From the IMG/VR virus record IMGVR_UViG_3300045256_000062, positions 1-44,359 of that record: 44,359 nt of DNA; one strand, 5' to 3'. Origin of the DNA: a virus. The first letter of the stretch is position 1; each line of letters opens with the position of its first letter. Both the position numbers and the translations under genes were made by a program. The notes beneath the pieces were generated by a model that was given only the letters and a program-made list of their open reading frames with translations, was not told the origin of the DNA and did no database searches. Positions 1 to 44,359 of the stretch are shown here, one piece after another.

Positions 1-117
1 CACGGTGTCAAATGCTGGCGCAGCGGGAGCCTCTTCGTCTAGGCCGCTACCGCCATAGGCCACATCCCATACCGGATTGTTGAATCGAAACCTTGGGTCT
101 AGTGCTGGATTAGCCAT
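1..117 (-). CDS. Probable internal virion protein, N-terminal fragment cut by window edge
   Basis: This is the first 39 codons of the 497-aa virion gene that is complete at 39980-41473. The ATG is at 117-115 and the window edge removes the rest. One codon differs from the complete copy: the base at position 50 gives Gly where the other copy gives Asp. It is not a separate gene, because the circular unit contains it once. The product is described at the complete copy. Confidence 0.85.
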   Translation of the reverse strand, partial: MANPALDPRFRFNNPVWDVAYGGSGLDEEAPAAPAFDTV

Positions 118-123
118 GGTGCC

Positions 124-405
124 TCACACGAGGAAACTTGCTATTCTCCCGAGCCCCCCGAGAAATCCGCCACGGCCGGCCTGCCCCGCGAGACCCGCAA
201 GAACCGGATTCCTTCCCGGGCCTCCGTACTGGTTTATCCCGCCGCGGAATGCCTGCATGAAGCTCGGGCGGTCAGGCTGCTGGTTATCGGGCTGAAACCC
301 TCCGCTTGCGTCGAGGCCCGATCCGAAATCAGGGGCTGGGCCATAGGTAACATCATTCTGGCGAATCCGCGGTGCGCCGAGCGATGACAAGAAGCTGAAT
401 GCCAT
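124..405 (-). CDS. Small virion-associated protein, 93 aa
   Basis: Unrecognised protein in the late operon, between the 197-aa and 497-aa virion genes. The chosen ATG (405-403) has an AGGAGAT ribosome-binding site about 6 nt upstream; the open frame continues further upstream but without such support and into the neighbouring gene. The N-terminus matches an internal stretch of the preceding 197-aa protein: both contain FLSSLG followed by P, I, Q and YG at the same spacing. The rest is rich in Gly, Pro, Gln and Asn and ends in a glycine-rich hydrophobic segment. A role in the virion is inferred from position only. The gene is repeated at 41480-41761. Confidence 0.7.
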   Translation of the reverse strand: MAFSFLSSLGAPRIRQNDVTYGPAPDFGSGLDASGGFQPDNQQPDRPSFMQAFRGGINQYGGPGRNPVLAGLAGQAGRGGFLGGLGRIASFLV

Positions 406-415
406 AGGGAATCTC

Positions 416-1009
416 CTAGTGAAGACCGAACAAACTTCCAAGGCCCGAGCCAAGCGAAGACATGAACGTATCGCCGAATCCTGGATGGCCCTTGACGATT
501 CCGTAGGTGCCGACGCTCTGGCCCACAAGCTGGTTCTGAAGCTGGTTCAGGCTGTTCAGGAAACTGGTGTCCACGCCGTAGAGTTGCGCGATGCCTTGCA
601 AGCCGACGAGCTTGCGCCTCAGCGCCTCATCCGCGAATGTTTTCTGGTTCTGCAATTCCTGCTGCGCGAAGTCCCTTCCCTTGCTCCGCGCCAGTTCTCC
701 CATGAACGACCCGAATCCTGCGGAGTTTCCCGTCCGCGCCATTCTCCTGCTGGCTGCGTCCTGAGCCGCGCCATAAGATGAGCCAAGCGCCCCAAGGGTG
801 CTTTGCTCGATAGCGCTCTTTTCCTGCGGAGAGTATCCGGAATTGAGCAGCGAAGAATAGCCCGGCATGAGCGCCCCATACTCCGAGTTGCGCTGGCCGA
901 TTGCAGGAGTTCCCAGCGAGGAAAGGAAGCTCGACTGCTGCCCAAGGGTTTTATCCACTCCCTTGCGGCTGCCCGAATCGAATGAAATTCCTGGATAGAA
1001 TCCGCCCAT
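416..1009 (-). CDS. Virion-associated protein, 197 aa
   Basis: Late-operon protein of unrecognised family. It has a Gly/Ser-rich N-terminus with an FLSSLG motif near residue 28, a long probable helix around residues 75-140 rich in Ala, Gln, Arg and Glu, and a glycine-rich C-terminus. This resembles small helical tail-tip or internal virion proteins of podoviruses in layout, but no family motif proves it. It starts 3 nt after the stop of the 177-aa gene and ends 10 nt before the start of the 93-aa gene, so the three are cotranscribed. The gene is repeated at 41772-42365. Confidence 0.75.
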   Translation of the reverse strand: MGGFYPGISFDSGSRKGVDKTLGQQSSFLSSLGTPAIGQRNSEYGALMPGYSSLLNSGYSPQEKSAIEQSTLGALGSSYGAAQDAASRRMARTGNSAGFGSFMGELARSKGRDFAQQELQNQKTFADEALRRKLVGLQGIAQLYGVDTSFLNSLNQLQNQLVGQSVGTYGIVKGHPGFGDTFMSSLGSGLGSLFGLH

Positions 1010-1012
1010 AGG

Positions 1013-1546
1013 TTACTCCACGCTTACAATTCTGAGTTGCCCCGCATTCGGGGCGTGATAGCCGTACCCGGGAATCTGCGACTGCCCGCTGCCGCTTGTA
1101 GGAGAAAGGCTCGGCCCGGAACTTGTAGTGGAAAGGTTGCCGGGCGTCACGGCGGTCGGGGGACTGCCGAACGTGATCTTGTTGCTGACTCCCCCGAGCT
1201 TGGTGCTCTTGTACCAACGCCAATAGGTCGTTAGTCCCGCGAGCGTGGTGGTGCGGTAGTTCCTGACGGCACCAAGCGAAATCACATGGGCATCGGCGAA
1301 AGAAACAACCGTTGCATATTCGAGGAAGTACTCTTCCCCGGCCTGCGGATGCCTGTCTGTGATCTGCACGTCTATCACGCCGTTCGTTCCGGTGACGTTG
1401 ATTCCTCCCTGCGCCATGGGAGGAGCAATGCCTCCGAGCTGCGCGGTCATGGTATTGATGTACTGCTGCATCAGCAGCAAATCCTCATAGAGTCCGGGAT
1501 TGCTGTCGCGCACCGAAAGAATGTTCTTGAGCGCCAGAGGCTTCAC
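1013..1546 (-). CDS. Virion structural protein, 177 aa
   Basis: Unrecognised structural-type protein. The N-terminal 40 residues look helical and contain a run of Leu and Met; the middle is beta-rich with a well-formed domain (residues about 50-125); the last 40 residues are Ser/Thr/Pro/Gly-rich and probably flexible. The start is GTG at 1546-1544, overlapping the TGA of the large tail gene (GTGA), so translation is probably coupled to it. Position after the 983-aa tail protein suggests a tail or neck accessory. The gene is repeated at 42369-42902. Confidence 0.7.
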   Translation of the reverse strand: MKPLALKNILSVRDSNPGLYEDLLLMQQYINTMTAQLGGIAPPMAQGGINVTGTNGVIDVQITDRHPQAGEEYFLEYATVVSFADAHVISLGAVRNYRTTTLAGLTTYWRWYKSTKLGGVSNKITFGSPPTAVTPGNLSTTSSGPSLSPTSGSGQSQIPGYGYHAPNAGQLRIVSVE

Positions 1547-4494
1547 GCGTTTATGCCTCGCACCTGCGCGAACCTTGAAGGCGTGATGTAGAGCGAGAAA
1601 CCCTGCAGGCTGAAGAAGTCTCCTGCGGCATCCGTTCCGAACTTTACTGCCATGCGGTAGCCCTGCTTCTGGATTTGCCGCTCCATGTTGGTGAAGCCAT
1701 TCTGCGACAGTGTCCAGCTGCGAATGACCGTCTTATTGGTCTGGTCGCCGCGGAACAGAGTCAGGTTGCAGCTGCCCGCTCCGACTATGTTCGCCACCAC
1801 ATAGCCGAAATTCAGCCGCACGCTGTCCTGCGCGTATCCGCTCTGCCAGTAGGAATTGATGGCCGCGCCGTCGTCGCTGTGCACGGTGTAGGTCGTGTCG
1901 AGCTGGTAGATCGCTCCGGTTCCCGCGCCGTTCCCGAGAAACAATTGTTGCGTTCCATCGTCGCGCAGCACGAGGGCCATGGAGTTGACGGAGATGGCCC
2001 ATGGAGCCCACTTCCTCTGCCCTTCCCCGAATCCTTCGACGTAATCCATCGTGAGAATCTTGTTGGGCGTCGTGGCCGCTCCGAACGGAGCCGCGACGTA
2101 GATTCGCTTTCTCTTGGTGTCCACGGTCACGTTGATGAGATGGCCGTAGGTCCAGTTGATCGAATCCCACGTCGGCTGAATCTCTTTGCTGAGCTTGTTT
2201 TCCTCGCCGAGCGTTCCGCCGTCGAAGAAGTAGAGTCCCTCCTGCGAGGCGATCACCGCCCACTCGTCTCCGAGTCCCACTCCGCGAACCGAAGGCGTTC
2301 CGACCTTTGCTGAAATCTGCTGGATGGTCCACGCACTCGGCTCGTTCTGCCCGTCATCCGCCGTGGCATAGAGGCTTCGTTCCTTGGAAAAGTAGAGTAT
2401 GTTCCTGAGCACAAAGCCCGAAGTGACTCTCGTGCCGTCGCCTTGGGCTACTTGCAGGAATCCAGCAACGCCGTCGAAACTTTCCGGGTCTTCCGATCCC
2501 GATGAGCGGACCACGGAAGGGTCAACATCCGGGGAGCTTGATGGATAGATTTCAAGGCAATCAATCAGGAATGCGCCGTTGTTTGTCGGCGTGCTGTCGG
2601 CATAGATTTGCAGCACAAGGTCCGATGGAATAGTGGTCTGCGCGGTCAGCAGCGTGGCTGTAAACTCCTGATACCAGGTGGCCAGCTGCGAAGGAGTGAC
2701 GGAAATTCCGGTTGTGGTGAATCCTCCGGTGGCGCTGTGCGCGTTGATATGAAGGGTGCCGGCAGCCAGCGTGCTGTTCTTTGCGATTCTTGCCCTGATA
2801 CTATAAGCCGTGTTCGGGCTAAGCACGGGATTCCCGAGATAGTCCCGATAGAGCGTCTGGGCAATCTTTCCCCGCGTTACCGTGGCTCCGTTTCCGACAA
2901 TCGCGTAAGCATCGCCGAACACTACGGGATAGCCGGAGGCGTTCGCCGAAGCGCCGCCCGCGCTTGAGGTCGTGTCCTGCACCCATCCAAACGGGAAGTT
3001 GGGAGTGCTCCCCGGATTCGTGAATCCGCCGTCAAAGTCCATGTTCAAGATGTTCTGCAAGCGGTTTCTCTCGCCCCACCAGAACAGCCTGCTGAAGTAG
3101 GACAGCACTCCGGAGCATTCGCCGAGCACCACAAGATCGAAAAGGCTGTCGGCGTTCGTTCCGGCAAGCAGCGTGGCGTCGCTGAAATCGAATGTCGCCG
3201 TTGTAGTGGAATTGTCGGCGATAACCATGCTGGTGCTGAGGATTCCACCCTGGCCCGTTGTGTAGAAAAAGTTGTCGCCGCCGCTGGCCGTGAAAATAAC
3301 GATTCGCGCCACCACATTCGGAGGGCCCACGGGAATGTTGCTGACCACTACCCGCTTTCCGCCCGCCGAAGTGTAGGAAGTTGGAGGAGCGGGTCGCGTC
3401 AGATAGCCGCTGCGCGTCTCGAACACAACCGACACTTTATGCACTCCGGCCACGACGTTTCCGGCGTTGGTAACCGTTCCGCCTCCGCTCGCCGCAAGGC
3501 CGAACACTGCCGAGCCTACGAATACGTAGATTGAAGGGGAGCCTGATGGATAAAGGCCGTTCGTTCCAGGCGTTCCGCCGAAGATGTTTCCGCGGATGAT
3601 TTGTCCGTTGCTGTTGTAGCCCGCTACGCCCACGCCTGTGACATCAATAATCTGCCCATCCGAGTAGGAAGATGGGACGCTGCCGCTTGCGGGAACGTAC
3701 TGCACCAGTCCGAAATTGCACAAGCCGCCGCCGCTAACGGCCAATCCCTGCGTGCTCGCCACAAATTGAATCGCTGTTCCGTTCAGGATTGCCGAGATGG
3801 TCCATGTACCGTTGTATCCTGCGACGCCCGCCCCGGTAATCTGTATCGGATCTCCAACCTTCGAGAAAGCTATTCCCGTATTGCTCGGAAGCAGCACCAC
3901 GGTCACGACATAGCCGCTCTGCGACAGCCCATTCGCGGGAATAGAAAAGCTCTGGGGAATCGCTCCGCTTGTTCCTGCGGCAATGGCCCATGACAGCGAC
4001 TCGTCGCTTGCGCCCGGAGCAACCGCGGGGCCTTCCTGGCTTACGCGGTCCAGATTCGTGTCGTTGAAGTGGTACGGAAGGTCGGTGCCGAACTGCCCGT
4101 CGCCAAATGCAAGATACTCCCGCGTGAATGAGGAGCAGCTGTTGCAATAATTCGCCGAAATGGATTGGGAAACTATGTTCAGCGTGCCTTGGGGATTTTC
4201 CTTGTAGAGCACGCCGCCTGCGCTCGAGAGGCTGGCGATTCCAGGGGTCAGCGCCAGCAGGCGCAAGTTGAGTTGGGTATTGATGTACGTCTTGAGGTAG
4301 TTGACTGTTACTGTGCCGCCGCCCAGTTGGCTAAAGGCGGCAGTTGTTCCCGGCCTTGACCGCACAAGGCCGGGAAGGAATTCCACATCCTGACAGTCGG
4401 GCGATACGCCAAAAGGCAGGTTTGTCGGGTCCATGAGCGTGTTGAGCCCGAAAAACTGCTTGACCTGTTGCGGTGCGTAGCCCGAAGTAGGCAC
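1543..4494 (-). CDS. Large tail protein (tail hub/tubular-type), 983 aa
   Basis: A very large beta-rich structural protein. Its N-terminus has a GLN-T-DP signature followed by a DVEF segment and a RSRPGT segment, an arrangement I associate with tail-tube or stabilisation proteins of podoviruses that open with a strand-exchange region. The middle has several Gly/Ser/Thr/Val-rich immunoglobulin-like stretches, and residues about 650-900 show repeated blade-like segments (GLYFFDGG, RKRIYVAAPFG, QLFLGNGAG) that suggest a beta-propeller. It lies between the 114-aa gene and the 177-aa gene. The closest functional analogues are T7 gp12 or P22 gp10, by position and size rather than by sequence. The 3' part is repeated at the right end of the window. 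Confidence 0.7.
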   Translation of the reverse strand: MPTSGYAPQQVKQFFGLNTLMDPTNLPFGVSPDCQDVEFLPGLVRSRPGTTAAFSQLGGGTVTVNYLKTYINTQLNLRLLALTPGIASLSSAGGVLYKENPQGTLNIVSQSISANYCNSCSSFTREYLAFGDGQFGTDLPYHFNDTNLDRVSQEGPAVAPGASDESLSWAIAAGTSGAIPQSFSIPANGLSQSGYVVTVVLLPSNTGIAFSKVGDPIQITGAGVAGYNGTWTISAILNGTAIQFVASTQGLAVSGGGLCNFGLVQYVPASGSVPSSYSDGQIIDVTGVGVAGYNSNGQIIRGNIFGGTPGTNGLYPSGSPSIYVFVGSAVFGLAASGGGTVTNAGNVVAGVHKVSVVFETRSGYLTRPAPPTSYTSAGGKRVVVSNIPVGPPNVVARIVIFTASGGDNFFYTTGQGGILSTSMVIADNSTTTATFDFSDATLLAGTNADSLFDLVVLGECSGVLSYFSRLFWWGERNRLQNILNMDFDGGFTNPGSTPNFPFGWVQDTTSSAGGASANASGYPVVFGDAYAIVGNGATVTRGKIAQTLYRDYLGNPVLSPNTAYSIRARIAKNSTLAAGTLHINAHSATGGFTTTGISVTPSQLATWYQEFTATLLTAQTTIPSDLVLQIYADSTPTNNGAFLIDCLEIYPSSSPDVDPSVVRSSGSEDPESFDGVAGFLQVAQGDGTRVTSGFVLRNILYFSKERSLYATADDGQNEPSAWTIQQISAKVGTPSVRGVGLGDEWAVIASQEGLYFFDGGTLGEENKLSKEIQPTWDSINWTYGHLINVTVDTKRKRIYVAAPFGAATTPNKILTMDYVEGFGEGQRKWAPWAISVNSMALVLRDDGTQQLFLGNGAGTGAIYQLDTTYTVHSDDGAAINSYWQSGYAQDSVRLNFGYVVANIVGAGSCNLTLFRGDQTNKTVIRSWTLSQNGFTNMERQIQKQGYRMAVKFGTDAAGDFFSLQGFSLYITPSRFAQVRGINA

Positions 4495-4497
4495 GGA

Positions 4498-4842
4498 TTA
4501 CCTCAGCGGGAAGCAGAAGACGCCGACGATCGTGTCTCCGGTGATTCCAGCGGGATACGCGCCGGCGGCCAGTTCGTTGAAGGAAGCTGAAGCCGTGCCG
4601 CTTTGGAAGATTTTTACCTTGTGCGTGGTGTTGTCCGAGCCGGGAACGAAGCAGTACTGGTATCCAGCCTGCCCTTCCACCTGCGCAAAGCCCTTGATCG
4701 GGACTTTGGCGGACTTCACGAGTGAAGCGATATTCAGCGTATCGCCGCCCGTGGAGTAGCTGCCGCTGGCGGTGATGGTAAGAGAAACCCAATACCGCTT
4801 GCCGTCGTACCATTCATCATTTTTGCTTGCCGAAAGTGACAT
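4498..4842 (-). CDS. Small structural protein, 114 aa
   Basis: Beta-rich protein with a compact fold. Visible features are an N-terminal aromatic stretch (EWYDGKRYWVSL), a SYSTGGDTLN segment and a C-terminal TGDTIVGVFCF strand. The stop lies just upstream of the large tail gene and the start just downstream of the adaptor gene, so it sits in the neck/tail block. It may be a decoration or head-tail joining protein; I do not recognise a family. Confidence 0.7.
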   Translation of the reverse strand: MSLSASKNDEWYDGKRYWVSLTITASGSYSTGGDTLNIASLVKSAKVPIKGFAQVEGQAGYQYCFVPGSDNTTHKVKIFQSGTASASFNELAAGAYPAGITGDTIVGVFCFPLR

Positions 4843-4890
4843 GTTCGTTTCCTTTCCGGGCCGAGATAGCCCGTTTCGATTTGACTCACT

Positions 4891-5841
4891 TCACCGCCAG
4901 AAATTCCCGTAGCCCCAGCCGTATGCGCCGCGCCGCACTGCGTTGTTCGGCCTGCGCCGCGCCGGAGAGTACTGCCGGGATTGCGCCTGCATGCTCAGGA
5001 ACTCCTGCAAGTCATCCTTGTAGAGGCTTGCAAACATCGCTCCCGCGCCCGCAGAGCGCGATTCCGCCGCAAGAAACGCCGCCCAGTCCGCAACCACGTC
5101 CAAGCAGCCGCGGATGGTCAGCACGCTCGAAGCGTCGGAAATCGCAGACTGGCCCTTGTAGTAGCGGAGGGAAATGTCCGTGCTGTTCAAAGCGCCAAGG
5201 AAGTTCAGTTGCTCGTCGTACCACGCAAAGCAGCCGTTCAACGCGCTTTGCGCCTCGCTCGGCAGGACGTTTACCCGCGACATAGGCGGCCCAAAGTACA
5301 AATTGCCCGTGATTCTCTCCCTCAGAATCTCAGGAGCCAGAAAATCCACTGGCAGCTGCGGAGTTGTGCTGTCAGAGAGCACCGTAGCGCCCGCGGGAAG
5401 CGTGATGATGGTCTCCGCTGTCTCAGTCGGGCTGGTTGTGCCCATCAGCTTGAGCTGCACCTTGCGGTACGCCTTCGCCACGAACGGCAAAAGCACGGAA
5501 TCCGTGAAAACGTCTCCCTGAATAAGCAGTGAAACCGTTCCGTTGCCCGAGGAAGCGTTAGCAGCGGACTGGTTGTACTGAAACGTTGTGGATGACGGAA
5601 CCGCGGTGACGGTTTGCGTTCCATTGAAGGTTGTATCCGTCACCGATGCTACCTGCACGATGTTCCCGATCTGCAATCCATGAGCCGCAGAAGTGGTTAT
5701 CGTCACCACGTTCCCCGAGCGCGACGCTCCCGAAGCCGTGATGTTCGATATCGACGGAACGTCGGTATCGTTCAGCAGGCTGCGGGCGAGCTGCATCGCA
5801 TCGCCGGCGGTCGGAAATGCGCTTGTGGGAACTACTGGCAT
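4891..5841 (-). CDS. Head-to-tail adaptor-like protein, 316 aa
   Basis: The helical N-terminus (MQLARSLLNDTDVPS) and C-terminal half, with several helices and many Tyr and Arg, match the layout of podovirus adaptor proteins that sit under the portal (T7 gp11, P22 gp4). Residues about 30-100 form an inserted Ig-like domain rich in Thr, Ser and Val, with a motif (AHGLQIGN) typical of such inserted beta domains in phage structural proteins. It starts at the stop of the 209-aa gene (TGATG overlap). Placement between coat and large tail gene supports the call, but family membership is inferred. Confidence 0.65.
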   Translation of the reverse strand: MPVVPTSAFPTAGDAMQLARSLLNDTDVPSISNITASGASRSGNVVTITTSAAHGLQIGNIVQVASVTDTTFNGTQTVTAVPSSTTFQYNQSAANASSGNGTVSLLIQGDVFTDSVLLPFVAKAYRKVQLKLMGTTSPTETAETIITLPAGATVLSDSTTPQLPVDFLAPEILRERITGNLYFGPPMSRVNVLPSEAQSALNGCFAWYDEQLNFLGALNSTDISLRYYKGQSAISDASSVLTIRGCLDVVADWAAFLAAESRSAGAGAMFASLYKDDLQEFLSMQAQSRQYSPARRRPNNAVRRGAYGWGYGNFWR

Positions 5842-6470
5842 CAGGACACCTTAACGGCTTCTTCCTTGTGCGCCTTCGCCGGCTTCCACAGGCCTTCCGC
5901 GATGGCGCGTTCCCTGTCGAGCGGATAGCCGCAGATGCACATGATCGGCGGCAGGCCGGAATCGAGCACATCCGCGTACTGGCCGCACGCCTGGCACTGC
6001 ACTCTGCGCTTCGGGGCGGAGGGAGCCCATTCGCGCTTTTCGCCCAGTTCGCGCACGGCCCGCTTGCAGAAGTCCGGTATCTGGTCTACGCGCTTTGTGG
6101 CCAGATACTCCTTGTCGCCTTCCTGAATCAGCCGGATCAGCCATTCGCGCCGCGTGGCTTGGGCTTTCTCGAGGTCCTCATCCGTGGGCAATTCCCCAGC
6201 GGGCTTGACGAAACAGCCGTGCTGCTCGAGCTTTTCCGCCTGGAAGAAGTCATCCACAATCTGCTGCGCGGTAATCGGAACCGGAATCTTTTCCGCTTTG
6301 GTCCAGTCGTATTCCGTGAACACAAGCCGTACATCTGTCACGTCGGAAATGCGCAGGGAAGAATACGAAGAGTTCTCGGGCTTAGCGGGAAGCGTGACTC
6401 CCGGCGTCCACGTGCGGCGAAACAGGAAACTTTCCGGAGCAATCGAATAAATCACCAAATCTGTTGCCAT
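5841..6470 (-). CDS. Morphogenesis-region protein with zinc ribbon, 209 aa
   Basis: Unrecognised protein between the coat and adaptor genes. Residues about 155-180 carry two Cys pairs (CQACG and CICG) separated by about 20 residues, a zinc-ribbon arrangement. The N-terminal half contains beta strands and an acidic helical region, and the C-terminus is charged. It overlaps the next gene by one base (TGATG). A structural or head-completion role is inferred from location only. Confidence 0.7.
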   Translation of the reverse strand: MATDLVIYSIAPESFLFRRTWTPGVTLPAKPENSSYSSLRISDVTDVRLVFTEYDWTKAEKIPVPITAQQIVDDFFQAEKLEQHGCFVKPAGELPTDEDLEKAQATRREWLIRLIQEGDKEYLATKRVDQIPDFCKRAVRELGEKREWAPSAPKRRVQCQACGQYADVLDSGLPPIMCICGYPLDRERAIAEGLWKPAKAHKEEAVKVS

Positions 6471-6485
6471 GCTTTTTCTTTTCTC

Positions 6486-7103
6486 CTAGCTGTATTTGAA
6501 AACTTCGGAAACGCTCGGCACGACGATGTGCGGCTTGCCGTCCCGTGACCATTCAGGGAATGCCATGTCATCTAGGCGGTCGATCAGCCGCTGCTCTTTG
6601 GCCTGCTCTTCGCGTTCTCTGCGCCTGCGGATGGCTTCGAGCTTCACGTTGAAGGACAGTTCACGATTCGCTTTTGCCGTGGTTACCAGCGCCTCGCAGA
6701 TCGTGTCGGTAAGAGGCACGGGCTTTTTGGTTCGGGGAGTTTCGAGCACTTTGACCAGCTCGTATTCCCCTTCCCTCGGAAACGGACCAAGAGTCTCGAT
6801 GCGCTGGCCGTTCACCCATTTGGTGAACAGCAGTTCCCATTCCGTCTCGGAACCGTAGTTCTCCGGAGGCATCCATGCCTCAAATACGTACTTGTCGATG
6901 GCGTCCGGATACTTCGGGACGTTTCGCATCTCCGTGACTTCGCGGACAAGATTTCCGTTCGAGTCGTAGTCTTTCCATGGGCCGCCAATCCATGTCAGAC
7001 GGTCGATGCCGCGGACTACGCGGAACAGCGGCTTTCCATTGGGCGACAGGCCGCCGATTTCCGTGATGCGCTTCTCGAGGCGAGCGGGTACCGGTTTAAG
7101 CAA
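6486..7103 (-). CDS. Morphogenesis-region protein, 205 aa
   Basis: Unrecognised soluble protein between the coat gene and the zinc-ribbon gene. It has an N-terminal domain with several Trp and Gly residues (WIGGPWKDYD, FEAWMPPENYG) and a long highly charged helix (residues about 160-185, Arg/Glu-rich) near the C-terminus. The start is ATG at 7103-7101. It follows a hairpin after the coat gene, so its transcription level may differ from that of the coat gene. Confidence 0.7.
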   Translation of the reverse strand: MLKPVPARLEKRITEIGGLSPNGKPLFRVVRGIDRLTWIGGPWKDYDSNGNLVREVTEMRNVPKYPDAIDKYVFEAWMPPENYGSETEWELLFTKWVNGQRIETLGPFPREGEYELVKVLETPRTKKPVPLTDTICEALVTTAKANRELSFNVKLEAIRRRREREEQAKEQRLIDRLDDMAFPEWSRDGKPHIVVPSVSEVFKYS

Positions 7104-7113
7104 GGTGTGAAGT

Positions 7114-7135
7114 GGGGCTGTTGACGCACAGCCCC
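7114..7135 (-). terminator. Hairpin after the coat protein gene
   Basis: GGGGCTG (7114-7120) and CAGCCCC (7129-7135) form a perfect 7-bp stem with an 8-nt loop, 18 nt beyond the coat protein stop. No T-run follows on the minus strand, so it is not a classic intrinsic terminator. It could be a partial terminator or an mRNA-stabilising or processing hairpin that gives high coat expression. Confidence 0.5.
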
Positions 7136-7153
7136 GGAAGCGGTCAGAGGTTA

Positions 7154-8443
7154 TTAGTAGATGCTGGATGTGCCGGCGAATGCAGGCAGCGCAAGGCTCT
7201 TGATGAACGAGCCGCAGATGGGATTGCGGTTATAGAGCTGGATTCCGGCATTGAGCCAGAACTGCTCCGTAGCCTTCAATGCGCCAGTGGAGGTGTCCAC
7301 CAAGGGCCACAGGATCTGGTCGCCGAACTTCACAAAGCCCGTATCGGTTCCGACGATGCGGCCCCAATAGTCGAGGCAGAGGAAGTCCACGCGGGTCCGG
7401 TCCTGGTGGATGGACTGCCGCACGGGAACGTTGCTCATCTTCAAGCCGTCCTGATTGAACATCAGATCAACGTCCTGATTGCCCGTAGGCTGCTTGAAGA
7501 TGGTTACCGCAAGGGCCGCCTGCGCTTCATATGCGTCGGACTGCGCGGGATGGGCGTAGGCCACGAGCTTGGTCTGTTCACTGCGGAACTTCTCGTCGCC
7601 GATATTGATGCGAATCAGGTTCAGTCCGGCACGGATCATGCCCGTGACGAGAGCGGAGTTGTTCGCATTGACGCTGGGCGTCACAACCTGCGACGGGAAG
7701 CTCGAGCGGGTCAGGCCGAGCCATGTGCCGCTTGTCGAGTCGTTCTGGTGGTACTGGATGCCGAACAGCGAGGATTGTGCCGTCAGCGTTCCGGTAAGTC
7801 CGCCAATGACCAGAACGTCCGTGGCTACTGTGCCCCCGGGAGCCGCATCCACCGTGATTGTGTGCGCCGAACGGTTGATCGCCGTCACGTTGCACGAGCC
7901 ACGGTTGGTGGTCAGCGCGGCGTTGTACACCTGAACGTTCTGACCGATCATGGCCAGCTCTTCCTTGAAGCCGTCCGTGGTCAGCGTGAAGGTGTTCGTC
8001 GCAACGCTGGTGATTGTGCCGATGACGCCGTTTCCGGCGGTGTTCATCAGCATGTCGAGATACGTCTTGAACTGCTGGATGGCAAGACGCATCACTTCGC
8101 CCGTGGTGCTCTTCACTCCGCGAGCCGCGCCTGTCGTTGCATACTTCGCAAGCAGGGTATAGCTGTAGCCGGAAGTGAAGTAGATCGGGGTGAGTGTTGC
8201 AACCTGCCACACCGGGCCGCCGGTGGAACCGAGCGCCCCGCCATCCATCGAAACCTGCTGGAAAGTTCCGCCAACCTGCGTCAACAGCGGAATACGCGTT
8301 GCGCGGTTGGACGACGGGTCCGCTTCCTGCTTGTCGATCAAGCCGTAAAGCGGGGTATCCAGTTCCAGGAGTTCGGGGATGCCCTTTTCGTAGATGATCA
8401 GCTCTCGTTCAAGAGGCTGAACGTTTGCCTCAACAGATGCCAT
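7154..8443 (-). CDS. Major capsid (coat) protein, 429 aa
   Basis: Placed directly after portal and scaffold and of the same size as P22 coat protein (430 aa). The protein is neutral and beta-rich, with a long inserted Thr/Val/Gly-rich segment (residues about 145-225) like the inserted domains of HK97-fold coats, and a C-terminal region rich in Asn, Phe and Leu. The start ATG (8443-8441) is preceded by GGAG. The spacing from scaffold stop to coat start is about 20 nt. I infer the HK97 fold; no short motif proves it. The alternative, another abundant head protein, is less likely because no other gene in the head block is suitable. Confidence 0.8.
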   Translation of the reverse strand: MASVEANVQPLERELIIYEKGIPELLELDTPLYGLIDKQEADPSSNRATRIPLLTQVGGTFQQVSMDGGALGSTGGPVWQVATLTPIYFTSGYSYTLLAKYATTGAARGVKSTTGEVMRLAIQQFKTYLDMLMNTAGNGVIGTITSVATNTFTLTTDGFKEELAMIGQNVQVYNAALTTNRGSCNVTAINRSAHTITVDAAPGGTVATDVLVIGGLTGTLTAQSSLFGIQYHQNDSTSGTWLGLTRSSFPSQVVTPSVNANNSALVTGMIRAGLNLIRINIGDEKFRSEQTKLVAYAHPAQSDAYEAQAALAVTIFKQPTGNQDVDLMFNQDGLKMSNVPVRQSIHQDRTRVDFLCLDYWGRIVGTDTGFVKFGDQILWPLVDTSTGALKATEQFWLNAGIQLYNRNPICGSFIKSLALPAFAGTSSIY

Positions 8444-8463
8444 TTAGTCTCCTTCGAGGAAAT

Positions 8464-9690
8464 CTAGGCCGGACGGGAGTACGTTCGGGACTCAAGCTCG
8501 CGGAACACTTGCTCCGACGTGCGCTTTCCGGAAGGCTTTCCGGTGGCGTTGACGGAACCCGTGGCTTGCGGCCCCTTGCCCGCATCCCGCGTCGCGGCTG
8601 CCAAATTCCTCTTTGTGTCGATTTCCGCGTTGTTTTTCTGCACGATGCGTTTGCTCCATTTTGTGATGACCGGAGCCAGAGCCTTCGGAACGGCCAGCTT
8701 CGCCCGCCCTGTCGCGTAGGTGACGATGGACCGGAAGTCCGCTTCACCTCGCCGCCCCTTTCGCGCTTGGGTCTCGTAAGACTCCATCTGCGCTCTGGTT
8801 TGCGGCTGTGCGCTCAGGAGGGACATTGTCGCCGCCCATCCCTCTCTAGCCATGTCTCTAACGTCATCCTCGGAAGCATTCGGAAATTTCGACCGGATCT
8901 GCTTTTCGATTTCGCCGCCCACATTCGCCGTAATCGCTTCATCCACGCTGCCCCAATACGACTGGAACTGCGCTTCCGCTTCCGCTTGTTCCTTCTCCGC
9001 AAGCTGCCTGCGGAGCTTTTCCACCTCGGAAGAAGGCTGCGGATTCATCCTCCGCGGCATTCCCACGGGCATCCCAAGCGACTGGGCCACGATGACAACG
9101 GCATTCGCCAAATCGGCGTTCTGCTGCTGCTGCGCGAGGCCGTACAGATTGGACAAAACGGTATCGGTGTACTGAGTGGCTTGCTCGGTCCACAGAGACT
9201 GATCGTTTTCCGCCAGATATTGCGGAAGGGTTTTGAGCAGCTGCCCGTAAGCGAGTCCGTCGGAATCCTTCAGGGATTCGAGGAAAAGATTCGGGTCTTC
9301 TCGGAAGGTAGAGCCCATCGTGCGGTGCTCTTCCGCATCCTCGAATAGCTGCTCCGCATCGGCCAGAGTCGGCACGCGCTCGACGATCTGCCTCACTTCG
9401 GGATAATCGCCGAGTTCGGAAAACGCCTTCTCCCTGCCGATGATGTTCCGCAGTTCCGGATGTTCCTTGAACAAGTGCTTGTACTTGGAAAAATCGCCCG
9501 AAGTCTCGGGCTGCGCCTCCAAATCAGGCTCTTGCTCTTCTGCTTCCTCTTGAGCCGGTTGTTCCGCTGCTTCGAGCGGCTCCTCCGCAGGAGTTGGCTG
9601 CTCTTGAGGCTTTTCTACCGTTTCGCCGGTTGGTGACGCCGGCGGCTTTACCGCTTCTTCGGCCACGCTTGCCGCTACCGCTTCAGGCAT
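8464..9690 (-). CDS. Scaffolding protein, 408 aa
   Basis: Highly charged protein between portal and coat, the usual place for scaffold. The first 80 residues are Glu/Pro/Ala-rich and disordered, the middle is helical with a coiled-coil-like stretch (VEKLRRQLAEKEQAEAEAQF), and the C-terminal 80 residues are basic (Lys/Arg), as expected for a coat-binding tail. The chosen ATG (9690-9688) has GAGG 6 nt upstream and overlaps the portal stop by 8 nt. A longer open frame upstream is ignored because it lies inside the portal gene. No protease motif is seen. Confidence 0.75.
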   Translation of the reverse strand: MPEAVAASVAEEAVKPPASPTGETVEKPQEQPTPAEEPLEAAEQPAQEEAEEQEPDLEAQPETSGDFSKYKHLFKEHPELRNIIGREKAFSELGDYPEVRQIVERVPTLADAEQLFEDAEEHRTMGSTFREDPNLFLESLKDSDGLAYGQLLKTLPQYLAENDQSLWTEQATQYTDTVLSNLYGLAQQQQNADLANAVVIVAQSLGMPVGMPRRMNPQPSSEVEKLRRQLAEKEQAEAEAQFQSYWGSVDEAITANVGGEIEKQIRSKFPNASEDDVRDMAREGWAATMSLLSAQPQTRAQMESYETQARKGRRGEADFRSIVTYATGRAKLAVPKALAPVITKWSKRIVQKNNAEIDTKRNLAAATRDAGKGPQATGSVNATGKPSGKRTSEQVFRELESRTYSRPA

Positions 9691-12088
9691 TGCTTTCCTC
9701 TCCTGGCCCTGGTTGCGCTGTTGAAGGTTGCGAACCTCCAGGACCTTGCTTCTGGGGCGGCGGTGCCGCAATGGACTCCGCCGCCGCCAAATCCGCCCCG
9801 GGTCCCTGCCCGGCCAATCCCTGCGTCGCTATCGCCTGCTTGAGCGCTTGCGCCTTGGCGAGCTGCGAACACGCCTTCGCATACGCCAGCACGTTCTGAT
9901 AGCCCGTGGGATTCGTCTGCTTGGCCTCTAGCCCAGCATCCGAGATCAGCCACTTCTTCGCCGTGTCTCCGGCTACTTGCAGGTTGTCCACATCCGGGTC
10001 GGGAGCCACGGAAGGCAGGTAAATCGGCTGGCCTGTCGTCTCGCTTGGCCCCGCTTCGTGCGGAGCTTCCTGCAAAAGCTGCTCGATATCCTTGTAAGTC
10101 TTCTTGCGCTGGTCCTCGCCGGGAACTTCGATTCCACGCGTGCCCATGTAGCGGAAGATGGTCTCGAGGTTCTGCGGGTCTTGCGCCACGCTTAAAAACA
10201 GCGGATTCGCCCCGTTCCACAGGCTTAGCGTCAGCGCCCGAACATCGGATTCGAGTGTGGGATATTGCGCGTCAACTTCGGGATAGGCGGTGACATTGCC
10301 CTTCAAATCGCGCAAGAGAATCGTGTCTGTCTCATAATCGCCCGTTGCGCCGAGCTTCGGAACTCGCAGATCTTCCATGCGGCTCTGCGCCATGCACTTA
10401 AGGGCCTTCGCGTCGGTGTTGCACAGGAAAATCTGCAGCTTGCGCCACGCCCTGCCGATTCTGCCGAGGGCCTGATTGCGCTGAATGGCGATTCCGCTTG
10501 CTGTGTCGTTCTGCCCTGTATCTCCGCCGAACAGCGCCGGAAACGCGCCTGTCAGGAATTGTGGGATGGCATTGAAGAGCATTTCGATGTACTTCATCAT
10601 CGCCATGCTGGGCTCGACAGCCGGCGTGAACATCAGCTTTTGCCCGATGGCCTGATTCGGCTCGAGCGTTACCGGGCTGATGTTTCCAGCCTGCGCTCCC
10701 TGCGCCTGGCGAGCCTCAAAGTTCAGAAGATCCGTTGCCGCAAATCCTTCCGGCACGCCATACATGCAAATCTCGAACAGCAGGTTAATGGCGTCGTTCA
10801 GCTGCTCCTGAATCGGAACGATCGCGCTGGTCAGCGTCTCCCTTAGCTGCCCTTCGCCCGGCATGGCGTGGAACGTCTCCCAGCGTTCATCCATGCTTTC
10901 GTTCTTCGCTTCGCAGAACACGTCGTTGTAAAAAACAACGTAAGCGCCCTTCGGGAAAAGGCTCAGAAGCTGGCATCTCTTACAAGGGCTGGATTCCGTC
11001 GGGTTGTGGCCAGGTATTTTGTAGAACGCCGCGGGGCGTATCCAAGCCCTGCGAAACGTTCCCATGTCGGTAAGCAGCATTCCGGTATGGCGTCCAGAGC
11101 CGAGATACAGAATCCTTCGAGCAATGCGCTCGTAGCTGTTCGCCGTGCCGCCGTCAGTGTCCGCTCCCGCCGATGAGTCGATCTTGTCCGCTACCTGCGG
11201 ATAGACCTGCATGGCCTTGGCCTTGTGCAAGTCCGTGATCCACGTCATGTAGAGGAATTCCGGCTGGCTGTCGGCATACATGCTGCGCTTCAGCTGCAGC
11301 GCCGGAACCATCGTGATTACTTCCTGACCCTTCGGAATCTCGATCGTTCCGACCCTCTGCGACATCACGGCCTTTTGCGGGGGAACATCCTCCAGCGGCT
11401 CTCCGCATTCAGGGCATGTCGGCTGCTCTTCTGTCGTTCCTTCCGCTTCGTAACCGCAATTCGCGCATGCGACCGTCGGCACGCCAACCGTCACTTCCTG
11501 CTCGGCGAATACGTCGCGGAAGTCGCTGCCGAACCGCTCTGCGTCCGATACGTAGCGCGTATATGAGCCGACAAAGCCGTCCGTGCACATGTAGTAGGTG
11601 ACTTCATCCACGAGGTTCTGCCAATCGTTCTGCTTGTGGATGAGATCAACGGCCTTGGACGCGTTCTTTGCCGTGCTCACGTCCTCCGGATCTCCCGGAT
11701 CTTCCGGCCAGAACCTTGCTGCAACGTTGTTCTGGCTGAGCACCGAGCAAAGACTCAACGTATAGGCCTGAGTGATGTTGGTGACGTGCTGGAAAGCAGG
11801 AACGTCAAAGTTCTCGTTCAATCCGAGCGGGGCCTGATTCGGCGGCAGCCACGTTCCGATATCGTCGTTCCAGAACCAGTACTGCTCTCCGCGAAAGAAC
11901 AGCCTGCGCTTCAGAATCTCCCGAACCTCGAACCGCCGCGGGATTTCATCCTGCCGCTCAAGGTCCATGAGCAGTGACCAGAGCTCGTTCTGCAGCTCTT
12001 CGGACAGCACTGCCTGTTGCGGCTGCTCGGGCTGCTGCTGGCTCTGATCTTCCGGAAGGTCAGGTTGTACGGCTGGAATTGTTGCCAA
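9683..12088 (-). CDS. Portal protein with zinc-ribbon insertion, 801 aa
   Basis: The large acidic protein directly upstream of scaffold forms the packaging ring; 801 aa is close to the size of P22-type portals. N-terminal segments with RRFEVREILKRRLFFRGEQY and a central helical region with many Gln and Met fit the portal family. Residues about 205-235 hold two Cys pairs (CANCG and CPECG), a zinc ribbon not part of the core portal fold; another pair (CKRC) occurs near residue 370. The C-terminus is Pro/Gly/Gln-rich. The gene starts 6 nt after the stop of the 110-aa gene. Confidence 0.85.
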   Translation of the reverse strand: MATIPAVQPDLPEDQSQQQPEQPQQAVLSEELQNELWSLLMDLERQDEIPRRFEVREILKRRLFFRGEQYWFWNDDIGTWLPPNQAPLGLNENFDVPAFQHVTNITQAYTLSLCSVLSQNNVAARFWPEDPGDPEDVSTAKNASKAVDLIHKQNDWQNLVDEVTYYMCTDGFVGSYTRYVSDAERFGSDFRDVFAEQEVTVGVPTVACANCGYEAEGTTEEQPTCPECGEPLEDVPPQKAVMSQRVGTIEIPKGQEVITMVPALQLKRSMYADSQPEFLYMTWITDLHKAKAMQVYPQVADKIDSSAGADTDGGTANSYERIARRILYLGSGRHTGMLLTDMGTFRRAWIRPAAFYKIPGHNPTESSPCKRCQLLSLFPKGAYVVFYNDVFCEAKNESMDERWETFHAMPGEGQLRETLTSAIVPIQEQLNDAINLLFEICMYGVPEGFAATDLLNFEARQAQGAQAGNISPVTLEPNQAIGQKLMFTPAVEPSMAMMKYIEMLFNAIPQFLTGAFPALFGGDTGQNDTASGIAIQRNQALGRIGRAWRKLQIFLCNTDAKALKCMAQSRMEDLRVPKLGATGDYETDTILLRDLKGNVTAYPEVDAQYPTLESDVRALTLSLWNGANPLFLSVAQDPQNLETIFRYMGTRGIEVPGEDQRKKTYKDIEQLLQEAPHEAGPSETTGQPIYLPSVAPDPDVDNLQVAGDTAKKWLISDAGLEAKQTNPTGYQNVLAYAKACSQLAKAQALKQAIATQGLAGQGPGADLAAAESIAAPPPQKQGPGGSQPSTAQPGPGEESNA

Positions 12089-12093
12089 GGGTG

Positions 12094-12426
12094 CTAGTTA
12101 GTCGAAACCCAGAAGTCTGCGCTTGTCGGGGCGCCAGTGACGTTGAATCGGTACTGCGCCCCGGAAATGACTGGAGTTACTACCTTGATCGGCGTTGCGG
12201 CCACAAGCGCCGTTGCCACGATGTTGACCCACGTCGTTCCGCCGTCCAGGCTGATTTGCAGGTCCGCTGACAACGCGCCAAGCGTTCCAACGGCCTGAAA
12301 CACTGCGCTGAAGTCGCCTTCCGTCGGGCCTGCCTGGAAAACGAACGGCCCCACGATTCCAGTACCCGTTATGGGCGCGGGATTGATCTTGCTCGGCTGT
12401 CCAGTGACAATCGCAGGGTTTGCCAT
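12094..12426 (-). CDS. Small beta-rich head protein, 110 aa
   Basis: A single beta-sandwich-like domain. It includes a DLQISLDGGTTWVNIV segment typical of small beta-sandwich proteins found in phage heads and tails. It starts directly at the stop of the 72-aa gene and ends 6 nt before the portal. A head decoration or virion protein is the likely role, from position and composition; no family is recognised with certainty. Confidence 0.65.
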   Translation of the reverse strand: MANPAIVTGQPSKINPAPITGTGIVGPFVFQAGPTEGDFSAVFQAVGTLGALSADLQISLDGGTTWVNIVATALVAATPIKVVTPVISGAQYRFNVTGAPTSADFWVSTN

Positions 12427-12644
12427 TAGATTTTGAATCCTTTCTTCTTCTGGCCGATGCCGGGAAACTTGCGATGCACGGCGGCTCGCACCTTGGCCTT
12501 TTCGGATGAAGAGCCGAACTGCGAGACGCGGGCCAGTGCGTTTCTCGCGTGCGAAGCGTCGGGAATCGGATACTTGCGCTTGCCGGGCTCGACAAACGTG
12601 CTGGATTTAAGATGCTTGCGCTCCTGATAGGTCAGTCGGCTCAT
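12426..12644 (-). CDS. Small conserved phage protein, 72 aa
   Basis: Basic protein with a pattern (KSSTFVEPGKRKYPIPD followed by HARNALARVSQ and KVRAAVHRKFPG) that I know from many prophage and phage genomes as a small conserved protein near head genes; its function is unknown to me. It ends in KKKGFKI, almost the same tail as the preceding protein (KKRGFKI). It starts within the last bases of that gene and ends at the start of the 110-aa gene. Confidence 0.75.
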   Translation of the reverse strand: MSRLTYQERKHLKSSTFVEPGKRKYPIPDASHARNALARVSQFGSSSEKAKVRAAVHRKFPGIGQKKKGFKI

Positions 12645-12982
12645 ATCTTGAAACCTCGCTTCTTTTTGCTTACGTACTGCGGAAAAGGCTTTCTCGGTGT
12701 CGCCGCAAAGTCGTGCAGCTGGTCGTGGCTCATCGAGAGCAGGCTGCGGTTGCGGCTGTAGAGCTTTCCCGGATTATGTTCCGCGATCGCCATTGCTTCC
12801 TGCTGTGCTCTGCTTTTTGCCGGCATGGTTTCCCTCGCTAGAAATAACTCGCACCAGCCTCGAGGCGAAATCGTTCCGCTGACCAGTTCGCAGGCGTTTG
12901 GCCGCTTAAAGTGTGCGCATTCGCTGCAATGGTCCGGGCCTTTCGCTGGATTCTCATAGCCGACTTGCCGCTTCGATTCCAC
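12641..12982 (-). CDS. Cys-rich domain fused to a DUF3008-like domain, 113 aa
   Basis: Residues about 15-45 contain four Cys (HCSECAHF, CELV and WCELF), like small iron-sulfur or zinc proteins of the high-potential iron-sulfur type. From residue 53 (MPAKSRAQQEAMAIAEH) the sequence resembles a different family, usually encoded as a separate small gene (DUF3008-like, from memory). GAGGG lies 5 nt before that internal ATG (12826-12824), so both a fused and a short product may be made. The start is GTG 12982-12980, next to the stop of the upstream 26-codon gene. The C-terminus KKRGFKI repeats that of the next protein. Confidence 0.65.
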   Translation of the reverse strand: MESKRQVGYENPAKGPDHCSECAHFKRPNACELVSGTISPRGWCELFLARETMPAKSRAQQEAMAIAEHNPGKLYSRNRSLLSMSHDQLHDFAATPRKPFPQYVSKKKRGFKI

Positions 12983-12985
12983 ATT

Positions 12986-13066
12986 TCAGCCCTTGAGGAT
13001 CTTCTCGAGGCGCTGGATTTCTTTCTTGGTGACCGCCTTGCGCGGACGGCCTGGCTTATTAGGCAT
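12986..13066 (-). CDS. Tiny AT-hook-like basic protein, 26 aa
   Basis: A short open frame (ATG 13066-13064, TGA 12988-12986) that fills the gap between the 87-aa gene and the Cys-rich gene, overlapping the former by 8 nt. The product begins with NKPGRPRK, an AT-hook-like GRP core flanked by basic residues, then a Lys/Glu helix. It may bind DNA. Being so short, its reality rests on its tight fit between neighbours. Confidence 0.45.
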   Translation of the reverse strand: MPNKPGRPRKAVTKKEIQRLEKILKG

Positions 13067-13322
13067 CGGGCTTTTTCTCCATAAGCGGAATCGCTGCTTT
13101 CTCGGCTTCGCTGCGCCACTGGCTGGGCAATACCCTGCGCTTCAGCTTTGGCAGAGGGTCTTTGTCGCGCAGATGGACGTGCGGCAGACCTTCCTTCTGC
13201 AGCAGTGCGTCCTGCCAAAGCCGCAATTCTTCCCTCAGCCGTTCGTTCTCCGCTTCGAGATACGTCAGCCGCGGAAACAGGAAGCGGCGAATCTCGTACA
13301 GGATGGGCCCGAAGCGGCTCAT
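13059..13322 (-). CDS. Small coiled-coil protein, 87 aa
   Basis: Basic protein with a leucine-rich amphipathic helix near residues 20-45 (LEAENERLREELRLWQ), a probable coiled coil, followed by a basic segment. It overlaps the end of terL by 4 nt (ATGA). Unrecognised; it sits with other small genes between terminase and portal. Confidence 0.65.
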   Translation of the reverse strand: MSRFGPILYEIRRFLFPRLTYLEAENERLREELRLWQDALLQKEGLPHVHLRDKDPLPKLKRRVLPSQWRSEAEKAAIPLMEKKPDA

Positions 13323-14773
13323 GCCGTGGCCCTTTGCGCCCAGCGCCAGTGCCTGCGAATCGGAACGGTCTGCGTTCCGCGCTTGCGCTCTTCGGACAGA
13401 ATCCTGTGGTAATGCACCATGAGATCGTTTGGATTGGCCTTCAATGGCTCTACGCGCTCCTGAATCCGCACTTCGAGCGGCTTTTCTCCGGGCCTGTAGT
13501 AGCTTCGCAAGCCGTATCTCGCCGCGTCTGCAGCGTCATCGCCCTCGAACTTGACGCAATCCTCGACTTTGTTTTCGTCACGGCTCAGCATCGGCAGCGT
13601 CTTAATCAGCTCCGTGCAGTTCGATCCAATCACCCAATGCCCGCTGCGCAGCATGTCGTACATCAGCGCCCATCCGCCTACGCGGTCATCATTCGCTGGA
13701 GAGCACGCCGGAAGGCCGTGCGCCTTGAATACTGCGCTCATCTGGTCCGCAATCGAGTCTGTATCCGTCCTGTGCGCGAAGGCATCTGGCGAGAGCCATA
13801 TCGAAGCAATCTCATCGCTGCCGTTCAGTTCGATGATCCGTTCCGCCAGCTGCTTTGGGCTCAGGTTATTGCCGACAAACTCCCTGTAAGTGGCTGTTAG
13901 CGAGTCATGCACCTTAGCGTTCCAGTACGCCGCGGCGTTGTGCTTGAAGCCCCAGTCAATCCCAATCCAGCGCGTGTTCCACGGCTTGATGCCAAACTCT
14001 TCGGGCCGCTTCGTATGCCTGAACGGATCGAAGATGTCGAAATACTGCCCCGCGAATACGTTCCAGTTGCCTTGCACGTAAATCTTCTGCATCTCGACTG
14101 GAAGCGTATTCAGCTGAGCCCAATAAGACTTGCTCAGGTGCGGATTGTCTGTAGCCAGCGCCGGCACAAATGCGAATTGGTCCGCGATTGGCATCAGCTC
14201 CATCGGAAAATCCCTGTCAATCCACAGCTTCTTTACCCAAGCATGCCCTTCGCCGCCAGGATTCGATCCTGCAATGAATTTGGGCCGCTCGATGCCCGGC
14301 CAGCGCAAGCGCAATCTGAGAAAGTCGAATACGCTTTGAGGATTCTTGGTTAGCTCGTCAACGGCAATCGCCGCAAACTCTGCTGACAGGTACTTGCTCG
14401 GATCGTCCAGATTCCTCAGCGCCAGCGTTCCCCCGCCGTACTTATCGTGCAGCTGGAAACAGCGGCCTTCATTGCCAAGTTTCAGCTTGCCGAGCCATGC
14501 TGGAAACTCAACCTGAATCTTGCTGATCTGTCTGTCCCAAAGGCTGGGATAGTCCTCGCAAAAGAGCCCAACCACGGCGTTTGAGATATGCAGCGAATTC
14601 CATACCTCGAATAGCAGCCAAACCAAAGCCCAGCGTAGGATGTAGCTTTTTCCGCCACCGGCTGCCCCGCCATAAAAAGTGAAGTCGTGGTCCCGAACGG
14701 TGCGAAAGAATTGCAGCTGCCGCTCAGTCGGATTGATTAACTGTGATAACGTCGCTGTCTTCTGCTTTGCCAT
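13319..14773 (-). CDS. terL: Terminase large subunit, 484 aa
   Basis: The packaging motor ATPase and nuclease. Walker A (GGAAGGGKS, residues about 35-43) and Walker B (AAIAVDE, about 134-140) are clear. The nuclease half begins near IGIDWGF, giving the first acidic residue; later acidic residues include DAFAH and the EGDDAADA run near the C-terminus. Length is typical. The ATG at 14773 is used because the longer frame lies inside terS; the start overlaps the end of terS by 50 nt. The neighbours terS and portal support the call. Confidence 0.95.
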   Translation of the reverse strand: MAKQKTATLSQLINPTERQLQFFRTVRDHDFTFYGGAAGGGKSYILRWALVWLLFEVWNSLHISNAVVGLFCEDYPSLWDRQISKIQVEFPAWLGKLKLGNEGRCFQLHDKYGGGTLALRNLDDPSKYLSAEFAAIAVDELTKNPQSVFDFLRLRLRWPGIERPKFIAGSNPGGEGHAWVKKLWIDRDFPMELMPIADQFAFVPALATDNPHLSKSYWAQLNTLPVEMQKIYVQGNWNVFAGQYFDIFDPFRHTKRPEEFGIKPWNTRWIGIDWGFKHNAAAYWNAKVHDSLTATYREFVGNNLSPKQLAERIIELNGSDEIASIWLSPDAFAHRTDTDSIADQMSAVFKAHGLPACSPANDDRVGGWALMYDMLRSGHWVIGSNCTELIKTLPMLSRDENKVEDCVKFEGDDAADAARYGLRSYYRPGEKPLEVRIQERVEPLKANPNDLMVHYHRILSEERKRGTQTVPIRRHWRWAQRATA

Positions 14774-15107
14774 GGAACGCCGAGGGAAGCTCGCCGACCG
14801 CAAGCGCGACATTCACCGTTGCGCCTTCGCTGTTCTTCGGCATGACACCCGTTCTATCCAGCAGCTCGAAGGCGTGCACTGGACTCTTTTTTACTGCCCG
14901 GGAAATCGTCTGAGCAGCTTCCGGCAAAGCCTCGTAAAGTATTGATTTTGCTTGGACTGTTAGCTGGTCAACTTGCGATTCTTCGAGGATTTTGTACACT
15001 GTCGGCTTCGACAGTCCCAAATCTCGAGCAATCTTGGACTTGCGCTCGCCATTCAGGCGCTTGGCGATCACAGCTGTCTTGACCGCGGGAGCCGTTTCAG
15101 CAGCCAT
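14724..15107 (-). CDS. terS: Terminase small subunit, 127 aa
   Basis: DNA-recognition subunit of the packaging terminase. Residues about 20-45 form a helix-turn-helix (KIARDLGLSKPTVYKILEE), followed by a helical middle for oligomerisation and an acidic C-terminus that probably contacts TerL. The ATG (15107-15105) overlaps the stop of the upstream 109-aa gene (TAATG). It is directly upstream of and overlapping terL, the usual arrangement. Resemblance to resolvase-type helix-turn-helix is due to that small domain only. Confidence 0.8.
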   Translation of the reverse strand: MAAETAPAVKTAVIAKRLNGERKSKIARDLGLSKPTVYKILEESQVDQLTVQAKSILYEALPEAAQTISRAVKKSPVHAFELLDRTGVMPKNSEGATVNVALAVGELPSAFHGKAEDSDVITVNQSD

Positions 15108-15436
15108 TATTCCGCACCAACCGCCAGCGCCCACTTGCTCCTATCCAGCCGATACGCCAATGCCTCCGGCGTCTCCAATAGCTCTGTCCAGCGCCGGCCA
15201 CGGATCTCCACCGTGAAACGCCCCTCAAGGAAGCGACGCACCAGGCTGTGCTCCTCAAATCTCAGGCTGGCGAGCTCGGCAAAGCTATGGAGGGTTCTCG
15301 CCGGCAATGTGCAGCGATAGCGATTGTGGCCAATCGGCTCAAGCTCGTGGCATAGCAGCATGCTATCGCGCACCTCGCGGTCCACATGCCGTTTGCTGCC
15401 GTCTTTGTAGAGGATTAAGTACTTTCTCTGGGCCAT
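15107..15436 (-). CDS. Unknown protein, first gene of the late operon, 109 aa
   Basis: Mixed alpha/beta protein with many Arg, Leu and Glu. No family recognised. It is the first gene of the packaging and morphogenesis operon, translationally linked to terS by a TAATG overlap. The region upstream has no clear ribosome-binding site at the ATG. A promoter candidate lies 145-175 nt upstream. Confidence 0.65.
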   Translation of the reverse strand: MAQRKYLILYKDGSKRHVDREVRDSMLLCHELEPIGHNRYRCTLPARTLHSFAELASLRFEEHSLVRRFLEGRFTVEIRGRRWTELLETPEALAYRLDRSKWALAVGAE

Positions 15437-15580
15437 GCAGAGATGCGAATACTGGCTGCCTTGCTCGCCGCGGGATTTCCATCACGCCTGCCCGTGGCCA
15501 GGCTTCCTTCTTAGCTGAGGGCGAAACGGGAGGTCAGGCCGCTCCGCCCCCGCCGAAAGGATGTGTACGCTAATATGCTC

Positions 15581-15610
15581 TTTGTAGCGTAGTAGTACTG
15601 GCCGTGTCAA
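15581..15610 (-). promoter_or_regulatory. Promoter candidate for the late operon
   Basis: On the minus strand TTGACA (15610-15605) is followed by 18 bp and TACAAA (15586-15581), close to a vegetative sigma factor promoter. It would start transcription near 15574 and read the 109-aa gene, terS, terL and beyond. No activator site is evident. Confidence 0.5.
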
Positions 15611-15686
15611 GCTCTTTTTCTTCGCCTTTTCGTCGCCTTAGCTTCGCTTTTTCTTCAAAAATCTTTGCCCCATACGCATTTTGTAC

Positions 15687-15715
15687 TTGACACACTCACG
15701 TGAGTAGTGTATATT
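15687..15715 (+). promoter_or_regulatory. Strong sigma-70-type promoter for the plus-strand pair
   Basis: TTGACA (15687-15692), a 17-bp spacer and TATATT (15710-15715) form a near-consensus promoter. Transcription would begin near 15722, giving a leader of about 15 nt that contains a perfect GGAGGG ribosome-binding site for the ATG at 15737. Confidence 0.8.
15694..15705. promoter_or_regulatory. Perfect 12-bp palindrome inside promoter spacer
   Basis: ACTCACGTGAGT is its own reverse complement and lies between the -35 and -10 boxes, where a bound dimer would block RNA polymerase. A second, wider pair (ACACT at 15692-15696 and AGTGT at 15706-15710) surrounds it. The likely ligand is a phage-encoded dimeric regulator, possibly a product of this operon. 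Confidence 0.6.
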
Positions 15716-15736
15716 GCGAGCATGGAGGGTACGACA

Positions 15737-16099
15737 ATGACGCAAGAAATTCAACCAGCATCACTCTCAGCCGCCAAAAGAGCATCACTCTCAGCCGCCA
15801 AAAGCCTGAACTTCGCCGCATGGGGAGATATAGCGCTCTTCCACAATTACACCACAGCAGTACTTAGGCGCCGGGTGCAAGCGTACTTCGATGCCGCAGG
15901 AGAAAACGACAGGGATACTGCGATACGATTGCTCCGCAGCACACTCACCGCGGCGGCCAAGTACTGTATCGGGTATGAAAAGCTCGGCCGGGCAATAGGT
16001 TGCATCATGCGAGAGTACTGGCGTCGAGGTAACGTAGGGTATCCGCACATTACGCCAGTCATACGCGCTGAGTCCCGCCGCGGCGACGGAGAAAACTAG
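15737..16099 (+). CDS. Unknown early-type protein, 120 aa
   Basis: Helical, Ala- and Arg-rich protein of unrecognised family. ATG 15737 is preferred over in-frame ATG 15722 because GGAGGG lies 7 nt before it; 15722 coincides with the predicted transcription start. Near the N-terminus an 8-residue unit (ASLSAAK plus R or S) occurs twice, from an exact 24-bp tandem duplication. The C-terminal half contains TAAAKYCIGYEKLGRAIG. The gene has its own strong promoter and is followed closely by the transposase-like gene. Confidence 0.7.
   Translation: MTQEIQPASLSAAKRASLSAAKSLNFAAWGDIALFHNYTTAVLRRRVQAYFDAAGENDRDTAIRLLRSTLTAAAKYCIGYEKLGRAIGCIMREYWRRGNVGYPHITPVIRAESRRGDGEN
15757..15804 (+). repeat. Exact 24-bp tandem duplication in coding sequence
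   Basis: Bases 15757-15780 are repeated exactly at 15781-15804, within the reading frame. The lack of any mismatch implies a recent duplication. Confidence 0.9.
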
Positions 16100-16126
16100 G
16101 TAGTGACTCGCGGGATAGTGACGACA

Positions 16127-16636
16127 ATGGCGACAACATATTACGCAGTGATCGCAGACCATCTAGCTAGTGAGGCCTGGGCTCGCAAGTACTTGGAGTC
16201 GAAGCTCTGGCCGAATGGCGTCATCTGCCCAGAGTGCAAGAGCGGAGCGCGAATCACAACGATGCAGAACAGGCCCAGCTACTATCGCTGCAACGCTTGC
16301 AAGTTGGATTTCACGGTGCGGACAGGGACCATCTTTGAGCGGTCGCACGTTCCGCTGCACAAATGGGTTTACGCGATGTACTTGCTTGTCACCGCCCGGA
16401 AAGGCATCTCTACGATGCAATTGGCGAAAGAAATCGGCATCACCCAGAAATCCGCGTGGTTTGTCCTGCATCGTTTGCGCGAGGCTCTGGGGCAGGACAT
16501 CGACAAACTGCGCGGACAGGTGGAAGTAGACGAAATTCTCGACCGCACCGCAGACGTTGTGCTTGCGTACAAACCGAAGCCAAAAACGAAGGCAGCGAAG
16601 CGTCGAGCGCGTCGGAAGAAACGCAAGGCGAATTAG
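16127..16636 (+). CDS. IS1595/ISXO2-type transposase N-terminal region with basic tail, no catalytic domain
   Basis: Residues about 20-60 form the zinc ribbon of this transposase family (CPECKSGA, then CNACKLDFTVRTGTIFERSH). The next 50 residues match the family's helix-turn-helix segment (PLHKWVYAMYLL, GISTMQLAKEIGITQKSAWF). In the family a DDE domain follows, beginning with VEVDET; here VEVDE is reached and then the sequence changes to a Lys/Arg-rich tail of about 20 residues and stops. The protein could bind DNA but not transpose. ATG 16127 is chosen; GTG 16103 is possible. It follows the 120-aa gene and converges on the cytosine methyltransferase gene. No terminal inverted repeats are seen. 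Confidence 0.75.
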   Translation: MATTYYAVIADHLASEAWARKYLESKLWPNGVICPECKSGARITTMQNRPSYYRCNACKLDFTVRTGTIFERSHVPLHKWVYAMYLLVTARKGISTMQLAKEIGITQKSAWFVLHRLREALGQDIDKLRGQVEVDEILDRTADVVLAYKPKPKTKAAKRRARRKKRKAN

Positions 16637-16648
16637 TGTGGCAGGGAG

Positions 16649-17287
16649 TCATCTATATAATTCCCCAAAAAAGCATTTCGCTACGTGATTGGCAAGGGCA
16701 AAAGGAATCTTGGCAATTTGAGCGGACGCGGCCTTGCGCTTGGTGCTTTTGCTGCCATACAAGCGAGACATCGAAGTCTCGCAGTCCTTTCCGAACCAGT
16801 CGCCACCTTGCTTGATGTGCTCCGCTGGGTTTGTAAGATGGTGCGTATGGGAATGGCCATCACGTTTTTTTATATGACCCGGATTTTTCAGACCGCTGCT
16901 TTTCGTTGCATCGCAAAGCCGCTGTACTTCGCGTTCATCCCATCTACGCGGGGAGCAATTTCCTTTGTAATCCGCCGGAAATTCATCCTCTCCGCGCAAT
17001 GCACGCGCAATTTGCTTCGCCCGTCGCCACGGCATCGCCATATAGCTGTACTCTGTGCAAGGCGGCGAAGCCACAACCACAACGATTCGGTGAGCAATCT
17101 TGCGGAATTGCTCACCGCAAATCGTCAGAACGTTTTGCAGAACAAGGTGTCCGGGGTAGCCTCCCGTTCCGTAGTCATGCCGTTCAATGTCGAAGCCAAT
17201 CACTTCGTAATCTTCCGCGAGGAATCCTTCAGCCCATCCACCCAGACCACAGAACAAGTCAATGGCAATGGATTTCTCCTGTCGCAT
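16649..17287 (-). CDS. Dcm-like cytosine-C5 DNA methyltransferase lacking the ENV motif, 212 aa
   Basis: Motif I (AIDLFCGLGGWAEGF, residues about 8-22) and the catalytic Pro-Cys motif (SPPC, residues 74-77) are intact, and the C-terminus (KRKAASAQIAKIPFALA) matches phage members of the family. The segment that should contain ENV (motif VI) is missing: only about 27 residues separate DYKG from NPGHIKKRDG, against roughly 80 expected from memory. ENV contributes to cytosine binding, so activity is doubtful. Last gene of the early operon, 17 nt after HNH. A deletion or a misassembly could explain this. Confidence 0.8.
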   Translation of the reverse strand: MRQEKSIAIDLFCGLGGWAEGFLAEDYEVIGFDIERHDYGTGGYPGHLVLQNVLTICGEQFRKIAHRIVVVVASPPCTEYSYMAMPWRRAKQIARALRGEDEFPADYKGNCSPRRWDEREVQRLCDATKSSGLKNPGHIKKRDGHSHTHHLTNPAEHIKQGGDWFGKDCETSMSRLYGSKSTKRKAASAQIAKIPFALANHVAKCFFGELYR

Positions 17288-17304
17288 AGGAACTGGCGGA
17301 CTAC

Positions 17305-17718
17305 TCAGTCCACCACCCGCCGCTCGCCATCGTTCGAGTACTCCATCACTTTTCTAAATGCCGCCATCCATTTCACCTTGCGATTGTCTAGTTCGTCATG
17401 ATGGTAGCGGCATAGGGCCATCAGGTTGCTCAGCCGATCATCCCGTCTTACGCTTCGCGGAACGATGTGATGCGGATCATCTGCTCGCTTTGGGCATCTA
17501 ACGCCTACTTGCCACTCGCATCTTCCGCCGCTGCGCTCGCCTAGCGCCTGCTTCCGCAGAATCCAATCCTTGCCGTGAAGAACTTCCGAGCCGTCCAGCC
17601 GCACAAAGGAACGCGGGTCGGTGTAGCCGCGCTTCTGCTTCTCCACTTCATCGCGGTTCGAGATGCGGCAGCCATGTCCCCGCTTAAGTTTGGGCTTCGA
17701 GAAAGCTAGACGCTTCAC
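17305..17718 (-). CDS. HNH endonuclease, 137 aa
   Basis: The HNH/zinc site is visible: CEW and CPK upstream, then DDPHHIVPR with the catalytic His, LSNLMALCRYHHDE with the Asn and final His pair. The N-terminus is basic. The GTG at 17718-17716 overlaps the TGA of the upstream 55-aa gene (GTGA), which argues for this start rather than the GTG 24 nt upstream. Such enzymes occur in phage early regions and near terminase; here it sits between RusA and the methyltransferase. It may be a free homing-type nuclease or a recombination nuclease. Confidence 0.85.
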   Translation of the reverse strand: MKRLAFSKPKLKRGHGCRISNRDEVEKQKRGYTDPRSFVRLDGSEVLHGKDWILRKQALGERSGGRCEWQVGVRCPKRADDPHHIVPRSVRRDDRLSNLMALCRYHHDELDNRKVKWMAAFRKVMEYSNDGERRVVD

Positions 17719-17882
17719 GGCAGTCGCACCCTCAGCCAGCACCTGAGCAGATACCCGGCATTCCTTCCTGAATAGCGGGGCACTTCACTCTTGTGAATCC
17801 AAGTGCTGAATCCTTTTTGGCGCGTGCAGTGATACCAGTTCCACATCGGCTTTATCGTCCACTCCCCGAATCGCTCCGGCAT
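17715..17882 (-). CDS. Small protein coupled to HNH, 55 aa
   Basis: The ATG (17882-17880) has GGGGGAG just upstream and the TGA overlaps the HNH start (GTGA). The product is Trp-rich and basic, with WNWYHC and FSTWIHKSEVP. Unrecognised; the coupling suggests a partner or translational leader of HNH. Confidence 0.6.
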   Translation of the reverse strand: MPERFGEWTIKPMWNWYHCTRQKGFSTWIHKSEVPRYSGRNAGYLLRCWLRVRLP

Positions 17883-17910
17883 TTCTCCCCCACATGACTA
17901 GAAAAACCCT

Positions 17911-17955
17911 CGCCCTGCCTTGCCTTGCCCTGCCGTGCCGTGCCTCGCCAGGCCT
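17911..17955. repeat. Pentanucleotide tandem repeat in intergenic gap
   Basis: Nine 5-bp units of the form NGCCN, with TGCCT and TGCCG the commonest, lie between rusA and the 55-aa gene. On the minus strand the tract is G-rich and ends in GAGGGTTTTT. It may be a length-variable tract or may contribute to a terminator. Confidence 0.7.
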
Positions 17956-17969
17956 ATCCAGGCCCTACC

Positions 17970-18314
17970 TCAAATCGCTTCCAAATCGATCACCGTCTTT
18001 CGCTCTTTGTGTGGACACTTGACTTGCTCGACGTGCAACTCCAGATATTCCTGCGAATCGTCGAAAATGAGCTTGTTGTGCTTGAGCGCGTCCACCACAA
18101 CCTTGCAGGCCCCGAATGCGTTGTCTTTGTCGTAAATCCGCGAATGCCACAAGGTAATCGTCACGCGCATCTTTACCATCGGCTTGAGATACGCGCCGTC
18201 TAGCTGCGAGCGGACCAGCAGGGTCCAGTTGTCCCGCAAGTCGCGCTTGGCAGACCAGTGCATGCGAAGGACTTTGTTCAGGCTGGGCGGGACGTGCGGT
18301 ATCTCCAATTTCAT
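17970..18314 (-). CDS. rusA: RusA-family Holliday junction resolvase, 114 aa
   Basis: Resolves four-way junctions during phage recombination. The opening IPHVPPSLNKVLRMHW matches the RusA strand and loop; YDKDNAFGACKVVVDAL and LIFDDS carry the acidic residues and Lys of the active site. Length is typical. The ATG (18314-18312) has GGAG 5 nt upstream and overlaps the stop of the methyltransferase remnant (ATGA). It belongs with ERF in the same operon. Confidence 0.9.
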   Translation of the reverse strand: MKLEIPHVPPSLNKVLRMHWSAKRDLRDNWTLLVRSQLDGAYLKPMVKMRVTITLWHSRIYDKDNAFGACKVVVDALKHNKLIFDDSQEYLELHVEQVKCPHKERKTVIDLEAI

Positions 18315-18415
18315 TTGAACTCCAAGACTTCTTGGCTCAAACGCTTGGCTGCAATCTCGCAGTATTTCTCCTCGATTTCTATGCCGATGGCGCGTCGGCA
18401 TTTGAGTACGGCCTC
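18311..18415 (-). pseudogene. Orphan C-terminal fragment of a beta-class DNA methyltransferase
   Basis: In one frame of the minus strand these 34 codons read RRAIGIEIEEKYCEIAAKR and then LSQEVLEFK before a stop, nearly the same as the ends of the two complete methyltransferases at 27440 and 28969. No methyltransferase sequence precedes it: the frame is closed by a stop just upstream and an unrelated Cys-rich gene ends there. The stop codon overlaps the rusA start (ATGA), so the fragment may serve as a short translated leader. It looks like the remainder of a deleted third methyltransferase. Confidence 0.8.
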
Positions 18416-18668
18416 ACCACGGATTCACCATCTCAAGCGTCAACTCCCTTGCTGCATGGAAGCTCTTGCTTGGCCCGCTGGCCACTACCGGGCAGCCCTT
18501 AACCTTGCAGCGGTAGATTCTTCTGGTGTACTTGGCCGCATAGGGATGCGGGGAGGTGGTGCAGCCAAACATGGGTATCTTCTCCGGCTTGGATAAGCGC
18601 ATGGTGTTGCCGTGCCTGTGGCAGCGCACTTCGTCTGGCACCAGGCCGATAGAGTAGTGGACGCTCAC
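18414..18668 (-). CDS. Cys/His-rich small protein, 84 aa
   Basis: The GTG start (18668-18666) overlaps the TGA of the 60-aa gene (GTGA). Cys and His residues (CHRHG, CTTSPH, RCKVKGC) suggest a zinc ribbon with a Lys/Arg-rich surface. Unrecognised; probably a small early protein. The stop directly abuts the methyltransferase remnant. Confidence 0.65.
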   Translation of the reverse strand: MSVHYSIGLVPDEVRCHRHGNTMRLSKPEKIPMFGCTTSPHPYAAKYTRRIYRCKVKGCPVVASGPSKSFHAARELTLEMVNPW

Positions 18669-18847
18669 AAACCCACCTTTGGCTCAACTAATGCCTGAGC
18701 CTTCTCTAAATCTTGCTCGGCTTCCTTTAACGCCTTCGCGCAACGGTCGATTTGTTTTTGTAAGTGGACGGTTAGGTACTTCTTCGCTTCATCGAATGTC
18801 AGGTAGTATCTAGCTCGGTACCACGTTTCGCTCAATTTGCCCTCCAT
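18665..18847 (-). CDS. Small coiled-coil protein, 60 aa
   Basis: The ATG (18847-18845) lies inside the end of the 113-aa gene. The last 35 residues form a charged heptad-like helix (CAKALKEAEQDLEKAQALVE). Unrecognised. The open frame continues upstream but only as an overlap with the real upstream gene. Confidence 0.6.
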   Translation of the reverse strand: MEGKLSETWYRARYYLTFDEAKKYLTVHLQKQIDRCAKALKEAEQDLEKAQALVEPKVGL

Positions 18848-19173
18848 CTCGCTAGAATCTTGTCTGCCTCTTCGCCCGTCCGCTGGCTCTCCTCTATTGC
18901 CCGATTGATGAGCGATACCTGTGGACTGGGGGCTAATGGCTTGCAGGCTATGGGCCGCCGCGGCGTGTGGTCGTTGATGAACAGCCCTCGCCATCCCTTT
19001 ACCGTGGCCTCTTCGAGAATGTATGTCGTGTCGTAGCCCAGCACATGCCATTCTGCCAGTTGCTTCAGGGCGATTCGCTGCGCCCGATCAGTGAACGGTA
19101 TGCGCTTCATTTCCTTACGCATCTCCACCCATCCTTCCCATGCTTCCCTGTCCAGCCAGTCAGGAAGGCTCAT
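18832..19173 (-). CDS. Replication-associated-type protein, 113 aa
   Basis: Residues 5-65 carry a WxxWxxMRKEMKRIPFT pattern, a helix with HVLGYD, and GWRGLF. This layout I associate with the C-terminal tail of phage replication initiators and helicase loaders (DnaD/phage-O-type). The rest is disordered, ending in an Arg-rich helix. The ATG overlaps the preceding 49-aa gene (ATGA) and has GGAGGG 4 nt upstream. It could be a stand-alone loader-interaction module in a phage without its own helicase, but this is inference. Confidence 0.55.
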   Translation of the reverse strand: MSLPDWLDREAWEGWVEMRKEMKRIPFTDRAQRIALKQLAEWHVLGYDTTYILEEATVKGWRGLFINDHTPRRPIACKPLAPSPQVSLINRAIEESQRTGEEADKILARWRAN

Positions 19174-19319
19174 ACGTCCCTCCAGATGTGCCAGCCGTTA
19201 CACTCACTGCACCAAAGCACTTCCCAGTCGTGATCTGGATACTCTTCCCTCAAATCCTCCGCATCAATCGCCGCCCTTTCTTCCGATACATAAACTTTCT
19301 TGACGCACTTCTCCTTCAT
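19170..19319 (-). CDS. Small Cys-pair protein, 49 aa
   Basis: ATG 19319-19317, TGA 19172-19170 overlapping the next start (ATGA). The acidic product ends in WCSECNGWHIWRDV, a CxxC followed by WH, as in single zinc knuckles. It has a G-rich ribosome-binding region. Unrecognised. Confidence 0.65.
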   Translation of the reverse strand: MKEKCVKKVYVSEERAAIDAEDLREEYPDHDWEVLWCSECNGWHIWRDV

Positions 19320-19756
19320 GCGACACCCCCACCATATCTCCCTGAAGTTAGGAGCTTTCTTTTCCGGTGGCGGCCTCTGGTTCGATCTTTCCCGCTGTAT
19401 TCGGCTTGGGGGTCTAGCCGCTCCCTCAACGGGTCAGAAAGCAGTGCTCGCAGAGTCAACGAGCTAAATTCACTTGCCTTCAGGTCGCGGGTCGCAGGTC
19501 GGCGTTGCCCGCACTGGTACTTTGCAAGTGAAAGTGCACAACTTCGCCCATCATTCGCGCTGCCGCGCCAAGAGTGACGGCTCCAGACTTGGAAAGTGAA
19601 CGGATCATATAGACCGTATGCGCTTTCTCGAAAGTTAGTGCCGGACCCGCGACGGGCATACGGTCTAGGTAGGTACGCCGCAAGCCCGGCAGAAAGCTTT
19701 CGTTCTGCTTGTTTATCAGTTAGCGAGGCGAAATGCAAGCGAAAAGTGTAGTCCAT
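19316..19756 (-). CDS. Uncertain gene with two competing frames, 146 codons
   Basis: The frame from ATG 19756 (GGAG 8 nt upstream) is open to the TGA at 19318-19316, which overlaps the next start (ATGA). Its first 25 residues look protein-like, but between about 19700 and 19480 a second frame looks better: it reads PGLRRTYLDRMPVAGPALTF and then SLSKSGAVTLGAAARMMGE, with more G and C at third positions. Either the gene has a frameshift, or two genes overlap. I cannot decide which product is made. Confidence 0.4.
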   Translation of the reverse strand: MDYTFRLHFASLTDKQAERKLSAGLAAYLPRPYARRGSGTNFRESAYGLYDPFTFQVWSRHSWRGSANDGRSCALSLAKYQCGQRRPATRDLKASEFSSLTLRALLSDPLRERLDPQAEYSGKDRTRGRHRKRKLLTSGRYGGGVA

Positions 19757-19795
19757 CCGTGTTTCTCCATACGACACAGACTTACTGCTGGACCG

Positions 19796-19996
19796 CTACT
19801 GCTTGTGGCCACTATTGCCTACTGCCACCGTCACACCCAGAATATCGCGCTTCATGTTTGGCGCGTCATACCACGGTCTCAGCCGCTCCTTGGCCTTGTT
19901 CTCCGGAACCGCCCGCCAGCACCGCATCCACTTCCGCATGTAGCCAGGATGCTTCTTCCGCCATTCCCGCTGGTAACGCCGCTGGGCCTCGGTCAT
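19796..19996 (-). CDS. Small basic protein, 66 aa
   Basis: The ATG overlaps the TGA of the Ala/Trp-repeat gene (ATGA). The N-terminal 25 residues are Arg/Lys/Trp-rich (RRYQREWRKKHPGYMRKW), as seen in small nucleic-acid-binding and HNH-linked phage proteins. The rest is unremarkable. Unrecognised. Confidence 0.65.
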   Translation of the reverse strand: MTEAQRRYQREWRKKHPGYMRKWMRCWRAVPENKAKERLRPWYDAPNMKRDILGVTVAVGNSGHKQ

Positions 19997-20817
19997 GCCA
20001 CACTCCTGCGAATCGCTTCCAAGTCAACCTCGCCGTTGAGGTACTCCAATAGCCGTTTGCTTTGCGCAGCCGTCGCCGCAGCACACGCCGCATCCCACGC
20101 CGCATCCCTCGCCGCAGCCCACGCCGGATCCCACGCCGCATCCCACGCCGCATCCCTCGCCGCAGCCCACGCCGCAGCCGTCGCCGCCGCCCTCGCCGCA
20201 GCCCACGCCGCATCCCTCGCCGCAGCCCACGCCGGATCCCACGCCGCATCCCACGCCGCATCCCTCGCCGCAGCCCACGCCGCAGCCCACGCCGCATCCC
20301 TCGCCGCATCCCACGCCGCAGCCCACGCCGGATCCCACGCCGCATCCCTCGCCGCAGCCCACGCCGCAGCCCACGCCGCATCCCTCGCCGCAGCCCACGC
20401 CGCAGCCATTTCTTCTTTCGTAGCGAGTCCGAACGCGAACCGCCGCGCTATGTGAATCGCATTGACGTTACGTTCATCCTCCACGAGATGTACGACCGCT
20501 TCGGCGCAGTCGCAGGCAAACAGTCGCGCTGTCTGGTCGTTCCATCTTTCCAGCTTGCGGACCAGCCGTGCCTGCTCTACGACACCCTTAGTGCCCTGCC
20601 ATACTTGCATTCCACGTACTTCCACCTCGAAGATTGCAGGTCCGAGCCACGCGACCAGCATCTCCGGCTTTACGACGTGATATCCACGCACGCAAGGCGC
20701 AGGCTCAGCAATACGCGGCATCCATTTGCCTGGCCCATCGCCTTGCGGAAGGAACCATTCCCCGCGCCCACCATGAAACGCCGAGCCGTCCTCGTTCAGC
20801 ACCTTGTAGAGCGTCAC
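19993..20817 (-). CDS. DUF7666-like domain plus Ala/Trp tetrapeptide-repeat protein, 274 aa
   Basis: The N-terminal 110 residues form a folded domain: [26 protein letters not shown] and IFEVEV. This resembles the DUF7666-type domain found in many phage proteins (from memory). Then about 28 four-residue units of the type [12 protein letters not shown] or PAWA run from residue 140 to 250. The repeat region is one 12-bp tandem repeat in DNA. The second GTG (20817) is chosen because AGGAGG lies 5 nt before it. An Ala-rich helical repeat bearing Trp on one face suggests a helix bundle or membrane surface. Function unknown. Confidence 0.65.
20068..20408. repeat. 12-bp-period tandem repeat (Ala/Trp/Arg/Asp codons)
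   Basis: Long run of near-identical 12-bp units within the coding region above, with higher-order units formed by GCATCC, GCAGCC and GGATCC variants. It is in frame, so unit changes would keep the gene open. Confidence 0.85.
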
Positions 20818-20851
20818 CACAGCCTCCTTTTAATCACCCAGCCCGCCCCTA

Positions 20852-21118
20852 TCAAAACTCCGCGTCGGGATTCTTTAGATTGCACTCGCCGCAAACTGTG
20901 AATCCGCCTTCGCCACCACAAGCCGAGCACTTTTCCATGTCGCCTTCGTCATACCAAAGCGGGTCTTTTTCGTAAGCGTCAAAATATCCTTCATCGCATC
21001 CATTCCAGCAGGGAACCCAAGCGGTGCATTCCACTTCTCCGTGAATTGAGCAAATCCAAGTGTCTTTCTCCTTGTCGAAAACGAAGCTATAAGGAACTGC
21101 CGCTTGCTCATCGCTCAT
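20852..21118 (-). CDS. Zinc-ribbon protein, 88 aa
   Basis: Acidic protein with a DnaJ-type Cys pattern at the C-terminus (CSACGGEGG, CGEC), plus earlier Cys residues at CSIHG and PCWNGCDEGY. The likely role is zinc binding for protein contact. ATG 21118-21116 overlaps the membrane gene (ATGA). No further assignment. Confidence 0.7.
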   Translation of the reverse strand: MSDEQAAVPYSFVFDKEKDTWICSIHGEVECTAWVPCWNGCDEGYFDAYEKDPLWYDEGDMEKCSACGGEGGFTVCGECNLKNPDAEF

Positions 21119-21228
21119 CTCAGTTTCTCCCGAATCACCCAGCCCGCGTACAGCGTCACGCCCGCAATCCACACGAGCAGCCATAGGAACGTCTTGCCCG
21201 TTGCCGCCCTTGGGCCTTGGAACTTCAC
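21115..21228 (-). CDS. Small single-span membrane protein, 37 aa
   Basis: The GTG (21228-21226) overlaps the TGA of the 124-aa gene (GTGA), and its TGA overlaps the next ATG. The product has one hydrophobic segment (FLWLLVWIAGVTLYAGWVI) with a basic N-terminal part (KFQGPRAATGK). Part of the N-terminus resembles that of the upstream protein (AATGK). Function unknown. Confidence 0.6.
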   Translation of the reverse strand: MKFQGPRAATGKTFLWLLVWIAGVTLYAGWVIREKLR

Positions 21229-21599
21229 AACGAATTTTCCTCGCAAGAGCATTCTCCGCAAACGTCTCCTTCGTAAGCTACTGGATAGCCGCACCGCGCC
21301 GCGCATGTAGCCTGAATGAAATACGTCAGGCGATTGCCATGTAGTTTTCCGAGCCATCCCTTCTTTGCATGAGGAATCTTTTCAGAATATAGAAGCAGAT
21401 TCGGACGATACCTTTTGAGATATCCACGCAAAACGCCAGGAGCGTCAAAGGATGTAACTCCCCGCATTATTCCGGACAACTCATTTGTATTTGCCCCCTG
21501 TGTCCTCATGCACAGGCGAATAGCGGCTTCAAAAACTGGCTGCGTCAATGGCCTTCTCTTTTTCTTGCCCGTTGCCGCCTGCTTGCCGCGAAAGGTCAT
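21225..21599 (-). CDS. Cys-rich basic protein, 124 aa
   Basis: The basic N-terminus (RGKQAATGKKKRRPL) leads into a helical domain with MRTQGANTNELSGIMRG, like a DNA-binding winged or homeodomain-like unit, then a C-terminal zinc-ribbon-like region (CAARCGYP, CGECSC). The ATG overlaps the stop of the membrane gene (ATGA). Nucleic-acid binding is plausible; unrecognised. Confidence 0.65.
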   Translation of the reverse strand: MTFRGKQAATGKKKRRPLTQPVFEAAIRLCMRTQGANTNELSGIMRGVTSFDAPGVLRGYLKRYRPNLLLYSEKIPHAKKGWLGKLHGNRLTYFIQATCAARCGYPVAYEGDVCGECSCEENSL

Positions 21600-21859
21600 T
21601 GCGCAAACCCCTGCCAAATGATGTGGAACAAATAGGCGGAAATGCTCAGTGCCACCAGCAGCAAGCCTACGGGCAGCCAGATTGACGGTCTGCGCGGCAC
21701 TCGCACAGGCTGCAACTTCTGCCGCTTGGCCTGCTCGGCCAGCAGCTCCCTGCGCAGAAACGCTTCTATGGCCTCATCGCGCCACTCTTCGTAGCCGTGC
21801 GTAGCCGCTTCCAGGCACAAGTGCCAGTCACGTCGCGTCGGATTGGTCAGCGTCGGCAT
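21596..21859 (-). CDS. Small tail-anchored membrane protein, 87 aa
   Basis: Soluble helical N-terminal 60 residues with Arg and Glu, followed by one C-terminal membrane segment (SIWLPVGLLLVALSISAYLF). Such a layout would place the bulk in the cytoplasm. The start overlaps the upstream gene by 32 nt; the stop overlaps the next start (ATGA). Confidence 0.65.
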   Translation of the reverse strand: MPTLTNPTRRDWHLCLEAATHGYEEWRDEAIEAFLRRELLAEQAKRQKLQPVRVPRRPSIWLPVGLLLVALSISAYLFHIIWQGFAQ

Positions 21860-22175
21860 TGCCGCTCCCTTCGTGCAGTTGCAGCCAGTTCGCTATAAGC
21901 TCTGGCCGCTCTGCAAAGCCCTTGAGCAAGTCCGTGATGAACACGCCAAACAGCGTGGGATTCTCCTCGAGCTCCCGCATGACAATCTCTTTGTGCTGAT
22001 GAAAGGCGGAATAGGTTGTGGGATCGGCGGAGAACACGATGCGCTTGCGATTCTCGGTGTTCTTGATCCGCTTGCGTGCTTCCCGCCGGGGCAGCTTGAA
22101 TACAACTGGCTCATCATCGGGAAGGTTGTCCCGCAGCCAGCCCCAGCGAGATTTGATTTCGCCCCACTTGGCCAT
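21828..22175 (-). CDS. Unknown soluble protein, 115 aa
   Basis: Helical protein with Trp-rich N-terminus (KWGEIKSRWGWLRD), a basic stretch (RREARKRIKNTENRKR) and an acidic C-terminus. It begins directly after the stop of the hexapeptide-repeat gene. Unrecognised; a regulatory or nucleic-acid role is possible. Confidence 0.65.
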   Translation of the reverse strand: MAKWGEIKSRWGWLRDNLPDDEPVVFKLPRREARKRIKNTENRKRIVFSADPTTYSAFHQHKEIVMRELEENPTLFGVFITDLLKGFAERPELIANWLQLHEGSGNADADQSDAT

Positions 22176-22646
22176 CTACTTGCCTACCTTGCAGAACAAT
22201 CTGATGTACGCGCCGTACTCCTCAATTTGCTCTTTGCTGTAGCCTTCCGCTCGCCCGATGGCTTTGTAGTGCTTTTGCCAGTAGGCGAAGGTGTACTCTT
22301 GGCAGCCAATGGTGATGTGATTGTAACGGGAGTTAGTAAGCGCATGGCGTGTCCCTTGGATATACAGAGGCGATTGTTCCCACGCATCGCCGGAGACCCG
22401 CGCATCGCCGGAGACCCACGCATCGCCGGAGACCCGCGCAGTGCCGTAGACCCACGCATCGCCGTAGACCCGCGCAGTGCCGGAGACCTGCGCATTGCCG
22501 TAGACCCGCGCAGTGCCGGAGACCTGCGCATTGCCGTAGACCCGCGCATTTGGCCCCACATAGCAGGACGCTTCGACCACAGCCGTATCTTCTACCCATC
22601 CGCCGCCATTCTTGTGTTTGTGCCAACCCTTACGCTCTTCGCTCAT
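22176..22646 (-). CDS. Hexapeptide-repeat (left-handed beta-helix) protein, 156 aa
   Basis: After a short Lys/Gly-rich N-terminus, residues about 25-85 hold about ten six-residue units (YGNAQV, SGTARV, YGDAWV, SGDARV), as in left-handed beta-helix proteins. A C-terminal globular part follows (ITIGCQEYTFAYWQKHY). ATG 22646 overlaps the previous stop (ATGA); the longer frame is ignored. It could form a trimeric needle or a bactofilin-like fold. Phage proteins of this type have no known role that I can name. Confidence 0.7.
   Translation of the reverse strand: MSEERKGWHKHKNGGGWVEDTAVVEASCYVGPNARVYGNAQVSGTARVYGNAQVSGTARVYGDAWVYGTARVSGDAWVSGDARVSGDAWEQSPLYIQGTRHALTNSRYNHITIGCQEYTFAYWQKHYKAIGRAEGYSKEQIEEYGAYIRLFCKVGK
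22377..22550. repeat. 18-bp-period tandem repeat (hexapeptide units)
   Basis: Units of 18 bp with GCATCGCCGGAGACCCGC as one variant follow each other in frame. This is the coding repeat of the beta-helix gene, not an array with spacers. Confidence 0.85.
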
Positions 22647-22981
22647 CGCAGCCTCCACGCTCTAACTGGCCTGGCATGATTCGATGGCCGCTTGCTCTCG
22701 CGCCACTCCACAAACTCCCACTCTGCCCCGCGGAAGATTTGACCTGCTGCATTGCCAAGGCACCGCGGATCGAGGAACTGGAACACATCATCGGTAGTCA
22801 CTACGCCCCGCGTGCCGGCAAGGAACTGCGCTAGTAATTGAGCTACTTTCAGCGCGTGCTTGTGCTTGGCGATAGTGAGCCGGAGACCGTCGAGCTTGAG
22901 TTGCTTCGGAGAAGCGGCACGCCGTGCAGGGATAGCAGAGTTAGTACTTGGCGTTGGATTTGCTGCTTCTCCGAATCTCAT
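22643..22981 (-). CDS. Recombination-neighbour protein, 112 aa
   Basis: The C-terminal half carries a pattern (VVTTDDVFQFL, LGNAAGQIFRG, SNHARPVRAWRL) that I know from small phage proteins beside recombination genes. The middle has a helical KHKHALKVAQLL segment. The ATG overlaps the ERF stop (ATGA), so the two are coupled. It may act with ERF in strand annealing, or in replication; this is inference from the neighbourhood. Confidence 0.6.
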   Translation of the reverse strand: MRFGEAANPTPSTNSAIPARRAASPKQLKLDGLRLTIAKHKHALKVAQLLAQFLAGTRGVVTTDDVFQFLDPRCLGNAAGQIFRGAEWEFVEWRESKRPSNHARPVRAWRLR

Positions 22982-23730
22982 TGGGCCGCCTTTAGCTGGT
23001 GAACGCTCACTCCGCAATCCCCTGCGAGCTTCTCCAGCAAACTGGTCATCTGCTCGGCTGGGACTAGGTGCGTATCGCGAGCCGTCTTTTTCGCTTTGTG
23101 TGCGGTAAAGATCATGCGCAGCGAATCTTCCTTGTCTTGGTTGTCGGCAATGAAAGCGGGAATGTTCAGGAACTCGGCATAGTGGCCGTTATGCGATTCG
23201 GGCAGAGTATAGAAGAGGGTGTCGGACTTGTGCCGCGCCGCTTGGCGCTCTTTGGCTTCCTTGACCTTGCGCTGGCCGACATCTTGCGCCGCGTCTTTCG
23301 TTCCCACGCCGGAAGCCGCGTTGCCGTCATCGTCCTCACGCGGCACGACGCAGATGCTTTGCAGGGCATAGCGAGCGGCGTAAGTAATGGCCGAGCCAAC
23401 CGACTGAGCATCAAAGCGGTCCCGCTGCACAGCAGGGATGCTCAAATCCGATTCCATCCATTGCCCTGACTTGTGTTGCAAGCGGGTAGTCATTGTGACA
23501 AGAGCCAGCCGCTGGTCACCGCGCTCCTCAAACGTTAGCGCCGGATGCTGCATCACTGTGATGCCCTCGGCGTTCAGGTGCTCCAGCGTTGCGTCAATCA
23601 CCGAAGAAAGGTCTGCGTACTTTGACCGGAAAGCTGGATTGGCGCTCGACTTGATTGCCGCTCCGAACTTGCCCTGTGCCTTTGCCAGGGCCTCAGATAG
23701 TTCGTTAATCTGCTCACTTGTTTTGACCAT
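22978..23730 (-). CDS. erf: ERF-family single-strand annealing protein, 250 aa
   Basis: The N-terminal core matches the ERF family of phage P22: helical start (LSEALAKAQGKFGAAI), NPAFRSKYADLSSVIDATL, then SVGSAITYAARYAL and SICVVPREDDDGN. The protein anneals homologous strands for recombination-dependent replication or genome circularisation. The start has AGGAG 6 nt upstream. It overlaps the upstream 56-aa gene. With RusA it gives a phage recombination set, fitting a circularly permuted genome that must recombine its ends. Confidence 0.9.
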   Translation of the reverse strand: MVKTSEQINELSEALAKAQGKFGAAIKSSANPAFRSKYADLSSVIDATLEHLNAEGITVMQHPALTFEERGDQRLALVTMTTRLQHKSGQWMESDLSIPAVQRDRFDAQSVGSAITYAARYALQSICVVPREDDDGNAASGVGTKDAAQDVGQRKVKEAKERQAARHKSDTLFYTLPESHNGHYAEFLNIPAFIADNQDKEDSLRMIFTAHKAKKTARDTHLVPAEQMTSLLEKLAGDCGVSVHQLKAAQ

Positions 23731-23884
23731 CGCCTTCTCCTTTCTCCCGCGCCACTAGCTGCAAGACTCCATCGGAAAACTTGTCCAGCTCTTCCTCGGT
23801 TATGGGTGCTGTGCGCCAGAAGTCCTTGAAGATGAGCGTTTCAAGCCGCACGACGTCAGCCAGGAACTCGTCAGGCTTTCGCAT
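23714..23884 (-). CDS. Small acidic helical protein, 56 aa
   Basis: ATG 23884-23882, TGA 23716-23714 inside the ERF start. Charged helical product (LETLIFKDFW, ITEEELDKF). It may be a translational leader or partner of ERF. Unrecognised, but tight packing supports it. Confidence 0.55.
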   Translation of the reverse strand: MRKPDEFLADVVRLETLIFKDFWRTAPITEEELDKFSDGVLQLVAREKGEGDGQNK

Positions 23885-24092
23885 CGCTGCCAATCCCCCT
23901 TTCCTTGAGCCACCGCCGCAGCTCTTCGTTGTTCTGCTCGATTCGGGCGATGGAAGCCTTGATTCGCTGGTTGGCCGCGTGCAGGTCCTCCAGCGTCATG
24001 CGCATCTGCCAGTCCATCGTGCCTTCCTCTTCCGGCTCGTCGTAGCAGCCCGTTAGCCGTTCCATGTGGTCAATGAATGGGTCTTGGCTCAT
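23871..24092 (-). CDS. Small helical protein, 73 aa
   Basis: AAGGAGG lies just before the ATG. The sequence is acidic at first (YDEPEEEG) and then forms a long charged helix (LHAANQRIKASIARIEQNNE), likely a coiled coil. The end overlaps the next gene by 14 nt. Unrecognised. Confidence 0.65.
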   Translation of the reverse strand: MSQDPFIDHMERLTGCYDEPEEEGTMDWQMRMTLEDLHAANQRIKASIARIEQNNEELRRWLKERGIGSDAKA

Positions 24093-24108
24093 GCGACCTC
24101 CTTTTCTG

Positions 24109-24915
24109 TCATGCCTTCACAAACTTACCGCTTTCGATGCGGTACCAAGTATTAGCTTCGATTCCATCCTCCCCTACGTAGCCAACGACTACACGGTAGC
24201 GGATGCCATCCCAATAAATCGCGGTGATAGCCCCGTTAGCACCGGCCCTAACTCTGCTGTCCCTGCCGCCAACAGCCCATCCGCAGTCTCCGGTTGCTGA
24301 GGCGTGGCCGGAGTTACCGGTGGCGGATGCGTGGCCGCAGTCTCCGGTGGCGGATGCGTGGCCGTAGTCTCCGGTGGCGGATGCGTGGCCGCAGTCGCCG
24401 GTTGCGGATGCGTGGCCGCAGTAGCCGGTGGCGGATGCGTGGCCGTAGTCTCCGGTGGCGGATGCGTGGCCGTAGTCTCCGGTGGCGGATGCGTGGCCGT
24501 AGTCTCCGGTGGCGGATGCGTGGCCGTAGTAGCCGGTGGCTACCTTCTCGAATTTGTCGTCTGGCATCCGAGCGCGTATGAACGCCATTGCCTCGTGCCA
24601 AGTCTCGTAGCATCCGACCACATTGCCTTTTGGGAACTTGACCTTGCCTTCCAGGTCTATGAGTGACGATTCGGCTACTTCTACGACTAGCCAGCGTATT
24701 TTCTCGGCCTGCACCTTGAGCGACCAGTCACCAGCGCCCCACAGCCAGCCGTGCAATCCGTTGCCGCATTCCTTCGTCGGCTCCCAGTCGCTCGCCTCGA
24801 CTGGACCATTTTCCGGCCAAGTGAAGCCGTACGAACTAGACATATCGGCTGCCACTGTGCGAAGTACTAGAACTGTTTCTGGCGCTGTTTTTCGGTCAGT
24901 ACTCTTTTCCTTCAT
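24109..24915 (-). CDS. DUF7666-like domain plus nine GHASATG repeats, 268 aa
   Basis: The N-terminal 125 residues include SYGFTWPENG, CGNGLHGWLWG, WLVVEV and LEGKVKFPKG, a layout I associate with the DUF7666 type. Nine 9-residue units of the form xx-GHASATG follow, where xx is DY, DC, YY, YC or NS, then a tenth divergent unit. The period and composition suggest a beta-solenoid. A C-terminal globular part ends the protein (YWDGIRYRVVVGYVGE). The ATG at 24915 overlaps the upstream stop (ATGA) and is preceded by AAGGGGG. Function unknown; similar repeats are common in phages and prophages. Confidence 0.7.
   Translation of the reverse strand: MKEKSTDRKTAPETVLVLRTVAADMSSSYGFTWPENGPVEASDWEPTKECGNGLHGWLWGAGDWSLKVQAEKIRWLVVEVAESSLIDLEGKVKFPKGNVVGCYETWHEAMAFIRARMPDDKFEKVATGYYGHASATGDYGHASATGDYGHASATGDYGHASATGYCGHASATGDCGHASATGDYGHASATGDCGHASATGNSGHASATGDCGWAVGGRDSRVRAGANGAITAIYWDGIRYRVVVGYVGEDGIEANTWYRIESGKFVKA
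24285..24540. repeat. 27-bp-period tandem repeat (GHASATG units)
   Basis: Nine near-identical 27-bp units plus a partial one inside the gene above. Variation is concentrated in the two codons between GHASATG blocks, mostly a Tyr/Cys alternation from a single base. Confidence 0.9.
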
Positions 24916-25154
24916 GCGACCCCCTTTTGCCGTGTGGCCCTTTGTGGCGGGATCTTCGGCACTGGACACGACCCGCCACATTCGGCTGCGAATGTTACGT
25001 GGACGCCCACCTGCCGCTTTTGCTCTAATCCGATTCGCAGCAAATGCCGAATCTCATCCAGCAGCGACCGCTCTTCCATCTCCGCCAGACTGCGGATTTC
25101 GTCGAGCATTGCTTCTATGACCCTGACGCGCATACAGCTCCACTTTTTGTCCAT
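24912..25154 (-). CDS. Ribbon-helix-helix-type regulator, first gene of the early operon, 80 aa
   Basis: Residues about 8-45 (MRVRVIEAMLDEIRSLAEME followed by a second helix) have the strand-helix-helix layout of Arc/MetJ-type DNA-binding proteins. A Cys pair (CGGSC) and a Pro-rich tail follow. It could bind operators in the 25155-25405 region and regulate its own operon. The ATG at 25154 has GAGG upstream; an internal ATG at 25133 with GGAG is an alternative. Confidence 0.6.
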   Translation of the reverse strand: MDKKWSCMRVRVIEAMLDEIRSLAEMEERSLLDEIRHLLRIGLEQKRQVGVHVTFAAECGGSCPVPKIPPQRATRQKGVA

Positions 25155-25405
25155 CGCTCTGCCTCATTCCCAGCCGGGGGACTGGGAGGGAATTTGGCCC
25201 TGAGCACCCTATGCCAACCACACAACCGCCTGACCGTGCCTCCTGAATCCGCTCTAAATCCTTTGTTTTCCGCACCCCTGTACGGAAAACCAACCAAATC
25301 AAACCTGCTCAACAACACCCAAGATGCGGTACTAAATTCCGCACGTGCGCCAGGTCTAAAGTCCCCGCTACGCGCATACGGAGCAAACCATGCCAAGGGA
25401 AACCC
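25155..25405. promoter_or_regulatory. Divergent control region of the early operon
   Basis: About 250 bp between the minus-strand early operon and the plus-strand 111-aa gene. A perfect inverted repeat is present (listed separately). I find no convincing -35/-10 pair in either direction, which may mean that transcription needs an activator or another sigma factor. Confidence 0.5.
25265..25290. promoter_or_regulatory. Inverted repeat, possible operator
   Basis: GTTTTCCG (25265-25272) and CGGAAAAC (25283-25290) are a perfect 8-bp inverted repeat with a 10-bp centre, which places the half sites on nearly the same DNA face. Ribbon-helix-helix dimers commonly bind such sites; one is encoded next door. 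Confidence 0.5.
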
Positions 25406-25741
25406 ATGCCCGGCCCACTGACCGCAGACGAAAGGCATCGCCGCGTAGTCCAGTACCTAGAGACCCTGAACAAAGGCCAGCTAGCCAACTTCCAGCTTGG
25501 CCGCATGAATCGCGTCTCAAACTTCCGTAAGGCCCTAATCCAGCTAATGGAGCAGTTCATCGAAGCCAGAGCCGAGGAACTTTGTGCGGCATGGCTCCAG
25601 CAGTACGCGGCTCCGCGCCCAAGAGAGGACGTAGCAGAAGGCAGGCTCCCGCTCCCGCAGGCGAAGAAGCGGCGAATGCCTGTATGGGTCAAACGTGCTG
25701 TAGAGGCTGAAAAATCAAGGAGATACGCGCAAAAATACTGA
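25406..25741 (+). CDS. Unknown basic protein on the plus strand, 111 aa
   Basis: Helical N-terminal 70 residues (RRVVQYLETLNKGQLANFQLG, FRKALIQLMEQFIEARAEEL), then a basic Pro/Arg-rich C-terminus (KKRRMPVWVKR). AAGGGA lies 5 nt before the ATG. It diverges from the early operon and is flanked by two ribbon-helix-helix genes, so it may be a regulator. The other frames across it look poorer. Confidence 0.6.
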   Translation: MPGPLTADERHRRVVQYLETLNKGQLANFQLGRMNRVSNFRKALIQLMEQFIEARAEELCAAWLQQYAAPRPREDVAEGRLPLPQAKKRRMPVWVKRAVEAEKSRRYAQKY

Positions 25742-25810
25742 GGGTAACAAGTCGTTATATTATGTAAACCAGCGGGGCGCATTGTGGCGCGTAGGGTCAT
25801 GGGGATTCAG

Positions 25811-25960
25811 CTAGGCTGCTTGCTCCTGCTTGGGTTGCTGCGCTGCCAGGTAGGCGCGAATCGCTAGGGTGAGATGGTGCTGGAGATGCCGCCCGTCTTT
25901 CTTGGCAAAGGCCTTGATAGCCTTGTACTCGGGCAGCCCGATTTTCACTGTCTTAAGCAT
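25811..25960 (-). CDS. Arc-like ribbon-helix-helix regulator, 49 aa
   Basis: ATG 25960-25958, TAG 25813-25811. The short protein reads MLKTVKIGLPEYKAIKAFAK and then HLTLAIRAYLAA, a strand followed by two helices as in Arc/CopG DNA-binding dimers. A clear promoter ends 8 nt before the ATG and there is no ribosome-binding site, so the message is probably leaderless. An inverted repeat between the promoter boxes may be its autoregulatory site. Confidence 0.65.
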   Translation of the reverse strand: MLKTVKIGLPEYKAIKAFAKKDGRHLQHHLTLAIRAYLAAQQPKQEQAA

Positions 25961-25968
25961 GTGGGAAG

Positions 25969-25996
25969 TCTACACCTAAGTGGAAAAGGGTGTCAA
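25969..25996 (-). promoter_or_regulatory. Promoter with operator for the Arc-like gene
   Basis: On the minus strand TTGACA (25996-25991), a 16-bp spacer and TGTAGA (25974-25969). Inverted half sites ACACC (25972-25976) and GGTGT (25989-25993), 12 bp apart, cover both boxes. Predicted transcription begins within about 2 nt of the ATG. Confidence 0.6.
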
Positions 25997-26047
25997 GAGA
26001 AAAGTGGAGTACTAGCGAAGAATGTTACTGAGGTACTAGAGAGGGGA

Positions 26048-26139
26048 TTTGGCGGCGAGAGGGGAGTCCAGGGAGTTATGCGCCATTGCCATTGACACTC
26101 CCCTCTTGATCGTTAGGGCTGGCTAGGCCCACCGCCAAA
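26048..26139. other. Nested inverted repeats in the intergenic region
   Basis: Outer arms TTTGGCGG (26048-26055) and CCGCCAAA (26132-26139) enclose inner arms AGAGGGGAGT (26058-26067) and ACTCCCCTCT (26097-26106). Both pairs are perfect. The outer arm begins just after the stop of the 39-aa gene. The element could be a structured RNA, a two-way terminator or an origin-like DNA structure. No T-run follows, so a classic terminator is less likely. Confidence 0.6.
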
Positions 26140-26141
26140 GA

Positions 26142-26261
26142 TTATGCCTTGCTGATGAGGTCGCGCAACTTGCCGATGCCAGCCGCGGCCACAGCGCCGC
26201 CTACCAGCCCGATGATGATGCCCCAGCCGAACGTGCCAAAGCTGAATGCGAACAGTTCCAT
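26142..26261 (-). CDS. Small hydrophobic membrane protein, 39 aa
   Basis: ATG 26261-26259 with a strong AGGAGG 7 nt upstream, TAA 26144-26142. One glycine-rich membrane segment (WGIIIGLVGGAVAAAGIG) is followed by a short basic end. It may be a holin-like or toxin-like peptide; a strong ribosome-binding site before so short a gene is a sign that it is expressed. Unrecognised. Confidence 0.6.
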   Translation of the reverse strand: MELFAFSFGTFGWGIIIGLVGGAVAAAGIGKLRDLISKA

Positions 26262-26287
26262 GTTTGTTTCCTCCTAAAAGATTCCAT

Positions 26288-26617
26288 TTAGTCCGTTATT
26301 CCAAGAACCTTGGCGTCGTCCGCATCCTCTGCCGCGACCTTCTCAGCTTCCATCAGGCAGAAGCAGCCCCATGCGATAGCGGCTAGGTTGTCATCGTACT
26401 GATTGCCGCGCTCCAAATATTCAAATAGATGTTCGACAAGGTGATTCTTGCGCTCTTCGAGGTATTCCCGGTCACGCAGACCGCGCTTCCAGTATTTCTC
26501 TTCTCCGTATTTTTGACAGCCAAGGGTATAGCGCATAGCCAGACGCCGCAGTCCCTCTTTAGGAACAAGGCGATATTCGATTCCAAGTGTGCGCGTCAGT
26601 TTTGGGTCAAGTGCCAT
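26288..26617 (-). CDS. dATP/dGTP pyrophosphohydrolase-like protein (DUF5664 type), 109 aa
   Basis: The sequence YRLVPKEGLRRLAMRY, GCQKYGEEKYWKRGL, NHLVEHLFEYLERG and DDNLAAIAWGCFCLM follows the all-alpha NTP-pyrophosphohydrolase pattern known as DUF5664, related to MazG. The Glu and Asp residues of the helices would bind metal. Such enzymes change the dNTP pool in phage-infected cells. Length is typical for a single domain. Confidence 0.7.
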   Translation of the reverse strand: MALDPKLTRTLGIEYRLVPKEGLRRLAMRYTLGCQKYGEEKYWKRGLRDREYLEERKNHLVEHLFEYLERGNQYDDNLAAIAWGCFCLMEAEKVAAEDADDAKVLGITD

Positions 26618-26738
26618 AAACTCGTTTATTCAGGGCGGCAAGTGCTATCGATGGTGTCCCCATGCTCCCCCTGCCGCCCCGCCAGATTCGGGCCTGCTAG
26701 CCCGCTCACTAGGCCGTTTTCTCTCGGCCATCGCAAGG
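26618..26738. other. Short intergenic gap
   Basis: A G/C-rich gap. It contains GGCGGC and GCCGCC words that could pair. A 28-codon frame (26645-26731, minus) is open but has no ribosome-binding site, so I do not call it a gene. Confidence 0.4.
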
Positions 26739-27443
26739 TCAAAATAGCGAGCAAACCACTGCCCCGCCCACAGCCCCTATTGCCGCGCCCTTTGCGCCCT
26801 GTGAGCCGCCAGCCGCCGCCCCAGCCCCGGCACAGGCGATAACCTTGACCTGCTTGCCAAGCCTGTGAATCCAGTTTCCCCCTTTTGCCGCGGTTAGCGC
26901 TGCGTCCCGCTGGGTCTTGAGGCTGTCTATCTGCTGCTGGGCCAGCTTCGCCTCTGCCGCCCGTTGCTGCTGCACATCGGCCAAATCCGCTTGCGTCTTG
27001 GCTAGGTCCAGCTTGCACGTCTCACAGGCCTGCACATATTCTTTCGCTGCTGGAAAGTCCGCTTGCGGCACAGGAACAGTCGGCAAAGGGTTGGGATTCT
27101 CTTTCGTCGGCGCGGGCGTCACCACCTGCAGCGGTACAGGCAGATTCGCTCGTTGATTGATGAGTGCCAACACCTGAGTCATAGAGCCTTGAAACTGCTT
27201 CTGGAGCGTGGCCGCGTTCTGCTGATACTCCGCATCCCGCGCCTTGAGCTTGGCGTCGAAGTCCGCCTGCATCGCTTTCTGCTGGTCCACAAGCTGCCGC
27301 TGGAACTGTGCTTGGGCATCCTGTGTGGCTTGGTTCTTGGCTTGGACGATTTGCTGGTGAACGTAGGCGGTAGCCGCCAGCAGCGCGAGAATCCCTACCC
27401 CTGCCACTGCCGCGATTCGGGTATGCGTTGAGGACCAAATCAT
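26739..27443 (-). CDS. Membrane-anchored coiled-coil protein, 234 aa
   Basis: N-terminal membrane segment (IAAVAGVGILALLAATAYV), long Gln/Ala-rich coiled coil (residues about 30-90), a Pro-rich linker (PAPTKENPNPLPTVPVPQ), a second coiled coil and a glycine-zipper end (AGAGAAAGG, AIGAVGGAVV). The layout is like an inner-membrane spanin extended by a glycine-rich tail, but no outer-membrane partner is seen. The ATG overlaps the methyltransferase stop (ATGA); the longer frame is ignored. A role in lysis or virion entry is inference. Confidence 0.6.
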   Translation of the reverse strand: MIWSSTHTRIAAVAGVGILALLAATAYVHQQIVQAKNQATQDAQAQFQRQLVDQQKAMQADFDAKLKARDAEYQQNAATLQKQFQGSMTQVLALINQRANLPVPLQVVTPAPTKENPNPLPTVPVPQADFPAAKEYVQACETCKLDLAKTQADLADVQQQRAAEAKLAQQQIDSLKTQRDAALTAAKGGNWIHRLGKQVKVIACAGAGAAAGGSQGAKGAAIGAVGGAVVCSLF

Positions 27444-28117
27444 GTGAAACTCAATACCTCTTGGCTGAGCCGCTTGGCGGCGATTTCGCAATACTTCTCC
27501 TCGATTTCTATACCGATAGCTGGCAGACCATTAAACTTCGCCGCAATCAGCGTTGTTCCGCTGCCGGCAAACGGGTCTAACACGGTTCCTTCTACCCATT
27601 TAGCGACAAGCCAGCGGAGATGCTGCAATCTGCGCGGAGCCGGGTGCTCGCCGTGGCATGGCCGCCCCCATTCTTTGTGCTTTGTCACAATCACTCTCCG
27701 AACATCGCTGCGCGTGCTGGTGTACTCACCACTGATTAGCCGTCGCCCGGGCCGTGATTTAGGCCACTCGCCAAAGACGTACGCCACATCAGCTCCGTAA
27801 AGGCACCGTCCTTTTCTTGTAGGGCAGGCGTAACGTAGCCAGCACAATCGTAGGAATGGAAAAAACTCTGGAACGGCTGATAGAAAACGCGGGTCTGAAT
27901 CGCAGCCAAGGTGAACAATGAGCCTCTTCGCTCGCGGAAGCGCATGGCACATCTCTTTCATTAGCGGCCCGGGCCGCTCCCATCCAATAAGATGCGGAGA
28001 ACTGTTCGGCCAAACCGGATCAGTGAGCACAGTATCTACATTGGCCAGCGTTGGCAGGATCTCGCGGCAATCGCCATGGTAAATGGTGATGCCCTTTTCC
28101 TCGTAGTACGGCTTCAC
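27440..28117 (-). CDS. DNA methyltransferase, beta class, with TDPVW motif IV, 225 aa
   Basis: N-terminal GITIYHGDCREILP, motif IV as LTDPVWP (in place of DPPY) and motif I as TVLDPFAGSGTT near residue 180 give the beta-class order, motif IV before motif I. DPVW occurs in other phage enzymes, as I recall, so it need not be inactive. GTG 28117 overlaps the stop of the 35-aa gene (GTGA). The last 28 residues (AIGIEIEEKYCEIAAKRLSQ and onward) are shared with the second methyltransferase and the remnant at 18311. Target base and site are unknown. Confidence 0.85.
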   Translation of the reverse strand: MKPYYEEKGITIYHGDCREILPTLANVDTVLTDPVWPNSSPHLIGWERPGPLMKEMCHALPRAKRLIVHLGCDSDPRFLSAVPEFFPFLRLCWLRYACPTRKGRCLYGADVAYVFGEWPKSRPGRRLISGEYTSTRSDVRRVIVTKHKEWGRPCHGEHPAPRRLQHLRWLVAKWVEGTVLDPFAGSGTTLIAAKFNGLPAIGIEIEEKYCEIAAKRLSQEVLSFT

Positions 28118-28221
28118 CGTGGCTTCCGCGAGAAAATTAAACTAATGATGCTTCCGCCAAGAAAGCATAGGCTCCCCGCAACGTAGAGGCAGTACACAAT
28201 CGTTTGCCAGTGCTGTTTCAT
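28114..28221 (-). CDS. Small single-span membrane protein, 35 aa
   Basis: ATG 28221-28219, TGA 28116-28114 overlapping the methyltransferase GTG. One hydrophobic segment (IVYCLYVAGSLCFLGGSIIS) with a short basic tail. It follows a promoter candidate by 12 nt. It may be a small holin-type peptide, because the endolysin lies nearby. Low ribosome-binding-site support. Confidence 0.5.
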   Translation of the reverse strand: MKQHWQTIVYCLYVAGSLCFLGGSIISLIFSRKPR

Positions 28222-28233
28222 GGGGGTGACTCT

Positions 28234-28263
28234 TCGATAGCGCGAATGAAAGGCGAAGGTCAA
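28234..28263 (-). promoter_or_regulatory. Promoter candidate before the first methyltransferase block
   Basis: On the minus strand TTGACC (28263-28258), 18 bp, TATCGA (28239-28234). The sequence around it (CTATTGACCTTCGC) is almost the same as at 29651 before the second methyltransferase, so the two promoters share an origin. Confidence 0.45.
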
Positions 28264-28308
28264 TAGTCCTTCTTTGGTACGGCTGGAGTGGTAGTACTAT
28301 GCTTACGC

Positions 28309-28617
28309 TTACTGTCTAAGGCCTTCTGCGCCCCTTTCTTCACAAAGTCGTGCGCGGCTTCCAATGGCGTCGCAGAACTCGGTGGGATGGCCCAACTCAA
28401 GATCACTGTCGAAGATGGTCTCCTTCTTGAGCGTGGCTATGCAATGCACCCGCCAATCGTCTATCTCCTGCTGTTCCAGCTTCTTGCCGTTGACGTGGGC
28501 CACGATGACGGGCTTGTTGGTGATAGTGCAGGATGCGTGCAAAGCTTCGGGTTTCTGCGCGTAAGCGGGAAGGGCTAGAAGGCTACTCACCAGCAGTAGC
28601 TTGTTGAACTTCTTCAT
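28309..28617 (-). CDS. Small secreted protein, 102 aa
   Basis: Clear signal peptide (MKKFNKLLLVSSLLALPAYA), predicted cleavage before Gln. The mature part has three Cys (CTIT, HCIA, FCDA) and a charged middle; the last 25 residues are Arg- and Glu-rich. It starts inside the end of the endolysin gene, 35 nt overlap, suggesting coupling to lysis. A spanin-like or periplasmic role is possible. Unrecognised. Confidence 0.7.
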   Translation of the reverse strand: MKKFNKLLLVSSLLALPAYAQKPEALHASCTITNKPVIVAHVNGKKLEQQEIDDWRVHCIATLKKETIFDSDLELGHPTEFCDAIGSRARLCEERGAEGLRQ

Positions 28618-28972
28618 AATTGGTCACCATCAGCGGGGGATAGACGGTGTTCTTTCTCTGCTGGGCGTGAATGTGCTCGTTGTCAGTGTTGGGATCTTCG
28701 ATAAACGCAAAGAAGTGTTCCGTACCTAATTCGGCCACAATGGCATCCAGGAGGGCTTGCTTGTCGGGGACGTCATGCGTCCGAATGTCGTAGGCGCGGC
28801 CCTTGTGATGAGGATCGTCAACGCCAGAATGCGTTCCGTCGCAGGCAGAAGTAATTGTCACGTCATGCCCGATCTTCTTGCAGGCGGCGTCTATGGCGGC
28901 AAGGATGCGAAACCCTGCTGGCGCTATCACCGTGAACTGCACGCCATCTTTAACGCGGACAACGGGGATCAT
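28583..28972 (-). CDS. M15-type peptidase endolysin, 129 aa
   Basis: Zinc-site pattern of the M15 (VanY/endolysin) group: H55/H56-KGRAYD62 and a C-terminal EHIH (H102). The preceding GTHSGVDDPHH stretch is the usual loop. It would cut peptide cross-links in the cell wall. The ATG at 28972 overlaps the methyltransferase stop (ATGA); the longer open frame is ignored as an overlap. There is no signal peptide, so a holin is needed. Candidate holins are the nearby small membrane proteins. Confidence 0.75.
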   Translation of the reverse strand: MIPVVRVKDGVQFTVIAPAGFRILAAIDAACKKIGHDVTITSACDGTHSGVDDPHHKGRAYDIRTHDVPDKQALLDAIVAELGTEHFFAFIEDPNTDNEHIHAQQRKNTVYPPLMVTNYEEVQQATAGE

Positions 28973-29613
28973 GCGAAGCTCAAAACCTCTTGGCTCAGGC
29001 GTTTGGCGGCTATCTCGCAATACTTCTCTTCGATCTCGATTCCGATGGCGCGACGGCCCAAGTCCTTGGCGGCTCGGAGCGTCGTGCCGCTGCCCATGAA
29101 TGGGTCTAGAACAGTGCCTTGCGGCGTCCAACGCGATTCTAGGCACCACTTCATTAGGGCGATAGGCTTTTGCGTTGGATGTTCTAGCGCTTCGTCGGAA
29201 GCCCGCATCATTCCGTTCCAGAGCCAACGAAACAGCCGGACGCCTTTGACGAAATTGCTCCAAGCAAGCTCGCACCTAGATTGGTCCAAGTCATCCGGGC
29301 GCTCTTTGTCCCATACAAGCCAGCCAGAGGAAACTGGTAAGCGGTCAGCATAATAATTGGCTCCCCATAAGATGCAAGGCCACTGGAGCCAGAATGTCGG
29401 GTCAAATGGCTTATCGTCATCATGCACTGGCGGATAATCCCTGCAAGCGGCAAGAACACCCCTGCCACGTTCGGCGTAGTTTGTAGGGTGAGCAATCCCA
29501 TACGGCGGGTCAGTCAGCACCAAGTCCACTGGCTCGAGCTGCGGTAGAATCTCCCTGCAATCCCCGTGGTAAATCGTGATGCCTGCCTTGCTGTCCTCGT
29601 AATAGGGCTTCAT
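28969..29613 (-). CDS. N6-adenine-type DNA methyltransferase, beta class, 214 aa
   Basis: Motif IV is a clean LTDPPYG near residue 33 and motif I is TVLDPFMGSGTT near residue 170, in beta-class order. The N-terminus (MKPYYEDS, GITIYHGDCREILP) and the C-terminus (RRAIGIEIEEKYCEI and LSQEVLSFA) match those of the 225-aa enzyme, while the middle differs: the two are paralogues with different target-recognition parts. It has its own promoter and probably a leaderless message. DPPY suggests adenine N6 methylation. Confidence 0.9.
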   Translation of the reverse strand: MKPYYEDSKAGITIYHGDCREILPQLEPVDLVLTDPPYGIAHPTNYAERGRGVLAACRDYPPVHDDDKPFDPTFWLQWPCILWGANYYADRLPVSSGWLVWDKERPDDLDQSRCELAWSNFVKGVRLFRWLWNGMMRASDEALEHPTQKPIALMKWCLESRWTPQGTVLDPFMGSGTTLRAAKDLGRRAIGIEIEEKYCEIAAKRLSQEVLSFA

Positions 29614-29622
29614 TCGGTTTTT

Positions 29623-29651
29623 GTTCTACGGGGAAGGAAAAGCGAAGTCAA
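29623..29651 (-). promoter_or_regulatory. Promoter candidate of the second methyltransferase
   Basis: On the minus strand TTGACT (29651-29646), 17 bp, TAGAAC (29628-29623). The ATG at 29613 is 9 nt beyond the -10 box and has no ribosome-binding site, so the message would have almost no leader. Confidence 0.5.
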
Positions 29652-29656
29652 TAGTA

Positions 29657-30559
29657 CTAGCGTAACGTCAGTTGCCACTTCCTGTTAGGCTCAAGCACCG
29701 CTCTGGCCATCATGCACTCCGTAGCAGCCAGCCCAGCCACTTCAGCATAAGAGCCGACATATTCCAGAAAAGAGCTCGACATTGCCCCGCCCTGCTTCTC
29801 GAAGCGGGCTGTGTGGTTGTTGCCATCGCGCAGCCTTCGCCATCTGAACGTACAGATTGGGTCGTGGAGATGGCCGACAAGACAGAGGTTGGCGTCCGAG
29901 GAAAGCATGAAATCGTGGAGCATATTGATCTTTGCTCCCTTGGTCCTGGCCGCTCCCCTTCCGTGCCAAAGGTCAACGCGGAAGGCTTTCCAGTCTCCAA
30001 AATGCACGTCGATGTATTGCTGTCCTGCGCTGTAAGGTATTCCAAGTATGTCCGATATAAGGCTGCCAAGGTCACCAAAGCCGATCGTTGCTCTTCGTTC
30101 GTGATTGCCCCCGACATAACCAAGGATTCGATGGGCAACGGGTGCCCATAGGCGGCAGAACTCGCGGACTTGGGAATGAGGCTCACCCGTATTTTCATAA
30201 GGGCTACCAGGGGAGCCAAGTCGCCACGCATCAACATTGTCGCCTCCCAGAACGATGAAGCGATTCGGGGCCGATAGAATCCACTCAAGGTACTCTTCCT
30301 CTTTCCGCACATTGCAGCGGACGTGACCATGCTGTACGTCCGTCATGTGGATTAGTTCGAGCACATCCCATTTCTTCGCGTCCTTTTCGTCGAATCTGAC
30401 GGAAACGTACTTGGCCTGCTCGCCGTAGTGCATCCCCGTATGGCGCTTGAACGGCAGCGGCTCAAAAAGCGGTTGTATGGTTTCCCTGAAGCGGTGGGCC
30501 AGAACTACAGGATCGTGTTCTCGATCTTCTTTCGCTTTTTGTAGGTGCGTTGGAACCAA
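29657..30559 (-). CDS. Calcineurin-like metallophosphoesterase, 300 aa
   Basis: All metal-binding motifs are visible in order: MTDVQHGH (DxH), VLGGDNVD (GD), GYVGGNHE (GNH), LWHGRG and LVGHLHD (GHxH). These coordinate two metals for phosphoester hydrolysis. The N-terminal 60 residues are extra. The gene overlaps the MazG-like gene by 55 nt. A role in DNA end processing or nucleotide hydrolysis is plausible in this neighbourhood; the substrate is not visible. Confidence 0.9.
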   Translation of the reverse strand: MVPTHLQKAKEDREHDPVVLAHRFRETIQPLFEPLPFKRHTGMHYGEQAKYVSVRFDEKDAKKWDVLELIHMTDVQHGHVRCNVRKEEEYLEWILSAPNRFIVLGGDNVDAWRLGSPGSPYENTGEPHSQVREFCRLWAPVAHRILGYVGGNHERRATIGFGDLGSLISDILGIPYSAGQQYIDVHFGDWKAFRVDLWHGRGAARTKGAKINMLHDFMLSSDANLCLVGHLHDPICTFRWRRLRDGNNHTARFEKQGGAMSSSFLEYVGSYAEVAGLAATECMMARAVLEPNRKWQLTLR

Positions 30560-30858
30560 CGGTTCAACTCCCTTGATTTGGGTTTACTCCTGTACCGCTT
30601 CCTTCGCTTTATTCCTTTTGTGGAATAGTCGTACCGATCAGACCGCGCCCTCCCCTTAAGGGACTCGTTATATCGCTGGTCACGCGTCTTTTTGGCGAGC
30701 TGGGCCTCGAGGTAAAACAGCGCGTCCAGCAATTCTTCTATGGCCTCTAGGATGAACTTGCGCCTGTCCTTGCGCGGGTCGAGCGGAAGCCCGTATTTGT
30801 TCAAGCCGTATAGTTCCCGCGCTTTCACACGCTCGATGATTCGCTCGCACAATGACAC
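30505..30858 (-). CDS. MazG-like nucleotide pyrophosphohydrolase fragment with basic tail, 117 aa
   Basis: Residues 10-55 (ELYGLNKYGLPLDP, FILEAIEELLDALFYLEAQL) carry the EEL(L)D helix of MazG-type enzymes. The other helices of the family are not seen. The second half is strikingly basic (RRKRYRSKPKSRELNRW), suggesting nucleic-acid binding. It may be a divergent or repurposed MazG protein. The end overlaps the phosphoesterase start. Confidence 0.6.
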   Translation of the reverse strand: MSLCERIIERVKARELYGLNKYGLPLDPRKDRRKFILEAIEELLDALFYLEAQLAKKTRDQRYNESLKGRARSDRYDYSTKGIKRRKRYRSKPKSRELNRWFQRTYKKRKKIENTIL

Positions 30859-30881
30859 TGGGCCTCCTTGACCGCAGACGA

Positions 30882-31046
30882 TTAAAAGGGATGTTTCTGC
30901 TCATGGATGACAATGATTCGCCGTGTATAGGCCTCTTTCATCTCTTCGATGGTGTGGGCCAGCTCCGGCAAATCCTCTTGCGGGAGCTTCCTTACTTGCT
31001 CTAGCAGGTAGTCGCGGAGAATTTCTGCGGCTTCGGGGTCCAACAT
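30882..31046 (-). CDS. Small acidic helical protein, 54 aa
   Basis: ATG 31046 is chosen (MLDPEAAEILRDYLLEQ); a TTG at 31070 would extend it by 8 residues through half of a palindrome. Helical, Glu/Leu-rich. An unusual palindromic element lies 11-48 nt upstream, suggesting separate control. Unrecognised. Confidence 0.55.
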   Translation of the reverse strand: MLDPEAAEILRDYLLEQVRKLPQEDLPELAHTIEEMKEAYTRRIIVIHEQKHPF

Positions 31047-31056
31047 GAGGAGTTGC

Positions 31057-31094
31057 ACGTTTTCGTACAAATTTGCGAATTTGTACGTTTTCGT
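31057..31094. promoter_or_regulatory. Compound repeat element, likely operator or RNA hairpin
   Basis: A perfect inverted repeat, CGTACAAATT (31064-31073) and AATTTGTACG (31078-31087) around TGCG, is flanked by the direct repeat ACGTTTTCGT at 31057-31066 and 31085-31094. The 38-bp element lies between the stop of the 67-aa gene and the start of the 54-aa gene. It may bind a dimeric regulator or fold as an mRNA hairpin. Confidence 0.65.
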
Positions 31095-31096
31095 CC

Positions 31097-31300
31097 TTAG
31101 TGGCGTCCGTTCAGGGTTCGCGGATAGCGAATGCCTGAAACGTGCAGCGTACCTTCCTCTTCATCGTGCAGGTGGGGCCGATACTCGTTCAGGGTCCACC
31201 ACAGCCGGCGGTATCCCGCATAACCGAATAGCAGCAGCGGTCCTACGACAAACACTGCCTGCAACAGAAGTCGAGTCCAATCAATGGGGTTGGTATTCAC
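31097..31300 (-). CDS. Small membrane protein, 67 aa
   Basis: One strong membrane segment (LLLQAVFVVGPLLLFGYAGY) near the N-terminus, then a soluble Tyr/Arg/His-rich tail. The GTG start overlaps the stop of the 75-aa membrane gene (GTGA). A holin-type role is possible. Confidence 0.65.
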   Translation of the reverse strand: MNTNPIDWTRLLLQAVFVVGPLLLFGYAGYRRLWWTLNEYRPHLHDEEEGTLHVSGIRYPRTLNGRH

Positions 31301-31524
31301 AGCTGGGGCCCTCCGCTTGAGTCTGCTCCAGGCACCTTGAGCGCGATGGCTGCGCGGTTCAAGTTGCCGGAAAGTCCATGAGAGAAGCGGAACACCCAGA
31401 TATAGAATGGGCTGCTGCCCTTATCTGGCGTGGGCAGTGCTCCTACTGCCGCAGAGAACACCCAATAGGCCCCTAATACTTTCCAGACGAGAGGATTAGC
31501 CAGAAGGCTGGTGATTTCTGCCAT
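31297..31524 (-). CDS. Small membrane-associated phage protein, 75 aa
   Basis: Hydrophobic N-terminal half (LVWKVLGAYWVFSAAVGALP) then PDKGSSPFYIWVFRFSHGLS, a pattern I recall from small proteins in related phages, often near tail or lysis genes. It overlaps its neighbours on both sides. No function known to me; holin is one possibility. Confidence 0.65.
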   Translation of the reverse strand: MAEITSLLANPLVWKVLGAYWVFSAAVGALPTPDKGSSPFYIWVFRFSHGLSGNLNRAAIALKVPGADSSGGPQL

Positions 31525-31699
31525 TGCTCCTCGCTTGATTGAAGATTCCCGCCATCAGTTCGCGGTAAGCCCGTGCGTGCGCCTTGCAGAACAATCCTCT
31601 CTGCTGGCTCTTGCCATTCAGCACCGGCTCCGTGCACGGCATCAGCAGCTCGGGATAGTCCTCCGACTGCTTGAACGCGATACAGCGCTTGCGTTTCAT
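31496..31699 (-). CDS. Small Cys-containing basic protein, 67 aa
   Basis: The start MKRKRCIAFKQ is chosen (31699). Cys at RCIAF, PCTEP and FCKAHARAY suggests a small zinc-binding fold. The end overlaps the next gene by 29 nt. Unrecognised. Confidence 0.55.
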   Translation of the reverse strand: MKRKRCIAFKQSEDYPELLMPCTEPVLNGKSQQRGLFCKAHARAYRELMAGIFNQARSNGRNHQPSG

Positions 31700-31736
31700 G
31701 CGAGCCCCAACCAACGCCTAAGCCAGCACCAGAGAC

Positions 31737-32054
31737 TTACTGGCCAAGAAAGCGAAGGTTGGTCACAGGGTTTGGGCTTGGCTGTGTCAAGGTGAATGTC
31801 AGAAAAACTGGCGTGGACTTCTGGCCGATGTTGTCTACAGCATAGACAGCAACACCAAAAGAGCCAGGACCAGGGTACGATAAAACCAGCGGTGCCGTAT
31901 CAGTTGGCGTAGTCTTAACATCTGCACCATCGGTGCGCGGGGCCGTTCCTGTGACCTGCTGCGAAAGGTTGGCATCCCACACCTCGAAGTGATCGAACAC
32001 CATCGACGGGTCGGACGCCGTCCAATCCCATGCGATTTTTGCGTTGAGGGACAT
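31737..32054 (-). CDS. Fibronectin-III-like virion protein, 105 aa
   Basis: A single beta-sandwich domain with the fibronectin type III layout: an early Trp (IAWDWTASD), FDHFEVWDA, SFGVAVYAVDNIGQKS and a final strand. Such domains on phage surfaces bind host glycans. It starts near the 157-aa exported gene in the tail-fibre region. It may decorate the tail. Confidence 0.7.
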   Translation of the reverse strand: MSLNAKIAWDWTASDPSMVFDHFEVWDANLSQQVTGTAPRTDGADVKTTPTDTAPLVLSYPGPGSFGVAVYAVDNIGQKSTPVFLTFTLTQPSPNPVTNLRFLGQ

Positions 32055-32064
32055 TTCACGCTCC

Positions 32065-32538
32065 TTATCTAGAATTCAACCGATTATTCTTGACGGCAGA
32101 ACGGCCCTCGATCAGCGCCGCAGCTATAGGGAGGGACCATCTGCCCAAGAGCCGCCACGCCAAATGCGGGTCATCGTGCGATTGCTGCCACGCGAGCACG
32201 CTGCAAGTGAAGCCGACGCCGAAACCCACGCTGCTGAGAGCCGCAATAGATCCGTTATCGGGATTCCCACCGATGAATCCGTTGGTCTCCCGCAGCCCGC
32301 TTCTGCGCTGCGATGTGGTCCACGCATCCGCCCCGACTGCTGCGGCCTGAATTGCAATGCCCGTCCAGAACCACTTATCCGTGTACCAGTGCTTTGGGCT
32401 GGACTTCGAAGCAAAAGCGAGCTTCCCTGCCGGAACAGGAGCCAGACGCATGGCGTCAGGCTTGGGCTGGGGCGCGTCGGGCAGTTGCGCCAGCGCGAGC
32501 GAAGGCAGAAGCAGGAGAAGCAGGGCAGTGAGTTTCAT
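32065..32538 (-). CDS. Exported small protein with LPDAP motif, 157 aa
   Basis: Signal peptide (MKLTALLLLLLPSLALA), predicted cleavage before Gln, then LPDAPQP, a motif I link with Acidobacteriota exported proteins. The mature part has a hydrophobic stretch (FWTGIAIQAAAVGADAWTT) and later membrane-like segments. It resembles the plus-strand protein at 37954 in layout. The ATG overlaps the tailspike stop (TGATG). It may act in the periplasm or membrane; function unknown. Confidence 0.7.
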   Translation of the reverse strand: MKLTALLLLLLPSLALAQLPDAPQPKPDAMRLAPVPAGKLAFASKSSPKHWYTDKWFWTGIAIQAAAVGADAWTTSQRRSGLRETNGFIGGNPDNGSIAALSSVGFGVGFTCSVLAWQQSHDDPHLAWRLLGRWSLPIAAALIEGRSAVKNNRLNSR

Positions 32539-34607
32539 CAGTTTGTAACCACAACGGTGGCTTTGATATTCGCTAGGGTTTCAGCCGCCTGGGTGGTGAA
32601 CTGAATTGAGATAAGATCGCCTGCCGCATATGCGACGGTGTGCGTGGTGTCGCTGCAACTCGTGGCCGTTCCCGTAGTGCAGGTCATCGTAGTTGTGCTG
32701 CCATTCTTTAGAACGGTGAACACGCCAGAGGAAGCATTGACGCCGCCCGTTCCCGCAGTGACGATAAGACTTTGCAACGTTCCCGCGCTGGTCATGATCT
32801 TCCCTGCGCCCAGGGTGGTGCTGGTGCAGGTGCTTGCGGTGACGTTGGAGCCTGTTCCATAAAGTCCGAGCGTGGATGCTGCCGAAGCTGTTCCCGTGCA
32901 AACGCCCTTGATGCTTTCTCCACCTTGCGTCGAGTAGGTGAGATTCGTTCCGGTATTTAGGATCGGGCCAATGAACTTGTTGCCGCCAAGGTCAATGAAG
33001 GTTCCCGCCGCTCCTGTGGCGTTGATTGCGCCGTTCGTGCTTCCTCCCGTAAGGCAGGAACCCGAAGCGGACACCGTGCCGCCACCAGAGCCGAAATTGA
33101 TTCCCCACACCGTAGCGGCGGGAGCGGCGCATCCAGCAGATGCGCTGTTGTACCCCCACCCTTGCAGCACGGCGCGGCCCCCGCTTTGCACTTGGATATG
33201 GACGTTGCTTCCGCTGTCAAGTGGATAATCGGCATTCCCCACGTACACCCCGCCGTTCACAAGCACGGAACGGCTCGCGCCCCACCACTGATTCGCATGT
33301 CCGTAGCAGATTCCTGATGAAGTCACCTGAAACGCGATGGCTCCCGTAACGGGATCGGCGGAGTACGAATCGTAAAAAGCGATGTTGGGACCGCCGCACA
33401 CCACTTGCGAAACTCCGTTTCCTCCGAACGCATCCACTTGCAGGTTGACGGCAATGTCTCCTTGGCCGTTGAACGCCACTCCAGTGGAAAGCCCGGTGGC
33501 GCTGGTCAGCCAGTGATTGAAGCCGACATTGTAGAGGTAGGAATCCCCTCCGACCGTGGCAATGGAAGTTGCTGGAGAGGTGGAAATGCCGCTGAACGTT
33601 TGGTTGAGTCCGTTGATGCTGAAATCCTTCCAAATGGTATTGATGAATCCAGGCGAAGCTGGCGAGAAAAAGCATCCATTGGAGTTGCAAGTGGTGAAGT
33701 CGAAGTTGGGCGTCGGAACAAAGATCGTAACGCCGATTCCCTGACCGTCGATCTCCCATCCGGTAGCGAATTGACTTTCTGCGTTTTTGCAAGTCGCGGG
33801 GCCGGTTTTATCGCTCAGAATGCCCTTCTGCACCATGATCATTCCTGCGGGCCATACTATTTTTCCGCAATTCCCAAGTGCATATAAGGCCGAAGCCGCC
33901 GCAAGTACCGCCGTCGTGTCATTTGTTCCCCAAACAAAGATGCCGTTTCCGGTGGCTGCCCCGGTGGAAGTGGTGGAGCACGTTCCGTGCGTGGCATCAA
34001 TGAACGTGAAGGTTCCCAAGGGAATCAGATTTGTGGTGATATGTCCAAAACACGCTTTTCCGGTATCGGTAGATGCAAAAGGCGGGTCGCTTGCGGTGAT
34101 GGTGACAGTTACCGGATTCGCTCCACTAGACCAAGTGGCGTCTTGGACAAACTTCGTGTCCGCCTTAATGCCGTAGGTGGAGCTTCCCGCGTCAATGCAC
34201 CCGGGACCGGAGCATCCGCCGCCGCTGCCGCCTCCGCCCCCCGACACGCTGAACCAGCTATTGCTCGTCGCGTCGTACTGGAACTGGCAGACGGTCGTGG
34301 CATTCGCCGTGGTGCTAACCGTGCATGATGATGTGAATCCCCCGCCCGCATAGCTCCAGCCGGACACGGCATGGCCGCCGCTTGCGTCCTGCGTGAAGAT
34401 GATGGTCAGCAGCGTACCTCCCGCAGGCGTCTGGTCCGAGCTGACATTGATGGCCGTCACGGCCTGGTTCACCAGCACCTTGAAGGACTGCGTTTGGCTA
34501 ACGTCCACGTTGATCGTTCCGCTTGAGATCGGCAGGGATTGCTGCGCTGACAGGCTCCCGCCCGTCCCCAGCAGAACGGCGAGGAAAAACAGCAGTTTGA
34601 TTTTCAT
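32538..34607 (-). CDS. Tailspike-like beta-helix protein with N-terminal signal peptide, 689 aa
   Basis: The first 22 residues (MKIKLLFFLAVLLGTGG, then SLSA and Gln) form a Sec-type signal peptide, unusual for a virion protein. Residues about 25-130 are beta-rich, followed by a Gly/Ser hinge (GGGGGSGGG). Residues about 150-560 have repeating short beta segments with Asn, Gly and Ser as in pectate-lyase-type tailspikes (TNDTTAVLAAASALYALGNCG, then KIVWPAG). The end is a small domain. It sits with the second such protein at 35367. It probably binds or degrades a surface polysaccharide. Confidence 0.7.
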   Translation of the reverse strand: MKIKLLFFLAVLLGTGGSLSAQQSLPISSGTINVDVSQTQSFKVLVNQAVTAINVSSDQTPAGGTLLTIIFTQDASGGHAVSGWSYAGGGFTSSCTVSTTANATTVCQFQYDATSNSWFSVSGGGGGSGGGCSGPGCIDAGSSTYGIKADTKFVQDATWSSGANPVTVTITASDPPFASTDTGKACFGHITTNLIPLGTFTFIDATHGTCSTTSTGAATGNGIFVWGTNDTTAVLAAASALYALGNCGKIVWPAGMIMVQKGILSDKTGPATCKNAESQFATGWEIDGQGIGVTIFVPTPNFDFTTCNSNGCFFSPASPGFINTIWKDFSINGLNQTFSGISTSPATSIATVGGDSYLYNVGFNHWLTSATGLSTGVAFNGQGDIAVNLQVDAFGGNGVSQVVCGGPNIAFYDSYSADPVTGAIAFQVTSSGICYGHANQWWGASRSVLVNGGVYVGNADYPLDSGSNVHIQVQSGGRAVLQGWGYNSASAGCAAPAATVWGINFGSGGGTVSASGSCLTGGSTNGAINATGAAGTFIDLGGNKFIGPILNTGTNLTYSTQGGESIKGVCTGTASAASTLGLYGTGSNVTASTCTSTTLGAGKIMTSAGTLQSLIVTAGTGGVNASSGVFTVLKNGSTTTMTCTTGTATSCSDTTHTVAYAAGDLISIQFTTQAAETLANIKATVVVTN

Positions 34608-34611
34608 GGGA

Positions 34612-35097
34612 TTACCTGATGACTCTCCAGTTGATGACGATAGCCGTGCCCGTCTGCGATGCCGAAGTGGCGTTGCAGCGGGTGAAGTTCACGTTGCCGC
34701 TAGTGACGTAGGGCGAGACGTGCATGAGGGCGTCTGCGCTTCCCGGCGCTGTCGCATAGCTCCATTCAATGGCGTCGGTAGTAGCGACTCCCGTCGCGGC
34801 TGTAGTCACTGCCGTTTGGCAAGTGTTGCTGGTTACGGCTCCCGAGGTCAGTGTGCTAGTGCCAGAGGCGATAACTAGCCCATTGGCGTGAGAACCCTCT
34901 GCGACAATCTGGCTATTCCACAATAGTCGGTCGCTCGAATCCTTGCCCAAGAACACGTTTCCCGAATTGGCGTTGTTGCGCCAGCCCACATTATCGCTTG
35001 AAGCGAGCAACACCACTCCCGACGTGGATGGATTCGCGGAGGCCGACTGGAAATTGTTTGCTGTCAGCAGTCCCTTAAACGTGGTGCTGGATGACAT
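34612..35097 (-). CDS. Tail-fibre-associated protein with WRVIR C-terminal domain, 161 aa
   Basis: Thr/Ser/Ala-rich protein. The C-terminal 65 residues (TAATGVATTDAIEWSYATAP, then YVTSGNVNFTRCN and INWRVIR) closely match those of the 90-aa protein upstream. The N-terminus (FKGLLTANNFQSA) looks like a fibre tip or chaperone-type start. It lies between two tailspike-like genes and probably belongs to the same fibre. Confidence 0.65.
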   Translation of the reverse strand: MSSSTTFKGLLTANNFQSASANPSTSGVVLLASSDNVGWRNNANSGNVFLGKDSSDRLLWNSQIVAEGSHANGLVIASGTSTLTSGAVTSNTCQTAVTTAATGVATTDAIEWSYATAPGSADALMHVSPYVTSGNVNFTRCNATSASQTGTAIVINWRVIR

Positions 35098-35100
35098 GGA

Positions 35101-35373
35101 TTACCTCACCACCCGCCAATTCAGGGTTGCCGCATTCGGGGTGACCGAGGCGGCTGTCGGATTGCAGTACTGGAAATTCACGTTCCCCGCTGTCGGCCAC
35201 GAACTCACCACAAGCTCGGCTGGATTCGCTGCGGGAGCGGCATTGAAAGCCCACGAGATGCTGTCCGTGGTCGTCACGCCCGTGGCTGCGACGGTGACCG
35301 TGGTGCCGCAGGACCCGGCAGCGCCCGTCGCGCTCGCGGCGTAACCCAAGTAGCACGGCAGGCGCTTCACCAT
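35101..35373 (-). CDS. WRVVR-domain protein, 90 aa
   Basis: Nearly all of the protein is the same domain as the end of the 161-aa protein: TVAATGVTTTDSISWAFNAA, GNVNFQYCN and LNWRVVR. ATG 35373 overlaps the stop of the large tailspike gene; a GTG at 35370 with a GTGA overlap is an alternative. A duplicated fibre or host-binding module is likely. Confidence 0.65.
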   Translation of the reverse strand: MVKRLPCYLGYAASATGAAGSCGTTVTVAATGVTTTDSISWAFNAAPAANPAELVVSSWPTAGNVNFQYCNPTAASVTPNAATLNWRVVR

Positions 35374-37955
35374 ACACGGCAAAAGCTCCCGCGCTTGATT
35401 GTTCCGTTGTTTGTAGTGAACTGCGCCATGATGTTGATGACTGAGCTTGAGGCATTAGAAGGCTGCTCAATCATGCCGAAAATATCAAAGTTGAATACCG
35501 TGTTTGCCGCCGATGGCGTGAAGGCCCCTCCGATAGCTGTCGCTGTTGTGGTGGTCAAGGTTGGCAGATTATCCGAAAGCAAAGCGCTGGTGCTCGTGTA
35601 GACTACCTTTTTTACGTAGATGTTTGTCGGCGCTACGGTTACATCCTGAATGCCAAACTGGTCTGAGGCTGCTGCCGTTGCCTGAGAATATGAACCGTGA
35701 CATTCAAAAGCAACGTTTAGGGCGGTATTCGCCGGCATTGTCCAGCTCAAACCTGGGATATTTGTCAGCGATGCGCCTGCTGTGATGGTTTGGTCTGCGG
35801 TGACGCGGTAAGTGCCGTAAACGGCATCCAAGTCAACGGCTGCTACTGAACCAACTACGTTTTCCGCTACGCCATTATTGTTATTAATTTTCAAGCGGTG
35901 CGCTGTGGAATCGGCCCAAAGCATGCTATTACTTGCCAGGCCAACCGGCCCTGTGGTTTCTCCAATTTGTATCCGGTTTGCTCCTAAATTAAGGTTGTTT
36001 CCTAAACCGGTCGGCACTTGATATTTGTCCCCACTGCCATTCCCGGAGCCGCCCCATACTAAGCTGCTGGCATCTAATGTTCCGGCTCCGCCTATGTGGG
36101 TTGTAGCTTGATAGGAATTGCCCACGATTTGCGAGCTTACCAGTGTTACGCCAGAGTCTATGGAAATGTCGCTTGTGCCATTGGCTGTAGGGCCTTGGAA
36201 ATTTATGCCCGATAGATTCAGAAAACTGCCGGATGTCGAAATTTCAATCCCGGCATTGGTGTTGCCCCAGTCCGATACTCCAGTTATGGTTGTACCGGGC
36301 AAGGCGGCGTTCAGAACAATTCCGCCGCCCGTGCCGCGATTCCGTATGTAGGAGCCTCCTGTTACCGTCAAACGGCTATTCCCGCCAGTCCCAGCATTCA
36401 AACCATCCCCGGCGTTATCTTCGCTTTGCACTCCGTTCAGGCTCACGTCCGTTGCTTCCGTGGTATTAAGTGTGCCTCCGGACACTGTGACCCCATTTGC
36501 TCCATTAGTATCAAACTGGCCACCTACGATGTTGATGAATTGGCCGCTGTCGATCTGAAGTCCGCTCAGTGAATTCCCCCAAGAGTGGGCGTTTATTAGC
36601 GTCTGGTGGAAACCATGAATGGCAATTCCGTTACTTGTGGAGTTAGTTGCCCAGACATCCTGCACTACGTTATGCGAAGTCGTGATGTAATTCTCGATGG
36701 AATTGTCCGAAGGATTGAATGCCCTGATACCAAGGGCGTGAATCCGGGAAGAATACAAGCGGGAAAGATAGCAGCGCCCTGCCCCGCTTTGGCAAGTTAA
36801 ATCCTCAACAGTGCCGTCCAGTGCGTTGTTAATGAGCACGGCTGCACCGGAAGCATTGCCTCCGCCCTGGATACCTGGTTTCCCTTTAGCTACAACTCCC
36901 CGAATAAGAAAATTCTTGGCCCAGATAAATTTACTTATCTGCGCACCGCGCAAAGACACTGAATAGAGATTTTCCAGCGGCCTGACCAGGGGAACTGTGG
37001 TTCCTCCCACATAGGAAGATGCGATTTGATTTACCTCGGCAAAGCGCGTGTCAAAAATGGCGATTTCATCTCCGGCAGACAAGCCCGTGCCGGATGCTAC
37101 AGTAATGCTGGTTGCTCCCAATGTACCGTCAGCCGTTAGATTGGACTGAACAGTAGCATTCCCGCTGTCTACTTCGATTAGCGGCGCAAGCGTGGCGTTT
37201 GAACTTGCGTAGGTTGTTTGCTGGTTGTTTAGCGTGCAGCCGGGTTCACAGATTATCTTGAACCCCGTCAAAGAAGTAAAAAGCCATGGAGCAGGGAAAT
37301 TGTATGTGCCTGGGAATAGACGGTAAGTGTGATTTGAAGATGGCGTTAGCGTGGTTGTCATTGTACCACCACCGAATATCCATACCTCTCCTGGCGTTGC
37401 CCCAAGGTCGGAATCGGCAGCATTTATCCATGCACCCATATCCGTGCCAGTCCATCCGGGTGTGTTGGCCGCATCGACACAACGCACTGCCCCTTGTAGG
37501 TTCTTGCAATTCAGCGGCCCCCTGAACGTGTTGTTCCCGGTGAGGGTGTTGTTTCCGCTCGAGAGCACGTCTCCGCCGCCGCTGCCCGCCACCGTGGCCG
37601 TGAACGACTGGCCCGTGATCCCGTTGCCCGTGACCGTGTAGGTGTAGCGGCCGGGAGCGGCATATACGAATACTTGCCCGTTTCCGTCGCTTGTCTGCGG
37701 ATTCGTTGTTGGCGTGGTGAGGGCCGGATCTGAATAGACGGTGACCGTAGGAGAACATGGAATGCCTGTTGCACCATAAGCGCAGACGGTGACTGTTGCG
37801 CCAGCCAAGGGCCTGCCGGTAGGACCGAATACCGTGATGGCTCCCCCACTGATTGAGCCGCCCTGAGCGAGTGCCACGCCGGCGCAAGCGGCGAATAGGG
37901 CACAGAACCTAAGTCCTATTCCCATTAATCCATTTTTGAGATAGTGTCTCGGCAT
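35367..37955 (-). CDS. Large tailspike-like beta-helix protein with signal peptide, 862 aa
   Basis: The N-terminus has a signal peptide ending ACAGVALA before Gln. Residues about 35-125 form a carboxypeptidase-regulatory-like or Ig domain (GRPLAGATVTVCA, YAAPGRYTYTVTG). Residues about 180-640 carry a long right-handed beta-helix with Asn/Gly-rich coils (NTSLNG-type and ENYITTSHN-type units). The end is a fibre-type domain. An in-frame ATG at 37925 gives a shorter signal region. It starts back-to-back with the plus-strand gene at 37954. A polysaccharide depolymerase or adhesin is likely. Confidence 0.7.
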   Translation of the reverse strand: MPRHYLKNGLMGIGLRFCALFAACAGVALAQGGSISGGAITVFGPTGRPLAGATVTVCAYGATGIPCSPTVTVYSDPALTTPTTNPQTSDGNGQVFVYAAPGRYTYTVTGNGITGQSFTATVAGSGGGDVLSSGNNTLTGNNTFRGPLNCKNLQGAVRCVDAANTPGWTGTDMGAWINAADSDLGATPGEVWIFGGGTMTTTLTPSSNHTYRLFPGTYNFPAPWLFTSLTGFKIICEPGCTLNNQQTTYASSNATLAPLIEVDSGNATVQSNLTADGTLGATSITVASGTGLSAGDEIAIFDTRFAEVNQIASSYVGGTTVPLVRPLENLYSVSLRGAQISKFIWAKNFLIRGVVAKGKPGIQGGGNASGAAVLINNALDGTVEDLTCQSGAGRCYLSRLYSSRIHALGIRAFNPSDNSIENYITTSHNVVQDVWATNSTSNGIAIHGFHQTLINAHSWGNSLSGLQIDSGQFINIVGGQFDTNGANGVTVSGGTLNTTEATDVSLNGVQSEDNAGDGLNAGTGGNSRLTVTGGSYIRNRGTGGGIVLNAALPGTTITGVSDWGNTNAGIEISTSGSFLNLSGINFQGPTANGTSDISIDSGVTLVSSQIVGNSYQATTHIGGAGTLDASSLVWGGSGNGSGDKYQVPTGLGNNLNLGANRIQIGETTGPVGLASNSMLWADSTAHRLKINNNNGVAENVVGSVAAVDLDAVYGTYRVTADQTITAGASLTNIPGLSWTMPANTALNVAFECHGSYSQATAAASDQFGIQDVTVAPTNIYVKKVVYTSTSALLSDNLPTLTTTTATAIGGAFTPSAANTVFNFDIFGMIEQPSNASSSVINIMAQFTTNNGTIKRGSFCRVW

Positions 37956-38394
37956 GAAATACCTAGCCTTTCTAGTTGTTTTCCTTGCAATTCCCTGCTG
38001 CGCTCAGGACCATAAGCCGATCAGGAAAGAAAAAGCCTGGATCGCGCTTACAGGCCTGTCCGCAGCCTCAAGCCTTTCGGACGCCATAGCTACCATGAGA
38101 AACCGCGACCGCGGGGACCATCTGATAGCCACCTATGGCACCTACGGATGCGGGCCTACGGCTCAGCAGTACTGCGGTTTCACCGAGCACAACCCCATAG
38201 AACGCCCGTTCACTTCCCTGCCTAAACCTGCGTACTATTCCTGGAAACTGGGTGAAAGCGCTCTCAGTTCCTACGTCGGCCTTCGCATGAAGCGCAGCCA
38301 TCGCTGGTATCGGCATATTTGGTGGCTGCCGCAGACCGTGAACGTTGCGAGCGGAATCGTTGGGGCGGTGTACAATACAGCACATGGCGGTTAG
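37954..38394 (+). CDS. Exported plus-strand protein, 146 aa
   Basis: Signal peptide (MKYLAFLVVFLAIPCCA), predicted cleavage before Gln. The mature part has WIALTGLSAASSLSDAIAT, a Cys pair (CGPTAQQYC), EHNPIERPF and a helical C-terminus (YYSWKLGESALSSYVGL, VNVASGIVGAVYN). The layout resembles the 157-aa protein at 32065. It faces away from the tailspike gene, with start codons overlapping in the CATG. No clear promoter or ribosome-binding site is seen. It may be an independently acquired accessory gene. Confidence 0.7.
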   Translation: MKYLAFLVVFLAIPCCAQDHKPIRKEKAWIALTGLSAASSLSDAIATMRNRDRGDHLIATYGTYGCGPTAQQYCGFTEHNPIERPFTSLPKPAYYSWKLGESALSSYVGLRMKRSHRWYRHIWWLPQTVNVASGIVGAVYNTAHGG

Positions 38395-38451
38395 CGGTTT
38401 CGCTTTACGTTCTCTATTGCAAAGCCCTCTGCGGGGTACTAGCGTTACGGC

Positions 38452-38598
38452 GTGATTCAGGTCGCATTCCTAGCGTTATTCCTTGTCGTGGCCCTGGTTG
38501 CCATAAGCGAAGCGTGGCACGAGGGAGACATTCCCTGGAAATCTGGGCGTTGGCTCCTATTCTTGGGCATTGTTGCGCTGGTTTCTTGGCTGCTGTGA
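38452..38598 (+). CDS. Two-helix membrane protein, 48 aa
   Basis: GTG 38452 to TGA 38598; a stop in frame just upstream leaves this as the only start region. Two hydrophobic segments (VAFLALFLVVALVAI and WLLFLGIVALVSWLL) are joined by a short polar loop (SEAWHEGDIPWKSGR). This hairpin layout is that of class II holins. The gene follows the exported protein and its end overlaps the end of the minus-strand 473-aa gene by 42 nt. Confidence 0.55.
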   Translation: MIQVAFLALFLVVALVAISEAWHEGDIPWKSGRWLLFLGIVALVSWLL

Positions 38599-39978
38599 AA
38601 TGAGAGATTTTTCCAGCGCAAGTAGATAGGGAGACAGTGCCAATCTTCCGCCGCCGCTCGCTGATCGCGCCAAAATCATCTGAGTAGTTGGACTTGCGAG
38701 AAATTCGGGTACTCCCAATCCCAGCGCAGAGCCTACGAGTGCGCCTCGGGGTCCTCCCTCCCTGTATCCAAGAAATCCGCCAATACCAGCTCCAGCCAAG
38801 GCTCCAGTATGCGCAGCCACTCTCCCCGCAATTCGTTGCATAACTCCCGCCTGATCGGATAGCCTCATGGCCTGCTGACGTGCAGGAATGAGGCTAGAAA
38901 TCTTCTGGTTAAGGTCGGAATTTCCCGGTACTAGGTTGTCAAGCTCATTGTCCAAAGCTCCATATAGGCGTTGCTTGACCTGCTGAACAGCACTCATTCT
39001 CTGCCATTCTGGAGGCCAGCTTTGGATTTCTTGCCCAATACCGCGCTTCATCTCGAGGAGTTCATCGGGAGTGAATTGCGTTCGGCCACTCTGGTCTAGG
39101 TCGAGCAGGTCATGTAAAGATGCCAGCTTATCGCGGATTGTTCGGGCATTCCGCGGCAAGCTCGAAATCGCATTGTTCAGAACATCATGCGCGGGCTGGC
39201 TGCTGCCGGTAACTCCGCTCTGCGTGGCTTGGTGAACGGCATCTTCCATCTGTGAAGTCAAGTCAGAAATCTGCGATTTGGCCTGAGCAGCGAGAGTTGA
39301 CGGCCTGACTCCCTGCGTGTTTTCTAGTACGGCCTGCCCGATAGTTCGCCCGCGACCTCTCATTCTTTCGCTTACCTTGAGCGCGGACTCTGCCATTGGA
39401 GGAGCAACCTTGGACAGTAGCGCGGATGTGCCTTCGGCTAGTGGCTGAAACGCTGCTCCGCTGATTGCTGCGCTTTTTGCTTCCGCTGGACTTGCGCCGC
39501 CAACTAATGCACCTGTCCCCGTGCCAGCACCGGAGGCCAAAACGCGACCGCCAAAGCGGAGAAGATTTGGAGCTACGCCAGCGCCTCTAATCACTGGGAA
39601 AAGCCCTCCCGTTGCCATCGCTCCAGCCGTAGTTCCTGCAAACTGGCCGGATTGTTTCATGTACTGGTTTTCGTTGGCCGCCACATCGGAAGGAGAAACT
39701 CCCGCAGGAAGGGTGACATTTCGTAGCCGAGGGTCTTGGCGATACGCTTCCTCGTTCGGGATGATGTTTGCCAGCTTCTTGCGGGATTGTGCGAGTGCGT
39801 ATCCCTCAGGGTCTGTCTCAATACTCGGTTGCAAGGCCGTTCGCGCATTGAGGATTGGGCCGCCCTTCTTCGCCTGATAGCTTCCCGCAGGCATGGAAAC
39901 GGGTGTAGCTCCGAGGTCCGAAAGATCGGACTGGCTTGCGCCGAGGTCGCTGAGATCGTACTTGTCGCCGTTCGCCAT
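38557..39978 (-). CDS. Probable internal virion protein, 473 aa
   Basis: The N-terminus has a repeated short motif (YDLSDLGASQ, DLSDLGATP). Residues about 150-210 are Gly/Ala-rich with glycine-zipper features, the middle is a long Gln/Ser/Leu-rich helical part (residues about 230-380), and a second glycine-rich hydrophobic stretch (AGAGIGGFLGYREGG) follows. Ejection proteins of podoviruses have this mix. It starts 2 nt after the 497-aa gene. It may form part of the channel for DNA entry. No enzymatic motif is seen. Confidence 0.65.
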   Translation of the reverse strand: MANGDKYDLSDLGASQSDLSDLGATPVSMPAGSYQAKKGGPILNARTALQPSIETDPEGYALAQSRKKLANIIPNEEAYRQDPRLRNVTLPAGVSPSDVAANENQYMKQSGQFAGTTAGAMATGGLFPVIRGAGVAPNLLRFGGRVLASGAGTGTGALVGGASPAEAKSAAISGAAFQPLAEGTSALLSKVAPPMAESALKVSERMRGRGRTIGQAVLENTQGVRPSTLAAQAKSQISDLTSQMEDAVHQATQSGVTGSSQPAHDVLNNAISSLPRNARTIRDKLASLHDLLDLDQSGRTQFTPDELLEMKRGIGQEIQSWPPEWQRMSAVQQVKQRLYGALDNELDNLVPGNSDLNQKISSLIPARQQAMRLSDQAGVMQRIAGRVAAHTGALAGAGIGGFLGYREGGPRGALVGSALGLGVPEFLASPTTQMILARSASGGGRLALSPYLLALEKSLISQQPRNQRNNAQE

Positions 39979-39979
39979 G

Positions 39980-41473
39980 TTATTCGACTACCTGGGCTCC
40001 GCGGCTCTTTGCCGCTTCAACCTTGTCAGCGGGAACGTTCCACGTCCTGCCATCGGGGGTTTTCATCTGCACTGTGCCAGCGCCCTTCTTCGGCGGCCGC
40101 ATGGCCTTTTCGTTCACGTACTGCTGTTCCGCATTCAGCGCCGCAGCGAGGGTGTCCTTCGACATCTTTCCGGTGTTCGCCAGGTCCTCGAAGTGCTCCA
40201 TTAGCTGCTCGCCGCCGCGAGACCCGACGTGCGCCTGCATCAGCGCCGTCGCCAGCAATCCGTTGACGTGAGTTCTGAGCGCGACGTATCGCGGATCTGC
40301 GGTTCCGATTTTCCCCGCAAGAAACTCATTCCATCGCGGTGACAGCGCTTCAAGTTCTCCGGGCTTGAATTGCGCGAGGTCCTTCTGCGCCAGATCGAAC
40401 AGTCCGCCCGGACTCGTCAACTGCCGTGCCACTACTACTTTGGCGGATTCCGAGCTGGGCAGTGACGTGACGCCCGTGGCTCCTGCGCTTCGCAATTCCT
40501 CGGGCGTTCCGGCAACTTGCGTACCATCCGGCAAGGACCCTACCGACATATTCGGCACTTTGCCCTTGGCTACGATTCTCGGACCTGCGGGAGCTGTTGG
40601 AGCCTGTCCGCCCTTTCCAGAAGGTGCGGGGCTGCCCGTTCCGCCAATCACGGGAGAAGTCGTAGTTGTCTTGGGCAGCGCGATGATGTTTCCATCCTCA
40701 TCCTGCTTGTATTCCGTGGTGCTGGAAGTCTTGGACATCATGGAAGAAATGGCGTTTACATCCACGCGCCCCACTTCCTGCCCGAATTGATTTAGCACGT
40801 GGTAAAACGGTTTTCTAGTTTGCGGGTCAAGGTCTGGGATGTACTTCTTCGCTCCGGGCACCATGTTTCCAGTGAGCGGCTTGGTGTCGATCAGGTTGTT
40901 GTTGTCATCCCACACGCCTTCGAGACCCTTGGAACGCAGCGTGCTTTCGATCTGGTTGCGCTTCTGCTGATTGCCGAGTCCAACCTTCGTAAGGTCAATG
41001 GTAGGCCGCTGCGAGAAGTAATCCGCTTGAGCGGAATGCAGGCGATTGAGTATGTCCTGATTTTGCAGTTCACGATTCTGATTGATGAGTCCGGCGAGGA
41101 GATTGTACTGCTGCATAAGCGGCTGAATCCTTCGCTGGCGCTGGAAATCTCCCGTAATCACGCTGCCCAAGGTGGGATTGCGTGCGCTGACAAAGGCCCC
41201 GAGAAGGGCTCGTGCTGTTCCGATGGGCTTCGGAGTCAGTGCCGCTCTTAGCTGATTTCCGGTGTTGACGAAATCCTGATACTCCTGCGTTCCCTGAAGC
41301 GAAGGCTGCGGGCTCACCAGCGCTGCGGCCAGATCAGAAGCCCCTCGATAACCCGGCACGGTGTCAAATGCTGGCGCAGCGGGAGCCTCTTCGTCTAGGC
41401 CGCTATCGCCATAGGCCACATCCCATACCGGATTGTTGAATCGAAACCTTGGGTCTAGTGCTGGATTAGCCAT
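39980..41473 (-). CDS. Probable internal virion protein, 497 aa
   Basis: Long helical, Gln-rich protein. The first 60 residues are Pro/Ala-rich (PRFRFNNPVWDVAYG), a long helix follows (QRRIQPLMQQYNLLAGLINQ), and the end has a helical block (NAEQQYVNEKAMRPPKK) and a GTVQMKTPDGRTWNVP segment like that of peptidoglycan- or virion-associated proteins. It begins 7 nt after the small virion gene at the join. A fragment of its start is repeated at position 1-117. An injection or tail-core role is likely. Confidence 0.65.
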   Translation of the reverse strand: MANPALDPRFRFNNPVWDVAYGDSGLDEEAPAAPAFDTVPGYRGASDLAAALVSPQPSLQGTQEYQDFVNTGNQLRAALTPKPIGTARALLGAFVSARNPTLGSVITGDFQRQRRIQPLMQQYNLLAGLINQNRELQNQDILNRLHSAQADYFSQRPTIDLTKVGLGNQQKRNQIESTLRSKGLEGVWDDNNNLIDTKPLTGNMVPGAKKYIPDLDPQTRKPFYHVLNQFGQEVGRVDVNAISSMMSKTSSTTEYKQDEDGNIIALPKTTTTSPVIGGTGSPAPSGKGGQAPTAPAGPRIVAKGKVPNMSVGSLPDGTQVAGTPEELRSAGATGVTSLPSSESAKVVVARQLTSPGGLFDLAQKDLAQFKPGELEALSPRWNEFLAGKIGTADPRYVALRTHVNGLLATALMQAHVGSRGGEQLMEHFEDLANTGKMSKDTLAAALNAEQQYVNEKAMRPPKKGAGTVQMKTPDGRTWNVPADKVEAAKSRGAQVVE

Positions 41474-41479
41474 GGTGCC

Positions 41480-41761
41480 TCACACGAGGAAACTTGCTAT
41501 TCTCCCGAGCCCCCCGAGAAATCCGCCACGGCCGGCCTGCCCCGCGAGACCCGCAAGAACCGGATTCCTTCCCGGGCCTCCGTACTGGTTTATCCCGCCG
41601 CGGAATGCCTGCATGAAGCTCGGGCGGTCAGGCTGCTGGTTATCGGGCTGAAACCCTCCGCTTGCGTCGAGGCCCGATCCGAAATCAGGGGCTGGGCCAT
41701 AGGTAACATCATTCTGGCGAATCCGCGGTGCGCCGAGCGATGACAAGAAGCTGAATGCCAT
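41480..41761 (-). CDS. Second copy of the 93-aa small virion protein
   Basis: Same as 124-405, offset by 41356, with the same AGGAGAT site. One gene in the circular unit, seen twice because of the terminal overlap. Confidence 0.7.
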   Translation of the reverse strand: MAFSFLSSLGAPRIRQNDVTYGPAPDFGSGLDASGGFQPDNQQPDRPSFMQAFRGGINQYGGPGRNPVLAGLAGQAGRGGFLGGLGRIASFLV

Positions 41762-41771
41762 AGGGAATCTC

Positions 41772-42365
41772 CTAGTGAAGACCGAACAAACTTCCAAGGC
41801 CCGAGCCAAGCGAAGACATGAACGTATCGCCGAATCCTGGATGGCCCTTGACGATTCCGTAGGTGCCGACGCTCTGGCCCACAAGCTGGTTCTGAAGCTG
41901 GTTCAGGCTGTTCAGGAAACTGGTGTCCACGCCGTAGAGTTGCGCGATGCCTTGCAAGCCGACGAGCTTGCGCCTCAGCGCCTCATCCGCGAATGTTTTC
42001 TGGTTCTGCAATTCCTGCTGCGCGAAGTCCCTTCCCTTGCTCCGCGCCAGTTCTCCCATGAACGACCCGAATCCTGCGGAGTTTCCCGTCCGCGCCATTC
42101 TCCTGCTGGCTGCGTCCTGAGCCGCGCCATAAGATGAGCCAAGCGCCCCAAGGGTGCTTTGCTCGATAGCGCTCTTTTCCTGCGGAGAGTATCCGGAATT
42201 GAGCAGCGAAGAATAGCCCGGCATGAGCGCCCCATACTCCGAGTTGCGCTGGCCGATTGCAGGAGTTCCCAGCGAGGAAAGGAAGCTCGACTGCTGCCCA
42301 AGGGTTTTATCCACTCCCTTGCGGCTGCCCGAATCGAATGAAATTCCTGGATAGAATCCGCCCAT
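41772..42365 (-). CDS. Second copy of the 197-aa virion protein
   Basis: Same as 416-1009; I see no differences in the translation. A single gene in the circular unit. Confidence 0.75.
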   Translation of the reverse strand: MGGFYPGISFDSGSRKGVDKTLGQQSSFLSSLGTPAIGQRNSEYGALMPGYSSLLNSGYSPQEKSAIEQSTLGALGSSYGAAQDAASRRMARTGNSAGFGSFMGELARSKGRDFAQQELQNQKTFADEALRRKLVGLQGIAQLYGVDTSFLNSLNQLQNQLVGQSVGTYGIVKGHPGFGDTFMSSLGSGLGSLFGLH

Positions 42366-42368
42366 AGG

Positions 42369-42902
42369 TTACTCCACGCTTACAATTCTGAGTTGCCCCG
42401 CATTCGGGGCGTGATAGCCGTACCCGGGAATCTGCGACTGCCCGCTGCCGCTTGTAGGAGAAAGGCTCGGCCCGGAACTTGTAGTGGAAAGGTTGCCGGG
42501 CGTCACGGCGGTCGGGGGACTGCCGAACGTGATCTTGTTGCTGACTCCCCCGAGCTTGGTGCTCTTGTACCAACGCCAATAGGTCGTTAGTCCCGCGAGC
42601 GTGGTGGTGCGGTAGTTCCTGACGGCACCAAGCGAAATCACATGGGCATCGGCGAAAGAAACAACCGTTGCATATTCGAGGAAGTACTCTTCCCCGGCCT
42701 GCGGATGCCTGTCTGTGATCTGCACGTCTATCACGCCGTTCGTTCCGGTGACGTTGATTCCTCCCTGCGCCATGGGAGGAGCAATGCCTCCGAGCTGCGC
42801 GGTCATGGTATTGATGTACTGCTGCATCAGCAGCAAATCCTCATAGAGTCCGGGATTGCTGTCGCGCACCGAAAGAATGTTCTTGAGCGCCAGAGGCTTC
42901 AC
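42369..42902 (-). CDS. Second copy of the 177-aa structural protein
   Basis: Same as 1013-1546; I see no differences in the translation. A single gene in the circular unit. Confidence 0.7.
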   Translation of the reverse strand: MKPLALKNILSVRDSNPGLYEDLLLMQQYINTMTAQLGGIAPPMAQGGINVTGTNGVIDVQITDRHPQAGEEYFLEYATVVSFADAHVISLGAVRNYRTTTLAGLTTYWRWYKSTKLGGVSNKITFGSPPTAVTPGNLSTTSSGPSLSPTSGSGQSQIPGYGYHAPNAGQLRIVSVE

Positions 42903-44359
42903 GCGTTTATGCCTCGCACCTGCGCGAACCTTGAAGGCGTGATGTAGAGCGAGAAACCCTGCAGGCTGAAGAAGTCTCCTGCGGCATCCGTTCCGAACTT
43001 TACTGCCATGCGGTAGCCCTGCTTCTGGATTTGCCGCTCCATGTTGGTGAAGCCATTCTGCGACAGTGTCCAGCTGCGAATGACCGTCTTATTGGTCTGG
43101 TCGCCGCGGAACAGAGTCAGGTTGCAGCTGCCCGCTCCGACTATGTTCGCCACCACATAGCCGAAATTCAGCCGCACGCTGTCCTGCGCGTATCCGCTCT
43201 GCCAGTAGGAATTGATGGCCGCGCCGTCGTCGCTGTGCACGGTGTAGGTCGTGTCGAGCTGGTAGATCGCTCCGGTTCCCGCGCCGTTCCCGAGAAACAA
43301 TTGTTGCGTTCCATCGTCGCGCAGCACGAGGGCCATGGAGTTGACGGAGATGGCCCATGGAGCCCACTTCCTCTGCCCTTCCCCGAATCCTTCGACGTAA
43401 TCCATCGTGAGAATCTTGTTGGGCGTCGTGGCCGCTCCGAACGGAGCCGCGACGTAGATTCGCTTTCTCTTGGTGTCCACGGTCACGTTGATGAGATGGC
43501 CGTAGGTCCAGTTGATCGAATCCCACGTCGGCTGAATCTCTTTGCTGAGCTTGTTTTCCTCGCCGAGCGTTCCGCCGTCGAAGAAGTAGAGTCCCTCCTG
43601 CGAGGCGATCACCGCCCACTCGTCTCCGAGTCCCACTCCGCGAACCGAAGGCGTTCCGACCTTTGCTGAAATCTGCTGGATGGTCCACGCACTCGGCTCG
43701 TTCTGCCCGTCATCCGCCGTGGCATAGAGGCTTCGTTCCTTGGAAAAGTAGAGTATGTTCCTGAGCACAAAGCCCGAAGTGACTCTCGTGCCGTCGCCTT
43801 GGGCTACTTGCAGGAATCCAGCAACGCCGTCGAAACTTTCCGGGTCTTCCGATCCCGATGAGCGGACCACGGAAGGGTCAACATCCGGGGAGCTTGATGG
43901 ATAGATTTCAAGGCAATCAATCAGGAATGCGCCGTTGTTTGTCGGCGTGCTGTCGGCATAGATTTGCAGCACAAGGTCCGATGGAATAGTGGTCTGCGCG
44001 GTCAGCAGCGTGGCTGTAAACTCCTGATACCAGGTGGCCAGCTGCGAAGGAGTGACGGAAATTCCGGTTGTGGTGAATCCTCCGGTGGCGCTGTGCGCGT
44101 TGATATGAAGGGTGCCGGCAGCCAGCGTGCTGTTCTTTGCGATTCTTGCCCTGATACTATAAGCCGTGTTCGGGCTAAGCACGGGATTCCCGAGATAGTC
44201 CCGATAGAGCGTCTGGGCAATCTTTCCCCGCGTTACCGTGGCTCCGTCTCCGACAATCGCGTAAGCATCGCCGAACACTACGGGATAGCCGGAGGCGTTC
44301 GCCGAAGCGCCGCCCGCGCTTGAGGTCGTGTCCTGCACCCATCCAAACGGGAAGTTGGG
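42899..44359 (-). CDS. Second copy of the large tail gene, cut by window edge
   Basis: The C-terminal half of the 983-aa tail protein, running off the window end. One residue differs from the first copy: Asp in place of Asn in the short segment before GATVTRG (base 44248 versus 2892). The first copy is complete at 1543-4494. Confidence 0.9.
   Translation of the reverse strand, partial: PNFPFGWVQDTTSSAGGASANASGYPVVFGDAYAIVGDGATVTRGKIAQTLYRDYLGNPVLSPNTAYSIRARIAKNSTLAAGTLHINAHSATGGFTTTGISVTPSQLATWYQEFTATLLTAQTTIPSDLVLQIYADSTPTNNGAFLIDCLEIYPSSSPDVDPSVVRSSGSEDPESFDGVAGFLQVAQGDGTRVTSGFVLRNILYFSKERSLYATADDGQNEPSAWTIQQISAKVGTPSVRGVGLGDEWAVIASQEGLYFFDGGTLGEENKLSKEIQPTWDSINWTYGHLINVTVDTKRKRIYVAAPFGAATTPNKILTMDYVEGFGEGQRKWAPWAISVNSMALVLRDDGTQQLFLGNGAGTGAIYQLDTTYTVHSDDGAAINSYWQSGYAQDSVRLNFGYVVANIVGAGSCNLTLFRGDQTNKTVIRSWTLSQNGFTNMERQIQKQGYRMAVKFGTDAAGDFFSLQGFSLYITPSRFAQVRGINA

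Follow-up and report, generated by a model that had tools for sequence, protein, structure and literature searches.

Tailspike-type proteins with predicted Sec signal peptides in a tailed phage very likely infecting Acidobacteriota

Gene content of the spike region

The analysed DNA, from a soil virus (IMG/VR virus record IMGVR_UViG_3300045256_000062; the whole stretch of 44,359 nucleotides is referred to as the window) carries the features listed below, where a slash marks a predicted cleavage site.

7154-8443, minus strand: major head protein
13319-14812, minus strand: terminase large subunit (TerL)
28309..28617, minus strand: 102-aa signal-bearing protein (..PAYA/QKPE, by the signal scorer)
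32065..32538, minus strand: 157-aa signal-bearing hydrophobic protein (..LALA/QLPDAP), starting on the stop codon of the 689-aa gene
32538..34607, minus strand: 689-aa predicted exported tailspike (ORF; signal score 7.95; AF2 model and fold search)
32541..32915, minus strand: C1q-like C-terminal tip of the 689-aa protein, with four conserved cysteines
32919..34217, minus strand: parallel beta-helix body of the 689-aa protein, about residues 131-563 (VIA-align)
34545..34607, minus strand: predicted signal peptide of the 689-aa protein, 21 codons (..SLSA/QQS, by the scorer)
34612..35097, minus strand: 161-aa ORF without a signal, homologous to the C-terminal region of the 664-aa spike of locus L001 (phage G001); 54% identity over 81% to G001
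35101..35382, minus strand: 93-aa signal-less ORF, a second tip-like piece; 69% identity over 77% to G001
35367..37955, minus strand: 862-aa predicted exported fibre/tailspike-type protein (ORF; signal score 11.1; homologues keep the signal)
37611..37847, minus strand: N-terminal CarboxypepD-like domain of the 862-aa protein, with the cysteine pair C58/C67
37866..37955, minus strand: predicted signal peptide of the 862-aa protein, 30 codons (..VALA/QGG, by the scorer)
37954..38394, plus strand: 146-aa signal-bearing protein (..PCCA/QDHK), divergent from the 862-aa gene

The 161-aa ORF is likely to be a detached tip cassette, and the 157-aa protein is possibly a partner of the spike. Relatives of the latter come after the spike gene in three loci (L001, L002 and L004). 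The divergent 862-aa and 146-aa genes share the palindrome CATG (37953-37956) at their starts and hence have zero intergenic space; in L001 an opposite-strand 146-aa gene (65% identity) likewise lies between the spikes, and two partial relatives occur in an Acidiferrum genome. Homology of the 146-aa and 157-aa families was considered but not supported (hhalign probability 8%). The genes were called by a simple procedure without a trained gene finder, and some of the compared phage records are incomplete.

Source genome and host

The first 3003 bases of the window recur at its end (1-3003 and 41357-44359, offset 41356) as a direct repeat with 3001 of 3003 positions identical, the two mismatches aside, and the true genome length is hence about 41.4 kb. 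The source of the repeat is circular permutation or the assembly of a terminally redundant genome. A tyrosine integrase was not found within the window. Many Salmonella phages are among the relatives of the window terminase found in the phage collection. Among GTDB genomes, the first 30 loci listed all belong to Acidobacteriota, the best of them with 52-54% identity. As the listed GTDB matches of the terminase fall in Acidobacteriota, this is very likely the host group, in agreement with the acidobacterial link made in the initial annotation.

Signal peptides of the window proteins

The initial annotation described both large ORFs as starting with Sec signal peptides, which is unexpected in a tailed phage, as tailed-phage morphogenesis is understood to be a cytoplasmic pathway. 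In place of SignalP we used a home-made weight matrix derived from 49 signal peptides of E. coli, which in leave-one-out trials placed the cleavage site correctly for 45 of the 49. The N-termini of the 862-aa and 689-aa proteins scored 11.1 and 7.95, ranking first and fourth, respectively, among 249 window ORFs, far above their shuffled versions, which matched the 862-aa score in 0-0.06% of trials and the 689-aa score in about 0.4%; this description thus holds. Both spikes have the charged n-region, hydrophobic core and A-x-A-like site of Sec/signal peptidase I substrates. The predicted cut follows MPRHYLKNGLMGIGLRFCALFAACAGVALA and precedes QGG in the 862-aa protein, and follows MKIKLLFFLAVLLGTGGSLSA and precedes QQS in the 689-aa one, so that glutamine occupies the predicted +1 position, as it does in all five signal-bearing window proteins (862, 689, 157, 146 and 102 aa). 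The matrix misses some signals that were spotted by eye only, namely those of L014, the 810-aa protein of G010, the 833-aa and 949-aa proteins of G016 and the 397-aa protein of G005.

An SD-like AGG lies 6-7 nt from the start codon of both spike ORFs, and either candidate start of the 862-aa ORF, M1 or M11, retains the signal. Were export only partial, the virion would be furnished by another product, made from a downstream start and lacking the signal. In both genes GTG and TTG codons do follow the signal (GTG27 and TTG50 in the 862-aa ORF; GTG34, 44, 46 and 50 in the 689-aa ORF), but none of these in-frame starts has a good SD, and in an unsystematic look at the relatives the start position was not obviously conserved; we consider partial export very improbable. 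Use of a downstream start instead of the signal region, which the initial annotation had named as a possible refutation, is improbable on the same grounds, as good ribosome-binding sites are lacking at these codons.

Folds of the two spikes

The AF2 model of the 689-aa protein, built from 12 sequences, has a mean pLDDT of 65, with values of 70-90 across most parts of the beta-helix core. In Foldseek and VIA-align comparisons the body groups with parallel beta-helix tailspikes and with enzymes that act on polysaccharides (Z about 20-24; about 290 residues aligned with tailspikes at an rmsd of about 3), and the tip resembles C1q/TNF-like domains. As modelled, the body is thus a tailspike-type parallel beta-helix, and together with the relatives described below this agrees with the earlier assignment to tailspike-type proteins. 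The fold is shared with the tailspikes of P22-type podophages (Sf6, HK620), gp12 of phi29 and K2-2 TSP, which lack signal peptides and undergo cytoplasmic assembly, whereas the window spikes have a Sec signal and many cysteines.

The same fold also occurs in secreted bacterial alginate epimerases and polygalacturonases, and the 689-aa body is as similar to these. This fits the main rival account, in which export, cleavage and disulfide bonding take place but the spikes never enter virions and act instead in the periplasm, at the cell surface or in the surrounding medium, where they would degrade or bind polysaccharide, releasing progeny from exopolysaccharide or excluding other phages. Unlike the bacterial enzymes, however, the window proteins are encoded in a late phage gene cluster and appear to have phage-type N-terminal and tip domains.

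The AF2 model of the 862-aa protein, based on three sequences, has a pLDDT of 36 and does not resolve a beta-helix. Used as the sole query, this protein retrieved no relatives from IMG/VR or the phage collection. Searches of Pfam, PHROGs and PDB sequences yielded no useful family for either spike, and for the tip domain of the 689-aa protein neither GTDB genomes nor the phage collection gave a match.

Conserved signals and divergent spikes in related phages

Phage G001 is related to the window in its major capsid protein (88% identity), portal-like protein (83%) and TerL (80%), and identity is 71-88% for most of the head and tail proteins, with the exception of a 205-aa ORF (50%). The spikes, in contrast, are mosaic and about 42% identical, and the counterpart of the 862-aa protein is alignable over 21% of the length only. 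They are the variable, mosaic genes of the genome and seem to diverge in the manner of receptor-binding proteins. The signals are nevertheless retained in G001 on both spikes, on the 146-aa gene and on the 157-aa counterpart, and are preserved among homologues with only 33-46% identity. In particular, the homologues of the 862-aa protein in L001 (664 aa) and G002 (612 aa) keep both the signal and the A/QGG site, although the signal sequence itself differs.

A profile search with the C-terminal tip of the 689-aa spike, a sampling blind to the N-terminus, retrieved 24 IMG/VR loci. Among the distinct tip-sharing families with an intact 5' end, a signal and glutamine at +1 were observed in all except L018 and L024/L025 (in L014 by eye, with a low score). 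A comparison with other phages had been proposed in the initial annotation, and it indicates that the pattern is general.

In whole phage records, large proteins of fibre-like composition nearly all bear signals, several of them recognised by eye after the scorer had missed them. In eight of nine records no large signal-less fibre-like protein is evident by composition. The exceptions are a cysteine-free 450-aa fibre of G007 and small pieces such as the 161-aa protein of the window. The scarcity, in most of these phages, of further large fibre-like proteins speaks against purely secreted spikes, as does their variation of the receptor-binding type. On the other hand, the same G007 has a 752-aa predicted exported protein that matches pectate lyase, as would suit a secreted enzyme, and its separate signal-less fibre may be the one used on its virion; G016 has a 754-aa protein with a Laminin_G_3 domain, and the signal-less 161-aa and 93-aa tip-like ORFs of the window could serve on the virion. 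These observations favour secreted spikes or count against spikes that join virions.

Domains behind the signals

In the 528-aa protein of G008, the post-signal domain matches the N-termini of tail proteins from other phages (E of 1e-13 for the best); the signal immediately precedes this domain, which in the tailspike of Xanthomonas phage PBR31 and in similar proteins begins no more than a few residues after the start. For the 862-aa protein, the N-terminal domain aligns with a second family of this kind, in which the signal-less L196 matches the N-termini of tail fibres and tailspikes; a profile of this domain made from nine sequences was too variable for scanning. The domains behind the signals are thus apparently related to the N-terminal domains of ordinary signal-less tailspikes and tail fibres. 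Unlike the signal-bearing spikes, the tailspikes of PBR31 and of Sulfitobacter phage phiGT1 start directly with the related domain, which is free of cysteine; in general, the signal-less relatives start at the domain itself and lack the cysteine pair.

If the N-termini were left uncleaved, the spikes would remain cytoplasmic and follow the usual tail assembly, with the hydrophobic helix anchoring them in the virion or meeting a membrane at infection. The normally cytoplasmic assembly of tailed phages agrees with this, but the start of the signal-less relatives right at the anchor domain does not.

Glutamine at +1

In these counts the cleavage site was chosen automatically by a matrix that ignores the mature side. 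Glutamine is found at +1 in 19 of 30 phage signals and in 12 of 39 signals from three Acidobacteriota genomes, compared with a glutamine content of about 4% in mature sequences, 2 of 12 in E. coli and 0 of 6 in other TerL loci, mostly from Clostridia. By host genome, the samples are small (Acidiferrum, 6 of 11; G017, host contigs alone, 0 of 5). The Acidobacteriota signals from G018 and G020 (L142-L161, L179-L191) are enriched for glutamine at +1, and the count of 12 of 39 includes G017. Glutamine at +1 thus appears to be a habit of the Acidobacteriota host, similar to the Q-rule and shared by the phage signals. Its preservation across families in the same form as in the host's own proteins is a further argument against uncleaved N-termini. 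The paper describing the Q-rule in Bacteroidetes makes no mention of Acidobacteria (PMC5837995). The plant-type glutaminyl cyclase PF05096 was not found in five Acidobacteriota genomes.

Cysteines in the mature proteins

For ORFs of at least 240 aa, with parity counted where at least two cysteines were present, an even number of cysteines was observed in 22 of 25 mature signal-bearing phage proteins (p=8e-5), against 35 of 75 signal-less ones; the excess persisted without orthologues (19 of 22, p=4e-4). The mature signal-bearing set, which includes a few doubtful signal calls such as the G012 ORF 8195-9844, is also richer in cysteine than the signal-less phage proteins (2.4% vs 1.2%, p=4e-7). 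Within the first 110 residues of the mature N-terminal part, two or more cysteines occur in 10 of 11 signal-bearing proteins and in 0 of 10 signal-less ones, the latter being matches to two query domains (p=3e-5, with kinship ignored). The signal-less set includes the fibre of G007, whose genome also encodes two predicted exported proteins with 16 and 19 cysteines.

The cysteines provide a test independent of the signal features, and its outcome is consistent with export. Chance hydrophobic N-termini are ruled out by the shuffles, the conservation and this test. Even counts and added cysteine pairs would also be unexpected if the spikes folded in the cytoplasm, and we consider uncleaved, cytoplasmic spikes unlikely.

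Export, folding and attachment of the spikes

Given the signal features, the host-type cleavage site, the even cysteine counts and the cysteine pairs added to an otherwise ordinary domain, export, cleavage and oxidative folding are the most economical explanation. The spikes would be made as pre-proteins and directed to the host Sec translocon, signal peptidase I would cut them, leaving glutamine at +1, and the mature proteins would fold in the oxidising periplasm with the formation of disulfide bonds. Export and cleavage are well supported by these sequence features, and disulfides in the mature spikes are probable.

At lysis, the spikes would meet virions built in the cytoplasm and attach by their N-terminal domains, in a late arming step. 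P22-type tailspikes bind heads last and spontaneously. The retained N-terminal domains, the variation resembling that of receptor-binding proteins and the small number of other large fibre-like proteins suggest that the spikes may join virions at or after lysis. Of the roles listed in the initial annotation for exported spikes, addition to virions after lysis fits best, as the post-signal domains are related to the N-termini of tail fibres and tailspikes, and the spike genes are variable and mosaic. The export and cysteine evidence fits purely secreted spikes equally well, but the proteins apparently retain N-terminal domains of virion-type tail fibres, and we regard purely secreted spikes as a serious though rather doubtful alternative. 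The complete account, with Sec-routed, periplasm-folded, oxidised spikes joining virions at or after lysis, seems to us evenly balanced between right and wrong. Its extension to a guild of Acidobacteriota phages, with capsid and tail coming from the cytoplasm, disulfide-bonded spikes from the periplasm and the infectious particle complete only at lysis, is tentative and slightly more open to doubt.

In the open-licence literature searched, we found neither Sec export of tailspikes nor natural arming after lysis described. Phages of Porphyromonas gingivalis have exported genes that follow the Q-rule and are of unknown function (PMC10367356); as predicted for the window spikes, their products are phage-encoded signal peptidase I substrates with glutamine at +1, following the Q-rule of Bacteroidetes (PMC5837995), but they belong to Bacteroidetes phages, whereas here the proteins are tailspikes, of Acidobacteriota phages. 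The endolysin Lys44 of phage fOg44 is Sec-exported via a signal peptide (PMC6116005), being a tailed-phage protein that uses host Sec, as predicted here, but it is a lysis enzyme rather than a spike.

If the account is correct, virions of a large, mostly uncultured group of phages can be finished outside the cytoplasm, and their spikes can use disulfides; a lysing cell could also shed free spikes acting on exopolysaccharide or on neighbours. The combination of a signal peptide, glutamine at +1, even cysteines and an anchor-type domain is offered as a sequence signature and a possible host marker in soil viromes, and in practice such spikes should be expressed as the mature form under oxidising conditions.

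Other features of the phage genomes

Signal-bearing proteins of about 280 aa with fibre-like composition recur in the related phages (G002, 24331-25194; G008, 12155-13144; G010, 32618-33466; G012, 167-1015), and in some of them signal-bearing proteins of about this size lie near the terminase gene. In L004 (5435-6336) the signal-bearing 5' part enters the tip sequence out of frame and most of the spike body appears to be gone, through either an assembly collapse or a real deletion. In the window, two methylase-type ORFs (27440-28117, which matches Pfam N6_N4_Mtase, and 28969-29613) have a nearly identical C-terminal sequence (GIEIEEKYCEIAAKRLSQEVLSF), and a 290-aa protein (24109-24981) consists of DUF7666 followed by a weak collagen-like repeat.
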